Assembly (NCBI GenBank): GCA_963402885.1
Contig: OY727093.1
Span: 5,963,501-6,027,500 of the forward strand
Origin: Antedon bifida
Lineage: Eukaryota; Echinodermata; Crinoidea; Comatulida; Antedonidae
Direction: 5' to 3'
DNA: 64,000 nt
Shown: piece by piece, positions 1 to 64,000 of the stretch
Layout of the letters: every line of letters starts with the position of its first letter
How positions within the stretch are numbered: the stretch's first letter is position 1
The notes under the pieces: generated by a model
Databases searched by the model: none
The model's input: the letters and a program-made list of their open reading frames with translations, nothing else
What the model was told of the DNA's origin: nothing
Made by a program: the position numbers and the translations under genes

Positions 1-923
1 ATATACTGTACCTACTTCAATAATTAAGTTATCATTATTGATCAGTACAGCAGCCGTTTAACTCATCTTCACACTGCTGATATTGTCATTAGGGTAATTG
101 ATGGAGTCGAACCACCGCCCAGATCGTAGACCAATCGAGTTTTTAAAACGGGAAAGAACTGGCAATTCGTTAAAACAAAGCAAACTCGCTAAAAATACAA
201 CCTACGCCTTTTTCAATAGTGTAATCCTTGAGGGACGTATAGTGAAAGATCACTCATTTGATTGTAATTTATACATAATAAAGATAATTGGATTAGTTTC
301 AGATAATCTCGCCACGCCGCATGAAAAAAACAGAGGCGTAAATAAAAATATAACCTCTGGACTTTTTAGCGTCTTGTTAATTAATTGGTTATTCATTAAG
401 GTAAAACAATCGTAAATCTCCATAGACTGTTTTTTTTTTTATTTTTCCATGCTTTGTTGTCATTACAATGTACTAACATTGAATATGTATTTGTTAATAA
501 TCATACTTGTGTTGATATAATTAGTATTTTCAATATATCTATTGGTTACTGGTAATAACATTTTTACAACGCAATAAATAGTTTTAATGAAAGAGAATAT
601 TTTGTGTAAAAAAACTTTTTGCAAGCCCAATGAAGTATATACAACTATGGCTTTATTTATCGTAGAATACATTAATTGAATATTAACTGAAAGAGTTTTT
701 TTTAATGTGTTTTCAACAGAAAACTTGAAAACGTAAATTATTCATCAATGTATAGGTCAATGGTTTATTGGTGTTAGTTAGTGTTCACATGGTGTTCTAA
801 CGAACCTTTCTTGGAGCGTAATTGCTCAGCTGTGTTTCCATACCACCGTACTAGCGGTCACATCTTTCACATTTCCAACTTACGTCAGTGTGAGTTTCGC
901 ATTATATTATTATAACACTGTCT
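1..923. other. intergenic, no gene recognised
   Basis: AT-rich sequence with only short open frames. The longest (98-415, +) has no recognisable domain and no gene-like context. I see no exon, RNA gene or repeat that I can support. Confidence 0.6.
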
Positions 924-1433
924 GTGTTCACATGCTTGTTGTGTGATACCGATTTCGAGCTCACATCACATTGAGTGTTCACATGCTTGTTGTGTGATAC
1001 CGATTTCGAGCTCACACCACATTGAGTGTTCACATGCTTGTTGTGTGGTACAGATTTCGAGCTCACATCAATGTGAGTGTTCACATGCTTGTTGTGTGGT
1101 ACCGATTTCGAGCTCACACCACATTGAGTGTTCACATGCTTGTTGTGTGGTACAGATTTCGAGCTCACATCACTGTGAGTGTTCACATGCTTGTTGTGTG
1201 GTACAGATTTTGAGCTCACACCACTGTGAGTGTTCACATGCTTGTTGTGTGGTACAGATTTCGAGCTCACATCACTGTGAGTGTTCACATGCTTGTTGTG
1301 TGGTACCGATTTAGAGCTCACATAACTGTGAGTGTTCACATGCTTGTTGTGTGATACCGATTTCGAGCTCACATCACTGTCAGTGTCCACATGCTTACAA
1401 TGTGGTATTGATTTCGAGCTTACATAAATGTCG
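924..1433. repeat. 51-bp minisatellite, about 10 tandem copies
   Basis: Ten copies of a 51-base unit start at 924, 975, 1026, 1077, 1128, 1179, 1230, 1281, 1332 and 1383. Each opens with GTGTTCACATGCTTGTTGTG and contains TTCGAGCTCACA. The last copy is more diverged. Because 51 is a multiple of 3, frames stay open across the array on both strands, giving a 17-residue periodic peptide. That is expected from the period and is not evidence of coding. Confidence 0.95.
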
Positions 1434-4400
1434 ATGAATTAACACGGTTGTTCAATCGACTAGGATTTGAACTAATTAAGAAGCAATTAAAAATATATAA
1501 ACTGTAACATTGTTATTATAATTTTGGACTGAAGAAGAACTGTGATTGTGATATCAATCATATTATTTTTTGACAATTGAAAATAATATTATGGTGCATG
1601 CAACAAACGCAATAGATGTATGTAAAATAACTGCAAATTATTTTAAAAAGTACTGTAGTTTATATGGTAAGTATTGTGTGTATAACCTTCCACTGGACAT
1701 AATGCCATAATCATTGTAGATAAAGAATATTAAGAATCCCATTGGACGGATGGTTTATCGCGTCGTGATTGGTCAAGTTACGATGCGGTATACGTCATTG
1801 CGTTGCGTAATTTTTATAAATTGTTGTTATCTTGCTCAACTTCAATGAGATGTTTGTTAAAATTGGTTATGTAAAGGCAAAAATTATTATTTTTTTTAGC
1901 GTTTTAAAGAAAAGAGCATTTTGTCTTCAGGAAAATCAAAAGTATTTTAGATTAAAAAAGACAATATTCTTTGAATTTTCTCTTCATTTATTATTGTTGT
2001 TAAATAAAAATTGTTGAAAATACACTGAACGATTTTGTTTTATTTACTACGTGTTTGTTTTGCATACTTACTCCGTAAACGCTCAATCACAGCACAAGAA
2101 AGACAGATGGATTCGGTTAGGACTGTCCGTCCGCCGGTCCGTCGACTTCAACAAGCATAACATAAGAAATAACCATTGACTGGTTTTTCAAAAATAATAT
2201 TCACATTGATATAAAATGACATTTCTTAAAATTACGTTTAAAAACACTTAGATGTTATACCAAATATTTAGACTATATAGGCATACACAAAAGTGCATTG
2301 TTAGTTATTTGATTGGTATGCAATGAATGGAGTCAATTAGCATACAGGTTCCAGTGAAAACAGATTGAATGGAGGTATTCAAGTTGAGCCACATGTAAGT
2401 ACCAACAGACATACAATCTTAGTTTATATTAAAATCTATAATAATTATTATGATGGGTTATATGAATTCGTTGAAACAGAGATTTTGCTTTCATCATCTA
2501 TAAAAAATAAACAGTGGGTTTGTTGCGTACTTAACCAGACAGGGGAGAGTGAAATTATTCAACCTGCTGGCTTAACAATACCAGATTGCGTATACCGGCA
2601 CAGATCTTCCGGGGAAGCATGTCCTGTTCCACGCTTGACATTTAAGCTAGGCCTGCATGGCCCAATAAAGTTCGTCACAAATAAATAGAGTAATTTCGTT
2701 ATATAACAAATCAACCAGTTCTGAATCCCTATTTACATTGTTAAAACTGTGAGGGTAACATTGCTAAATAAAAAGGTGAAGGTTAAATCGTAAAACATTT
2801 GAGGGTTGATTGTATTTGTAGGCCTAAAAGGGGCATAAAAGCTTTCAGGGTTGAAATGTAATAGTCTAATTTCTTCTTTTACATAATTACAATATTTGAT
2901 ATTAAAGTCATGCATGCCTGATCAAACTGACTTACCGTACAACTAGCTTATGACAAGTGTAATAGAAAACTTGTGTTTTTCTCTTCATTAGTCGTTCTAG
3001 CAAATATGTTTACCATGATGAAAATATAGTAATTACTTGTACGATGAATATCAAATCCTGTTAAAGATTAGCTTTCACAATCATAAATGGTTTTTAAAGG
3101 CCACCTCACGGACAACCATTTAAAGGGAGTAGACTAGAAATGTAGGATATCCAATTGTTTTCTACTGTATTAATAATTTGACCTATATATTTTGGTTGAA
3201 ATATTGATACAGTAAAGCCTACCGACCAAACGTTGGTGATGTTTAGCGATCTAATCATTAGGCCTAACTTCCCAAAAAAGATGCATTTTAAAGTGGTTCT
3301 ACGACAATATCGAGATCCGTTCCAGGTATAATCTCCAAACTTTCTCCACTAAATAATATGTTATGTTCCTTTTCTATTTGTAACGAGGAGAAGTGGAGCA
3401 TTATCGACATATTGCACTGTACCATTTTCAGTCTTTAGGTATTGAAAAGTTAATAACTCTTCCCTGCTATAATTAATGTTTTCCTTTTTTGTGTCCTAGT
3501 ATATTAGGAACACATTAACTAATTTGGTGAATTGCTTAAACAGTGATAACGGATTAATAGATAGACTTGGCCTCGGGATCCCGGTGTAAGATATTAAAAA
3601 TTGACCGAAATAGTTTAGGCCTGATGATGAGCTAGTGCTGCTGATGTTGCTAGTGATTTAAACACACTTTCGATGAACGAGTAGAGCTGTTTATTCAATT
3701 CAATCGTTTTCTTGATTACCCTGTTTGATGATGATGACTGTTTTTGATATCCTTACTCTCTGTGTAATCATCATCCCATACATTGTAACAATCATTCGCC
3801 TTGTAGCTTTACCAAAGGCTACATTAACTTTGAAAAATCAGTATACATTTTTATTCAGCTTTTTGGAATTTAACCGTTTTGAAATATCAATATCAATGTT
3901 TTTCTATAGGATTATACAGGCATTAGCAACACTACTAATGGGTACAAGTGACTTATTTTCGATGAAAATGGGTAAGTTTGAAAAATAATAATTGACACAG
4001 GTAGACTCTGTAACCGATGGGACAAAATTATTATTAAGAATATAAACACACCTTACATAATAATTTATTATATAAAGTAAAATTTAATCTTGTATTCTGA
4101 AACGGTTACGTGTGTTAGCCGATATACATTATATATTTTATGTTTTGCTACAATTTCATTGGCTGTCATTCTATACTGTATACGGTGTTTATTCATAATT
4201 TCCACCATTCTATCATCTATTGAATCATGGCTTGCCTCTCGTTATTTGGAGTAAGTTTTATACTATGTTACTTAAATATAATCAGTACATCTATTGCTAT
4301 CAATACAACTATAGTTGTTTAACTTATGTTTTAGTTTTAGAAACGTTGTACCTAGATATATACGGCTTTATTACAAGACTGTGATTTTAAATTGGTTTAC

Positions 4401-7400
4401 AATTGATATCCTTATTGAATATAAAAATAATGTAGAGAGTCTGTGACCACGTTATAACAAATGTAGATAGGCCAAGACAATTTATGCGCTATCATTTTTA
4501 TTTCTTCGTTATTTTTTTTTTCTTCGTTATTTTTTTTTTTTCTTAAAATCACAATGAAATAGTGAAATTGTTTCGGAATTTATAATTAATTAATTAATAA
4601 ATCATCGAGTGATACCAAAAGCAATATGGTCGTTTTGGTGAGACGGAGAGTGTCGTCGCTAGGCTAGGCCTACCCTTTATTTCGTCTTTGAATCGGATTT
4701 CGGATTTTGATCGGCAATGCGAATCTATAAATGACATACCCCCTCTATAGTATGATGAACTACAACTCTTGAACAAACTTTTCAAACAAAATCAATAGCA
4801 TAATTTATCGTTTTTATATTGCTACGGCTTCGTAAATAACTGAATAAGAAAATTACATCACTGTAATTTAACGTAATCATAGATAAATAATTATTCAATT
4901 GTGGTTTTTTGTGTGTGATGTAATTGTGTTGGTAGTTAGTAGTGGTAGCTCGTATTAGGCCTATTGTTCAGTTGACATTGGTTGCGTTGCCTTAGTTGGT
5001 TTGTTGCTAGTTTTTTATTTGAGGTGGAGGTATTTTTATTCTTGTTTAATCACCTGGTAGTTGTTTTTCATCGAGTATAACTGGTGGTGGTGTTTTTGTC
5101 TGTCACTTGGTTTATTTTTTTACTTAGTTGTTTATAATTTATTTGTTTGGTAATATAGTCACAAATAAGTATTATTGTTGACAAAACACACGTTAAAGCA
5201 AAATTACCCCTTAATTTATTGATTGTTGAAAAACTTTACATAAAGTTGGTGATCTTTTTATGAGTGTATTCCGCATCAAATTAACTCTCAGTTGAGCATT
5301 GGTTAAGCGGTCGTGGTTCGCGAATTCAACGCGTCAACCAAGCATGAGATACCAAAAACATGTTGTATATTGCACGCTAGGCTGCCCGATCACTAGCATT
5401 AATATGAACACCGCTTTATTATTAACAGAACATGGCGCTAAACACTTCATTAGTTTTTGATGGTTTCATCTCGTTTGGTTAATTTACACATGGAAACAAT
5501 ATGGATATTAAAGCGTTATAAATCTCACGAGAATCAGATTAAATACTTCATGTCTGTTTTCGATGAATTTTCATCTATATGATTCAAAAGAATATTTTGT
5601 ATATGAAAGAATTCATTGGTACACTCATACTAATAATATAATGCATAGATAAAAATAAATAATACATTTTAATATTTATTGTATTATTGTTAACATTGTA
5701 CAACTGTTGTAAGTTGCTTTAGGATATTAGAGGGGATTCAGAACGTGATTTTTGTCACATGATACAGCATGTGGTCTTGTACTGTATAATTTTTAACTTT
5801 CAAAGAACTGTAGTAACTTTTTGACATAACTAAATATTTGACATTAACCACACCCGGTACAATTACCACCACAATAATACTCACCCGGTAATGTAATGGA
5901 CTCCATCATTGTTTGATAGACTTGTTTATAGCTCGACAGAAATAGTTTACCTTGTTAGTTTCTATTACTGTTTACACCTTCAATTAAATTTCCACTTTTC
6001 ATTTTTTAATGCATTTTAAATTGAGTGTAGGTATTAAAAGAAATCATGGTTAAATGCCTAATTTGTAGATTTATTTGTACTTTAAGTTATTGGAATTACT
6101 GTAGTATTAGTAAGATAAGGAAGTGAAAGTGTATAGTAATTTGAATTAAAATATTATAGTGTAAATCGAAGGTGTATAAAGTAACACTAATTCTATTGTA
6201 GAATTATAGAAACAAACCCATCCAACCCCAACACTATCCCACAAGCGTATCTGAGTCTGACAATGGTAAAATGGTTTAGCCGGTCTGTAACTGTAACTGC
6301 TTTCTATGACGGGGATTTTCAACATTAATTAACCTTTTGGGTTTCTTTATAATTTGTTCTTACATAAATTTGTAATGGTTATTTCTTAATTTGTATTTAA
6401 AAAAAAAATATTAAAAGTGAGTGTGGCCCACATTTGTCAGATACCTATCGGGTTATCCATAGGATGTAATGTACTCCTGTATATCGAAACCTAATAATAT
6501 AAATGTTCATCAATCGAGTGTTCATTTGTTAACATGATCACTATAAACTTCGTTAATAATGTTTTTGTTCGTGCCTAAATGTATTTATTTGTATTTTATG
6601 AGCCATGATCCAGGGTGAAATGACAAAATCATAGGCCCTTGACAGGTGAAAGAAGATTTATTGAGAAATGTGACGCTTGCTTCCGTGCCTCTGAGCATTT
6701 TGACAGTTTAAATTAAATTGGGATGCATTCCAAACCCCATGATTTTACATTCTATATTAAGACATTTTTATAACAATACCCCCATTGTTATAAGAATGTA
6801 TGAAGTCGTTATTAATATCATTTCTTTTCTATTTAATAACTCGTTATATTGTATTAATCATTTGTAATTGATAATTCCGTGCTATGTGATAAGATATAAC
6901 TTAAACAAGCTCTTTTACATCATCAGTGGCACACGTTCTTGAAAAACAAGAAGGAAAAATTAGGTCTACACCTTTTTATATTAGGACTGTGTACAATTTG
7001 GCTTGGCTCATTGTTATTATTTTTAGCTAGTCGTTTATTTGTTCTTATTTCATTCATAGTGTACAGTATTAGACAAAAAACTTTAACAAAGTTAAAAGCA
7101 AGAAAAAACCTTGGCTAATGTAACAATCAACAATTTTGCATACATTTTTTAAAATTTATATAATTTTTAAAATGTTCTACCGTAGTACAGTCTGTGTCCA
7201 TGTTAAAATTTGTTTTCGAATAAATTTACTAATTAATTGATACGCTTCTGAAACCAAGGGGAGAGCGCCAACCCCCCACAGCTTAAGTGCAGATTTAAGA
7301 ACTGTCTGTCTACCAAGTTAAAATTAAGCTCGTAAATTAATCAAAAGTAAAAGGAAATAACACTTGACTGTGGGTTTTTATAATAAGGTTTCATGTCGTG

Positions 7401-9450
7401 TTAATTTGTTTGTTCCATTTTTTCCTCTTGCATTGTTTTAAATTCATTCGTTACCTTTATTTAAGTTACATATTATGTGAAAGGGCGACGTTCGTTGAAT
7501 ATAGTAGGCTACAACATACAAACATATTAGGCCTATTAATATTACAATATATAGGTCCTAAATAGGAAATGCCTATTTATATAACACAATACAGTAGTAT
7601 AACCACTATATAAAAGTAAAATATACAATATAAAGTATTATGAAGGTGGAGGGGACGATAAACAGTTACATTGTTATTTTCATTCATTCATACACATTTA
7701 TTAAGTTATAAGAATAATTAAACTGGAGCCCGTACTAGAAGCAAAAGCTTGTCTCGTGAGAGGGACCCTATACAATACAAATATGTATATTATATGCCAA
7801 CATGAAAAGAAATATAAAACAATAAAATAAGTAAAAAAAGAAAGAAATAAAATATTGAGCATAACAACTAAAAGTTATGATTGTTTAAATGTCTAATAGG
7901 TAGCGTTTTACATTTTTGACCTTTAAAAGAAATATTATCGTGTCAAAATTAAGCAAATTATACATTTGTCACTTGTGTTGTGAAACTTCTGAAAAGAACA
8001 GAAAGTATAAGAAAGGAACGATAAGAATAAGAGACGAATAAATTGGACAAACAAATATTGAGCAAGGAGAAAATGTTACTTTTATTTTAATGGTAATATT
8101 AAATTTATATGATATCCGAATAAATAATTTATCTAACGTTTTATCAAGCGAACTATACGCTGATGTTTTACTCATTTACGACTACTTACAGCTATGGTTT
8201 TAAAACGCTTTAATATTGCAATTCGATCCGTTCCTATTACAAGTCTAATGAGAAAAAGATATGTTCAAAAGGTTTATAAAATTAGGTTGTGCGCGTGTTG
8301 CATGCTCGGAACCCCGTGCTGAGACATCACTGCCAGCAACATCTTGTTTTCTCATAAAGTTTAGAACCCGTACTGAGGGTCTCTAAAGTTAATATTATAA
8401 TGATGACAACACGTATTTGGTAAATAAAAATTACACCCAATATGAAGTAGATTTGTCATTTAATAATAAATAATTTGAAACGTCAGTGTGTGGTTTTTAA
8501 TACAGTAGATTATAGATATGAATTATAGCACGTATACAAAATGTTGTGTTTCATTCGTGATGTACACTCTACTAATACTTTTTTTTGATAGAAGCACAAA
8601 TCTGAAACCGCAAGACAACAATGGGGCTGAAATAAATAATTGTACGCAATTAACATTTGATTATAAACAAACAGAAATTGCATTTGAACTTTTTTTGATT
8701 TAATAAATCAAATTTATTTAAAGAATGAAAATATTTAGTTTAACTCGACATATAGGCCTATATATAATATGTATTGTTTATATTACCTGGAGTATCTTCA
8801 AAAGGAGCTGATTAACTCAGCCTATGTTTTCAACCCTGTCTGCCGACTTGCTTGTTTATTTGTTTGTGACAATAATTGTTATCCGAATCTCGCCAAACTT
8901 GGCCATAATGATCTGACCCAAAATCTCGACGGAGTTCGAAATTTGAAGGGGGGACGGGTTAAGGGTCAATTTCATAACCTACAACAAAACTATATCTTTA
9001 TAATTATTTATCACCAAAAGAGGCATAAACTGAAGCATAATTATCCATGTTCCATCATTTAGGGGTGTTTTAATTTTGAAGGGGGAGGGTCAAAGGTCAT
9101 ATTTCACAATTTTTCCAATTTGGTATTTTTGCTGTCTAGTTCAGATTCAAAATGTTATTTTTGTTATTTGAACGAATCAATTTTTTTTGTTCAATCTCTA
9201 AACTGCCTTCTCCTCCTCTCGTAAGCATGGATTCATCAACTGACCTTGGCCAATGAGTTCTGTACAGGTGCCTCTCGTTACCTGTAAATCGACAGGCCCT
9301 TTAATATTATCGTCGGCTGAGAAGCTTAGCGTTTTATGTGAGGTCATTTATCAATCTTAGTCGTAAAGTAGCAATCAATTTAAAGGAATTTATTTTAAAA
9401 TTATGAAAAGAGCATTTTGACAGTGATAAAATGCAATGGGCCTTTCTAGA
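1434..9450. other. intergenic, no gene recognised
   Basis: About 8 kb of AT-rich sequence with scattered TAGGCCTA palindromes and homopolymer runs (for example a doubled TTCTTCGTTATT near 4500-4545). Around 8800-9150 there is slightly GC-richer text with repeated AATTTGAAGGGGG-type phrases, which looks like a decayed dispersed repeat. No open frame here has a recognisable protein domain. Confidence 0.5.
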
Positions 9451-9586
9451 TAGTATCCCTATTTTAAGTCTAAAAAGGGCCAATCTGGGAAAAAATTAGA
9501 AACAAGTGTTTCTCAACTGATTTGAGTTATATAGGTTCTATATATCCACCAAAAAAAAGTTCCAGTTCATCTGGCCTGGGGAAAGC

Positions 9587-10195
9587 CGCCATTTTGGATT
9601 TTTAAAATGGCCGCCATAAAATACATATTTTTGCTCATATATCAGCTTCCACATCATGTATGGATATGATTTTGGTGGCAAAGTATATGTTTTGAGGGTC
9701 AATGAATCCAAATACAGCATTTTGAAGTTTACTGAATGTCCGCCATCTTGTTTTTCAAAATGGCCGCCATAAAATACAGATTTGTACTCATCTCAACTTC
9801 TACATCGTGTATGAACGTGATTTTAGTGACAAAGTGTAGTTGTGAGTGTCAAGAAATCGAAAAACAGCATTTTCGTAATTCACTCAATGGCCGCCATTTT
9901 GTTTTTCAAAATGGCCACCATAAAAATACAGATTTTTGCTCTTATCTCAGCTTCCAATCCATATAATGTATGGAAGTGATTTTGGTGGCAATGTATATAT
10001 TTTGAGGGTCAAGGATTTCAATTACAGCATTTTTTTTAAGTTCACTTAATGGCCACCATTTTGTTTTTCAAAATGGTCACCATAAAATACAGGTTTTGCT
10101 AATTTCGTAGCTCATATACATAATGAAGACATGATTTTGATAACTAAGTCTATGTTTTGATTGTTACAGAATAAAAAATCAGCATTCTAAAATAC
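9587..10195. repeat. left-arm array of GCCGCCATTTTG-containing units
   Basis: About four diverged tandem units start near 9587, 9731, 9889 and 10050. Each has a CCGCCAT(T/C)TTG motif, then AAAATGGCCGCC, then a phrase about a gene-free 100 bp long containing TTTTGGTGGCAA. The motif pairs make small internal palindromes. Confidence 0.85.
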
Positions 10196-11959
10196 AGAGT
10201 CGGAAAGTGATCAGATCTTCTTATTCCATTTAGGACCAAACTTCATAGTTGAAGGCTTCTGCTCCACTGGCTTTAGATGTTGCTTTTTTTTAATACAGTT
10301 TGTTAAATACAGTAATAGTTTTAAAATTCCCAATCAAACTGGCACAACATATAATAATGACAACATTTATGTACAATCCCCTTTGTCTAGTCTCCGAGAT
10401 CTATCGCTATTACAATCCTCATTATTACTATGTCAACGTCGTGAGTTAATCACAAGATCGAGTTCCATACTGATTACGACCAAAGAGGTACACAAGAAGA
10501 TACCAGAGAGTGTACTGTAACTATCATTCGCGAGAAGAAACTAATAAACAAGATATTCTAAAGAAGTTACATAGACATGTAAAGATATTTTCCAAATATA
10601 AAGAGAAGCATGGCCAACTTGCAGTTAAAAGTACAACTTATGGATAAAGCAAGTAACATATCTTAAGAATACATGGTAATACACTGGGAGATCAACACTA
10701 GTCACCCTAAATGGTCTGCATTTATGTTTAAATCTAGCTGCTTATCTGCCATCCTAATAACCTTCGATCAACCAATGTGACGTAAAGTAATGCAAATAAT
10801 TAGAGAAAGAAAACTGGCATTTGTCGTCAAACTCGAAAGATTCTTAAGAGCTTTCTGGGAAAGTCAAAAAGATATCAAGAACATTTAAGCTGTGGCTGTA
10901 TCATTAGATGGTATAACTTTTTAGGCATGATTGTGCAATTGGGAGCTCCAGGTTCAGATATAGCATCTACAGTATGCTTTCATATTTGCAGCAGCTGGTC
11001 ATGGCCAAAATGCCAAAAGTGGAAGGCTATATCTGGAAATGCTGAAAGACAAATTTCAAGATACATAAGGTTTTCTCTATTGTCATGTGCTCATGTCTGA
11101 AAACTGATTCTTCACCATTATAACACGTTGCATGATATCCATTCTTTTGGAACATCTTGTATTGTATGTATATGGAAATTTGTCGTTCGGGCATATTGGC
11201 CATCATGGTCAATTGTCCTATACTGTGTCTATATCTGGAGACAAAATGGTACATCCTCATCTCGTGTCATCATTATATGATACATAGCTGCATCTTCTAA
11301 GATCTTTAGAATATACAGCTCTCTTTAAAGTAGGTTATGCACAACTTCAAAACCTCAAGCCACCAGTATGTCCAATATAACCAAGAAAGCTCCTGAAAAG
11401 ATAAACTCCTCCGTGTCTGATTATTATGACTGGTAGATGAGCAGCTAGATATACGTTTTCAGAGTGGCTGTACCATTGTATAAACTGTTGACATGTTAAT
11501 TGGATAAAAAAGAATGATCGGCATAAACTATCGTCGATTTGTCCAGTTATCGCATTATACCTACATGCATAAATCCAGACCAGTTATGGTGAAGTAGTGT
11601 TAGTCCCCAGTGTATTAGGTAACCATACATTCAGTCACATAAGATATGTTGCTTTAAATTGCTTTATCTATAATGTATCTGATTGGAATATGCTTAACTA
11701 AAATTGGCCATGCTTCTCTTTAGGATTTGGAAAATATCTTAAAATGTCGTCTAACAAACTTTTTTAGAATATTTTATTTTTAGGTTCTTCATGCGAATGA
11801 TATAGTTACAGTACATCGCTGATATCTTCTTGTGTACAGTATCTCATGGGTCCATAATCATTGTGGTTCCCATATATTATCACCAACATATTGACTTATT
11901 CTCGTCATCACTTTCCAACTGTATTTCAAAAGCTGAATTTTGTTTTTATTCTGTAACCT

Positions 11960-12670
11960 TCAAAACATAGGCTTAGCAAAATCATAATCATAGTAGCTCA
12001 TAAATTAGGAAAAACCTGTAGCTTATGGTGGCCATTTTGACAATCAAAATGGTGGCCATTGAGTGAACTTCAAAAAGCTGTATTTAGATTTCTTGACCCT
12101 CAAAACATAAACATTGCCACCAAAATCACTTCCATGCACCTTCCATGTAGAAGCTGAGGTACGAGGACAAATCTGTAAATTTTATGGCAGCCATTTTTAA
12201 AAACAAAATGGCGGGCATTAGGTGAACTTTAAAATACTATATTTGAATTCCTTGACCTTCAAAACATATACTTTTCTACCAAAATTACGTTCATATGATG
12301 TAGAAGCTGAGATATGAGGAAAAATCTGTAAATTTTATAGCAGCCATTTTGATTTTTAAAATGGCGGCCATTGGGTGAAATTCAAATTAATGCTGTATTT
12401 GGATTCCTTGACCGTCAAAACCTACATTTTGCCACCAAAATCATGTCTATACATGATGTAGAAGCTGAGATAAGCACAAATCTGTATTTTAAGACGGCCA
12501 TTTTGAAAAACAATATGGCGGTTATTGAGTGAACTTCAAAATGCTGTATTTAGATTCCTTGACCCTCAAAACATACACTTTGCCACCAAAATCATTTCCA
12601 TGCATGATGTAGAAGAGGAGATATGAGCAAAAACCTGTATTTTATGGCGGCCATTTTGAAAATCCAAAAT
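11960..12670. repeat. right-arm array of AAAATGGCGGCC-containing units
   Basis: About five diverged units are reverse complements of the left-arm units, with AAAATGGCGGCCATT-type cores near 12030, 12190, 12350, 12490 and 12640. TTGCCACCAAAATCA recurs between them. Confidence 0.85.
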
Positions 12671-12800
12671 GGCGGCTTTCCCCAGGCCAGATGAGCTGGA
12701 ACTTTTTTTTGGTGGATATATAGACCCCATATGACACAAATCAGTTGAGAAACACTTGTTTCTAATTTTTTCCCAGAGAAAGTGTAAAATGGGGATACTA

Positions 12801-13900
12801 AGATTCCTTCTATACGTAGTGTGTGTGTTTAAAATTTTGTCTGAATGACATTAGTAGACTATAAACAATCACTAATGCAGTAGGGCCTATGTTAATTAAT
12901 TGGAATTTAACATAGAATGGAGGTATTTTTATGCCTTCATGATTTAAACATAGTCTATGATGTCCTCCATGATGAGTCAAGCAACAAATGATCTATCTTT
13001 GATTATGTGGTTAGAGAACACTCTTCCCTCTGGTTAGATCATAAGAGATTAATATCTCCCCTTTTTGACCATTGTTTTTTCACCACAATGGTCGCTTTTG
13101 TTCTCCATGCGATGGATTTCATTGGTCGTTTGGTTCTTTACATGAGTAATGTCAATTGTGGTAAAATGAGTTTTCTTATTAACATTATACCGTTGGTAGT
13201 CTGTATATTAGATTATTTGATGTGCATCTTTAAAACATTCATTGGTTGGAGTCTATCCGTCCGTACACGTGTCAATAATGATCGTTTTCGTGGAAGCACG
13301 TTCGTGAGAATAGCTCAAGAAATCCTACTGCCAATTCAAATCATTTGTTGTGATCAGAAATCTTGATATTCTGTTGACCTGCCTAACCTCCTAGGCTAAT
13401 AGTACTTATCCATCACAGTTTGTCATGACCAGCAAATGCCTGCGGTAACTACCCAGCTTCACGCGGTCTTTACTAAATCCTTGATGGATTACCAATATGG
13501 GGCTAGCTCTGTTATACTTTTATGTATTCTCCCACAACATATTAAGAATGTTTAACTTTACTTGTCGAAATTTTTAGAAAGCTATTTAAGATGATACTAT
13601 CATGCGAACATTTTTTAATCATGTATGTTGTTTTCCACCAGGCTCCTATGTTTCCATGCATGGCCCTAATATAATATTTTAGGTAGGCCTAACTATTAAA
13701 ATTTACTCGAATAAATATTTAAATGATAGGCCTATACACATTACAAGAATAATTGTCAATGTCTTCTAAAGATATAACAGCAATTTCCTACATTACATAT
13801 ACGGTCTAATTTTAATAATAATTTCAAAGCAGTTGTATTTAGGCCTAAATGGTTAATATTTAGAAAAAGGTTCAATATGCTTTTGCTGAATATTATTGTG
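12801..13900. other. intergenic, no gene recognised
   Basis: A 119-codon open frame at 13007-13366 (+) is hydrophobic in places but has no recognisable domain. I treat it as chance. Nothing else is supported. Confidence 0.5.
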
Positions 13901-14068
13901 GGCCAGTGGCCGTATTCACCATTTACACTTAGGCTAAGGCTAAGGGAAACACCCTTAAAAAAATACAAATTAAGGGAAATATTAAAGTTAGACAAGAAAT
14001 ACATAACATTTAAGGGACATATCTCACTGTACTAAATTAAGTATGATTGGTGAATACGGCCACTGGCC
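13901..14068. mobile_element. MITE with 21-bp perfect terminal inverted repeats
   Basis: The left end GGCCAGTGGCCGTATTCACC(A) at 13901-13921 is the exact reverse complement of 14048-14068. The 168-bp interior holds AAGGGAAACACCCTTAAAA, a small palindrome also found near 52085. It has no coding capacity. The target duplication is unclear. Confidence 0.85.
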
Positions 14069-15980
14069 TACTGAGTTTTCTTCTTAAAGGATATTTTTTT
14101 GTATTATTAAGAAAAGAAACGCACCATTTGATATCATTCATAAAAGTATAGACAACTCCTCGACAGACAATTCGTGATTCAAGTGAGAAATAAAGAAAGA
14201 ACATAATAATCAAGGTTTCTAAAATAAACAGATTCCTTATTAAAGTATACTGTACTCTCCTCCGGTGGTAAAAACTACCAGATTATTTAATTCATCGGAT
14301 TTCGAACAAGGTCTGAACTGATCCTAAATACCCTTAATTCGTGATTATTAGCTGGTTTAGGTCCCCGAGCGTTCTTTTAACAAAGTGTCTCCCCCTTCAG
14401 TATTTTAATAAATGTGTCCGCCATTGAAATGTATTAAGAAAAAGTACTGTCTGGTACGGTCATCATTGTTGAGACCGGAACAAAAACATATTCCATGGCT
14501 TATATTTTAATTGATGAATTTTAAAAACTAAATTATTTTTTTTGCAGATGGTATAGTATATAGTATTATTGTATTGGCGTGTTTTAAAATGTAATAATAA
14601 TATAGGTAAAATTGCCTAAAAAAACTATCGGATTCTTTTTTTAGTACTGCATATAAACGAATTAAAATTAAAGCTCCCGCGTCTAATTTATAGATGTTTT
14701 ATTAATTATATTTTTAATTCATGTTTCGTAAATAAATTTGTATTCTGTTTCTACTGTATACTCACTTGTAATATTGTAGGCCTAAAAGTATATTCATTCT
14801 ACTGTGTTGTGCTATCTTTCTAGGCCTGCATCCAGCAGTGTTGTACGTCAGACATCGCTAAAATTCCGAGAATCTGCCCTCTAGAAATAGCATATTGAAT
14901 TCGAATATAGTTGTTTTCTTTAGAAAATCATTACCCCATTTCCATCGTCTATGTAAACAGTTAAAGGAAATCTATCCAGTAAAGATGTAGGCCTAATGTT
15001 ACGGTCCAAAACTATATATGTAAATAGCAATATACTTACAATATAAATACACCATTTTGATCAGCTTCCCTGGTTGTGATAAACTACACTGTACTCTGGT
15101 ACTCTATATCAATTTGTGTAGTAGTACACAATACAAAGTAGTTTCGTAATATTCATTCAACCAAAAATATATAACCGTTCTTAAGTATTGTATTGTATAA
15201 TATACTGTCATTTTAATACATTGTGATTAGTATCTGATTTAAGCATGTACTTGTCTCAAGTATAGCATAGGCCTACCTCCATGTAAGCTATTACGAATGC
15301 CCAGTATTAGGCCTACGGCCCAATTTTCATTTCTAATTTTGTTTCATTTTTTGTCCTTTTTTTAGTGTTAACAACATGAAATGCATTTAATACAGTTAAC
15401 TGCATGACATACATTTACAGTCAACGTTTACCTATTTAATTGTATAACACATTACCGGTACTTTCATTTGCTAGCTCTACGGTTTATACTGAATACTTTT
15501 ATTACTACTTTGTGACGATTTGCTTGTTGAATATTATTTCAATACCATAACTTTTATTATGTTTGTTTTGACTGTTGATTTACTGTATTTCTCGTAATTT
15601 ACGCATCTAACAATTTTCACGATATCTAAGTTTAATCGATAGGTGATGATAAAATGAAATAGAGCCCATTTGCTTTTTACATGATTACGGTTAACTTAAT
15701 GTGTTTGCCAGATCCCAGCAGTCTCATTAAATAGTCATGGAAACCGAAGCCGAAGCAACAGAAACTTCGTTTTATCCTGACTTTACAGACTCTAGATGTT
15801 TCTAAATTTGAGTTAAAAAACCACGTTGATTTTAATTATTCAACAAACATCAATAATTTGTTAATTCTGTCGCAAAAACAGTAGCGAGCATACAGAACGT
15901 TTATAAATAGATACAACCAGTTGCATGATACATTAAATGACAAATATTATTAACAATATGCCTAAAACATTATGGAGTAA
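14069..15980. other. intergenic, no gene recognised
   Basis: AT-rich sequence containing several TAGGCCTA palindromes (14779, 14989, 15270, 15309). No exon, RNA gene or repeat structure is recognised. Confidence 0.5.
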
Positions 15981-16272
15981 ATTTGTTCAATGTTCCCGTT
16001 TTTTATGCCCGTAACCTTAACTAAAATTGATTTTATAATTATTGTTTTAAAATAGAGCAGATATATTTATCTTAGTATAAACAATCATAAAGTATACTAT
16101 TACTATTGAGTTAATGGTTTTTAAATTAAATTTGTTCAATGTTCCCGTTTTTTTAAGCCCGTAACCTTAACTAAAATTGATTTTATAATTATTGTTTTAA
16201 AATAGAGCAGATATATTTATCTTAGTATAAAAAATCATAAAGTATACTATTGAGTTAATGGTTTTTAAATTT
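15981..16272. repeat. tandem duplication of a ~149-bp unit
   Basis: The block starting ATTTGTTCAATGTTCCCG at 15981 is repeated directly from 16130 with few changes, including TAACTAAAATTGATTTTATA and TAGAGCAGATATATTTATC. It looks like a recent local duplication. Confidence 0.95.
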
Positions 16273-16544
16273 AAAAATGTCCCAAGAGCATTCATTAACT
16301 GTATAAATGTTCATTTGTTCTTGTTTTATGTTGTATTATGTTATTATAATCTTACTTTTGTAGATTTTAAACAAAAATATATATATAAAATAATAATAAT
16401 ATTTAATATATAAAAATATAAAATTTAATTTATTAAATCTAAAAAAATAGATCCACGTTTTGGTCAATCATAGAACGAATTTCAAGATCAATTAAAATAA
16501 AATACAAAAAAAAAAGAAAGTAGGCCTATTTAACTTACAGACTT

Positions 16545-17290
16545 TTATCAGGGAAGGGTTAACTCTTCCCTGTTATTATAGACAAATCACAGTTACGAAA
16601 TATAATCTAAAATGATAATCACACAAATAAATACAAATTAACAACGTATTAAATAATTAGATCCTCTACTAAATTAGATAAACAATTTTCTTTGATTAAG
16701 ACCGATTGTTTGCATAGGTTTAACCCTTTGATCTGGAGCATTTCCTCGGTTAAGCAATATAACAATTTGATTAAAGATTTACCGACCAACACTTGTAAAA
16801 TGTAATCCAAACAAAATAATCATACTCAGGAAATAAAATAATAATGATAATAATTACCTTTTTTTTTAAATTATCTATAATAATAATAATAATAATAATA
16901 TTTATTTGGAACAACACTTTTTTAACAGTGGCACACATGTGTAGATGGTGCGTCCATACCAATTACAAAATTCAATACAAAAACAATGAAAAATAAAAAC
17001 TGAAACGAAAATAAAACATATTTGAGATAATGACATAAAATTTGACTCGACGCTATTACAAAACTTATTTACAAACTAAAACTACACTAATACAACTACT
17101 AATTTTGCAACAGCAATGGAAAAGAAAACACTTTTTTAAAATAAAACAGTTCAAAGTTGTAATACAATTGCATTTCTTAATTTCCAAGCACGGCTTGTGT
17201 ACATTTTACAATAACTGTCAAATACATATATTGATTTATATATATGATTTTTAGATTTAATGGAATCAGGTCTCTTCCCTGATGAAACCA
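16545..17290. repeat. dispersed AAT-tailed repeat (copy 1)
   Basis: An (AAT)n tract at about 16878-16900 is followed by TTTATTTGGAACAACAC and AACAGTGGCACACATGTGTA. This phrase recurs after (AAT)n at 58416 and in reverse near 32270. Flanking copies of AGGGAAG/CTTCCCTG occur at 16550-16575, 17268-17282 and 32220-32250. I infer a non-autonomous dispersed element of unknown class with uncertain boundaries. Confidence 0.5.
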
Positions 17291-18782
17291 ATGAAATATA
17301 AAATAATATTAGTAGAATTAACACTCTAATCTGATTTAAATATTGGCTAAAACATTCATTTTTATTAATTCATTCAAAGTTATATATATATATTTCTTTT
17401 ATAATAATAATGTATTGAACATACATTTTGTAACAGTCGTACAACATTTACTAAAAACCACATTACAAATAAACTATAACATTTATAACAATATCAATGT
17501 AAAAATGTAATAATAATGATAACCATTATCCTGATATGTACAAACCATACCCTCCCGCTTTAGGCCTACGATGATTTAAATGCTGTTGTCTAAGTTGTTT
17601 GCATCCGTTTTCTGTTTCAATTTCTTCTCTTATGTGTTATAGGCCTACTTATGCAATATTAGTTTAAAGAACTCACCTTTGTTGTGTTATCAATATCACC
17701 TTTAATACTTTATTGTGTTCATTTTCGGCCTTTGTCTATTATCTATTGTTAATGAGTGATAACTCACTTATCTTTGATTTAATGAGAAATTCAAACATTT
17801 TATTGTTAATATTTCGTTTAATGTCGTCTTGTTAGATTGCTATTATCATGGAGGAATTATTTCTTCCATGCTATTATCTAGATCGTTTAAACTTTTATTT
17901 ACATGTATTAATGATTTATTTAATGAGGCCTCTATCATTTTTTATATTCGTTAGGATTTACCTTTGTATAATTATGAATATTATACAAGACTTTATTTTA
18001 TTCATTTTAAGTCGCCCTGAACATGATCAAACCTGTCTAAGTTTTTACTTATTTGTTTGTATGATAAATAAATATTGTATTATTGATAATTTGTTATAGG
18101 TTTTAGTTGGTTCCACTGAAGTGATTGGCCATGTGTAGAGCGCCCCTCGTTCGTTACGAGAATGTGTCCCAACCAAGGAAGTGTTAAACGCTATCCTCAT
18201 AAGTGCCTGTATTGGCAACCTACCTCGTTCCCACGTCTCCTCATTTCTGCCATCAACAACCTAACATGTGTCCACAGACTTCAAACGCAACGCGCGTTTC
18301 GGCGTTAAATACCAATTGAACGGAACACGCAATGTTTGATTCGTTTTCAAATAGCTGTCAACGGCATAAGAATAACTTTCTTGTTTCGTTTAATTACCAT
18401 TCAAGAGTTTAGTAATCTATTTAGAATTCGAACTATCCAAAAAACCTGAGGGTAATTTGTATCGTTGTATCAGAGACGAATGTCGACTAGTTACCCCATA
18501 TCCTGGTCTGAGGCAAACATGTTTGTTATCAACAATGTTTTCTTTGACTATATACGTATAGTTCAACATCTTCTATACCTTTTTTGAAAGTTAATTATTG
18601 ATATTTAAATTTAGAATCAGGTTACTGTATATGATGGTCCTCTCTCAAGATCGTTAACTCGTATTCACCATTTTAGTATATATAGTATAATATTATTAAC
18701 AAAATTTACATGGTTCTTCAAGTGATGTCAATACAGATGATGTTTCGTTTCATAGCTGCCGAATTTATTGTTAATTAATTTT
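17291..18782. other. intergenic, no gene recognised
   Basis: AT-rich sequence with TAGGCCTA at 17563 and 17640. A GC-richer patch at 18110-18320 shows no recognisable coding or RNA gene. The 83-codon open frame at 17848-18099 is hydrophobic, AT-rich and unrecognised. Confidence 0.5.
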
Positions 18783-18945
18783 GACGAATTCATTGTCGAA
18801 TTCAATTTGCCGAATTCAGTTGGGCCGTACAGTTTGCCGATTCAGTTTGCCGAATTCAATTTTCCGAATTCAGTTTGCCGCATACAGTTTGCCGCATACA
18901 GTTTGCCGAATACAGTTTGCCAAATTCAGTTGCCGAATTCAAACC
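18783..18945. repeat. 14-15 bp minisatellite, about 11 copies
   Basis: Imperfect tandem copies of GCCGAATTCAGTTT and the variant GCCGCATACAGTTT. Overlapping short open frames here are by-products of the repeat. Confidence 0.9.
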
Positions 18946-19545
18946 CACTTTTATTTCATTTCAAGTTTTGTTTCCAAAATTGGGTAGGCATTACCTGCGC
19001 TTATGCCAATGACACAGTACACGGTATAGGCATATCTAAAGACCTACGTATACTATTACTTATAACAAAAAACAATTGTAACATTTCCTCTTATTTTTTA
19101 TGCTTATGTTCCTTACATCCATGATCTTTCCATGGAGAAAATAGTACATTGCTTACAAAGACTCATAAAAATCACGGTGGGGTTTCCCTGTGCACAATAG
19201 ACCCCTTTTGTGTTCATCGGCTGAAACGGGAAGTGTAATGTCTTTGGCGGCTCATTATCTCATCGGATCCTTTGACTAATCCTATTATCCTAATCAAGCA
19301 GTAAATGAATAATCATCGTGGAATAACAATATAATAGTTATAACAATATTTTAAGTAGCCTATTGACACGTGGTCCCAGTAACTTGTTATCCATAGGGGT
19401 CCATACTTTGACCACCGTGTGTGCCTATCTGATATAACTCCATGACCAAATCAACTCCATGAGTTTAATAATCACCGGAGCCCTCTATCTTCCACTATTG
19501 TCAACTTTCTTACAAAGTTAATCTTATATTTTAATTGAATTTTTA
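18946..19545. other. intergenic, no gene recognised
   Basis: Unique-looking AT-rich spacer between the minisatellite and the hairpin that ends the inverted repeat unit at 19546. Nothing is recognised. Confidence 0.5.
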
Positions 19546-21131
19546 GTTATCTGCTTGGTATACCAAGCGGATAACTCCTTGTAATTGTATGAGATCAATA
19601 TTTTTTTTCTGTATTATTCTTCTTTCCTTCCTTCCTTTTTGTGAGTCGTGTTCCTCTAAAATGTGTAAACATAACATTTCATAACTTTGACAACATATGG
19701 GCATTTACGTGAAGTTGTGCACCTCCTATTTTTGAATGACGTCATAGTTGCGCAACGTGACTTATGCGCAATTTTATGAATTTCAATGATTGATCATAGA
19801 TTAAAAACCAAAAGTCATTTAGTATTGACACTTTGACAAAATTTAAGTCATATCAGGGGCAAACTTTCTACGGATTAAAAATGGCATGTTTGACAAGAAG
19901 TTACGCGCGCACGCGCATTTAAAATTTCAAAATGCGCAAAATTAATTTCTAATCAACTTTTTACGCGTTTCTTGTCATTTTGAGCATGTCAAAAATTCCC
20001 ACGGGCGCGCAATTTTTTATGCGCGCGGTGCGCACATAGCGTTAAAAACATATTTTTTTCTCTTGAATTATATTTTTCAAGCCTTTCCCAGTGATTTTGA
20101 AAACAATTTAGACCTTTTCCAGTTTAAATAACGCCATACGAACATGTTGAATTAGACAATTCGTGCGCGTTTTTTATGAAAAAGCTTAAAAAATCGTCAA
20201 AATTATGTCTTTTTTTAAACAGTCATAGTTTCTAAAGTAAACCGTTAACCGTTTATTTTTATTACAAAATCTAGAAGTTGATGAGTTGTAGATATCGGAT
20301 CATGCATCAATAAGGCTAAAAAAACATTGTGACGTCATCGTATGGCCACACGAATGTAAAATATAGGATTTTTGTCTCTTTCGTTATTGCTCATCACATT
20401 CAATGGAGCGCATCGCGCTTATCTGTATTCCTTTTTCTCCTACATTTATATATTGTGTAGGTCAATCAACTTTCTTTAGCATGAGATAAAAATATTTTAA
20501 TTTTTATGACGTCATCATGCCTAAAAATTTTAATTACGTGGGTCATTAATTTCATCTTTACAGTAAATTTTAATCTGTAATAGCTCGTAAGAATAAAATG
20601 TGATAATCACGATTAAAACGTTTTCTGGAAGCTATTGGATTGTAGATACGAATTCATGTAAACATTTTGCCAATCGGATGTTGTGACGTCATCATATGGC
20701 CAGTTGAATAAAAAAAGTCGTATTTTCATATTTTGCGTAATAGTTCATCACATTTAAAAGGGTGCGCATCTATATTTTACGTATTCAAATTTCTTCTACA
20801 CGTTAATATGTTGTTCCTGAGATAATTTCCTTCTGAAATTGCTATCTAAGTGTTTCATTTTGATACCGTCGCCATGTTAAAAATTGGAATAAATGGCGGG
20901 TCCCGTAATTTCACCTATTCTACACTGTATGTAATATGTATACAGCTTATACTGTTTGCATGTATATACTATATGACACAAAATTCAGCACTAACAGCAT
21001 GTCATATTCTTCAGTTCTTGTCATAATGCCATAATCTTTATCTGTGTGCAATATTCCAACGTATGACGTGCACGTGGCGTTTGTCGTGGTGCGGATAACT
21101 AACTCGTCAAAGTGACGAGTTTCATGTCTAG
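19546..21131 (-). mobile_element. Helentron-like non-autonomous unit 1 (inverted, C type)
   Basis: On the - strand this unit begins CTAGACATGAAACTCGTCAC and then AGTTATCCGCACC. It ends with a 30-bp hairpin at 19546-19575 whose arms are GTTATCCGC and its complement (one mismatch). It matches unit 6 (27748-29348) in inverted orientation across its length, including the shared GACAAACGCCA(T/C)GTGCACGT segment. It holds four TGACGTCA palindromes (19737, 20330, 20507, 20694) and no gene. The short 5' hairpin, the sub-terminal inverted repeat shared with a 3' hairpin and the lack of a target duplication resemble Helentron-associated elements. The class call is an inference. Confidence 0.75.
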
Positions 21132-21510
21132 TTCGTATTTATTTCAGTATTTGACGTATATCTAATTAAAATATTTACTTATTCCTGATTTTAATGAAAA
21201 CAACAATATTATTTTAATATAAAAGCACTGATGAAGGGCTAGTGTTGCTAGCTCTGCTAACTTTTCTGGCTGTTTTACTTATCGTTTTGATTTAGCTTTT
21301 CGCTTTTTTTTGTATCTCCATTGAGATCCAGCCACTGATACCCACAGCATTGTCATTTTTTCAGTAATTTGTCTTTAGATTAATATAAAAGAGTATATAT
21401 ATATTTACAGTACAATATAATAAATAATATTACCAGTGGCGTTTAGTTTTAATAACTCCATATAATATACTAGGTTAATTCTGAAATTGTCTTATACAGT
21501 ACTAATAATA
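21132..21510. other. spacer between repeat units 1 and 2
   Basis: About 380 bp of AT-rich sequence without recognisable features. It may be the original host sequence between two independent insertions. Confidence 0.4.
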
Positions 21511-23025
21511 ACTAGAATTTAATTCGTCACTTTGACGAATTATAGGTGATCATTTTTATCATTTTACTGAAATTAATATTTTTTAAACATGCACGTACGT
21601 TAACATACGATCGGAAAATGTTGATGTATGCCATCCTATTATATGCTTATAGTGCTGAGTTGTGCCTCTATGCCATATACAATATGTACAGTATATACTG
21701 TACAGTATATCTATATACAGTGTAGCATAGGTGAAATTACGGGACACACATGTTCCAATTTTTTGGCATGATGACGTTATCAAACTAAACTTTAAGATGA
21801 CAATTTCGAAAGATAATTAATTGAGCAAAAAAATATAAGATTTGGAAAAAAATTTGGCACGTAGAAGCGCTGTGCGCGCTCTTTGAATTGTGTATAACTT
21901 TGACGAAAAATATGAAAAAACTACTTTTTCACTTCAACTGGCCATATGTTAACGTCACAACATCCGATAGGCTTAATTTTTATATGAATTCATATCTACA
22001 TTTCATCAGCTTTCATAATAAATTATAATCATCAAGGTAACCTTCAATTCTGAAGAGCTGTAAGATATTCAAATTTACTGCGAAGGTGAAATTACACGGC
22101 CTACGTTATTTAAGTTTTCACGCGTGATGACGTCATTAAAATGAAGATAGTGTCAACTCATGATAAAGATAATTAATTAAGCAAGCACATACTGAAAGTT
22201 GTGCGAAATTCGAGCACACATAACCAAGATGCGCTCTGTTGAATGTGATAATCTACACAAAAAGATAACAAATCCTAATTTTTAAATTCAAGTGGCCATT
22301 TGATGACGTCAAAACATTTTGTACGTAAAATGTGTACATGAATTCATATCTACAACTCAATGGCTTCCAGAATAAGTTAAAAAAATCGGGGGTCATCTTG
22401 CATTCTGAAGAATTATTTTCATTTTAAAAAAGACCTATTTTTCACCATTTTCAGAACTTTTGTAAAATAAATGTGCGCATTTTGTCATTTTTAACGTGCT
22501 CGTATAGCGTTATTTTAAGTCGGAACTGACTCAAATTTGGTGAATGTACTAAGGATGGTGAGTAGAATGAGATTTTTAAAAAAATTCATATTTTTTACGC
22601 TTTTTAAGTATCGCGCGCGCAAAAACGCATTTTTGCGCAGTAATTTTTTGAAACACGCAAATGGCCTAATTCATGCTCTAAATTGATCAAAACTTAATTT
22701 TGAGCGTTTTAAATTTTTAACGCGCGATATCACGCGCATGAACCTACGTGCGCGTGCGTTTTTATTTGCTAATATTTTTACCCTTGATCTGAAGTTTACG
22801 TGTAGTGAATTTCATTAATATGTGATAATGAATTATGGAGATATGATTGATAATGTGATTTCGCAAAATGGCGTATAAATGTCGTCACGGATGAGTGATC
22901 ACGCTGGAAAGCTTATTAGGATTAAGTTGTATTATTTGAAAGATATTCTGAAATTTTTGTAATCATTGACATTAAACTTTTTGAGATAATTGTTACACAA
23001 AATAGTGTACAGAAACAATAAAAAG
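21511..23025 (+). mobile_element. Helentron-like unit 2 (A type, diverged, split)
   Basis: The unit begins ACTAGAATTTAATTCGTCAC, then the hairpin AATTCGTCA-CTT-TGACGAATT (21521-21541), then ATAGGTGATCATTTTTATC. Its interior follows the same plan as units 3-6 (GGTGAAATTACGGGAC, CTGGCCATATG, GCGCGCTCTTT) but is the most diverged. It has two intact TGACGTCA sites (22128, 22304) and others that are mutated. It stops at an A-rich stretch where unit 3 starts. The matching AGGTGATCATTT 3' hairpin is found only at 29471-29500, so units 3-6 appear to be inserted inside this one. Confidence 0.7.
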
Positions 23026-24577
23026 ACTAGACATGTAACTCGTCACTTTGACGAGTTTGGTTTTCCGCCGCGCAAGTGGTGCAACATGAACGTGTAACGA
23101 CGTACCTTTTAACATTAAGGGATAGGTTGAGGACAAAAGGAAGTGTTCACGTTGGCATTATGACCTGAAATGAAGAATATGATATGTTGTTATTGCTGAA
23201 TTCTATTATTTCGATTCATATATAGTATACACAGTATAATCTGTATCCATATCACACAGTGTAGAATAGGTGAAATTACGGGACCCGCTATTTATTGCAA
23301 ATTTTAACATGTTGACGGTTTTAAAATGAAATGCGAAGGTAGCAATTTCGGAAGGAAATTATCTCAGCAACAACATATTAACGTCTAGAAGAAATTTGAA
23401 TACGTGAAATATTGATGCGCGCTCTTTTAAATGTAATGAATTATGACGCAAAAGATGAAAATACGACTTTTTTCATTTAACTGGCCATATGATGACGTCA
23501 CAACATCCGATTGGCAAAATTTTCACATGATTTCGTATCTACAATCCAATAGCTTCCATAAAACGTTTTAATCGTGATTATCACATTTTATTCTTACGAG
23601 CTATAACAGATTAAAATTGACTGTAAAGATGAAATTAATGCCACACGTAATTTAAATTTTTAGGAATGATGACGTCAAAAAAATTAAAATATGTCTAATT
23701 CATGCGAAAGACAGTTGATTGACCTAGACAATATCAAAATTTGGGTGAAAATGGAAAACGGATAAGTGGAGATGCGCTCTATTAAATGTGATGAGCTATG
23801 ACGAAAGATACAAAAATCCTAAATTTTATATTAGCGTGGCCATACGATGACGTCACAATGTCCGGTTAGCCATATTAATACATGATCCGATATCTACAAC
23901 TCATTAACTTCCAGAAAATGTCATCCACAAAAAGTTGACCGTGCAGTTTAGAAATTACGACTGTTTAAAAAAAGGCATATTTTAAACGAATTTTTTAACC
24001 TTTTCATAAAAAACGCGCGCAAATTGTCCAATTCGACGTGCTCGTATGACGTATCTTTAAGTCGAAATTGCTTAAAATTTGGTAAAATTACTAGAAAAGG
24101 CTGGAAAAACATAAATCACGAGAAAAAAATACGTTTTCAATGCTACGTGCGCACCGCACACGTAAAAATGTGCGCACGCGTGGGAATGTTTGACATGCTT
24201 AAAACGACATGAAACGCGTAGAAAGTTGATTATAAATTAATTTTGCGCATTTTGAAATTTTAAATGCGCGTGCGCGCGTAACTTTGTGTAAAACACGCAA
24301 TTTTTTTTCCACAGAAAGTTAGCGCATAATATAAATTAAACTTTTGCAAAGTTTCAAGTTGAAATGTTATTTGGTTGTCGAGCTATGTTAAATACGAGAA
24401 AATCGTTAAATCGCGCGTACGTCACGTTGCGCAATTGTAAGCATCATGAAAAGCTTCGCTTGACGACGTTACATAAATGTCAAAATGTCAACATAGTTAA
24501 AAAAATGTTATGTTTGCAAGTTTTAGAGAAAAGCGTTACACAAAAATCATACAGAAAGAAAGAAGATGAAAAAAAAG
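23026..24577 (+). mobile_element. Helentron-like unit 3 (B type, 3' end missing)
   Basis: The unit starts GACTAGACATGTAACTCGTC with the hairpin AACTCGTCA-CTT-TGACGAGTT (23037-23057), then TTGGTTTTCCGCCGCGC. It has three TGACGTCA palindromes (23493, 23670, 23848). It is nearly identical to units 4 and 5. It ends in AAGAAAGAAGATGAAAAAAAA, directly abutting unit 4, without its own 3' hairpin. The small open frames (for example 24024-24212 and 24364-24582) recur only because the DNA repeats. Confidence 0.8.
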
Positions 24578-26200
24578 ACTAGACATGTAACTCGTCACTT
24601 TGACGAGTTTGGTTTTCCGCCGCGCAAGTGGTGCAACATGAACGTGTAACGACGTACCTTACCGTACCGAACATTAAGGGGATAGGTTGAGGACAAAAGG
24701 AAGTGTCCACGTTGGCATTATGACCTGAACTGAAGAATATGATATGTTTTTATTGCTGAATTCTATTATTTTGATTCATATATAGTATACACAGTATAAT
24801 CTGTATCCATATCACATACAGTGTAGAATAGGTGAAATTACGGGACCCGCTATTTATTGCAATTTTTAACATGTTGACGGTTTTAAAATGAAACGCGAAG
24901 GTAGCATTTCCGAAAAGAAATTATCTCAGCAACAACGTATTAGCGTGTAGAAGAAATTTGAATACGTGAAATATTGATGCGCGCTCTTTTAAATGCAATG
25001 AATTATGACGCAAAAGATGAAAATACGACTTTTTTCATTTAACTGGCCATATGATGACGTCACAACATCCGATTGGCAAAATTTTCACATGATTTCGTAT
25101 CTAAAATCCAATAGCTTCCAGAAAACGTTTTAATCGTGATTATCAAATTTTATTCTTACGAGCTATAACAGATTAAAATTTACTGTAAAGATGAAATTAA
25201 TGCCACACGTAATTTAAATTTTTAGGAATGATGACGTCAAAAAAATTAAAATATTTATAATTCATGCGAAAGACAGTTGATTGACCTAGACAATATCAAA
25301 ATTTGGGTGAAAATGGAAAACGGATAAGTGGAGATGCGCTCTATTAAATGTGATGAGCTATGACGAAAGATACAAAAATCCTAAATTTTATATTAGCGTG
25401 GCAATACGATGACGTCACAATGTCCGGTTAGCCATATTAATATATGATCCGATATCTACAACTCATTAACTTCCAGAAAATGTCATCCACAAAAAGTTGA
25501 CCGTCTAGTTTAGAAATTACGACTGTTTAAAAAAAGGCATATTTTAAACGAATTTTTTAACCTTTTCATAAAAAACGCGCGCAAATTGTCCAATTCGACG
25601 TGCTCGTATGACGTATCTTTAAGTCGAAATTGTTTAAAATTTGGTAAAATTACTAGAAAAGGCTGGAAAAACATAAATCACGCGAAAAAAATACGTTTTC
25701 AATGCTACGTGCGCACCGCACACGTAAAAATGTGCGCACGCGTGGGAATTTTTGACATTCTTAAAACGACATGAAACGCGTAGAAAGTTGATTATAAATT
25801 AATTTTGCGCATTTTGAAATTTTAAATGCGCGTGCGCGCGTAACTTTGTGTAAAACACGCAATTTTTTTTCCACAGAAAGTTAGCGCATAATATAAATTA
25901 AACTTTTGCAAAGTTTCAAGTTGAAATGTTATTTGGTTGTCGAGCTATGTTAAATACGAGAAAATCGTTAAATCGCGCGTACGTCACGTTGCGCAATTGT
26001 AAGCATCATGAAAAGCTTCGCTTGACGACGTTACATAAATGTCAAAATGTCAACATAGTTAAAAAAATGTTATGTTTGCAAGTTTTAGAGAAAAGCGTTA
26101 CACAAAAATCATACAGAAAGAAAGAAGATGAAAAAAAAGATGATGATGATGATTTCGTACAATCACAAGAGGTTTTCCTGCAACTTCGTTGCGGAAAACC
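24578..26200 (+). mobile_element. Helentron-like unit 4 (B type, complete)
   Basis: This is the most complete B-type copy. The 5' hairpin is at 24589-24609, followed by GGTTTTCCGC. The 3' end holds a (GAT)n microsatellite, then TACAATCACAAGA, then the hairpin GGTTTTCC...GGAAAACC at 26171-26200. The 5' GGTTTTCCGC is the reverse complement of the final GCGGAAAACC. TGACGTCA sites lie at 25055, 25232 and 25410. No protein gene is present. Confidence 0.8.
26171..26200 (+). terminator. 3' terminal hairpin of unit 4
   Basis: The arms GGTTTTCC and GGAAAACC enclose an inner GCAAC-TTC-GTTGC stem, giving a nearly perfect 30-base palindrome. In rolling-circle elements such a hairpin acts as the replication/transposition stop signal. 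That role is inferred here and does not mean a transcription terminator. Confidence 0.6.
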
Positions 26201-26201
26201 A

Positions 26202-27747
26202 ACTAGACATGTAACTCGTCACTTTGACGAGTTTGGTTTTCCGCCGCGCAAGTGGTGCAACATGAACGTGTAACGACGTACCTTTTAACATTAAGGGATA
26301 GGTTGAGGACAAAAGGAAGTGTTCACGTTGGCATTATGACCTGAACTGAAGAATATGATATGTTGTTATTGCTGAATTCTATTATTTCGATTCATATATA
26401 GTATACACAGTATAATCTGTATCCATATCACACAGTGTAGAATAGGTGAAATTACGGGACCCGCTATTTATTACAAATTTTAACATGTTGACGGTTTTAA
26501 AATGAAATGCGAAGGTAGCAATTTCGGAAGGAAATTATCTCAGCAACAACATATTAACGTCTAGAAGAAATTTGAATACGTGAAATATTGATGCGCGCTC
26601 TTTTAAATGTAATGAATTATGACGCAAAAGATGAAAATACGACTTTTTTCATTTAACTGGCCATATGATGACGTCACAACATCCGATTGGCAAAATTTTC
26701 ACATGATTTCGTATCTACAATCCAATAGCTTCCATAAAACGTTTTAATCGTGATTATCAAATTTTATTCTTACGAGCTATAACAGATTAAAATTTACTGT
26801 AAAGATGAAATTAATGCCACACGTAATTTAAATTTTTAGGAATGATGACGTCAAAAAAATTAAAATATTTCTAATTCATGCGAAAGACAGTTGATTGACC
26901 TAGACAATATCAAAATTTGGGTGAAAATGGAAAACGGATAAGTGGAGATGCGCTCTATTAAATGTGATGAGCTATGACGAAAGATACAAAAATCCTAAAT
27001 TTTATATTAGCGTGGCCATACGATGACGTCACAATGTCCGGTTAGCCATATTAATACATGATCCGATATCTACAACTCATTAACTTCCAGAAAATGTCAT
27101 CCACAAAAAGTTGACCGTGCAGTTTAGAAATTACGACTGTTTAAAAAAAGGCATAATTTTGACGAATTTTTTAACTTTTTCAACAAAAACTCGCGCAAAT
27201 TGTCCAATTCCACGTGCTCGTATGACGTTAATGTAAGTCGAAATTGTTTAAAAGTTGGTAAAATTACTAGAAAAGGCTGGAAAAACATAAATCACGCGAA
27301 AAAAATATGTTTTTAATGCTACGTGCGCACCGCACACGTAAAAATTTGCGCACGCGTGGAAATTGTTTACATGCTTAAAACGACATGAAACGCGTAGAAA
27401 GTTGATTAGAAATTAATTTTGCGCATTTTGAAATTTTAAATGCGCGTGCACGCGTAACTTTGTGTAAAACACGCAATTTTTGTTCAACAGAAAGTTAGCG
27501 CATGATATAAATTAAACTTGTGCAAAGTTTCAATTTAAAATGTTATTTGGTTTTTGACCTATGTTAAATACGAGAAAATCGTTAAATCGCGCGTACGTCA
27601 CGTTGCGCAATTGTAAACATCATGAAAAGCTTCGCTTGACGACGTTACATAAATGTCAAAATGTTAACATAGTTCACAAAATGTTATGTTTGCAAGTTTC
27701 AGAGAAAAGCGTTACACAAAAATCATACAGAAAGAAAGAAGATGAAA
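26202..27747 (+). mobile_element. Helentron-like unit 5 (B type, interrupted near 3' end)
   Basis: The unit starts with ACTAGACATG and the 5' hairpin at 26213-26233, then TTGGTTTTCCGCC. TGACGTCA sites lie at 26669, 26846 and 27024. It is interrupted at GAAGATGAAA by unit 6. Its likely 3' tail reappears at 29349-29417 beyond unit 6. Confidence 0.8.
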
Positions 27748-29348
27748 ACTAGACATGAAACTCGTCACTTTGACGAGTTAGTTATCCGCACCACGACAAA
27801 CGCCATGTGCACGTAATACGTTGGAATATTGCACACAGATAAAGATTATGGCATTATGACAAGAACTGAAAAATATGATATGCTGTTAGTGCTGAATTCT
27901 GTCAATTTTGTGTCATATAGTATATACATGCAAACAGTATAATCTGTATACATATTACATACAGTGTAGAATAGGTGAAATTACGGGACCCGCCATTTAT
28001 TCCAATTTTTAACATGGCGACGGTATCAAAATGAAACACTTAGATAGCAATTTCAGAAGAAAATTATCTCAGGAACAACATATTAACGTGTAGAAGAAAT
28101 TTGAATACGTAAAATATAGATGCGCACCCTTTTAAATGTGATGAACTATTACGCAAAATATGAAAATACGTCTTTTTTTATTCAACTGGCCATATGATGA
28201 CGTCACAACGTCCGATTGGCAAAATGTTTACATGAATTCGTATCTACAATCCAATAGCTTCCAGAAAACGTTTTGATCATGATTATCACGTTTTATTCTG
28301 ACGAGCTATAACAGATTGAAATTTCCTGTAAAGATAAAATTAATGACCCACGTAATTAAAATTTTTAGGCATGATGACGTCATAAAAATGAAAATATTTT
28401 TAACTCATGCGGAAGATAGTTGATTGACCTAGATAATATAAAAATCGGGGTAAAAATGGAAAACAGATAATTGGAGATGCGCTCTATTAAATGTCATGCG
28501 CTATGATGAAAGATACAAAAATCCTATATTTTATATTCGCGTGGCAATACGGTGACGTCACAATGTCCGGTTAGCCATATTAATGCATGATCCAAAATCT
28601 ACAACTCATCAACTTCCAGAATGTGTAATAAAAATAACTTTCACCGTTTAGTTTAGGAACTACGAATGTTTAAAAAAGGGCATAATTTTGACAAATTTTG
28701 ACGATTTTTTGAACTTTTTCATCAAAAATGCACGTAAATTATCCAATTCGAAGTGCCCGTATGACGTAATTTTAAGTCGAAATTGTTCAAAAGTTGGTAA
28801 AATTACTAGAAAAGGATGGAAAAACATAAATCACGTGAAAAAAATTGTTTTCAACGCTACGTGCGCACCACACGCGTAAAAAAATGCGCGCACCTGGGAA
28901 TTTTTTACATGCTCAAAATGACATGAAACGCGTAGAAAGTTGATTAGAAATTAATTTTTCGCATTATAAAATTTTAAACCCGCGTGCGCGCGTAACTTCG
29001 TGTGAAACATGCCATTTTTTTTTCACAGTCAGTTAGCGCAAGATATAACTTAAACTTTTGTTAAGTTTCAATTTAAATTGTTATATGGTTTTTGATCTAC
29101 GTTAAATACGCGAAATTCGTAAAAACGCGCGTAAGTCATGTTACGCAACTCTGACGTCATTTACAATAGCAGGTGCACAACTTCACGTGAACGCTCATAT
29201 GTTGACAAAGTTATGAAATGTTATGTTAACACGTTTTAGAGATACGCTCTGCACAAAAATGACAGAAAGAAAGAAGAATACAGAAAAAAAAAAAAAAAGA
29301 TGATGAAACAGGACAGTTACAAGGAGTTATCCGCTGAATGCGGATAAC
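27748..29348 (+). mobile_element. Helentron-like unit 6 (C type, complete)
   Basis: The 5' hairpin is at 27759-27779, followed by AGTTATCCGCACC. The 3' end is CAGTTACAAGGAG and the hairpin GTTATCCGC-TGAAT-GCGGATAAC at 29326-29348. It has four TGACGTCA sites (28198, 28375, 28553, 29152). It is closest to unit 1, which lies in the opposite orientation about 6.6 kb upstream. Confidence 0.8.
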
Positions 29349-29417
29349 TAAAAAAGATGATGATGATGATTTCGTACAATCACAAGAGGTTTTCCTGCAA
29401 CTTCGTTGCGGAAAACC
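29349..29417 (+). mobile_element. detached 3' end of a B-type unit
   Basis: The sequence has (GAT)n, TTTCGTACAATCACAAGA and the hairpin GGTTTTCC...GGAAAACC (29388-29417). It is the same as the end of unit 4 (26140-26200) and most simply is the displaced end of unit 5. Confidence 0.75.
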
Positions 29418-29510
29418 AAAAAAAAATAATAAAAAAAAAAATAATAATAAAGATTTTATACAATAACAATAGGTGATCATTTTATTCTAAATGATCACCT
29501 AATTATTGTT
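29418..29510 (+). mobile_element. detached 3' end of the A-type unit
   Basis: An A-rich/(AAT)n stretch is followed by TTTATACAATAACAAT and the hairpin AGGTGATCATTT-TATTCT-AAATGATCACCT (29471-29500), with pairing extending outward. The arm matches the sub-terminal sequence of unit 2 (21541-21555), about 7.9 kb upstream. Confidence 0.7.
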
Positions 29511-30414
29511 ACCTGTTTAATTTGTTTTAATACTGTACATATGTATGGACCTATATCATCAATCAAAGGGAAACTTGTTTTAAGATTTCCTATTAATAAT
29601 ACACTGAAATTTCTCTTCACATTTTCAAAATTAAGAAACAGTTTTCCTCAGAATTAGGCGTTGTTATTTTTTGCCTTTCTTTTATCTTTTACAGCATTTA
29701 TTTTAAAATGTTGTTTCCCGCCTTAAATTAGTTGTTGGCAAGTTGCAGCTTTGGTATGGTTTTAGTTCTGTTTCTATTTCTTGTTTGTTTTTCGAGTATA
29801 AAACACTTTGAAATACATTCCAGCTCAACATCAGTTTATTTTGTTTTCTCTTTTTGGCTATTTCAGCATTACGTTTCTTCTTGGTGTATAAAAACAAGAA
29901 ATCAAATCAAAATTGATACCACAATTGATGGTAATGCATAGACAATAAAAATACAATTTATTTATTTGAAAATTTTCGACCATGTATCTTTTTCACAAAT
30001 TTGAAAGACTAGAATAGTCGAAAACGTTCCTAATTTCCAAATAAAATAAACTTTATTGTTTTTTTGTTGTTGCATAAAACAAGTGTACATTTTGCTGTTT
30101 TCTTTAATCGTATTGACGATAGATTTGAGAAGACTTTATCGGAAGTGTGAAAAACAATACTGTTAACAAATTAGTTACAATACTTTTAGATAATTTCTAC
30201 TACAATGTTTTTAGTTTAAATTATTTCCACTGTGAAAAAAAAAATGTGTATACATACTGTATAGTATTGATTACATTCTTAGAATTTAGTAGGGAACAAA
30301 GGAAATTAGCTTTTGTTTATTTCAAACATTGTTTTAAAGTTGCTAACCACTCCCAACAAGTAGTGAATACAACATTATTTGCACGTGACTTTTATCTTCG
30401 CTAAGTTAAAACTT
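29511..30414. other. region upstream of Meox, no gene recognised
   Basis: AT-rich sequence with short unrecognised open frames. It may contain the distal promoter or 5' UTR of Meox, but I see no decisive element. Confidence 0.4.
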
Positions 30415-30465
30415 AATTGAGCATGCTCAGTACTGGATATCTGCGCATGCTCACAAACGTTAACC
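30415..30465 (+). promoter_or_regulatory. possible proximal promoter motifs of Meox
   Basis: Two related GC-rich motifs, GAGCATGCTCAG and TGCGCATGCTCA, lie about 30 bp apart and about 310-360 bp before the Meox start codon, in otherwise AT-rich DNA. TGCGCATGC resembles half of an NRF-1 site. No clear TATA box was seen between here and the ATG, so the start of transcription is unknown. Confidence 0.3.
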
Positions 30466-30775
30466 TGTGTTTTGGTGACACCGCCTGAAGTGTTTATGAA
30501 AACTTGTATTTTTGGAGTAATAGTGAGTTAGGCCATTGAATGACTGACACAGCAAATAGCTCATCAATAGTTAATTGTATCATGATGATCTTCTGGCTAG
30601 AAATCAAGTATTTTACCTTATGAAACTGGTCTGGAAATTAATTGTTTTAACTTTTTAATATCTACTTTACAACGGTGTAATACTGGAACGATACAGTGGT
30701 AACAGCGTTTATCTGTCTACCAATTGACTGAACTTTAATTTGTGTAACTGGACTGGGGTAAACTCTTAATTTATT

Positions 30776-30862
30776 ATGGAGCATCCCTTGTACGGTGGTG
30801 TAGGAAGTGCTCTTCATCATTATCCTGCAAGTTTACAGTCGGCTCAACATTCACCATATCAG
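30776..30862 (+). CDS. Meox: MEOX/Mox homeobox protein, exon 1
   Basis: First coding exon of a Mox-class homeodomain transcription factor, which in other animals acts in the nucleus of mesoderm and muscle lineages. The peptide starts MEHPLYGGVGSALHHYP; an MEHPL N-terminus is characteristic of MEOX proteins. The ATG has a good start context (A at -3, G at +4). The exon codes 29 residues and ends at CAG followed by the donor GTAAAT, phase 0. This joins in frame to exon 2 at 36970. A 29-codon first exon is short; I recall vertebrate Meox genes as having one larger N-terminal exon, so the intron after it may be lineage-specific. The 5' UTR is not delimited. The identification rests on the N-terminal signature together with the downstream homeobox. 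Confidence 0.87.
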
Positions 30863-32059
30863 GTAAATAAATGCTAAAGTGTCTAATATTTTTTATTTTT
30901 AACTCAGGGTTTGTTAAAATGCACGTAAAAATAGTAGTAAGCTATACCTAATTTTGCTTAATGATTATCTTATAATGTGTTTATGCCATTAATTATTATC
31001 TTTCCCTTTTATAATTTAACGTTTTTAAAGGTAGATAAAGTAACACACAGTTAGAACAATGTAATGATGCACTAGTGTAGTAGTGCTTACTTATCCCCGC
31101 TAGATTCAATAAACGGTAATTATTAGGATAGGAAACGTACAGCTCTAACTTTACAATAGTGTTTAAGATATTCTGGTATATAAAACGTGGGTCTGGGGTA
31201 TAAGATAGGATTGTGATACATGCAGTATATTAAATATTATAGAGATGTTTTTTAGGGGGGTTTACGACCGTACGACGTAGACACGTCTGTGAGGGGTAAT
31301 TAAAGCACGTGCTTACAGTTCGAAAGTCAAAAGTGAATATTAAAATAATGAAAACTTCAATATAATGTGATTCAATTTGTATTGAGTTCAATTGAAAGTA
31401 AGTTGACAGATGTGATTAATGGTGGTATCAATTCTTACCATGTGCTTACAGTGTATTCAACGTAATTTTTTTTCTCAATATGAATTTATGATAAAGATAT
31501 TAACAATACCATAACAATTATCAATGAATATAATTAGGCAATTTATTGATGCAGATGACAACTTTTGGTTAAGGTATAAAAGGTGACAATTAGGTGTGAG
31601 TACAAGTTTTCAATAATATAGGCTATTGTTATTCAGGTATAATAATTTCAATTCATCTTTTTTTGGTCTACTTTATATAAAAATAAAAATCAGAAAATCT
31701 TTATTAATACACTGCAGTTAAAATCAAAAATGTAAAAAACAATAAAAAAAAAGTGCAGACCATATTTAATTAAAAGTTATAATAAATGATTTGTATATAC
31801 AATAAAAAAACTTGGCAAAATATAAAAATCATACATCAAATTTATAGTTCAAAGTTAATTATAATTCTCTTCTTTAAAAATACTATATAATCAATCAATT
31901 AATATATAAAACAACTACAACAGGCAATGGTAAGAATGAGACAACTTTTTAAATTGGAACCCATTGAATCTTTTTAGTAACATTATGCCTCATTGGTTAT
32001 CCACAATTATTAAAGATAAACAAGCTGATAATGCGATTAATCATTTGTATAAAAAAAGA

Positions 32060-32320
32060 AGAAAGGAAAGCAACAATAGAAATGCCTAGTTCTTTGTTTT
32101 TAAATCCTGTATTACTTTTGGTACAAGCTTACAATTTGTACATAACTTAGTTTAAATGTTCTTGTAAATAGGCCTATTGTTAAATCACTTTATTTTACTT
32201 TTATCTTAATTACTCTGGACCAGGGAATTGTGAAATTATACTCTTCCCTGCTCTGGACGAGTCTTTTCTCAAGAAGTGTGCCACAGTTTCAAAAGTATAG
32301 CTTCTAAAAATAAATTATAT
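32060..32320 (-). repeat. dispersed AAT-tailed repeat (copy 2, reversed)
   Basis: The reverse complement shares GAAGCTATACTTTTGAAAC, CAGTGGCACAC, and further on AAAAGTAATACAGGATTTAA with the copy at 58416-58640. The CTTCCCTGCTCTGG phrase at 32240 links it to copy 1. The element class is unknown. Confidence 0.65.
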
Positions 32321-35300
32321 TTAATTACAATATTTTTATAATTATATTAAATAAACAGAATAAAATTTATTCGACAATTTAGGTTAAGATGGCGTAATTT
32401 AAAATTCAGGTAAATATCTGACATTATATTGTATTGTGAATGCAATGGAAAAAAAATTGTTTTTTCAAGTGGTGGTACAGTTAATAACAATAATATTTAT
32501 AATTCAATAACTATGCCGGGAGTTAAAACATTAAAACGTAATTACCGACTGACACTGAACCGCGTGTACTTTTTTAGTACGTGTTTTTTTACGTCCACAT
32601 CTTGAAAATTAATTTACTGTATGCTTTTTGGTTAAAAGAGGTAAGCCTAAATCCCGTGTTTCCTCCTTCGTTATAGGCAGGTCCCCAAACGCAAGGACCG
32701 GTGATAACGACGTACAAGCCGCATGCTGGCGAGCACAGCTGGCAGGCTTCAAGTCGTTATTGGTAGTTAAGTAAGGTTGATCAAAGAAAGTATCGTTATT
32801 ATTTTGATGATAATTATCCTCAATTGTATTAAATACCAATAAACATTTGTTCAATATTTTTGTTATTGATGAATTGTGTCTGCAGTTCAATTAAAATTGC
32901 GGACACAATTTTATTTATTGCAGTTTAAAATGTGTTCGCTACTATTTTAGGCCTAAACTTACTAAGTTTACTTAAAAGATTCATTTTCACCGCCTACAAC
33001 AGTCAGTCAATGCTTCTGTTTGCAGAGATTTTAATTAAACTTTGTACACGACACGTGTTTTTTAGGAACCTCTTTTTTTATTGTGGTTAAATTTATTCCG
33101 GGTTAAAATCCTAAAGTAAAAATGAAATATGTATTGTTCGATTTTTTTTTAAAATGTGTTTTTCTGATAATAGTTTGAAAAGAAACTTATTACACAGTTA
33201 AAACATTACGTTTTAAATATACCTGTAATTGCATTAAAACATTATAATATTAAAATAAATATTATTGTTTAGAAACACGGTACAAAATGCTTTAGACCTA
33301 TAGTTCCTAATAGTAATAATTCGCAAGGTTTGCAGTTTGATAATTAAAATATATTTACAATTAACTTATATTGTTAAATCATGGAGGAAATAGTTAAAGT
33401 AAACAATATGTTTTTATTATTACTATAAACTAAAGCTAAAGGCTATTTCACAATCACAACTGTCTGACGCGTGTACGTATAGATACATAAGTATCATATC
33501 CATAATGATAACAGCAACACATGAGATAGATATTTCAAACAAAATATGAACAGTAGGTACAGTATAAAGTAAATTAAATAAACATTCAATATGTTAACTG
33601 GTATTAATCCATGAATTCAGTGAATAATGCTAAAAGATATATTGTCCCTCTAAAAAATAGTTGTTTTCAAATTTGTGTTGAATATGCCATTTTAATGTCA
33701 CATGATAGTGATGATAATGATTTTACCTGAAAAAAAAATTATTATTTTAATTTATTTAAAGTAAAAAAATACTTAAATTGTCTGTCAGACAATGGTTTTT
33801 GGTTAGAATTAAACGTTTCTTTTTCTCTTTCTATAAGTGAAATAATTTTGTTTTTTACAGAAGTGAATAACTTTATTAGAACTGCAGAATGGGCTATTAA
33901 AAGTCTGATTTTGAGGGACAATACACCACATAACCTTCATTGTTTATTTTGTAAAAAATGCATATCGGTATACCTTAGTATAGTATTTGAGTTCATCTTA
34001 ATGCACGTGTTTGTTTACAACTCGCCAATGACTGTCTGGCCTAATTTTTTTTAAATTGATAATCCTCCAATCGATTTTCCTCAAAACCAAAATGAGATAT
34101 CCAGATTCGAATTATACCGACGCAAAATGTCACTGGAAATCAGCACGTGACCAAACAAATCAGTTCCTTCTTGGATGAAAACAAAATAGATTTAGGCCTA
34201 AACATTTTGGCCAATTAAGTTCTGCTTGATTCCAGTTCATCGCCTTGATGCATTTCTAAATGGCGAATCTAATTATACCACGTTGTTTTACACAGGACAC
34301 ATTACATTGTGTACACAGCGAACTGTTAATAACTAGCCACCGGTAAAATTCTTAGTTGGTAAATAAAAAACCCTTTTCCACGTTCCTCATCAAAATGACA
34401 GAGCCGCATGCTTACTTAATCTATTGTCTATTTAATTTTAATGGCTGTAGGCCTGTTGTGTAACAACATAATAGGAAAACAAATTTCAGTTTACTATAAA
34501 TACAGTCTATCAACATTGCTTGATAATAATAATTTGTACATTTTTACGTCAAAAGGCTGTATAAAGTATATTGTTTGTACAAATTTAAAACGATATTTAG
34601 CACATTAAGCTTATTTACATCATTTTTATACATCTTTTTATCAGGTAAATTTCTTTGTCGTCTGAATTTGTGTCTGTTTTTATAAATCATTCTTGTTCAG
34701 AGATTTAAAAACCTTAATTCTATAGCAGTACCAAAAAAGTTACGAAACATAATTTTCTACTGCATTTTGCATTTTTTAAATAACATTTTGAACCCTTCAC
34801 TAGCGAAATGATGTTACATACAAATCATGTGTGTAACACATTCTTAACAAGAAAATGCGAGAAAAACAGATTTAAAGGCAAATTCATGAATTAAAAAAAC
34901 AAACAATTTAAATATCATTTTTAATTTATTTTAAAATTTTATAAATTTCAGTGAATGTAAATTAAAATGTACTGTACTTTTTATTATCTTACCGAAACCA
35001 TTGGACATTTATTTGGAAATGTTTTATAACTGTAATATTATATAACAATGATATTAATAAGTTTGTTTTCGTTAGTTTTCACATGAGTCGATGGTCGTCG
35101 TTATATCCCTATTGCTATTGCAATCGCGACACATTCTTTAACGTTATATAATTGATATACGGTAATAATAGAATATTCTTCTTTGTCTTTTTCACATGAA
35201 CGTTGTATAGGCACGTGTTCCAACGTGCGCTATACGTAGTGGCAATAAAAGAGAACAAATCCGAGTAGTTAAACTATTACAAATTAACCAACTCGATAAC

Positions 35301-35999
35301 AATGAATAGCGCCTATAGTTCTTTTGTCAGTAAGACTGCTTTGTGTACACAGAGTACCCATTGTTAGTAAAGGTTGTTCACTTTATTACAAACTATTTTA
35401 TATAAACAACAATGTGAATCGCAATAAACAAGTCTTTATCCTTAAAAATCAGTCAGTTCCCTTCAACATACTGACGCACTACACATGTACTTTATGAAAA
35501 CGTTGGAAAAATATGACCAATAACCTGACTATTCAGTGAAACCAGTAAAAGCAAAATATATCCCAAGTAATGTATTCACTGGTTTTGGAGTATATAATAC
35601 AATACGAGGGTTTTGTTACTATACCTAGGCCTATCTCATAAAGCAGATTTTTTTAGCAATACCAAGGTGAAACAGCAAATAAAGTTCCTCTGGCATATCG
35701 CCTGCCATAAAATGTAAATAACCGTACATCTGGTTTGGTTTTATCCCTCAAAATCGTAAAAGCCTATAATCAATGAATTATTATTCCCATACAGTTTAAA
35801 AGCTGCCGCTAATAATCAATTGGTCCGTGATTAAACATAAAACTTGCGCATCAAAGTGTTACTTGCTAAGTTTACCTACAATTCTAATTTAGTCCTACAA
35901 TTCTGATACAGTATAATAGTATTAAAATTTAAATAACAATACCAATACAGAAACTAATAATTCGATATCAAACACAGATAGATCTGAACTAATATACTG

Positions 36000-36212
36000 G
36001 TTTTTACAAAGTCCGAACATTTTTTTACAAAGCGCGACAGTGGTATACCGTACAAAGTACGACAATGGGTATATTACAAAATGCGGCAGAATTTATTACA
36101 AAGTGCGGCAGAATATATAAAAAAGTGCAGAATGTATAATACAAAGTGCGGCAGAAAAAGTGCGGCAGACTTTATTACAAAGTGCGAAAAATATATTGTG
36201 CGACAGTACACT
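36000..36212. repeat. degenerate ~22-26 bp minisatellite
   Basis: ACAAAGTGCGGCAGA and close variants recur about nine times, separated by short AT-rich spacers such as TTTATT and ATATAT. Copy lengths vary. Confidence 0.8.
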
Positions 36213-36969
36213 ACCGTATAAAAAGCAAAACATTTTTAAACATTTTAATTTTCAATTTATTAAAAAAAAACACCTTTAACGTTATTTTGGATCTGGAAAT
36301 TTTAAAGTAATAATACCCAAATCTACAGGACAAAAGATAAATCATTTTATCAACAAGTACAAATAAGGCTCAGAAAATGGCTGCCTTTGACACAATAAGA
36401 ACAAGGCCTGACAAACACTCGTTACGATATTAAAATTTATAGCGACGCCAGATTAGACAATTTCTCTGATGTCGAATTCTGTAAATAATTAATAAGGCTT
36501 TTTTTTTCTTGAAGCTCATTGGGTCACAAGAACTTTTTATTTTAAAGTTGTTTGGTTGTTTAGTGTGTCAATACCCGAAAATGTCACTTTGGTTTTATTG
36601 TTGCGTACAATCTGCACATGTGTGTACATCGTGGGAATTGTAATAATTATGTTTAACGAATACTGCACTTTACTTAGGGCCAATATGGTAAACTGTTCTT
36701 TATTCGTTCGAAATTGTTTCTGGATAATAGTTGATGCAATTCAGAAATTATAACTACTGTAATATAGGCTTAAGATTGGTATTAAATTGTGCTGATTTGT
36801 TTATTGTTATGTGTTTGTATCTATAGAACCGTCTGATTTGAAACTAACAGAAGATATTTATGAATGAAATAGTGTACAGTATATGATACTTCCTTAACTT
36901 ATCCATAAAAATGAAAATGCTATTAAATAGTAATATTATAAGAGACGAAAATAAAATTTTTCATTACAG

Positions 36970-37309
36970 AGAGCAATGGGAGGGATGCATCATATATCAG
37001 CCATGGCCTACAATCCTCACACCGTACATCAGACCTCGATGCAATACCAGCCAGAATGGGGTATACCAAGCACGATGCCCACGGGCACGACGGCACACAC
37101 CGTCACCGCACATACGGGTATACCACCAGGAATGGGGTTGTGTCACCCCATACACAGCAATGAATATCTATCATCACCCCCTCAGTTAGAAAGCAGTAAA
37201 GCACGGGACGTGGATTCCTCACATCATGATGTCGATGACTTATCGGTATCTACGAGTCCAGGCGGCGGGATCGATAGTGACGGAGCTTCATCACCGACTA
37301 AAACAAACG
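36970..37309 (+). CDS. Meox: MEOX/Mox homeobox protein, exon 2
   Basis: This internal exon codes about 113 residues, starting RAMGGMHHISAMAYNPH and ending SSPTKTN. It is rich in His, Pro, Thr and Ser with an Asp/Ser patch (SSHHDVDDLSVS) near the end, as in the low-complexity N-terminal activation region of MEOX proteins. The acceptor CATTACAG keeps phase 0 from exon 1. The donor G-GTTAGT gives phase 1, which fits exon 3 exactly. The frame would hit a stop two bases past the donor (TAG at 37312), which supports the splice site. This region of Mox proteins is poorly conserved, so the assignment depends on splice phase, position and composition. Confidence 0.85.
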
Positions 37310-39617
37310 GTTAGTAAACATTTAACTACCATACGACATTAAAAAAATACAAGTACCAACGAAAGTAATTGTACAGTATTTCTTAACGTTTATTTTACGT
37401 TTGCCAGAAACACTTTGTGTATGAGAGGGTACAGTGGTAAATCCAACATTTTAAAATAGAGGGAACAGTGCTTAATTTGTAAATTGAGGTGATGAGATCT
37501 ATCTTTTGCATTTCTTGTTTCGAAATTAGGAGGTGTGTGGGGGTGCCCGCCTATGAATGGGGAACTATCGTTAACTATTGTCTCCCTATTCTCGGTCTCT
37601 CTCTCTCATACGGATAATGTAGTACGGTGTATGATATTTTAAGTTTCCTTATCAATATGAAACTATTCATGTGCGAATACAGAAGCTGGATAATACAGGA
37701 AACCAATTGAAATTGTAAAACGGAAATCGAAGTTTCTGCATCTATCTATCCATTGAAATTTAAGTCTATAGTATTTAGAGTGAATTTATAATTAAAGGTT
37801 GATTATTTAGTAGTGCTATAAAACTCTTGAGTGAGACAAAAACCATATTTGGCCTATAACATAGCAAGACCCCTTATCGTTTAATTCATGCTTGCTGACG
37901 ATCATCTGGGATTTTGAGGAAAAAACATTTTTTTAAACGAGTGTTTAGCTTTAAAGTAAATGCTAGTTTCCGTATACTGTATAGGCCTATATCTTTTATT
38001 TCAATTCACGCAGCTACATAAAAATGAAACTGTGAATATTTAAAGTATTAATATTAACAAATTAATTGAAAATGTATGATTTGTTGTTGTCTAAAAAGTA
38101 TCGTAGTAAAAATGACCTTCCAGTTATAAATAACTCAAACCAGGAGTTGTGTTTGGAAAATCGTTTTCATAATTTTTTTTATCAAAATGAAGTGTTCCGC
38201 ACTTGATGCCTATTTTAATGTTAATGGATTGAAAAGCGCACAGAACTGACAGTTTTAACATAAGGTTCATGAACTTCGTAGATCATTAAATCACATTCCT
38301 CATCGACGATAGTCCAATCGGGTTCACAGAAACACCATGAACATATTCGTATTAATCCCCCAGAACCCCAGAGGTATCTACAGACAAAGCCGACTTTATC
38401 GTCCGAAAGCGTTCGCGACACATGTGCAGCCCGAATGCAATTCGATTGTTATCGTTGACTTGGCCTTTTTGTGTTAAAAGTTTGATATTTTATTTTATGA
38501 ACAAACGTACCGGCGTTATCTTTGCCGTTTGATTGGCTGATTCATCTTCACAATTTACGTAGAGTACATTGCACGCTCGAGTTAAGAAGAGTGTGCAAAA
38601 CGGTAGGCTAGGGAAAAAAACCCAATATAAACTCCACTTCGCGGTCAAATTCCGAGCGCCGTATTTTTTAATGGGCCAAGCCATTTGATTTAGAATAGAA
38701 GCGGCAAATACAAACGAATACAAATAGGTGTGTTTGAAACATAATAAATGGTGGAATAGACAGATTATTTACATTCATTGATTAGTTATTTCCGTTTTCC
38801 AAGTAAAAAATAGTCTCTCCATTGCACTCAAAAACATTGACCATTAATTTTGTATAATATAAAAATAAAGCCAACTTTGTAAATTGACCCTTTAATAACC
38901 CTTCTTGTGGAAAATCTCGATTTTGATTCCTGGCATCCGGATCGCGCGCATTTGGTAGGAAAGTAGGACATCCATACAGAGGACACGAATTGTGAACCGG
39001 AAGTACTTCAACGCGTACACAATGATCCAATGCCTTTTGTTGAGCATAAAGGTCCTTGGTGCCTTCGATGTTAAGGCAGAGATAAGATAAAACCAAAGTC
39101 AATCAAAAGTGTATTGGCCAGAAAGGGGACAGAAACCCCAATAACGAATACCCTCTGCCGCCTTACTCATAGGCGCATTATCTTTGAAGTTTGTGTTCGA
39201 CGCAGGATGGGGCTCTTTTTGCTTGCATAATGCTTCCTTTTGTTACACCGCAAGTTATCGGGGTCATTGATCAGACATGCGCAGATAATATAATCAGTAC
39301 ATATAATGCCTACACCTGTTTTCATTGTATTTACACCCAGTTCGCTTACATAGATATTTGGGAAGACCCATGTATAGCCGGAGTTAACGCAACTCAACGT
39401 CCATTCTGAAAGACGAGATACGAATGCAACCATTTGACCTATCGCAAGATTAGTCAAGTAAAGGTTCTTCGATGCTGCTCTCGATTGATCTTTCAGTGGG
39501 TGAGAGTTAGTCGCCAATGAACGGTCTAATATTGTCAGACCGGCAGCCCCGAGAAATTTGGTCGAATGCGAACTAGTAGTAGTCTAGGTTCTAGATCGAA
39601 ATTAGTAAGAAGATAAA

Positions 39618-39623
39618 TATTTT
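39618..39623. repeat. left target-site duplication (TATTTT)
   Basis: TATTTT directly precedes the left inverted repeat and is matched by TATTTT at 51215-51220 after the right one. A 6-bp duplication is the Polinton standard. Confidence 0.95.
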
Positions 39624-39657
39624 AGTAGAGGGGTATACGGTATAGTCAGTCGTGATT

Positions 39658-40060
39658 ATAACAATGGTTAACAATGGGGATGGTATAAGACAATAGAGTA
39701 TATCATTTGATGAATTAGTTGCTTGTGAACAATTGGTTTACAATGGTTGAAGTCAATAGGTGTTATGTTTGGGATATAATAATACAATGGTTAACATTGG
39801 GTAAGGATGTAAAGGATTGTTGGCGGTAATTTTAAAAAGGGTACAATAAAGATGCACCTGGTTAATTAAAACTAGTTAATTGAGGTATTTGCTTGTTGTA
39901 TGCCGACATAATCCAAAGACATAAGTTATTTGATCCGGATATTATAACAATGACTAAAACAAAAAGATAACAATGAATGAAGTTATTTAATAAGTATGTC
40001 TTGATTGAACTATACCGACAGGTAATTAACCATCTTCCGGATTTGATAACAAAGGGGAGA
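39658..40060. repeat. subterminal iterated AACAATG motifs
   Basis: AACAATGG/AACAATGA-type motifs recur inside the TIR end at about 39659-39680 (doubled, ATAACAATGGTTAACAATGG), 39738-39748, 39783-39800, 39944-39952 and 39967-39976, with a variant at 40045. The mirror copies lie at about 50778-51180. They could bind the integrase or replication proteins. This is an inference from position only. Confidence 0.5.
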
Positions 40061-40274
40061 AACACAGGGTGTTTGACATACTAAAGTTTAATGTGTGACG
40101 TCATGATGTTACTTTCACTATTTTTTTGATGATTTTTGTTTTCCAATGTTTAGTTTTATTTTCATTTAAATTGGTTACGTTTACGAAAAGATTTCTTTGT
40201 TTCCTTTTAAAATAAAACAAAAAGAGGGGTAAAGAGGGACGCTACTGACATCATGCATAAATTATTTTAATGTG

Positions 40275-40312
40275 TATAAATATATGGGTAAGTTTATAGT
40301 GAACTCATCAGT
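40275..40312 (+). promoter_or_regulatory. TATA box and initiator of the PC4-like gene (left arm)
   Basis: TATAAATA at 40275-40282 lies about 33 bp before a TCAGT initiator-like motif (40308-40312), which is about 75 bp before the ATG at 40384. This is a normal Pol II core-promoter arrangement. The mirror copy has its TATA at 50556-50563. Confidence 0.6.
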
Positions 40313-40383
40313 ACCAGTTTTACAACGCACTAAACTCACTTCTACATTCTTGATTAAGAGAATTTAGTACAGTTTTCATCAGC

Positions 40384-40911
40384 ATGAACTTCTACAAACC
40401 AACAGCTGATTACACCGATTCTAAATTAGCTGATAAGGCTAAGGCTACTATGCAGCGAGTTATGAGGTCTAGCAAGAGACAGAGAGTAGAAGATGAACCA
40501 AATACAAGCGCTTCTTTTCAACAAGATTGTCGACCGGTGGTAAAGAATCACTTTTTTAAGAATGATAGTCGAATTACAGTTACAGCTACTAAACGTATTA
40601 AACTTAGTGAAACGAGGCACGTCGTTGCTCAACGTTGGGGTGATGATATGTACGTATGTATCCGAGAATACTATCAATCAGAACCAGATGGTAAATTTAA
40701 ACCTGGGAAGAAAGGTATTAATTTAACATTGATGCAGTGGAGAGATCTAATGGAGCAAAAGGACATGGTCGATGAAATGTTTTTAGAATTGGATGGATTT
40801 GACGATTGTGGAACCGGTGTAGACATGAATGACAATGGAATGCCAGAAACACAAATGACCAAAAAAAGCTACAAGAATGACAATTACGATTGGTTAGAAC
40901 AGTTCCCGTAA
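40384..40911 (+). CDS. PC4/Sub1-like ssDNA-binding protein (left TIR copy)
   Basis: A 175-residue protein. Residues about 71-135 match the transcriptional coactivator PC4 (p15/Sub1) fold: a strand with VAQRWGDDMYVCIREYY (residues 81-97), then KPGKKGINLTLMQWRDLME (106-124), which carries the PC4 hallmark KPGKKGI-L---QW. The N-terminal part is basic with a KRQR cluster (31-34), a possible nuclear signal. The C-terminus is acidic (ELDGFDD, 134-140). PC4 family proteins bind single-stranded DNA and stimulate Pol II transcription. In this element it could coat replicating ssDNA or help transcription; either is inference. It sits first in each TIR behind a TATA box, so the element has two identical copies. 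It is not one of the standard Polinton core genes. Confidence 0.85.
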   Translation: MNFYKPTADYTDSKLADKAKATMQRVMRSSKRQRVEDEPNTSASFQQDCRPVVKNHFFKNDSRITVTATKRIKLSETRHVVAQRWGDDMYVCIREYYQSEPDGKFKPGKKGINLTLMQWRDLMEQKDMVDEMFLELDGFDDCGTGVDMNDNGMPETQMTKKSYKNDNYDWLEQFP

Positions 40912-41443
40912 TTACATTGTAATCTTTTAGAAAACGGAACGGATTGATGATCTTGAATTGAACAATTTTGGAAATGGGAGTACCCACTTTGAATGTGCAT
41001 TTAAACATTTTAACCTGCGTGTTATTTTTTTTTGGTGTGGTTTTTTCAGTACTAAATAACATGCTAGTGTATTTGTAAAAGTAATTAAAAAAAAAAAAAA
41101 AAAAATAATTTAAATTATCATTTGAATTAATTTGTTATTTCTTCATTTCTATTTAAAAGTTATTTTAAAATAAATTTAAATGTTTTTTGAGTTAATGTAT
41201 TTTGTTCTTTCTGTCTAAATAATATGTTAGTGTATATATAAAACTATTTTTTTTCTCTATTTAATTGTTATTATGTATTTTGAATTTTATGTTTTTTAAA
41301 GTGTATTGCGTGTTTTGCAATAGAATGTGTATTGAAATAAATTTTGTTTTTTAACAACAACAACGAAAATGAAATTTGATCTTTGCGTGTTATTTAAGTA
41401 TTTGAATTATTTTTATAATTTTTCATTTGGATGATTGAGGGTA
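40912..41443. other. noncoding gap between PC4-like gene and integrase (left TIR)
   Basis: Very AT-rich with a 19-A run at about 41087-41105. AATAAA at 41336-41341 is a likely polyadenylation signal for the PC4-like transcript. No open frame of note; the mirror gap is at 49392-49926. Confidence 0.6.
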
Positions 41444-42508
41444 ATGAGTATGGATGAGTACTTAAGAAAAGTATATTACGATCCTAAACACCCCGGTAGT
41501 TTTGGTGGTGTGGACCGACTTCATCAAAATGTAAAAGACGATTTAAATATTACCAAGAAACAAGTTCAGGAATGGCTGAGCAATCAAGATACATATACAT
41601 TACATAAACCAATTCAACGAAAATTCAAGAGGAACCGTGTACAAGTAAACGCTATCGATGAACAATGGGAAATGGATTTGGTTGACTTGACTTCATTAAA
41701 ACGTTACAATAAGCAAAATACATTTCTTATAACATGCATAGATGTCTTATCTAAATATGCGTGGGTTATACCGATAAAGAACAAGTCTTCAGATACCGTA
41801 TTAAAAGCTATGAAAAAAATGTTATCAGGTAAAAGAAAACCGATTAAAATTCATACAGATAAAGGTACAGAATTTATAAATAAAAAAGTACAAACGTATC
41901 TGAAATCTAAAGATATACATTTCTTTACGACAAACAACGAAACGAAGGCAAGCATAGTTGAGCGATTCAATAGAACTTTAAAAACGAGAATGTGGAAATT
42001 GTTTACAGCAAACGGTAATAAAAAATATATCGACGCACTTCCTAAATTAGTTTCCAGTTACAATAATTCAAAACATAGATCTATAGGAACTGCACCGATT
42101 CTCGTTACAAGCGACAACGAGCACGAAGTGTGGCAGAAATTGTATGGTGAAAGAAAGCATCCGGTAAAACGTTTTAAGTTTAAAGTCGGTGATCAAGTGC
42201 GTATCAGTAGATATAAGATGATTTTTGAAAAAGGTTATTTAGCAAACTGGACAGAAGAGATATTCACTGTATTTAAACGTAAAGGAACATCAATGCCAAC
42301 GTATCAAGTAAAGGACTGGAACAATGATATAATCGAAGGAAATTTCTACGAAAAAGAATTACAAAAAGTTTCAAAATCTGATAAAGATGTATATCGCGTC
42401 GAAAAAGTAATTAAAAGGCGAAAGCGTGATGGAAAGACAGAATATTTCGTTAAGTGGTTAGGGTACCCTGCTAAATTCAACAGTTGGGTTCAGAATCTAG
42501 TCAGATAA
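41444..42508 (+). CDS. Polinton integrase, RVE/DDE with chromodomain (left TIR copy)
   Basis: Retroviral-type integrase that joins element ends to host DNA. It has 354 residues from the first ATG (41444); ATG 41450 is an alternative. The N-terminal helical region has PGSFGGVDRLH and DTYTLHKPIQRKF, typical of Polinton integrases. The catalytic triad is D78 (in EMDLVDL), D139 (in HTDKGTEF) and E173 (in KASIVERFNRTLK). The C-terminal residues about 315-350 form a chromodomain (YRVEKVIKRR...EYFVKWLGYP...SWV), which could target modified chromatin. The stop is 11 bp before the minor-capsid ATG. An identical copy lies at 48327-49391 on the opposite strand. It appears intact. Confidence 0.95.
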   Translation: MSMDEYLRKVYYDPKHPGSFGGVDRLHQNVKDDLNITKKQVQEWLSNQDTYTLHKPIQRKFKRNRVQVNAIDEQWEMDLVDLTSLKRYNKQNTFLITCIDVLSKYAWVIPIKNKSSDTVLKAMKKMLSGKRKPIKIHTDKGTEFINKKVQTYLKSKDIHFFTTNNETKASIVERFNRTLKTRMWKLFTANGNKKYIDALPKLVSSYNNSKHRSIGTAPILVTSDNEHEVWQKLYGERKHPVKRFKFKVGDQVRISRYKMIFEKGYLANWTEEIFTVFKRKGTSMPTYQVKDWNNDIIEGNFYEKELQKVSKSDKDVYRVEKVIKRRKRDGKTEYFVKWLGYPAKFNSWVQNLVR

Positions 42509-42519
42509 ACACGAGCATC

Positions 42520-43296
42520 ATGTCATCTCAGTTTCACGTCTCACTACCGAGCAATAGTTCATTGAATTATTTTCCTGAAAATACACTTACAAGTTACACT
42601 ACAAAATTAGCCGAGTCGATACGATTAAAAGGCGAGTGGGAAGTTGGTTTAACTGAAATACAGTACCCACATACGTGGTACAATGTAGACGATACAAACA
42701 ATAAAATTTGGGTACGATTAAACGTTTCTCAAATAGAAACAGCAACGATGGAATACAAAATCGAAATTACAAGCGGATATTATAGTTCAGGTTCGAAACT
42801 GATTGATACGATAAACTCTGCTTTAAGAAAAAAGAAGTTGGATGATAACATAAGGTTTAAATTCAATTCTGTATCGGAAAAAGTTAATATTTCAACCGAT
42901 ATTCTGACATCTATAACGTCGTTAGGAGGTATGCAAACGTTATTGGGATTCGACATATCTTCGATTCTATTAAATTCAAATGTTACAGGAAATCATCCGA
43001 TTAATCTTCATCATCGTGTACCTGGTTTATACGTTTATACAGACGTGATCGAACATCAACGAGTTGGAGATGTAAGCGTTCCTTTATTGAGAATTGTACA
43101 AACCAAGGAGAGTCAAATGAGAAACGTTACTTCTCACGAATACATGATGCCTCACTACAAGCGTTTAATAAAAAAAGAAATTGATACCATTTCGATAGAT
43201 ATAAGGAGTGACACTGGTGAGAAAGTATCATTTCAACGTGGGAAGGTTTTAGTGAAGCTTCATTTTCGACAGAGTAGATCATCGCATCTCATTTAA
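42520..43296 (+). CDS. minor capsid protein, penton-like (full-length copy)
   Basis: A 258-residue protein. I chose ATG 42520 (MSSQFHVSLPSNSS), 11 bp after the integrase stop. The N-terminal pattern FHVSLPSNSS...YFPENTLTSYTTKLA...WEVGLTEIQYPHTW is the conserved start of the Polinton minor capsid (predicted single jelly-roll, penton-base-like) family, which would occupy the vertices of the icosahedral shell. It is mostly beta-strand-like with few charged runs, as expected. The gene straddles the TIR edge: bases up to 43124 are inside the left TIR and the last ~57 codons are single-copy. It is followed after 2 bp by the next gene, so it is probably co-transcribed with it. A cut-off second copy is at 47683-48315. 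Confidence 0.8.
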   Translation: MSSQFHVSLPSNSSLNYFPENTLTSYTTKLAESIRLKGEWEVGLTEIQYPHTWYNVDDTNNKIWVRLNVSQIETATMEYKIEITSGYYSSGSKLIDTINSALRKKKLDDNIRFKFNSVSEKVNISTDILTSITSLGGMQTLLGFDISSILLNSNVTGNHPINLHHRVPGLYVYTDVIEHQRVGDVSVPLLRIVQTKESQMRNVTSHEYMMPHYKRLIKKEIDTISIDIRSDTGEKVSFQRGKVLVKLHFRQSRSSHLI

Positions 43297-43298
43297 TC

Positions 43299-43679
43299 AT
43301 GCCTAACGCGTATGAGGATTACTACGTAGGTCAAGCTGGCGGTTTAAGCCTACCTGTATTTCATGGATCATCTAATCAGAGAGGGTACGGATTAGGTGGA
43401 ATGTTGTCTGGTTTGTTTAAAAAAGCTGTACCGCTTTTAAAAAAAGGTGCCAAAACTCTAGGAAAACAAGCGTTACGAACAGGAGCCGAAATAATGGAGG
43501 ATGCTATAAGTGGACAAAATATCAAACAAGCTGTAAAACGTAGAATTACGCAAGCCGGTAAACGAATTGTTTCTCAGAATGGTAACGGAAAAGTGAATAA
43601 AAAGAGAAAGCGAAAAAGCAATGAAGTCAGTCGAAGAAGAACTAAGAGAGCGAGAAGATCCTCCGATATATTTGATTAA
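43299..43679 (+). CDS. small basic core / pVI-pX-like protein
   Basis: A 126-residue protein. The N-terminus has GGLSLPVFHGSSNQRGYG, then GLGGMLSGLFKKAVPLLKKG (33-52), a potentially amphipathic, membrane-active helix, and KTLGKQALRTGAEIMEDAIS. The C-terminal 35 residues are strongly basic (KKRKRKS, RRRTKRARR), suited to DNA or nuclear binding. Polintons and adintoviruses commonly place such a protein next to the capsid genes and compare it with adenovirus pVI/pX, which link capsid and genome or lyse membranes. The exact function is inferred from composition and position. It starts 2 bp after the minor-capsid stop. Confidence 0.7.
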   Translation: MPNAYEDYYVGQAGGLSLPVFHGSSNQRGYGLGGMLSGLFKKAVPLLKKGAKTLGKQALRTGAEIMEDAISGQNIKQAVKRRITQAGKRIVSQNGNGKVNKKRKRKSNEVSRRRTKRARRSSDIFD

Positions 43680-43687
43680 TAATTACT

Positions 43688-45016
43688 ATGGCGTACGTAC
43701 ACAAACAATCTTGCGAATGTTTAAAGTCAGAATTGGATTTGTTTTCTGTTCCACCGACTCAAACAAGTATAACGAAGGGACAATGGGTTCAGTATCATCC
43801 TTTCAATAGTATTACCGATACAGGACCGGTTCAATTTAACATTCAAGGTTCCACCGAAGAATACGTAGATTTATCACAGACTATGTTACGAGTTAAAGTT
43901 AAAATTACAAGAGGCGATGGAACAGATTTGCATGCTGACGATCCTGTCGGACCAACTAATTTACTACTACAGTCCTTATTCAATGAAGTTGACGTTTCTT
44001 TGAATGAGAGATTAATTACTCCATCGAATAACACTTATTCGTACAGAGCGATGATTGAAACCTTGTTAACGTACGGTGCTGACGCGAAGGAAACTCACCT
44101 TACAGGTGGATTGTTTTATAAAGATACAGCGGGTAGAATGGATGTAGCAAATCCAACTTTAGACGATGCTGCTGCGAATCAAGGACTTAAAAAACGATCT
44201 CAGTACATACGAGGAAGTCGATTGGTTGATTTGATAGGACCTATTCATTGCGATATATTCTTTCAAGATCGTATGATGCTTAATGGAGTTGACATTAAAT
44301 TAAAATTGCATCGAAGTAAAAACGCATTCTGTTTGATGTCATCCGATGCGCAAGCTGGTTATAAGTTACAGTTAGAAGATGCATCTATTTACGTACGAAA
44401 AGTGAAACTAAATCCATCTATAGCGCTGGCTCATGCAAAAGCGCTGGAGCGCGGGTCAGCTAAATACCCTCTTCGTCGAGTCGAGGTTAAAACGCTGTCG
44501 ATACCGCGGGGGAACCTTTCCTTTACCCGAGAGTCGCTGTACAACGGGAATCTACCGAAACGCTTAGTGGTAGGATTAGTAGGAACCGACGCTTTCAACG
44601 GTGATTATAGCAAAAATCCATTTAATTTTCAACACTTTAACACCAATTTTATATCCTTATATTTGGACGGTGAGCAAATACCTTGGAAACCATTAAAGCC
44701 TAATTTTGAAGCAAACGGTGAAGGAAGTTATATTTTAGCCTATCAAAGTTTATTCTCCGGATTAAATACATTATTCGACGACACGGGAAATCAAATATCC
44801 AGAGAAGACTACGCCAGAGGATACACGTTGTTTGCATTCGACCTTACACCCGATTTATCAAGCAGTGGACATTTCAATTTAATTAAACACGGCAATATAC
44901 GTCTTGAAATTCAATTTGCTACCGCTTTGGTTGAAACAATTAACGTAATAGTTTATTCAGAATTTGATTCATTAATAGAAATCGATAAGTCTCGTAACGT
45001 AATTTTAGACTTTTAA
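43688..45016 (+). CDS. major capsid protein, double jelly-roll (F54H12.2-like)
   Basis: A 442-residue protein recognised from its N-terminus (CECLKSELDLFSVPPTQTS, residues 9-27) and the blocks VGPTNLLLQSLFNEVDVSLN, LTGGLFYKDTAGRMD and RLVDLIGPIHCDIFFQDR. These belong to the Polinton hexon family known from proteins annotated as F54H12.2-like. The family is predicted to form trimeric double-jelly-roll capsomers building the icosahedral shell, as in adenovirus hexon and virophage major capsid proteins. The length is usual for the family and the frame is uninterrupted. It is placed between the core-like gene (8 bp gap) and the protease (7 bp gap), in a tightly packed morphogenesis block. Confidence 0.92.
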   Translation: MAYVHKQSCECLKSELDLFSVPPTQTSITKGQWVQYHPFNSITDTGPVQFNIQGSTEEYVDLSQTMLRVKVKITRGDGTDLHADDPVGPTNLLLQSLFNEVDVSLNERLITPSNNTYSYRAMIETLLTYGADAKETHLTGGLFYKDTAGRMDVANPTLDDAAANQGLKKRSQYIRGSRLVDLIGPIHCDIFFQDRMMLNGVDIKLKLHRSKNAFCLMSSDAQAGYKLQLEDASIYVRKVKLNPSIALAHAKALERGSAKYPLRRVEVKTLSIPRGNLSFTRESLYNGNLPKRLVVGLVGTDAFNGDYSKNPFNFQHFNTNFISLYLDGEQIPWKPLKPNFEANGEGSYILAYQSLFSGLNTLFDDTGNQISREDYARGYTLFAFDLTPDLSSSGHFNLIKHGNIRLEIQFATALVETINVIVYSEFDSLIEIDKSRNVILDF

Positions 45017-45023
45017 AAAAATC

Positions 45024-45551
45024 ATGGATACTGTGCAACTTTTAAAATTAGTTAAATCTGATCCATTAACTCAAAGATACTTTCGAGGTGTATATCCTTC
45101 AGATTTGTTACCTAAAAGAATAAAAAGTTACCCTAGTGCTTACATAGCAAATGTTGATGATAGTAGTCAAAACGGTTCGCATTGGGTCGCTTTTTTTCTA
45201 AACAATATTAACGAAGGTGAATTTTTTGATTCATTCGGACATTCGCCTCAATATTACAGTAATCATTTTGTAAATTTTCTAAATCGTACGGTAAACACGT
45301 GGACTTTTAATGATACGGGTTTACAGGCTCCATTGTCGACCGTCTGTGGTCAATATTGTATTTTTTATATTGTTCATAAATGTAGAGGTATTGACACCTC
45401 AAATATAGTTAATATGTTCACTAAAGATAAGAATACTAACGATGCACATGTTAATGATTTTGTAGAACGTAGATACGATGTTAACCTACCGGTGTATGAT
45501 AAGGAGTATATAAAAATACAATTTGTCAAAATGTTAACTAACATATTTTAA
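45024..45551 (+). CDS. adenain-like cysteine protease
   Basis: A 175-residue maturation protease expected to cleave capsid and core precursors. The catalytic residues line up with adenovirus protease: H53 (GSHWVAFF), D69 (FFDSFG), Q101 (TGLQAP) and C108 (TVCGQYC). The Q-to-C spacing of 7 is the same as in adenain, and His-to-Asp is 16. The N-terminal region with DLLP...YIANVDDSS is also typical of Polinton proteases. It is the last gene of the + strand block, 7 bp after the major capsid gene. It appears intact. Confidence 0.93.
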   Translation: MDTVQLLKLVKSDPLTQRYFRGVYPSDLLPKRIKSYPSAYIANVDDSSQNGSHWVAFFLNNINEGEFFDSFGHSPQYYSNHFVNFLNRTVNTWTFNDTGLQAPLSTVCGQYCIFYIVHKCRGIDTSNIVNMFTKDKNTNDAHVNDFVERRYDVNLPVYDKEYIKIQFVKMLTNIF

Positions 45552-45732
45552 TTAAGTATTGTCTTTTTCATATTGGTATTAAAATTTAAATGTTGAAAAA
45601 AAAAAAAATATGTGTATGTATCTTTATTACGCGTTGGTTAGTAAATAATGAAAGAAAGAAAACAACAAACAACGAAATAAATTTGAATAATGAATACATT
45701 TAATAACTGAAAAAAACATTTTATAAAATTGA
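45552..45732. terminator. convergent 3' region between the two gene blocks
   Basis: This 181-bp AT-rich gap separates the protease stop (+) from the stop of the - strand block. It has ATTAAA-like sequence and a run of 13 A (about 45596-45608). CTTTATTA at about 45621 reads as AATAAA on the - strand. It probably holds polyadenylation signals for both blocks. Confidence 0.45.
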
Positions 45733-46494
45733 TTAGAATCCAAGCCATTTCGGTTTAGTTTTAGTACGTTTCTTTTTAGTAATAGTATATTTTTTATCTT
45801 CATCGTCATCGTCGTCATCAAATCTTTCAAGTCGTTTAGATTTTGTAGATGTGGTTTTTGAAAGAGGGCTTATTTCACCAGATTTTAGACGTTGCAACAT
45901 GTTGCGTCGTGTAGCATTTCCAATCAAACTTTCTGGCGTGTTCAACTTCGCCAACACCGATATAAATTCTTTCCACCCCACTGGTTCAAATCCTCGCCTT
46001 TCTTGTATCATATCTTTGGTTAAATCAAATAAATTACTACCCTTTAGCAATTCTCCTTCGATGATCATTTCACCGTATTTTGTCCAATCTAAAATACCCA
46101 TATTTCTGTATCGGTCTATTCGATCTAAAAATGTCTTAGTTTTTGATTTTAACGATATAGGCATGCTTTGCAATACTTCTTTTGTCATCGAATCATCCTT
46201 GATTGCTTCTGTCGATTCATCATTCTTGTCTTCGTCATTAAGAGGTCCATGCATATTTATGTTCATAGGTGAAGGGTTGTTAACGGGCTTCTCTTTATTT
46301 AAAAAACGCTGAAGTACTTGATTGTACATTGTGATTTTATCGTGATCGCTAATATCCTGTCTATTAAGAATAGTCTGCATAGAGTCATCTAATCCGTTAG
46401 TTATTGTTTTGTGCTTTTGTTCATAGTGCTTGCTATGTAGCAATGTATTTGCCAATTCTTGAGGAACTACAATCAATTTTTTTGTGTGCTCCAT
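45733..46494 (-). CDS. conserved Polinton protein of unknown function (253 aa)
   Basis: A 253-residue protein. The N-terminus KKLIVVPQELANTLL and the region DDSMQTILNRQDISDHDKITMYN followed by QVLQRFLN resemble a protein found in many Polintons, recognised here by pattern and not by a named domain. It has a central Asp/Glu-rich linker, then a globular-looking stretch with FLDRIDRYRNMGILDWTKYG, and a C-terminal acidic run (FDDDDDDEDKK) followed by a Lys-rich tail. It has no catalytic motif that I recognise. It is the last gene of the - strand block, one base from the upstream gene's stop (46496). It is possibly a virion or DNA-associated protein; the role is unknown. Confidence 0.65.
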   Translation of the reverse strand: MEHTKKLIVVPQELANTLLHSKHYEQKHKTITNGLDDSMQTILNRQDISDHDKITMYNQVLQRFLNKEKPVNNPSPMNINMHGPLNDEDKNDESTEAIKDDSMTKEVLQSMPISLKSKTKTFLDRIDRYRNMGILDWTKYGEMIIEGELLKGSNLFDLTKDMIQERRGFEPVGWKEFISVLAKLNTPESLIGNATRRNMLQRLKSGEISPLSKTTSTKSKRLERFDDDDDDEDKKYTITKKKRTKTKPKWLGF

Positions 46495-46495
46495 T

Positions 46496-46822
46496 TTATT
46501 CCAAAAGTAATCCGCCCAGAGTCTGTAATATAGGTTTCAAAATAAGACCAAGAAATCCTCCCTTTTGAAGTAGTATACGCTTACGTCGAAGCGTAGGTAT
46601 AGCTTTATTGGAAATATCACGCAAGTGTTTCCTATGCTTCGCCAACTTCTTCTTATGAGCACTAGACACCGGTACACTACCTTTTAAGATGTTCTTTGCA
46701 CACTCACAGATTGCTGTTACTAATTGACTGTCGGCATTCTCAAGCAGGGCCTTTCTTTGTTTAGGCGTACATTTAGCTAAAAACTTTAAAGTTTCTGCGT
46801 TCTTTTTGATACGTTTTGACAT
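46496..46822 (-). CDS. conserved small basic Polinton protein (108 aa)
   Basis: A 108-residue, Lys/Arg-rich protein. It contains LKFLAKCTPKQRKALLENA, ICECAKNILKGSVPVS, and a basic stretch HKKKLAKHRKHLRDISNKA, and ends LLQKGGFLGLILKPILQTLG. The KGGFLG plus hydrophobic tail is a recurrent ending in small Polinton/adintovirus proteins and may be an amphipathic or processing segment; GG-containing sites are typical adenain targets. The function is unknown. It is located 48 bp after the ATPase stop and probably on the same transcript. Confidence 0.65.
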   Translation of the reverse strand: MSKRIKKNAETLKFLAKCTPKQRKALLENADSQLVTAICECAKNILKGSVPVSSAHKKKLAKHRKHLRDISNKAIPTLRRKRILLQKGGFLGLILKPILQTLGGLLLE

Positions 46823-46870
46823 GTTGTGAGTTTGTATTGGAATGAATAGAATAATTTCAAATCACATGTG

Positions 46871-47506
46871 TTATACTTTTGGTACGTAAGCGTAATGTTT
46901 ATCTACTGAAAAGATATTTGTTCGTATTCTCATTTCTTCCGACGTATATGGTTTGAGATCAATGAATAAGTATCCGTACGATTCACGCGTAGCGTCATTA
47001 AATGCCTCTTGTAAGAACCGCCCTTTGCCAGGATACATTTGTTTCGATAAATTCAATATTTGCGTTTTATCCCGTGGATTTTTAAAAAGTACGATATAAT
47101 GAGCATTCAAAGTAATGGTACGGATTTCTTTGGAACCGTAGAAGAAATTTTGCATTATAAATATCACTGAAATGTTTCTATGATGAGAGCCTTTGGTAAA
47201 CAAATTAACGACTCTTTTATCGCTACTGCATTCTGTCATCAAATCATCTATAATTACTAAATGATTTTTACTCGAATCAAACGCATCTAATGTTTCGATA
47301 GGTATACCTTCCATAAAACTTATATTTGATACAGCTGTACTTAATTCCGAAAATAAATTCTGATATTCACCATAGCACCATGTAATATCGTCAAAGGGTT
47401 TATTGAAATAATTATTTTCAATCAATTTCCTTACAAAGACGGATTTACCCGAAGATGTCGGACCGCTAATAACTGCGGTGAAAGGTGTTATCAAAGGACT
47501 CGCCAT
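46871..47506 (-). CDS. genome-packaging ATPase (FtsK/HerA, A32-like)
   Basis: A 211-residue P-loop NTPase expected to pump element DNA into the capsid. Walker A is GPTSSGKS (residues 15-22); Walker B is HLVIIDDLM with D87-D88. Further on, SVIFIMQNFFYGSKEIRTIT matches the sensor-like strand with Gln seen in poxvirus A32 and Polinton ATPases. The length is standard for the family. It is the first gene of the - strand block, with a TATA element about 40 bp upstream. It appears intact. Confidence 0.94.
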   Translation of the reverse strand: MASPLITPFTAVISGPTSSGKSVFVRKLIENNYFNKPFDDITWCYGEYQNLFSELSTAVSNISFMEGIPIETLDAFDSSKNHLVIIDDLMTECSSDKRVVNLFTKGSHHRNISVIFIMQNFFYGSKEIRTITLNAHYIVLFKNPRDKTQILNLSKQMYPGKGRFLQEAFNDATRESYGYLFIDLKPYTSEEMRIRTNIFSVDKHYAYVPKV

Positions 47507-47541
47507 TACAATTATGATGGTAATTTAGTTAAATAATTGCG

Positions 47542-47548
47542 TTTTATA
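47542..47548 (-). promoter_or_regulatory. TATA box of the packaging ATPase block
   Basis: On the - strand this reads TATAAAA, 36 bp before the ATPase ATG (47506). That predicts a very short leader. It is the only good TATA match between the ATPase and the right TIR. Confidence 0.5.
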
Positions 47549-47682
47549 ACATCTTATTTGACACGAATTAAAACAATAAAACTGAATCAATGTTTAAAAC
47601 GTAAATCTAAATCTTTATTCATATTAACACTAATGCGTATTTGTTTTTTACATTATGTACAGTAAATTAATCAAAGAAATTA

Positions 47683-48315
47683 TTATTGTACAATTAATAT
47701 AAAATAGATATTTCTCATTTGACTCTCCTTGGTTTGTACAATTCTCAATAAAGGAACGCTTACATCTCCAACTCGTTGATGTTCGATCACGTCTGTATAA
47801 ACGTATAAACCAGGTACACGATGATGAAGATTAATCGGATGATTTCCTGTAACATTTGAATTTAATAGAATCGAAGATATGTCGAATCCCAATAACGTTT
47901 GCATACCTCCTAACGACGTTATAGATGTCAGAATATCGGTTGAAATATTAACTTTTTCCGATACAGAATTGAATTTAAACCTTATGTTATCATCCAACTT
48001 CTTTTTTCTTAAAGCAGAGTTTATCGTATCAATCAGTTTCGAACCTGAACTATAATATCCGCTTGTAATTTCGATTTTGTATTCCATCGTTGCTGTTTCT
48101 ATTTGAGAAACGTTTAATCGTACCCAAATTTTATTGTTTGTATCGTCTACATTGTACCACGTATGTGGGTACTGTATTTCAGTTAAACCAACTTCCCACT
48201 CGCCTTTTAATCGTATCGACTCGGCTAATTTTGTAGTGTAACTTGTAAGTGTATTTTCAGGAAAATAATTCAATGAACTATTGCTCGGTAGTGAGACGTG
48301 AAACTGAGATGACAT
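47683..48315 (-). pseudogene. truncated second copy of the minor capsid gene
   Basis: From its ATG (48315) this is identical in translation to the full copy at 42520 for the first 202 residues. It leaves the inverted repeat at 47711, reads eight unrelated residues and stops. About 57 C-terminal residues of the 258-residue protein are missing, which should remove the last strands of the jelly roll. It is still an open frame and could be expressed as a shortened protein. The break coincides exactly with the inner TIR edge, so it was created by the duplication that made the long TIR. Confidence 0.9.
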
Positions 48316-48326
48316 GATGCTCGTGT

Positions 48327-49391
48327 TTATCTGACTAGATTCTGAACCCAACTGTTGAATTTAGCAGGGTACCCTAACCACTTAACGAAATATTCTGTCT
48401 TTCCATCACGCTTTCGCCTTTTAATTACTTTTTCGACGCGATATACATCTTTATCAGATTTTGAAACTTTTTGTAATTCTTTTTCGTAGAAATTTCCTTC
48501 GATTATATCATTGTTCCAGTCCTTTACTTGATACGTTGGCATTGATGTTCCTTTACGTTTAAATACAGTGAATATCTCTTCTGTCCAGTTTGCTAAATAA
48601 CCTTTTTCAAAAATCATCTTATATCTACTGATACGCACTTGATCACCGACTTTAAACTTAAAACGTTTTACCGGATGCTTTCTTTCACCATACAATTTCT
48701 GCCACACTTCGTGCTCGTTGTCGCTTGTAACGAGAATCGGTGCAGTTCCTATAGATCTATGTTTTGAATTATTGTAACTGGAAACTAATTTAGGAAGTGC
48801 GTCGATATATTTTTTATTACCGTTTGCTGTAAACAATTTCCACATTCTCGTTTTTAAAGTTCTATTGAATCGCTCAACTATGCTTGCCTTCGTTTCGTTG
48901 TTTGTCGTAAAGAAATGTATATCTTTAGATTTCAGATACGTTTGTACTTTTTTATTTATAAATTCTGTACCTTTATCTGTATGAATTTTAATCGGTTTTC
49001 TTTTACCTGATAACATTTTTTTCATAGCTTTTAATACGGTATCTGAAGACTTGTTCTTTATCGGTATAACCCACGCATATTTAGATAAGACATCTATGCA
49101 TGTTATAAGAAATGTATTTTGCTTATTGTAACGTTTTAATGAAGTCAAGTCAACCAAATCCATTTCCCATTGTTCATCGATAGCGTTTACTTGTACACGG
49201 TTCCTCTTGAATTTTCGTTGAATTGGTTTATGTAATGTATATGTATCTTGATTGCTCAGCCATTCCTGAACTTGTTTCTTGGTAATATTTAAATCGTCTT
49301 TTACATTTTGATGAAGTCGGTCCACACCACCAAAACTACCGGGGTGTTTAGGATCGTAATATACTTTTCTTAAGTACTCATCCATACTCAT
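48327..49391 (-). CDS. Polinton integrase (right TIR copy)
   Basis: Identical in translation to the integrase at 41444-42508, with the same catalytic D78, D139, E173 and C-terminal chromodomain. Both copies appear functional, so the element carries integrase in double dose. The start is taken at the corresponding ATG (49391). Confidence 0.95.
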   Translation of the reverse strand: MSMDEYLRKVYYDPKHPGSFGGVDRLHQNVKDDLNITKKQVQEWLSNQDTYTLHKPIQRKFKRNRVQVNAIDEQWEMDLVDLTSLKRYNKQNTFLITCIDVLSKYAWVIPIKNKSSDTVLKAMKKMLSGKRKPIKIHTDKGTEFINKKVQTYLKSKDIHFFTTNNETKASIVERFNRTLKTRMWKLFTANGNKKYIDALPKLVSSYNNSKHRSIGTAPILVTSDNEHEVWQKLYGERKHPVKRFKFKVGDQVRISRYKMIFEKGYLANWTEEIFTVFKRKGTSMPTYQVKDWNNDIIEGNFYEKELQKVSKSDKDVYRVEKVIKRRKRDGKTEYFVKWLGYPAKFNSWVQNLVR

Positions 49392-49926
49392 TACCCTCAA
49401 TCATCCAAATGAAAAATTATAAAAATAATTCAAATACTTAAATAACACGCAAAGATCAAATTTCATTTTCGTTGTTGTTGTTAAAAAACAAAATTTATTT
49501 CAATACACATTCTATTGCAAAACACGCAATACACTTTAAAAAACATAAAATTCAAAATACATAATAACAATTAAATAGAGAAAAAAAATAGTTTTATATA
49601 TACACTAACATATTATTTAGACAGAAAGAACAAAATACATTAACTCAAAAAACATTTAAATTTATTTTAAAATAACTTTTAAATAGAAATGAAGAAATAA
49701 CAAATTAATTCAAATGATAATTTAAATTATTTTTTTTTTTTTTTTTTTTTTAATTACTTTTACAAATACACTAGCATGTTATTTAGTACTGAAAAAACCA
49801 CACCAAAAAAAAATAACACGCAGGTTAAAATGTTTAAATGCACATTCAAAGTGGGTACTCCCATTTCCAAAATTGTTCAATTCAAGATCATCAATCCGTT
49901 CCGTTTTCTAAAAGATTACAATGTAA
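49392..49926. other. noncoding gap between integrase and PC4-like gene (right TIR)
   Basis: Mirror of 40912-41443. It contains the 22-T run near 49730-49751 and the mirrored polyadenylation signal. Small open frames here are reverse-strand shadows of the TIR genes. Confidence 0.6.
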
Positions 49927-50454
49927 TTACGGGAACTGTTCTAACCAATCGTAATTGTCATTCTTGTAGCTTTTTTTGGTCATTTGTGTTTCTGGCATTC
50001 CATTGTCATTCATGTCTACACCGGTTCCACAATCGTCAAATCCATCCAATTCTAAAAACATTTCATCGACCATGTCCTTTTGCTCCATTAGATCTCTCCA
50101 CTGCATCAATGTTAAATTAATACCTTTCTTCCCAGGTTTAAATTTACCATCTGGTTCTGATTGATAGTATTCTCGGATACATACGTACATATCATCACCC
50201 CAACGTTGAGCAACGACGTGCCTCGTTTCACTAAGTTTAATACGTTTAGTAGCTGTAACTGTAATTCGACTATCATTCTTAAAAAAGTGATTCTTTACCA
50301 CCGGTCGACAATCTTGTTGAAAAGAAGCGCTTGTATTTGGTTCATCTTCTACTCTCTGTCTCTTGCTAGACCTCATAACTCGCTGCATAGTAGCCTTAGC
50401 CTTATCAGCTAATTTAGAATCGGTGTAATCAGCTGTTGGTTTGTAGAAGTTCAT
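49927..50454 (-). CDS. PC4/Sub1-like ssDNA-binding protein (right TIR copy)
   Basis: Identical in translation to the copy at 40384-40911, with the same PC4 core (CIREYY and KPGKKGINLTL). It is preceded on its strand by the mirrored TATAAATA (50556-50563). Both copies seem intact. Confidence 0.85.
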   Translation of the reverse strand: MNFYKPTADYTDSKLADKAKATMQRVMRSSKRQRVEDEPNTSASFQQDCRPVVKNHFFKNDSRITVTATKRIKLSETRHVVAQRWGDDMYVCIREYYQSEPDGKFKPGKKGINLTLMQWRDLMEQKDMVDEMFLELDGFDDCGTGVDMNDNGMPETQMTKKSYKNDNYDWLEQFP

Positions 50455-51214
50455 GCTGATGAAAACTGTACTAAATTCTCTTAATCAAGAATGTAGAAGT
50501 GAGTTTAGTGCGTTGTAAAACTGGTACTGATGAGTTCACTATAAACTTACCCATATATTTATACACATTAAAATAATTTATGCATGATGTCAGTAGCGTC
50601 CCTCTTTACCCCTCTTTTTGTTTTATTTTAAAAGGAAACAAAGAAATCTTTTCGTAAACGTAACCAATTTAAATGAAAATAAAACTAAACATTGGAAAAC
50701 AAAAATCATCAAAAAAATAGTGAAAGTAACATCATGACGTCACACATTAAACTTTAGTATGTCAAACACCCTGTGTTTCTCCCCTTTGTTATCAAATCCG
50801 GAAGATGGTTAATTACCTGTCGGTATAGTTCAATCAAGACATACTTATTAAATAACTTCATTCATTGTTATCTTTTTGTTTTAGTCATTGTTATAATATC
50901 CGGATCAAATAACTTATGTCTTTGGATTATGTCGGCATACAACAAGCAAATACCTCAATTAACTAGTTTTAATTAACCAGGTGCATCTTTATTGTACCCT
51001 TTTTAAAATTACCGCCAACAATCCTTTACATCCTTACCCAATGTTAACCATTGTATTATTATATCCCAAACATAACACCTATTGACTTCAACCATTGTAA
51101 ACCAATTGTTCACAAGCAACTAATTCATCAAATGATATACTCTATTGTCTTATACCATCCCCATTGTTAACCATTGTTATAATCACGACTGACTATACCG
51201 TATACCCCTCTACT

Positions 51215-51220
51215 TATTTT
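51215..51220. repeat. right target-site duplication (TATTTT)
   Basis: Second copy of the 6-bp duplication flanking the Polinton. Confidence 0.95.
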
Positions 51221-51255
51221 GCCACATATGGCGTTTCATACGTATAATACGTTTT
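51215..51255 (-). repeat. dispersed repeat split by the Polinton (copy A)
   Basis: Joining this segment to about 39588-39623 on the minus strand recreates the core of a repeat also present at 52369-52520 and 59697-59840, including ACGTATGAAACGCCATATGT and TTATCTTCTTACTAA. The Polinton therefore inserted into a pre-existing copy. Confidence 0.8.
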
Positions 51256-52060
51256 CGTTGAGGTCCTGAAACAAATTTATCAGATGATTCCGCCTATTTC
51301 TACGGAAGACGGCTCCGCTCAATTCCTTACAGGATTTTTCACATAGGCCTACAGTTTGGTAAAACGGAGCAGACTTTTGATATGATTCGTAAAACACAAC
51401 CGATCAGGCTAAAGCTACAATCACACTTGTTCACCCAACAAAAGACGGCACCGTTCAATTATTTATATGATTTTCCATTATTTAATTACACGGCACCGTC
51501 TTCCGTTTGTGAGTGTGAATGTAGTTTCGGCAGTCCGCGATAATATCGGAAACACGCCACCGTTTCGTTTATTTCGTGCGTTCGAGTTCGATCTACATAC
51601 AACTACCGGTGTTGACCACTATCTTAATTGTATAATCGATATATTCTGGCTACACATACAATGTTAAAGACGATGTTACGATATTCAAAACCAAAATTGT
51701 AACCGAAATATTAATATCAGCGATCATTGTGACGTGTTAAAAATGTTATGTACAGTATTCGGTTTTAGGAGGCCAAGGCGGTTTGTATATGAACATTCTG
51801 CAGTTAGGTCCATTTGTGTGACCTAAAAAAGGGTTTCCTTTTGTGGTAATAAAATTGTTTTGTTGTATTTCTGGTCTGTTTAATCCGTACACATTGTGGT
51901 TTCTTTCTTTAGTGTAACGTAAGAAAAAAAGTCAGGAAATAAGAGGCTTTAGAAAATGCATGGACCCATCTTGATCTTTATTATTTTAATTTATTGAACG
52001 TCGGTATAAGTTCATAATCTTGTATGGTTTACCGTATCCGTTAGGTTATAACATGGGTCG
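51256..52060. other. Meox intron sequence, no gene recognised
   Basis: It contains a GACGG(C/A)(T/A)CCG motif in both orientations (about 51313 and 51446, and reversed near 51492), suggesting an old palindromic element. No coding exon is recognised. Confidence 0.35.
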
Positions 52061-52190
52061 TATTCAAGCATTCACACTTGTTGGAAGGGAAACACCCTTA
52101 AAATTTAAAAATCTCCTATCTAATAGAATTTACTATCTCACCAAGTGTGCTTTGTGAGTATATGGCCGTTACACCACTCCATCATATAGA
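52061..52190. repeat. fragment related to the MITE at 13901
   Basis: It shares GAAGGGAAACACCCTTAAAA and a flanking CGTATTCA... / ...TATGGCCGTT arrangement with the 13901-14068 MITE, but its ends are not intact. Confidence 0.4.
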
Positions 52191-52368
52191 TTAAGTATTG
52201 TTCGATCTGTAAGATTATCTTGTTTTTACTATTTCATTTTACTTGTATGATTCGCTTCTTATTTAAGACTTAAATGTTATTTATTTATTTGACTTTTGTT
52301 TTTATATTGCCTTGTACGTGTGCCGCTGATACAAAAGCGTTTGTTCAATAAACTTAAAGTTTATCTTT

Positions 52369-52520
52369 CCCCAAGTCTGTAGTTATTTCGAGGCTTTTCG
52401 ATGTTTGTCTGAAATATGCAGTTTCAGGCTTAAGTAGCATACGTATGGAACGCCATATGTGCTAAAATATTTATCTTTTTACTAATATTAAATAAGTCAA
52501 AACTCCGTCTGGGACCCAGG
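52369..52520 (+). repeat. dispersed repeat, copy B
   Basis: It matches 59697-59840 from CCCCAAGTCTGTA through CATACGTATGGAACGCCATA and TTATCTTTTTACTAA to AAAACTCCGTCTGGGACCCA. The element class is unknown; the oriented 3' motif could be a retroelement tail. Confidence 0.8.
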
Positions 52521-55500
52521 AGGTATACCTCCATGATCACACATACGGCAAAGGATCAACACTTGAACTTAAACATTAATAAATATAACATGTTCCTCTA
52601 CCACTAAGTTAAGGAGAATCCTATACTATTGATTGGCTTAATTAAAAATACAACATGTTTAAGGGAAATATCTCGATCTATGTGATTTAATACGTCACTG
52701 ATCCACTAGGCATGGATAATGTACTATGTAATGATTGATAGACTTATTCACAATTAATATACGTGGCGAGGAAAGGTGCTACCACTCCAACTACCTATAC
52801 CATACACCTTTCAAATCACATTTATTATGAGGAAATGCAGTAAATGTGTGCAGATATGTGCTGTGCTTTGTTGTGACTTTATTTCTTATCTCAAAGGACA
52901 TGTCGGCCACAAATTTACACTAATTAAGTTTTAACGAGCGACTTCAATTATTGAGAGGCAGGTTATTATTTTTCATAGATGAATAGTTATGAAATGTTAA
53001 GCGGCTACGTAGCGTTTGTGTGAGATTCTTCATTCTGCACTATTAGTCCCTAAACGTTCAAATAGCTTATCGTTGAACCAACATCCGTATAAAATTCCCC
53101 CGACGTCTTCTGGTAGTTAATCAAATAGTATGCATTGCTCGCCACAATAATATATCACAATTTCGACGGAGAGAGGATATTTTGGCAACCGGAATCTGCC
53201 CCGGTACTTTAATGATCTTAACCCATCAGTCGTCAATCATTTTGCAAAACAAAGGCATCCTAAAAGGTATCTCCCGAGAGTAGACTATCCCTAATCATTT
53301 TGATACCTAGTATATAATTTGACTATACACGGGACTATACACGACAATTTATTTAATAATACACCTGGTCTAGGCTGAGAGTTCGTAATTAAAAACGTAT
53401 CCAATAAACGTAGTAAATGCGTCCCACTATGTATAATTTACATTCTCTCTCAAACTACGACGATGAGAAATAATGACAGTAATTGGTATATCTTCTGTTA
53501 ATGTTTTGTTTATAATTGTTATGACTCTATATAGGGTGTATGCAAGTAAGCCTAACATCCATTTTATTCAAGAAGTTTATCATTTTTATTGAAAAAATAC
53601 ATTTGTAGGATTTTAAGAACCAGCAGAAATCTAAATATCGTTTAACATTCATTTAAAAAAGCTACTTTGTGATGCATTATAAGATAATATTGACCTCCCA
53701 ACCTGGCACTTACCTCCTAGTCAAAAGATGCGCTCGTATGACATGCGGTCAGAGCTATTACAGCATTATAAACTTTGAAATATGACGGGATTTATTGTTT
53801 ATAACGGGCCTAGCTGTACAACATTCTAGCGGTGCGACCCACCACAACGAGCGGAATGCACTAGAGGTTCAACTTCGATACGGTAACTAGCGTGCGACAT
53901 TCTGGGTACCATACAGGACGACTAGAATAAATCACCTATAAACGTAGGCCTACTGTCCACCCCCAATTTCTTGGTAGAAAACTCCCCGTACAAGCTAATA
54001 TATTTTATGTAATTTGTTTTTTAATCGGCAATAAATAATATTTTTTCAAGATAACCACTTAATTGTTCTCCAAGGCCTATATGTTCTTATTTCTTAGCCG
54101 ATTTCAGCTCGGCATGTTTTGTTTACTTCTTGTTATATTACTTTCAAGTACAATCTTAGAGGAAGTGCGCACTTTTAGTGATGTACGCACTTTTCAGTAT
54201 TTTACAAATTCTACAATTTACTTTAGCCTCAAGTCGTTATACCCAACTATTTCGGCTTAGATGATAACAAAAAAATGTATTTTTAGTTACCTATAATTGC
54301 ACGCGTAAATAAGATTTAAAATGCCCTATAGTTACTTTATCGTACAGTATAGTATAATTATTAACTTTCTATACAAAACTTAGACATTTTGGCGCAATTT
54401 TTACCGCAGTCAACCAAACGTCAATCATCAGCTCTCAACAATGGACATGTTTGAAATTAATTACAATTATCCATTTACACGGACTATAAATTATTTATAA
54501 TAAAGTTGTCTAGTGTATTGTCAAAACGCAACGGATCACATCCTTTTATAGTTTAAATCTGGTTAATATTTAAAAGATATCAATAAACAATGAATACTGA
54601 TAAACTCGCTTGAGATATAGATAAAACAAAAAATTATTATTCACCGCATGCTAATGTTATACATAATTAGGTGAAGGAACGGTTATTTCCCATAGAATGA
54701 TTTTCATTCATATCCATACGTTAAACTCCAAAAATTACGATAAAATTTATTTAAGACGAAACAATAGTTCACATAAAAACAGACAAAGAAAAAGTACAAT
54801 ATTAAAAACTTATTAGAATGGATAAAATATATAAATATTGCAATAGGAAAGGAAAAGCTTCAAATAAAACTTGATACTTGATAGCTTGACCCTTTATTCC
54901 TGGGAAAAAGGGTCCTCAGTCTTCTTTTAAAAGATGCCACATACGTAATCATTTTTAGAAAAGGAGTAAACTCCAAAATATGAAGAAAAGACTCCTCCAT
55001 TTCGTCATCATTTATTAGAACATTGTCGAAAATAAAGAAAATCCATAATAATAATAACACAATTTGGCTTACTAATAATAGATATAACTTGGAAAGAAAA
55101 CACAGATTAAAGACTGACTACCAATCATATTCTTACTAGGGTTGTTGGTTATAAAATAAATAATGTATTTTTTCAAAACCGCTGTTTAATAATCAGTTAT
55201 TTCCTTTTGTTTTATAATTTTTGTTTTGTTTTATGTTGATCTTTCACTTCTCGATTCTCATTATATTGTAGGCTATACTTCCTTAAAAACCAGATAAATT
55301 TCTATTCATTGATACCATATATTATTAATAACTTGCAATATTGATATCAAACTAAATGGATAAACCAAATGTTATATTCATCTAGAAAGCATAGATCTAT
55401 AGCCTGGGAACTGTACTGGAAATGTCATTCTTGATGTAACTTTATATTGATGTTAAATGTGAGCGGCCATTGATTTGAAGTGTTTCCAAGGGTAGGGGTG

Positions 55501-58415
55501 TCAACTTTGACATGGGTCTTGTCTTTTAAAGTAAAGACATGACCTAATGAGGTCTTAATGTTGAAAGCTGAGTGGCAGATTATTTATTTTAACTGAAAAG
55601 TTGAAAATTTATTTGAAATAGAATACTAACAGCGGATCAATAGTTGCAAATGGTGACGTCATCGTCCTGTCCTGATTGTTCTCTGACCTGGCGAGTGTCC
55701 AAGCACCTGTATAACAGATGTAGTGATGGATTGATGGTACTTTGCGGCATTAAACCTCAAGCTTTCAATTTCGGCGTATTTTTAGCGTTACTCATACTAC
55801 CCGTACATCAGTCATATTGAAAACGTGCGCTGTTATCATGTCACTAAAGAATGCCGGATTACTATAAAGAAAGAAGTTCATGTACATAAAACTATTCCGA
55901 GCATATACAAACTAAAGTTTTTAAATAAACGAAATTTCTATTTTAATCATGATCATCGTCGTAGGCCCTATGCATGACCATTCTGCCGGATTAGTTTCAA
56001 CACAGATCGATTAAAAAAAATCCATTATTTTTTATTTAAAAAAAACCTAGGTCAGATAAGATAACCAAGTAAATTTGAATAGACTAGGTACCATTGAAAA
56101 ACAATTTGTCATAGGTTTAGTTTTCATTCTCATTTATTATATTTCCAGTTTAGTTAAGCTAATTTCTTTATTCTTAATGATTAGCCATGTTCTTATTTCG
56201 TATTTGTCAAATGTTGATATTATCGTAAACTAAAGGTTTAAGATTGATAAACTGTCATCATCATTAGCCGGAATAAATCCGTTATTAGGCCTAATCACCA
56301 TAGTTTTAGTTTTTGATAAAATATAACCCTAAGATCAAGAACCTAGACGTGGGAAGAACATGTCTCGGAGCTTAGAATTGACACAGTGTCCTTTTTTTCT
56401 CTCCCAAAGGGAAAATATTTAAGATTTTCTGGTATCCATCTTCGCATTTCATCATAACGATACGATCTCAAATATTTCTCATCATTTCTCCAAAAAAATT
56501 GAAGTAAAGTACTTGCGTCACAGATGTTGCCGAACTTAATACTGTTTAATCCGTTTAATCCGTCTAATCCATCTTCATATATCCAACCATGGCGGAAATC
56601 CCTAGCTCTTACCTTTTATTTATTTCTGTAAAGACTTGTATCCGTACATATTAAAATCTCATTAGGGTTTCGCAGCAATTAAAATATCGTTATTATACTT
56701 TATAGTTACTCCTATTTACACGACGGATTTAAGTGGATTTGTTTGGCGATATGATCTCTGCGTGCATCAATTTAATTCATATGGCCTAAAACATGTTAAT
56801 ATCGATAATTAACAGAAATCAAATTGGGTTTCGGGATTATTTGTATAGGGATCAACTAGTACTTATTTATCATGTCAGAAATGTGAATTATTGCCTTCTA
56901 AAGTTCAATATTAATTGATGATGGCCTCTTCAGGAGGAGCGGACCTTTTTTTTTTTTAAATAAGCGGTTTATTTGGTGCAATGCGGCAGAAACAGGCCCA
57001 TAGAAACGGAATCAGCAACACGAAGTTGACAGTTTAATAAACCCAAAAATATATAAAATATTATCAAAAAAAACTACAAGCTGAGATATTACATAATAAA
57101 ATCACAGTATTGTCTCCTTACAATTTTACATGTTTTGCCAGAAGAATAGAACAAAATACAAACATTTCTCGGGCTGACTGATCCGAACAAATGTGGCATT
57201 CATTCTTAAATGTCTGGAAAAAATACCTATTCTATATAGACATGGCATTTAGAATTTACAGAATACTTAATTCGTTTTCAATTAGAATACAAATGTTGAC
57301 AATTTACTCCGTAAGTAGTTATAATTCGATTAACCTAAAATGTATTTTAGTTCAAGTTCATAACAATTGTGTATCAATTAGCATGCAGTTATAATCGTCT
57401 AAAATGTTTATCTTAACAATTGTTGCTTGATTATGTTTTACTTTGATGCTGCAATGTATATGTGACATGCGGATAAGTTTCGACATAGTTAAAAAAACTT
57501 AAACAGAGCATTAATGAATTCTATATATAAAACCTAAAACAGATCATTTCATCTATCTATATTAAGTACGGAAATTTTATATCAATCTAATGACATTTTA
57601 AAGAGGCGTCTAATACAGTACAGTACAGTTTTGTTCCTCCCACTGATGCCAGTCGCATCCTAGAGGCAGTCATCTCTAGCATCCAAATATATGCTTGGTC
57701 CGACTGTTGAAGGGCTTCCTTGACTGGGTTAGCTTCTTAGATTGACTAGGATCGCACTGAAGGAGATTGCTCTGTCTACACTATCAAAGTTTATGTGAGA
57801 ACTTAGTGTACCAATACATCTTCCTTCCATTGTTTAAAAAAGCTTTGTTAATAAATAAATAAAATGTTTGTTTCTTAAAATAATTGGTTTGTTTTATTAT
57901 CAAAATTATAGATAGTAAACACCTTTTCACTTTATTTTATAATAACACGGTAAATCTTGAAATTTCCGAAAAGTTGCGGTGGTTAACCAACGGTTGAAAC
58001 AGGCATGTAATAAGAACATGATGAGCTTGGCAAAAATGTGATGATTATGACCCAAAAGTTTTTTTGCACAAAATATAAAAGGTCTATTAATTTAATATAA
58101 AGTTATAAAGGTCAATGGAACAGGAAATGGTGTCAATGTTAGTGACGAAATTGACGAAATGTTTTGCCCTTGAGAGTTATCGCACTGAGAGTTCATGGAG
58201 TATTAATACGATTGCTTCCTTCAATTGCAAGATCTTTGCTACTTTTATTACTGATTAAAGTATTGGAATCTAAATTTGATACCTATAATTGATTTAGAGG
58301 CATGCCGTGCAGTAGTTAACTATGCATTTATTAGTTCGTAGTTTTTATGTATATCAAAAACTTTCAAATTACTCCTGTACTGTTCAATTCGTTCTATAGA
58401 GGTACATTAAGGGTT
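52521..58415. other. Meox intron sequence, no gene recognised
   Basis: AT-rich, with occasional TAGGCCTA (53946, 56287). 57610-57870 is less AT-rich and ends near AATAAATAAATAAAA, like the 3' end of a transcript or retro-copied RNA, but I cannot identify it. No supported exon. Confidence 0.4.
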
Positions 58416-58640
58416 TAATAATAATAATAATAATAATAATAATATTAATAATTAATAATAATTTTTTTGGAAGCTATACTTTTGAAACAGTGGCACACAT
58501 CTTGACTGAAGGTGCAGAGTAAGTAAAATAAAACAGAAAATTTAACAATAGGCCTAGTAAACTAAATTATGTACAAAATAACATTAACAAAAGTAATACA
58601 GGATTTAAAAAAAATTAATTTCCTTCTCTTTTTCCATGCC
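58416..58640 (+). repeat. dispersed AAT-tailed repeat (copy 3)
   Basis: (AAT)n at 58418-58460 is followed by GGAAGCTATACTTTTGAAAC and CAGTGGCACACATCTTGACT. Further on, AATTATGTACAAAATAAC and AAAAGTAATACAGGATTTAA match the reversed copy at 32060-32320. Confidence 0.7.
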
Positions 58641-59696
58641 CATTGGTGAAACCTTTACAAAATCTATCGAAATGTAACTTCAATTGGTAGGAAGATCATG
58701 TACAGGTGAACCAAGAACATACATTCATTTTTGGTCTATACAGTTACTGTATGTGCTTTAGTCATTTAATTTGCGTTTAAGCACTCGATTCTCTGCCCGA
58801 TTCTCTGCCCGATTCTCATTATGTCTAGAAACAGCACCTGAAGTTTCTTGTTTTTGCTGACTACAACCTCTCTCCCACATTTGTTACTGTTACTCCTGAC
58901 AGTATACATTGCATTGAATCTCGGGTATATCTGAAATTGTCTGTAGATTTCAGTTTTCTAGTCAAAAGAACCAGAACAATAATGTTCTTTTTTGTTTGTT
59001 TACATGGCATGCTATTATTTTCTAATGGTTGTTTAGTGCCAATGTATTCCGTTGGTCGGGAAGGAAGTAAAATTGTGATTTGCTTTGTTAGTTAAATTGT
59101 AATACTGTACTTTTCACTCCGAATATATTAAAAGAAATAACATTGTGAAACATCAGGTCGTACGTTAACTTTAAAGAATGGTTTATGTTTTGTGAACTTC
59201 TGACTTTCAATCCTATGGGAATTTCAATGCCATTGATTTTTTCTTTCCTGGTACTGATTCCGTTTTCGGTGCTCCCGAACAATTGTTAAAAAGCTTTCTG
59301 CAAAAGCATTGTATTCTGCCACTTGTGGTTTTTATTGAAGAAATAAAATATAAGTGTATGGTTTAAGTTCACGTGCTTATCGGATAATTATTGTTATTTA
59401 AGTGTATCAAGAACAAATAAACTAAAGGTGGAAGGATTACTAATAGTTAAAATAACAAAATATAAAACAATCAAAACACCGTGATCTACATTGTGATACA
59501 TAGTGGGCGTGTAGTTCTTTTTCAAAAAATGAACCACTCTTTTGTTCCCATGCTCAGCTGTTCTATCCTTTTTTACCCATTTCAGATTCTTCATTTTTTT
59601 ACATTGCCCTACATACAATACATCCTAATATCTTCACTCTCGTAACTTCCATATTATCTCAATTTCAGCCCGATTGTTGTTCTTTTTATAGACTTG

Positions 59697-59840
59697 CCCC
59701 AAGTCTGTATTCATTGTCTTTTTCTTAATTTATTTATTTCGATTTTTGTCTGAACTCAAGTAGTATACGTATGAAACGCCATATGTGCAAAAATATTATC
59801 TTTTTACTAAAATTAAGACAAAACTCCGTCTGGAACCCAG
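59697..59840 (+). repeat. dispersed repeat, copy C
   Basis: Same order of motifs as copy B with small gaps: CCCCAAGTCTGTA, GTATACGTATGAAACGCCAT, TTATCTTTTTACTAA, AAAACTCCGTCTGGAACCCA. Confidence 0.8.
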
Positions 59841-62183
59841 ACTATTCTTTTTGGTGCGCGCAAAGAAAATGAAACAGTTAATAAATGTAACTTTGTATTC
59901 CCAGGTCGATGTTTTTACCGAAAACTGGTGTTTCATATTTGAAATATAAAAACTTTCCAAGCATGCAAACTAGCTAAACAAAATAATTATAGCAAGTATA
60001 GCTAGCTCTTCCTAAGCTAAACTGGAGAGGATCAATTCAGCGCCAGGTTCGCACGTTCTCCATTTGACAGTCAAAATTAAATTATGAAATTTTACATAAA
60101 TTATAACTTCATGCTCTTTTTTTTGTGTGACCATATTTAATGAGGGTGATCCATCCAACAATTGCTGATCATTAGGGACCCTTAGTCATAGTACTACCGC
60201 TCCCCCGTTTCAGAAATCCTCGATTTCCATAAAATTGATAAATATTTAGGTCATTACAATTTGTTGAATTTGTGTTTGTTTGTTCTCTAATATTCCGTTA
60301 TTATAATATTTTCGGTGATCAAAATGTGTAACTTTACAACAATTTGTAATTACTCATGTTATGTCATTGTTCGGCGTTTCTATTTAATGGTCCCTGGATC
60401 TGTAATTGTTCTATTGTTAATCACGCCCATGTGCCTATCAAGATTGATACAATACTTTTCTTTCTACCTGGAGCTTTCTATCTACAGCCAATATTCTTTT
60501 CTTGTTCACTGTAACTTTATTAGATTGTTGTGGTTGTGGGTAATTATTAAGTGAACAAAATGGATTTATTGAAAAGCCACCAATTCTCCCGGCTCTTTTC
60601 CTCACCTTTTAAAATCCAATCTATGATTTAAGCTTATGTATGTTGTTTTAGATAGTTCAGAATGCTGAGCATTACAGTTTAGTTTAAACGTACTTTGGTC
60701 TTCAAGTGATGCGCAACAAAAATTATGTTTATAGAGCAATAATTTGACAAATCCTCCCAACGTGCTCGACAAGGATTCCCCTTGATGGACCAGACCACGC
60801 CGGAGCCCAGTTAAAAGTTCTTCTGCCGACTTGTAGACCTAGGCCTGAATGTAAATCACAACCTTGAAGGCAGTTAGGTTGTTTTGATGACTTAATGAGA
60901 ATACCATATGTACTATACCATTGCCTTTTCCCATTGCCTTTTCCCATGGCCTTCGGATATCGTCAACCGCACTTTCCGTCTTGTCACGTGACCGTTTCTT
61001 TCATGTTCCAGCCAAGGGAGGCACTTTGTAATAAAAAATAAAAATTACCGGTCATGCTTGGTTTAACCTAAATTAGTTCTTGTTTAATAATACTAAGAGC
61101 ATTTTCTTCCAGAAAGAACCAATAGGCCTTGTTCAGCTATATTCTGTGTGGATATGTAATGCTAAAATGTTGCCCTAATTTACTAATCCTACCAAAAAAT
61201 TGAGGTGATAATAATATCCATGGCGGTCAAGGATTTCAAAATGCGCAGGTGCTAGAAATGCACCTATTTGAAACCAATACAATATGGGATGCACATGGGC
61301 CTGCTCAGATATGACGCATTATATCGAAACTAGTGATTAATTTCTTAAATTTAACACTTAACTGTAACAATTATAAACACTGCCAGTACAACAGAATGGA
61401 AGCAAACCTTTGTAAACGGAAATGTGAGTGGTCGCCTGGGTATTTTGTAATCTATTGGGATTTCTTTCCTAAACCTTTAAAAAAACACTTCTCATTCTTC
61501 CTTGGCCGTTCATTTCCGTACCGGTATTATGTACCGGTATACATTCGTTTTATGACGGGTATAGTATCTTACATAGTGGTTGTTTTTTTGCAGTTTACCG
61601 GCGTACCACCAAATTGGGATTACCTCTTTAAAATATTTAGGCCTAACACTGAATAATATAATAACGTCATTGTAAACCTTGGTTGTGTAGGCATACATTA
61701 TATTATCATTTTTTTTTTGTGGGACCGGAACCTGTCTCCCAACACCAACTGTAACAGTAGCAAGACAATTATATAGAGAGGGCCTGTAGTATAGTAAAAA
61801 TGGGTTTCCTTTGTTTTGAGTGACCGTTTTTATTATTGTAGTTGTACAAATAAAATTAACTTCAAAAAAGTACATCATAAAAATACATAAATTGTAATAA
61901 GACTTAAGTACCAGTTTGACAAGTTGATGTGATGTTACTCATCTTCTGGACCTCTCCCACAACAAAAATATTTAGAGGATTTTTAGTTAACCCGAATTGT
62001 ACGAATAAACCATTTTGAAACTGTATTGAAATTACATTTTAAAAAGAACACTACACATTAAACTTGAATCATTCTTGACACCTTGCGTAAATTAGGACTA
62101 CGATACGATAAACATACTATTTAATTTAATATGAAAACGAATCTGTGTAATTTACTATAATGATATTATTTTTATATTTCTAG
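59841..62183. other. Meox intron sequence before exon 3, no gene recognised
   Basis: AT-rich; a small doubled TACCGGTA occurs at about 61518-61542. Open frames at 60315-60554, 61333-61656 and 61510-61878 have no recognisable domain and are treated as chance. Confidence 0.4.
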
Positions 62184-62356
62184 GTTCGTCAGAACAAGGT
62201 TTTAAAATTGATATAAACACAAAACCCAGGAAAGAGAGGACGGCGTTTACAAAAGAACAAGTTCGTGAATTAGAAAATGAGTTTCAACACCACAACTACC
62301 TTACACGGCTACGGCGATATGAAATAGCAGTTACACTTAATCTTACAGAAAGACAG
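62184..62356 (+). CDS. Meox: MEOX/Mox homeobox protein, exon 3 (homeodomain residues 1-44)
   Basis: A 173-bp exon that completes the Gly codon split at the exon 2 donor and reads [19 protein letters not shown], then the homeodomain. Helix 1 has [13 protein letters not shown], the linker is [13 protein letters not shown], and helix 2 runs to [22 protein letters not shown] is diagnostic for the MEOX class. The exon ends after homeodomain residue 44 (Gln) at donor GTAAGT, the classic 44/45 homeobox intron position, phase 0. The DNA-recognition helix (W48, F49, N51) must lie in a further exon beyond 64000, so the gene is incomplete here. With exons 1 and 2 this gives 200 coded residues in an open frame. 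Confidence 0.97.
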
Positions 62357-64000
62357 GTAAGTGTATACAAAAGTATGGTACCATGTCTGGAGACAATCAA
62401 CTGCAGGGATATTTAGTGTCAAAAGGTGGTAACATTACAGTCCCATCCATAACACGCCTATGTCAAAGATGGTGTCAAGAAACATACAAGAGTAACCTAT
62501 CTGGTAGAAAGGAAAAAGACATTTTATAACCAATAGAAATAATTTAAAATATCTTAATATTATTAACAATTTAAGTGTTAAATAAAAACAATATATATTG
62601 TTTTATTTTTAAAATTAGCGCCCTCTATTGAAAATCTGGGAAATTCCTGCTTTGATGTGGAATATTTATCTAAAGCATAATATGTTTAATTAAATGAAAA
62701 TGTTGCCCCTGGTAAGAAATTAGTTCAATAATATTGATAAATGGTTATATTTAACAGGTCTATATTTTTTTTTCACAAGCAAGGAATTCGCATGTCATGT
62801 TCCCAGAATAGTTTTAGTTGTTTAATTAAACCATGGAACTATAATATAAGATTAAACGAATGTTAGGCTTAATGAGATTGACAATCCTTCATATGGTTCA
62901 TTAACATCACTATAGTAATGTCACGAGAAGCTTATTATAAACGCATTTAGACCGTAATGTTGACGCGAAAATCCGTGATTGATCCAAGCCCACCATCCTA
63001 ACGACTGATTCTGAACAGCAAACAGACAGTTCACATCATCTTCAAGGTGTGCTAAGGTGAAGAATGGTCACGATCTTTCAGGTCCAACGGGCAGGTCGTG
63101 TGTCGGTTTCAAGAATTGGTCATTTGGAAAAATGCCCGATCGTTTCCAAATGGTTCCTGTATTGCCCGCAGATGCCAGAATGTATAGGGGTGTTTAGTGA
63201 AGCTTAATGCTATAGCTGACAGATTAACATGTAAACATGTGTTTAGTTGGGAAATAATCAATATCAAGTTTAAAGACGTCTGCTTCACGATTCACCGCCG
63301 GATGGCGCTACGCCATGCACTAGTGTCACGTCCCTATATTTAGGCCTGCTCTTTTTACCCGATTCTCAATGTTGTATATCCACATACAACTTGCCCAGTA
63401 TTATAGGATTATTTGGTAATGCAGCATTTCACTTGCATCACATGTTGTGCCTGTACTTTAGTTATGAGTATATGATTTTTGGGAGATCCACATAATGTGA
63501 AATATTCCTATGATGATACTGGAGAAATCTAGATACAGTTCCGAGAATCGGGTGGCCTTGTTTAATTTAATCGAACTTTGAAAGTATTCTTTAAATAAAC
63601 CTTCCAATAACAATTATTATATATTTAGCTATATGAAACTGCATACCAAATAGTTACTAAACACGTAACTGTTTATTTGCGACAAAATGGACTCAGAGCC
63701 AAAGGGGGAATTTTTAGAGAGTTTCGGGGTACCTACTAGGCCCACTTGACTACCATAGTTATTCCTTGTTTCAACGGCACAGAAACGCGTTTCCTTTTAG
63801 CGCAATCATTAGCAAATACTATAATATAAATTCTATCGTCATAGTTAAAACCGTAGACGGTTAAAAAACCTTAGTAAATTACATTGGTGTCACCCTTTGA
63901 ACTGATTTTACAGTAAAGCATTTTTCTGAAAGGGTTTAGCCGACACCGGTCAATAAATGCTTCCAAACCAGACAGAGAAACAAATATACGGAACGCAAAT
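62357..64000 (+). other. Meox: start of Meox intron 3, no exon recognised
   Basis: After donor GTAAGT no continuation of the homeodomain (VKVWFQNRR-type sequence) is seen before the window ends. The region is AT-rich with no supported repeat or RNA gene. Confidence 0.6.

What the first reader, a model, noticed from the sequence alone, without database searches (positions are those of the whole stretch)
39624..51214. Capsid-coding Polinton without a DNA polymerase and with 3.5-kb gene-bearing TIRs
The element has intact integrase, packaging ATPase, protease, major capsid and minor capsid genes, but nothing that could be PolB, in a total of 11.6 kb. Sixty percent of it is inverted repeat, and each arm carries two complete genes. 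Canonical Polintons have TIRs of about 0.1-1 kb and one copy of each gene. A likely route is a terminal duplication: one end was copied over the other during strand-displacement or panhandle replication, deleting the PolB-bearing end. The result resembles duplicated-end deletion variants of linear protein-primed or hairpin-ended DNA viruses. It could be a packaged satellite that borrows PolB from a full-length relative.
Basis: partly seen in the sequence, partly recalled or inferred. Interest (0 to 1): 0.88.

Follow-up and report, generated by a model that had tools for sequence, protein, structure and literature searches.

The report
Polinton missing its own DNA polymerase
A virus-like mobile element in what looks like a feather-star genome keeps its capsid and integration genes, but its polymerase end appears to have been replaced by a flipped copy of its other end, which suggests it could only be copied with help from a complete relative.

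Summary
The element at 39624-51214 is 11,591 bp. Its inverted arms (3,501 and 3,504 bp) differ only in one A-run, and it lies in a 6-bp target duplication, TATTTT. Twelve gene frames (nine different proteins) fill 74% of it; none can be PolB, and the largest stretch outside them is 760 bp. Its genes, integrase-penton-PW-MCP-protease facing PZ-PM-ATPase, match the published description of vertebrate Mavericks, in which PolB is listed with ATPase and PZ. The right arm begins 204 bp upstream of the ATPase start and cuts a penton copy mid-gene. So the PolB end was probably replaced by an inverted copy of the integrase end. The host is a crinoid, Antedon or a close relative, judged by one protein. 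Best mechanism: a template switch during replication made the PolB-less form, which then integrated. Gap repair after insertion fits the same anatomy. A helper-dependent satellite is possible but untested: the genome search did not complete (17 tries). End replacement has precedents in truncated virophages with regenerated TIRs and in poxvirus repeat expansion. I file it as a new variant of a known kind.

The parts
39618..39623 (.). left copy of the 6-bp target-site duplication TATTTT
39624..43124 (+). left arm of the long terminal inverted repeat (3,501 bp), ending inside the penton gene
40384..40911 (+). PC4-like gene, 175 aa (PF02229, 2.5e-15); candidate single-strand-DNA-binding accessory protein (role inferred)
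41444..42508 (+). integrase, 354 aa from the first ATG, rve core plus C-terminal chromodomain (frame opens at 41435)
42520..43296 (+). probable minor capsid (penton) gene, complete, 258 aa
   Evidence: (DUF5901, below cut-off)
43299..43679 (+). PW-like basic protein, 126 aa, between penton and MCP
43688..45016 (+). major capsid protein, 442 aa, predicted double jelly-roll
45024..45551 (+). adenovirus-type cysteine protease (PF00770), 175 aa
45733..46494 (-). PZ-like protein, 253 aa (named by position)
46496..46822 (-). PM-like protein, 108 aa (named by position)
46871..47506 (-). packaging ATPase, 211 aa (PF04665)
47507..47710 (.). 204 unique bases between the ATPase start and the inner edge of the right arm; all that could remain of the PolB side
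47683..48315 (-). truncated penton copy: 202 shared residues, then 8 different residues and a stop from beyond the junction
47711..51214 (-). right arm of the long terminal inverted repeat (3,504 bp)
48327..49391 (-). second integrase copy, complete
49927..50454 (-). second PC4-like copy, complete
51215..51220 (.). right copy of the target-site duplication TATTTT

Best explanation
This is a PolB-deleted derivative of an animal Polinton (Maverick), young and with its other core genes intact. Shown: arms, duplicated genes, missing polymerase, target duplication, gene order. Inferred: during protein-primed replication of a full-length parent, a growing or broken strand that had reached a point 204 bp upstream of the ATPase start switched to the opposite end. 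It then copied from inside the penton gene outward to the integrase-side terminus. One such event removes the whole PolB end and rebuilds a proper terminus, giving 3.5-kb TIRs. The product keeps both termini, integrase and virion genes. A PolB present in the same cell would have had to copy it, and an integrase put it into the chromosome with a 6-bp duplication.
For: The remaining genes match the two converging modules described for vertebrate Mavericks (PolB, ATPase, PM, PZ against integrase, penton, PW, MCP, protease), with only PolB missing. Penton-PW-MCP order recurs in both distant loci; the protease follows in L001, and ATPase-PM-PZ recurs in L002. The right arm starts on the ATPase side and cuts the penton frame. 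The arms carry no substitution over 3,501 columns, so the event or its last copying is recent. A 6-bp duplication fits integration of the linear form. Precedent: 3 of 33 complete Cafeteria virophage elements are truncated yet flanked by TIRs that 'must have regenerated' (PMC8547959, section 10 read).
Against: No full-length sister with the same ends was found, so PolB's former place, the breakpoint and any microhomology could not be checked. The target duplication would also survive a rearrangement after insertion. With one copy seen, transmission in the PolB-less form is not shown. In the decayed mussel-type locus L002 an integrase-like remnant, not PolB, stands upstream of the ATPase, and its two modules lie on one strand.
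Confidence: 0.55

Rival explanations
1. Repair in the chromosome: a full-length Polinton inserted first; a later break in its PolB end was repaired by copying inward from the left TIR to 43124, and the copy was end-joined 204 bp upstream of the ATPase. It never moved as a PolB-less element.
For: It gives exactly the same anatomy and keeps the TATTTT duplication. The parental TIRs would supply the homology at one end, and the sequences beyond the inner junction do not resemble each other.
Against: No direct evidence against it. The terminal part of the arms shows no more divergence than the inner part (0 substitutions throughout), which only says that the insertion is young.
Confidence: 0.24
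2. Assembly artefact: the right arm is a false inverted copy and the real element has PolB.
For: The arms are almost identical, and no reads were available to check the junctions.
Against: Matching 6-bp target duplication in different flanks; the arms differ in A-run length (19 versus 22), so they are not a literal copy; 4,586 bp separate them, unlike fold-back read chimeras (recalled).
Confidence: 0.08
3. A lineage that naturally has long gene-bearing TIRs and no PolB, replicated by something else.
For: Many protist integrated elements lack a detectable polymerase (PMC10120064, passage). L002 has an integrase-like remnant upstream of its ATPase and no PolB motif A, B or C by pattern search.
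Against: No replicase above cut-off among the 9 different proteins (a VapE-like match of the ATPase, E 0.084, is below cut-off). The penton copy is cut mid-frame, as a fresh rearrangement would leave it. L002 is decayed, its integrase remnants differ from each other, and no long TIRs were found in it.
Confidence: 0.1

Closest known systems
Polinton/Maverick of vertebrates (PMC8097293)
   Same: Core genes, two converging modules, 6-bp target duplication, AGT-type end
   Different: No PolB; 11.6 kb versus 12.7-24.6 kb; TIR 3.5 kb versus 46-1,447 bp; duplicated integrase
Truncated endogenous mavirus-like elements of Cafeteria (PMC8547959)
   Same: Truncated elements that still end in TIRs, said to have regenerated
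   Different: Virophages of a protist; TIRs 0.2-2.3 kb over all 33 elements; the text seen does not say that genes lie in the repeats
Poxvirus inverted-terminal-repeat expansion (PMC10230479, PMC11680203; passages seen)
   Same: One end copied inverted over the other, with loss of genes there
   Different: Not protein-primed (recalled); the passages seen report no loss of the polymerase
Adenovirus and linear-plasmid end-duplicated deletion forms (recalled; one search found no paper on them)
   Same: Protein-primed replicons that form palindromic, helper-dependent derivatives
   Different: Not integrated by an integrase

Membership tests
Polinton/Maverick | rve integrase with chromodomain | tested here: met
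   the presumed catalytic D, D, E are invariant in 25 aligned sequences
Polinton/Maverick | protein-primed PolB | tested here: not met
   hence filed as a deletion derivative, not as an autonomous Polinton
Polinton/Maverick | double jelly-roll major capsid protein | tested here: met
   model pLDDT 78; best PDB matches Sputnik, PBCV-1 and mavirus capsid proteins, E about 4e-14, TM-score 0.54-0.62 on the query
Polinton/Maverick | single jelly-roll minor capsid protein | tested here: inconclusive
   DUF5901 below cut-off; homologues in the same place beside MCP in L001 and L002; structure model failed, pLDDT 29.5
Polinton/Maverick | A32-type packaging ATPase and adenovirus-type protease | tested here: met
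   PF04665 23.3 bits (cut-off 22.8), PF00770 25.9 bits (cut-off 21.3)
Polinton/Maverick | TIRs with 6-bp target duplication | tested here: met
   but the TIR length is outside the published vertebrate range
Polinton/Maverick | (AGT)2 end motif | tested here: inconclusive
   AGTAGA, 5 of 6 positions
Polinton-like virus without PolB | primase-helicase or other helicase in place of PolB | tested here: not met
   no such domain above cut-off in 9 proteins
Helper-dependent satellite | spread in PolB-less form using a relative's polymerase | not tested
   The genome search unanswered 17 of 17 times

The most novel reading that the evidence does not exclude
A lineage of packaged, integrating Polinton satellites in crinoids. 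Losing only PolB through end replacement gave a shorter genome with double integrase dose that spreads in virions by parasitising the PolB of full-length relatives. It would be an animal counterpart of defective-interfering genomes, preserved in the germ line.
Probability: 0.15. Interest if true: 0.85.

Novelty: new variant of a known kind. Interest (0 to 1): 0.5.

Why it matters
Maverick particles had not been observed as of 2021 (PMC8097293, abstract in the listing). An element caught soon after losing one end and rebuilding a terminus would be physical evidence for end-to-end template switching in these elements. It would also make helper dependence testable by counting copies that share this junction.

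Tried and rejected
Relatives in IMG/VR: none by MCP, MCP profile, ATPase or integrase profile; the 2, 13, 4 and 29 stretches that matched a pattern all failed tblastn. Prokaryote contigs: 62 stretches matched, 2 loci confirmed, L001 and L002, both animal DNA inside bacterial MAGs by my reading. L002 is decayed and shows no PolB motif A, B or C, so it cannot place PolB. The rest of the window holds no other piece of the element: one 22-bp blastn match and no tblastn match at E up to 0.1. The penton structure from a single sequence failed. PDB sequence searches: MCP profile none, ATPase and penton none at E up to 1, protease a weak match to cysteine protease S273R, E 0.0015. PHROGs: 3 weak matches, 2 of unknown function and 1 terminase. 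Rfam: no match. No paper holds Maverick, polymerase and Antedon together. A search for PolB proteins in Antedon was not made: I had no PolB query from a call, and the 3 protein searches went to MCP, integrase and the PC4-like protein. Considered and rejected: PC4 or PZ as a replacement replicase (too small, no such domain).

Full report
What is there. The window holds one integrated element at 39624-51214. Two inverted arms of 3,501 and 3,504 bp flank a unique middle of 4,586 bp. The arms align without a single substitution; the only difference is an A-run of 19 versus 22 bases. By my own arithmetic, 0 of 3,501 gives an upper 95% bound of about 0.09% divergence, so the duplication or its last copying is recent. 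The element is flanked by TATTTT on both sides. Two random flanks would share 6 bases with probability about 5e-4.

Genes. Left to right on the plus strand: PC4-like, integrase, probable penton, PW-like, MCP, protease. Facing them on the minus strand: PZ-like, PM-like, ATPase, then the truncated penton, second integrase and second PC4-like gene of the right arm. Pfam supports PC4 (2.5e-15), rve (1.7e-14), chromodomain (6.2e-10), adenovirus protease (9.1e-6) and A32 ATPase (5.1e-5). It leaves penton, MCP, PW, PZ and PM without a family above cut-off. The MCP is identified by its homologues (2,421 proteins at E up to 0.001; 2 of the 120 listed, both from Porites, are named capsid protein) and by a predicted double jelly-roll fold whose best PDB matches are Sputnik, PBCV-1 and mavirus capsid proteins. 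Penton, PW, PZ and PM are supported by tblastn matches in corresponding places in two distant loci: penton-PW-MCP in both L001 and L002, with the protease following in L001 only; ATPase-PM-PZ in L002 only. In L002 both modules lie on one strand, unlike here. The names PW, PZ and PM are given by position, following PMC8097293; no sequence of those families was compared.

Host. The closest MCPs come from crinoids: 98% local identity (95% over the aligned length) to an Antedon mediterranea protein whose gene model lacks pieces (P0001), 83% to two further Antedon clusters, and 87% to Anneissia japonica. The window is therefore probably from Antedon or a close relative; three clusters of related MCPs are recorded for Antedon. 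Host assignment rests on the MCP alone. Of 5,995 integrase hits 120 are listed, most without a name; none of the named ones is from a crinoid, and the best listed is 60% identical. I suspect that annotation pipelines dropped such genes, but I did not test that.

No polymerase. Stop-to-stop frames of 60 codons or more in all six frames show the known genes, frames overlapping them and short non-coding frames; the largest stretch outside the gene frames is 760 bp. PolB motif patterns give no hit within the element. A Polinton PolB needs roughly 3 kb (recalled).

Why the right end is the replaced one. PMC8097293 (section 7 read; its figure is not held) says that in vertebrate Mavericks PolB, ATPase and PZ, with PM between ATPase and PZ, form one module, and integrase, minor capsid, PW, MCP and protease the other, generally on opposite strands pointing to the centre. 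Every one of these except PolB is here in that arrangement. That PolB lies outermost in its module is my reading of the list order plus recall. The left arm runs through its penton gene into PW and MCP without a break, while the right arm stops inside penton and joins unrelated sequence, 204 bp from the ATPase start. So the left end is the source and the right end the copy. Sizes also fall outside the published vertebrate range: 11.6 kb against 12.7-24.6 kb, and TIR 3.5 kb against 46-1,447 bp.

Mechanism. A single template switch during replication explains deletion and long TIR together: the new strand leaves its template near 47711, continues on the other end from 43124, and runs out to the terminus. 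The rival is gap repair in the chromosome from the left TIR followed by end joining. Both keep the target duplication. I could not separate them: the decisive count of this junction in the genome was not possible, because the genome search was unanswered at 17 of 17 attempts. I prefer the replication route because all core genes other than PolB are intact and because truncated relatives with regenerated TIRs are already reported (3 of 33 complete elements, PMC8547959, section 10), but the margin is modest.

A result that does not sit well. In L002, a decayed locus from a mussel-symbiont MAG, a divergent integrase-like remnant (29-37% identity) stands upstream of the ATPase, where I expect PolB, besides the usual integrase, and no PolB motif A, B or C was found in the 21 kb held. 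No long TIRs are there. It may be a rearranged element or a PolB-less one; I could not tell. Because of this, and because PolB's place is inferred, I lowered the best explanation from 0.58 to 0.55 and raised the natural-lineage rival from 0.08 to 0.10 on checking.

Precedents and novelty. Copying one end over the other with loss of genes is documented in poxviruses (PMC10230479 and PMC11680203, passages). My searches (30 of 82 papers listed; 20 of 40; 13 of 13; 20 of 24; 9 of 9; 8 of 71), with passages, showed me no animal Polinton without PolB and with long gene-bearing TIRs. Most of those papers were seen as listings only, and the library lacks most subscription papers, so this is weak evidence of absence. 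I file it as a new variant of a known kind.

Accessory gene. The PC4-like protein has one relative at E below 0.001, among 4 candidates that share exact words, in Anneissia on a 1,697-bp contig, 50% identical over 87%. Its PDB matches are PC4/p15 and MoSub1 chains. A role as the element's single-strand-DNA-binding protein in strand-displacement replication is a guess.

Noticed in passing
window 9585-10097 and 12010-12676: Two tandem arrays of about 151-153-bp units whose consensus units look like reverse complements of each other.
   Followed up: no
window 916-1425: Ten copies of a 51-bp unit with long open frames on both strands.
   Followed up: no
window 25902-26273: Open frame with a weak DUF3504 match, E 5e-4, below the curated cut-off.
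   Followed up: no
window 36955-37314: Open frame rich in His, Pro and Ser with no Pfam match at E up to 0.05; possibly a host exon.
   Followed up: partly
L001 275-3166 and L002 4619-11268: Animal-type Polinton genes inside contigs of bacterial MAGs (Breoghania, Bathymodiolus symbiont), probably contamination.
   Followed up: partly
L002 4619-5613: A second, divergent integrase-like remnant (29-37% identity) upstream of the ATPase, besides the usual one at 7595-8566.
   Followed up: partly
window 40384-40911 and 49927-50454: A PC4-like gene for which the protein search gave a single relative, in another crinoid.
   Followed up: partly
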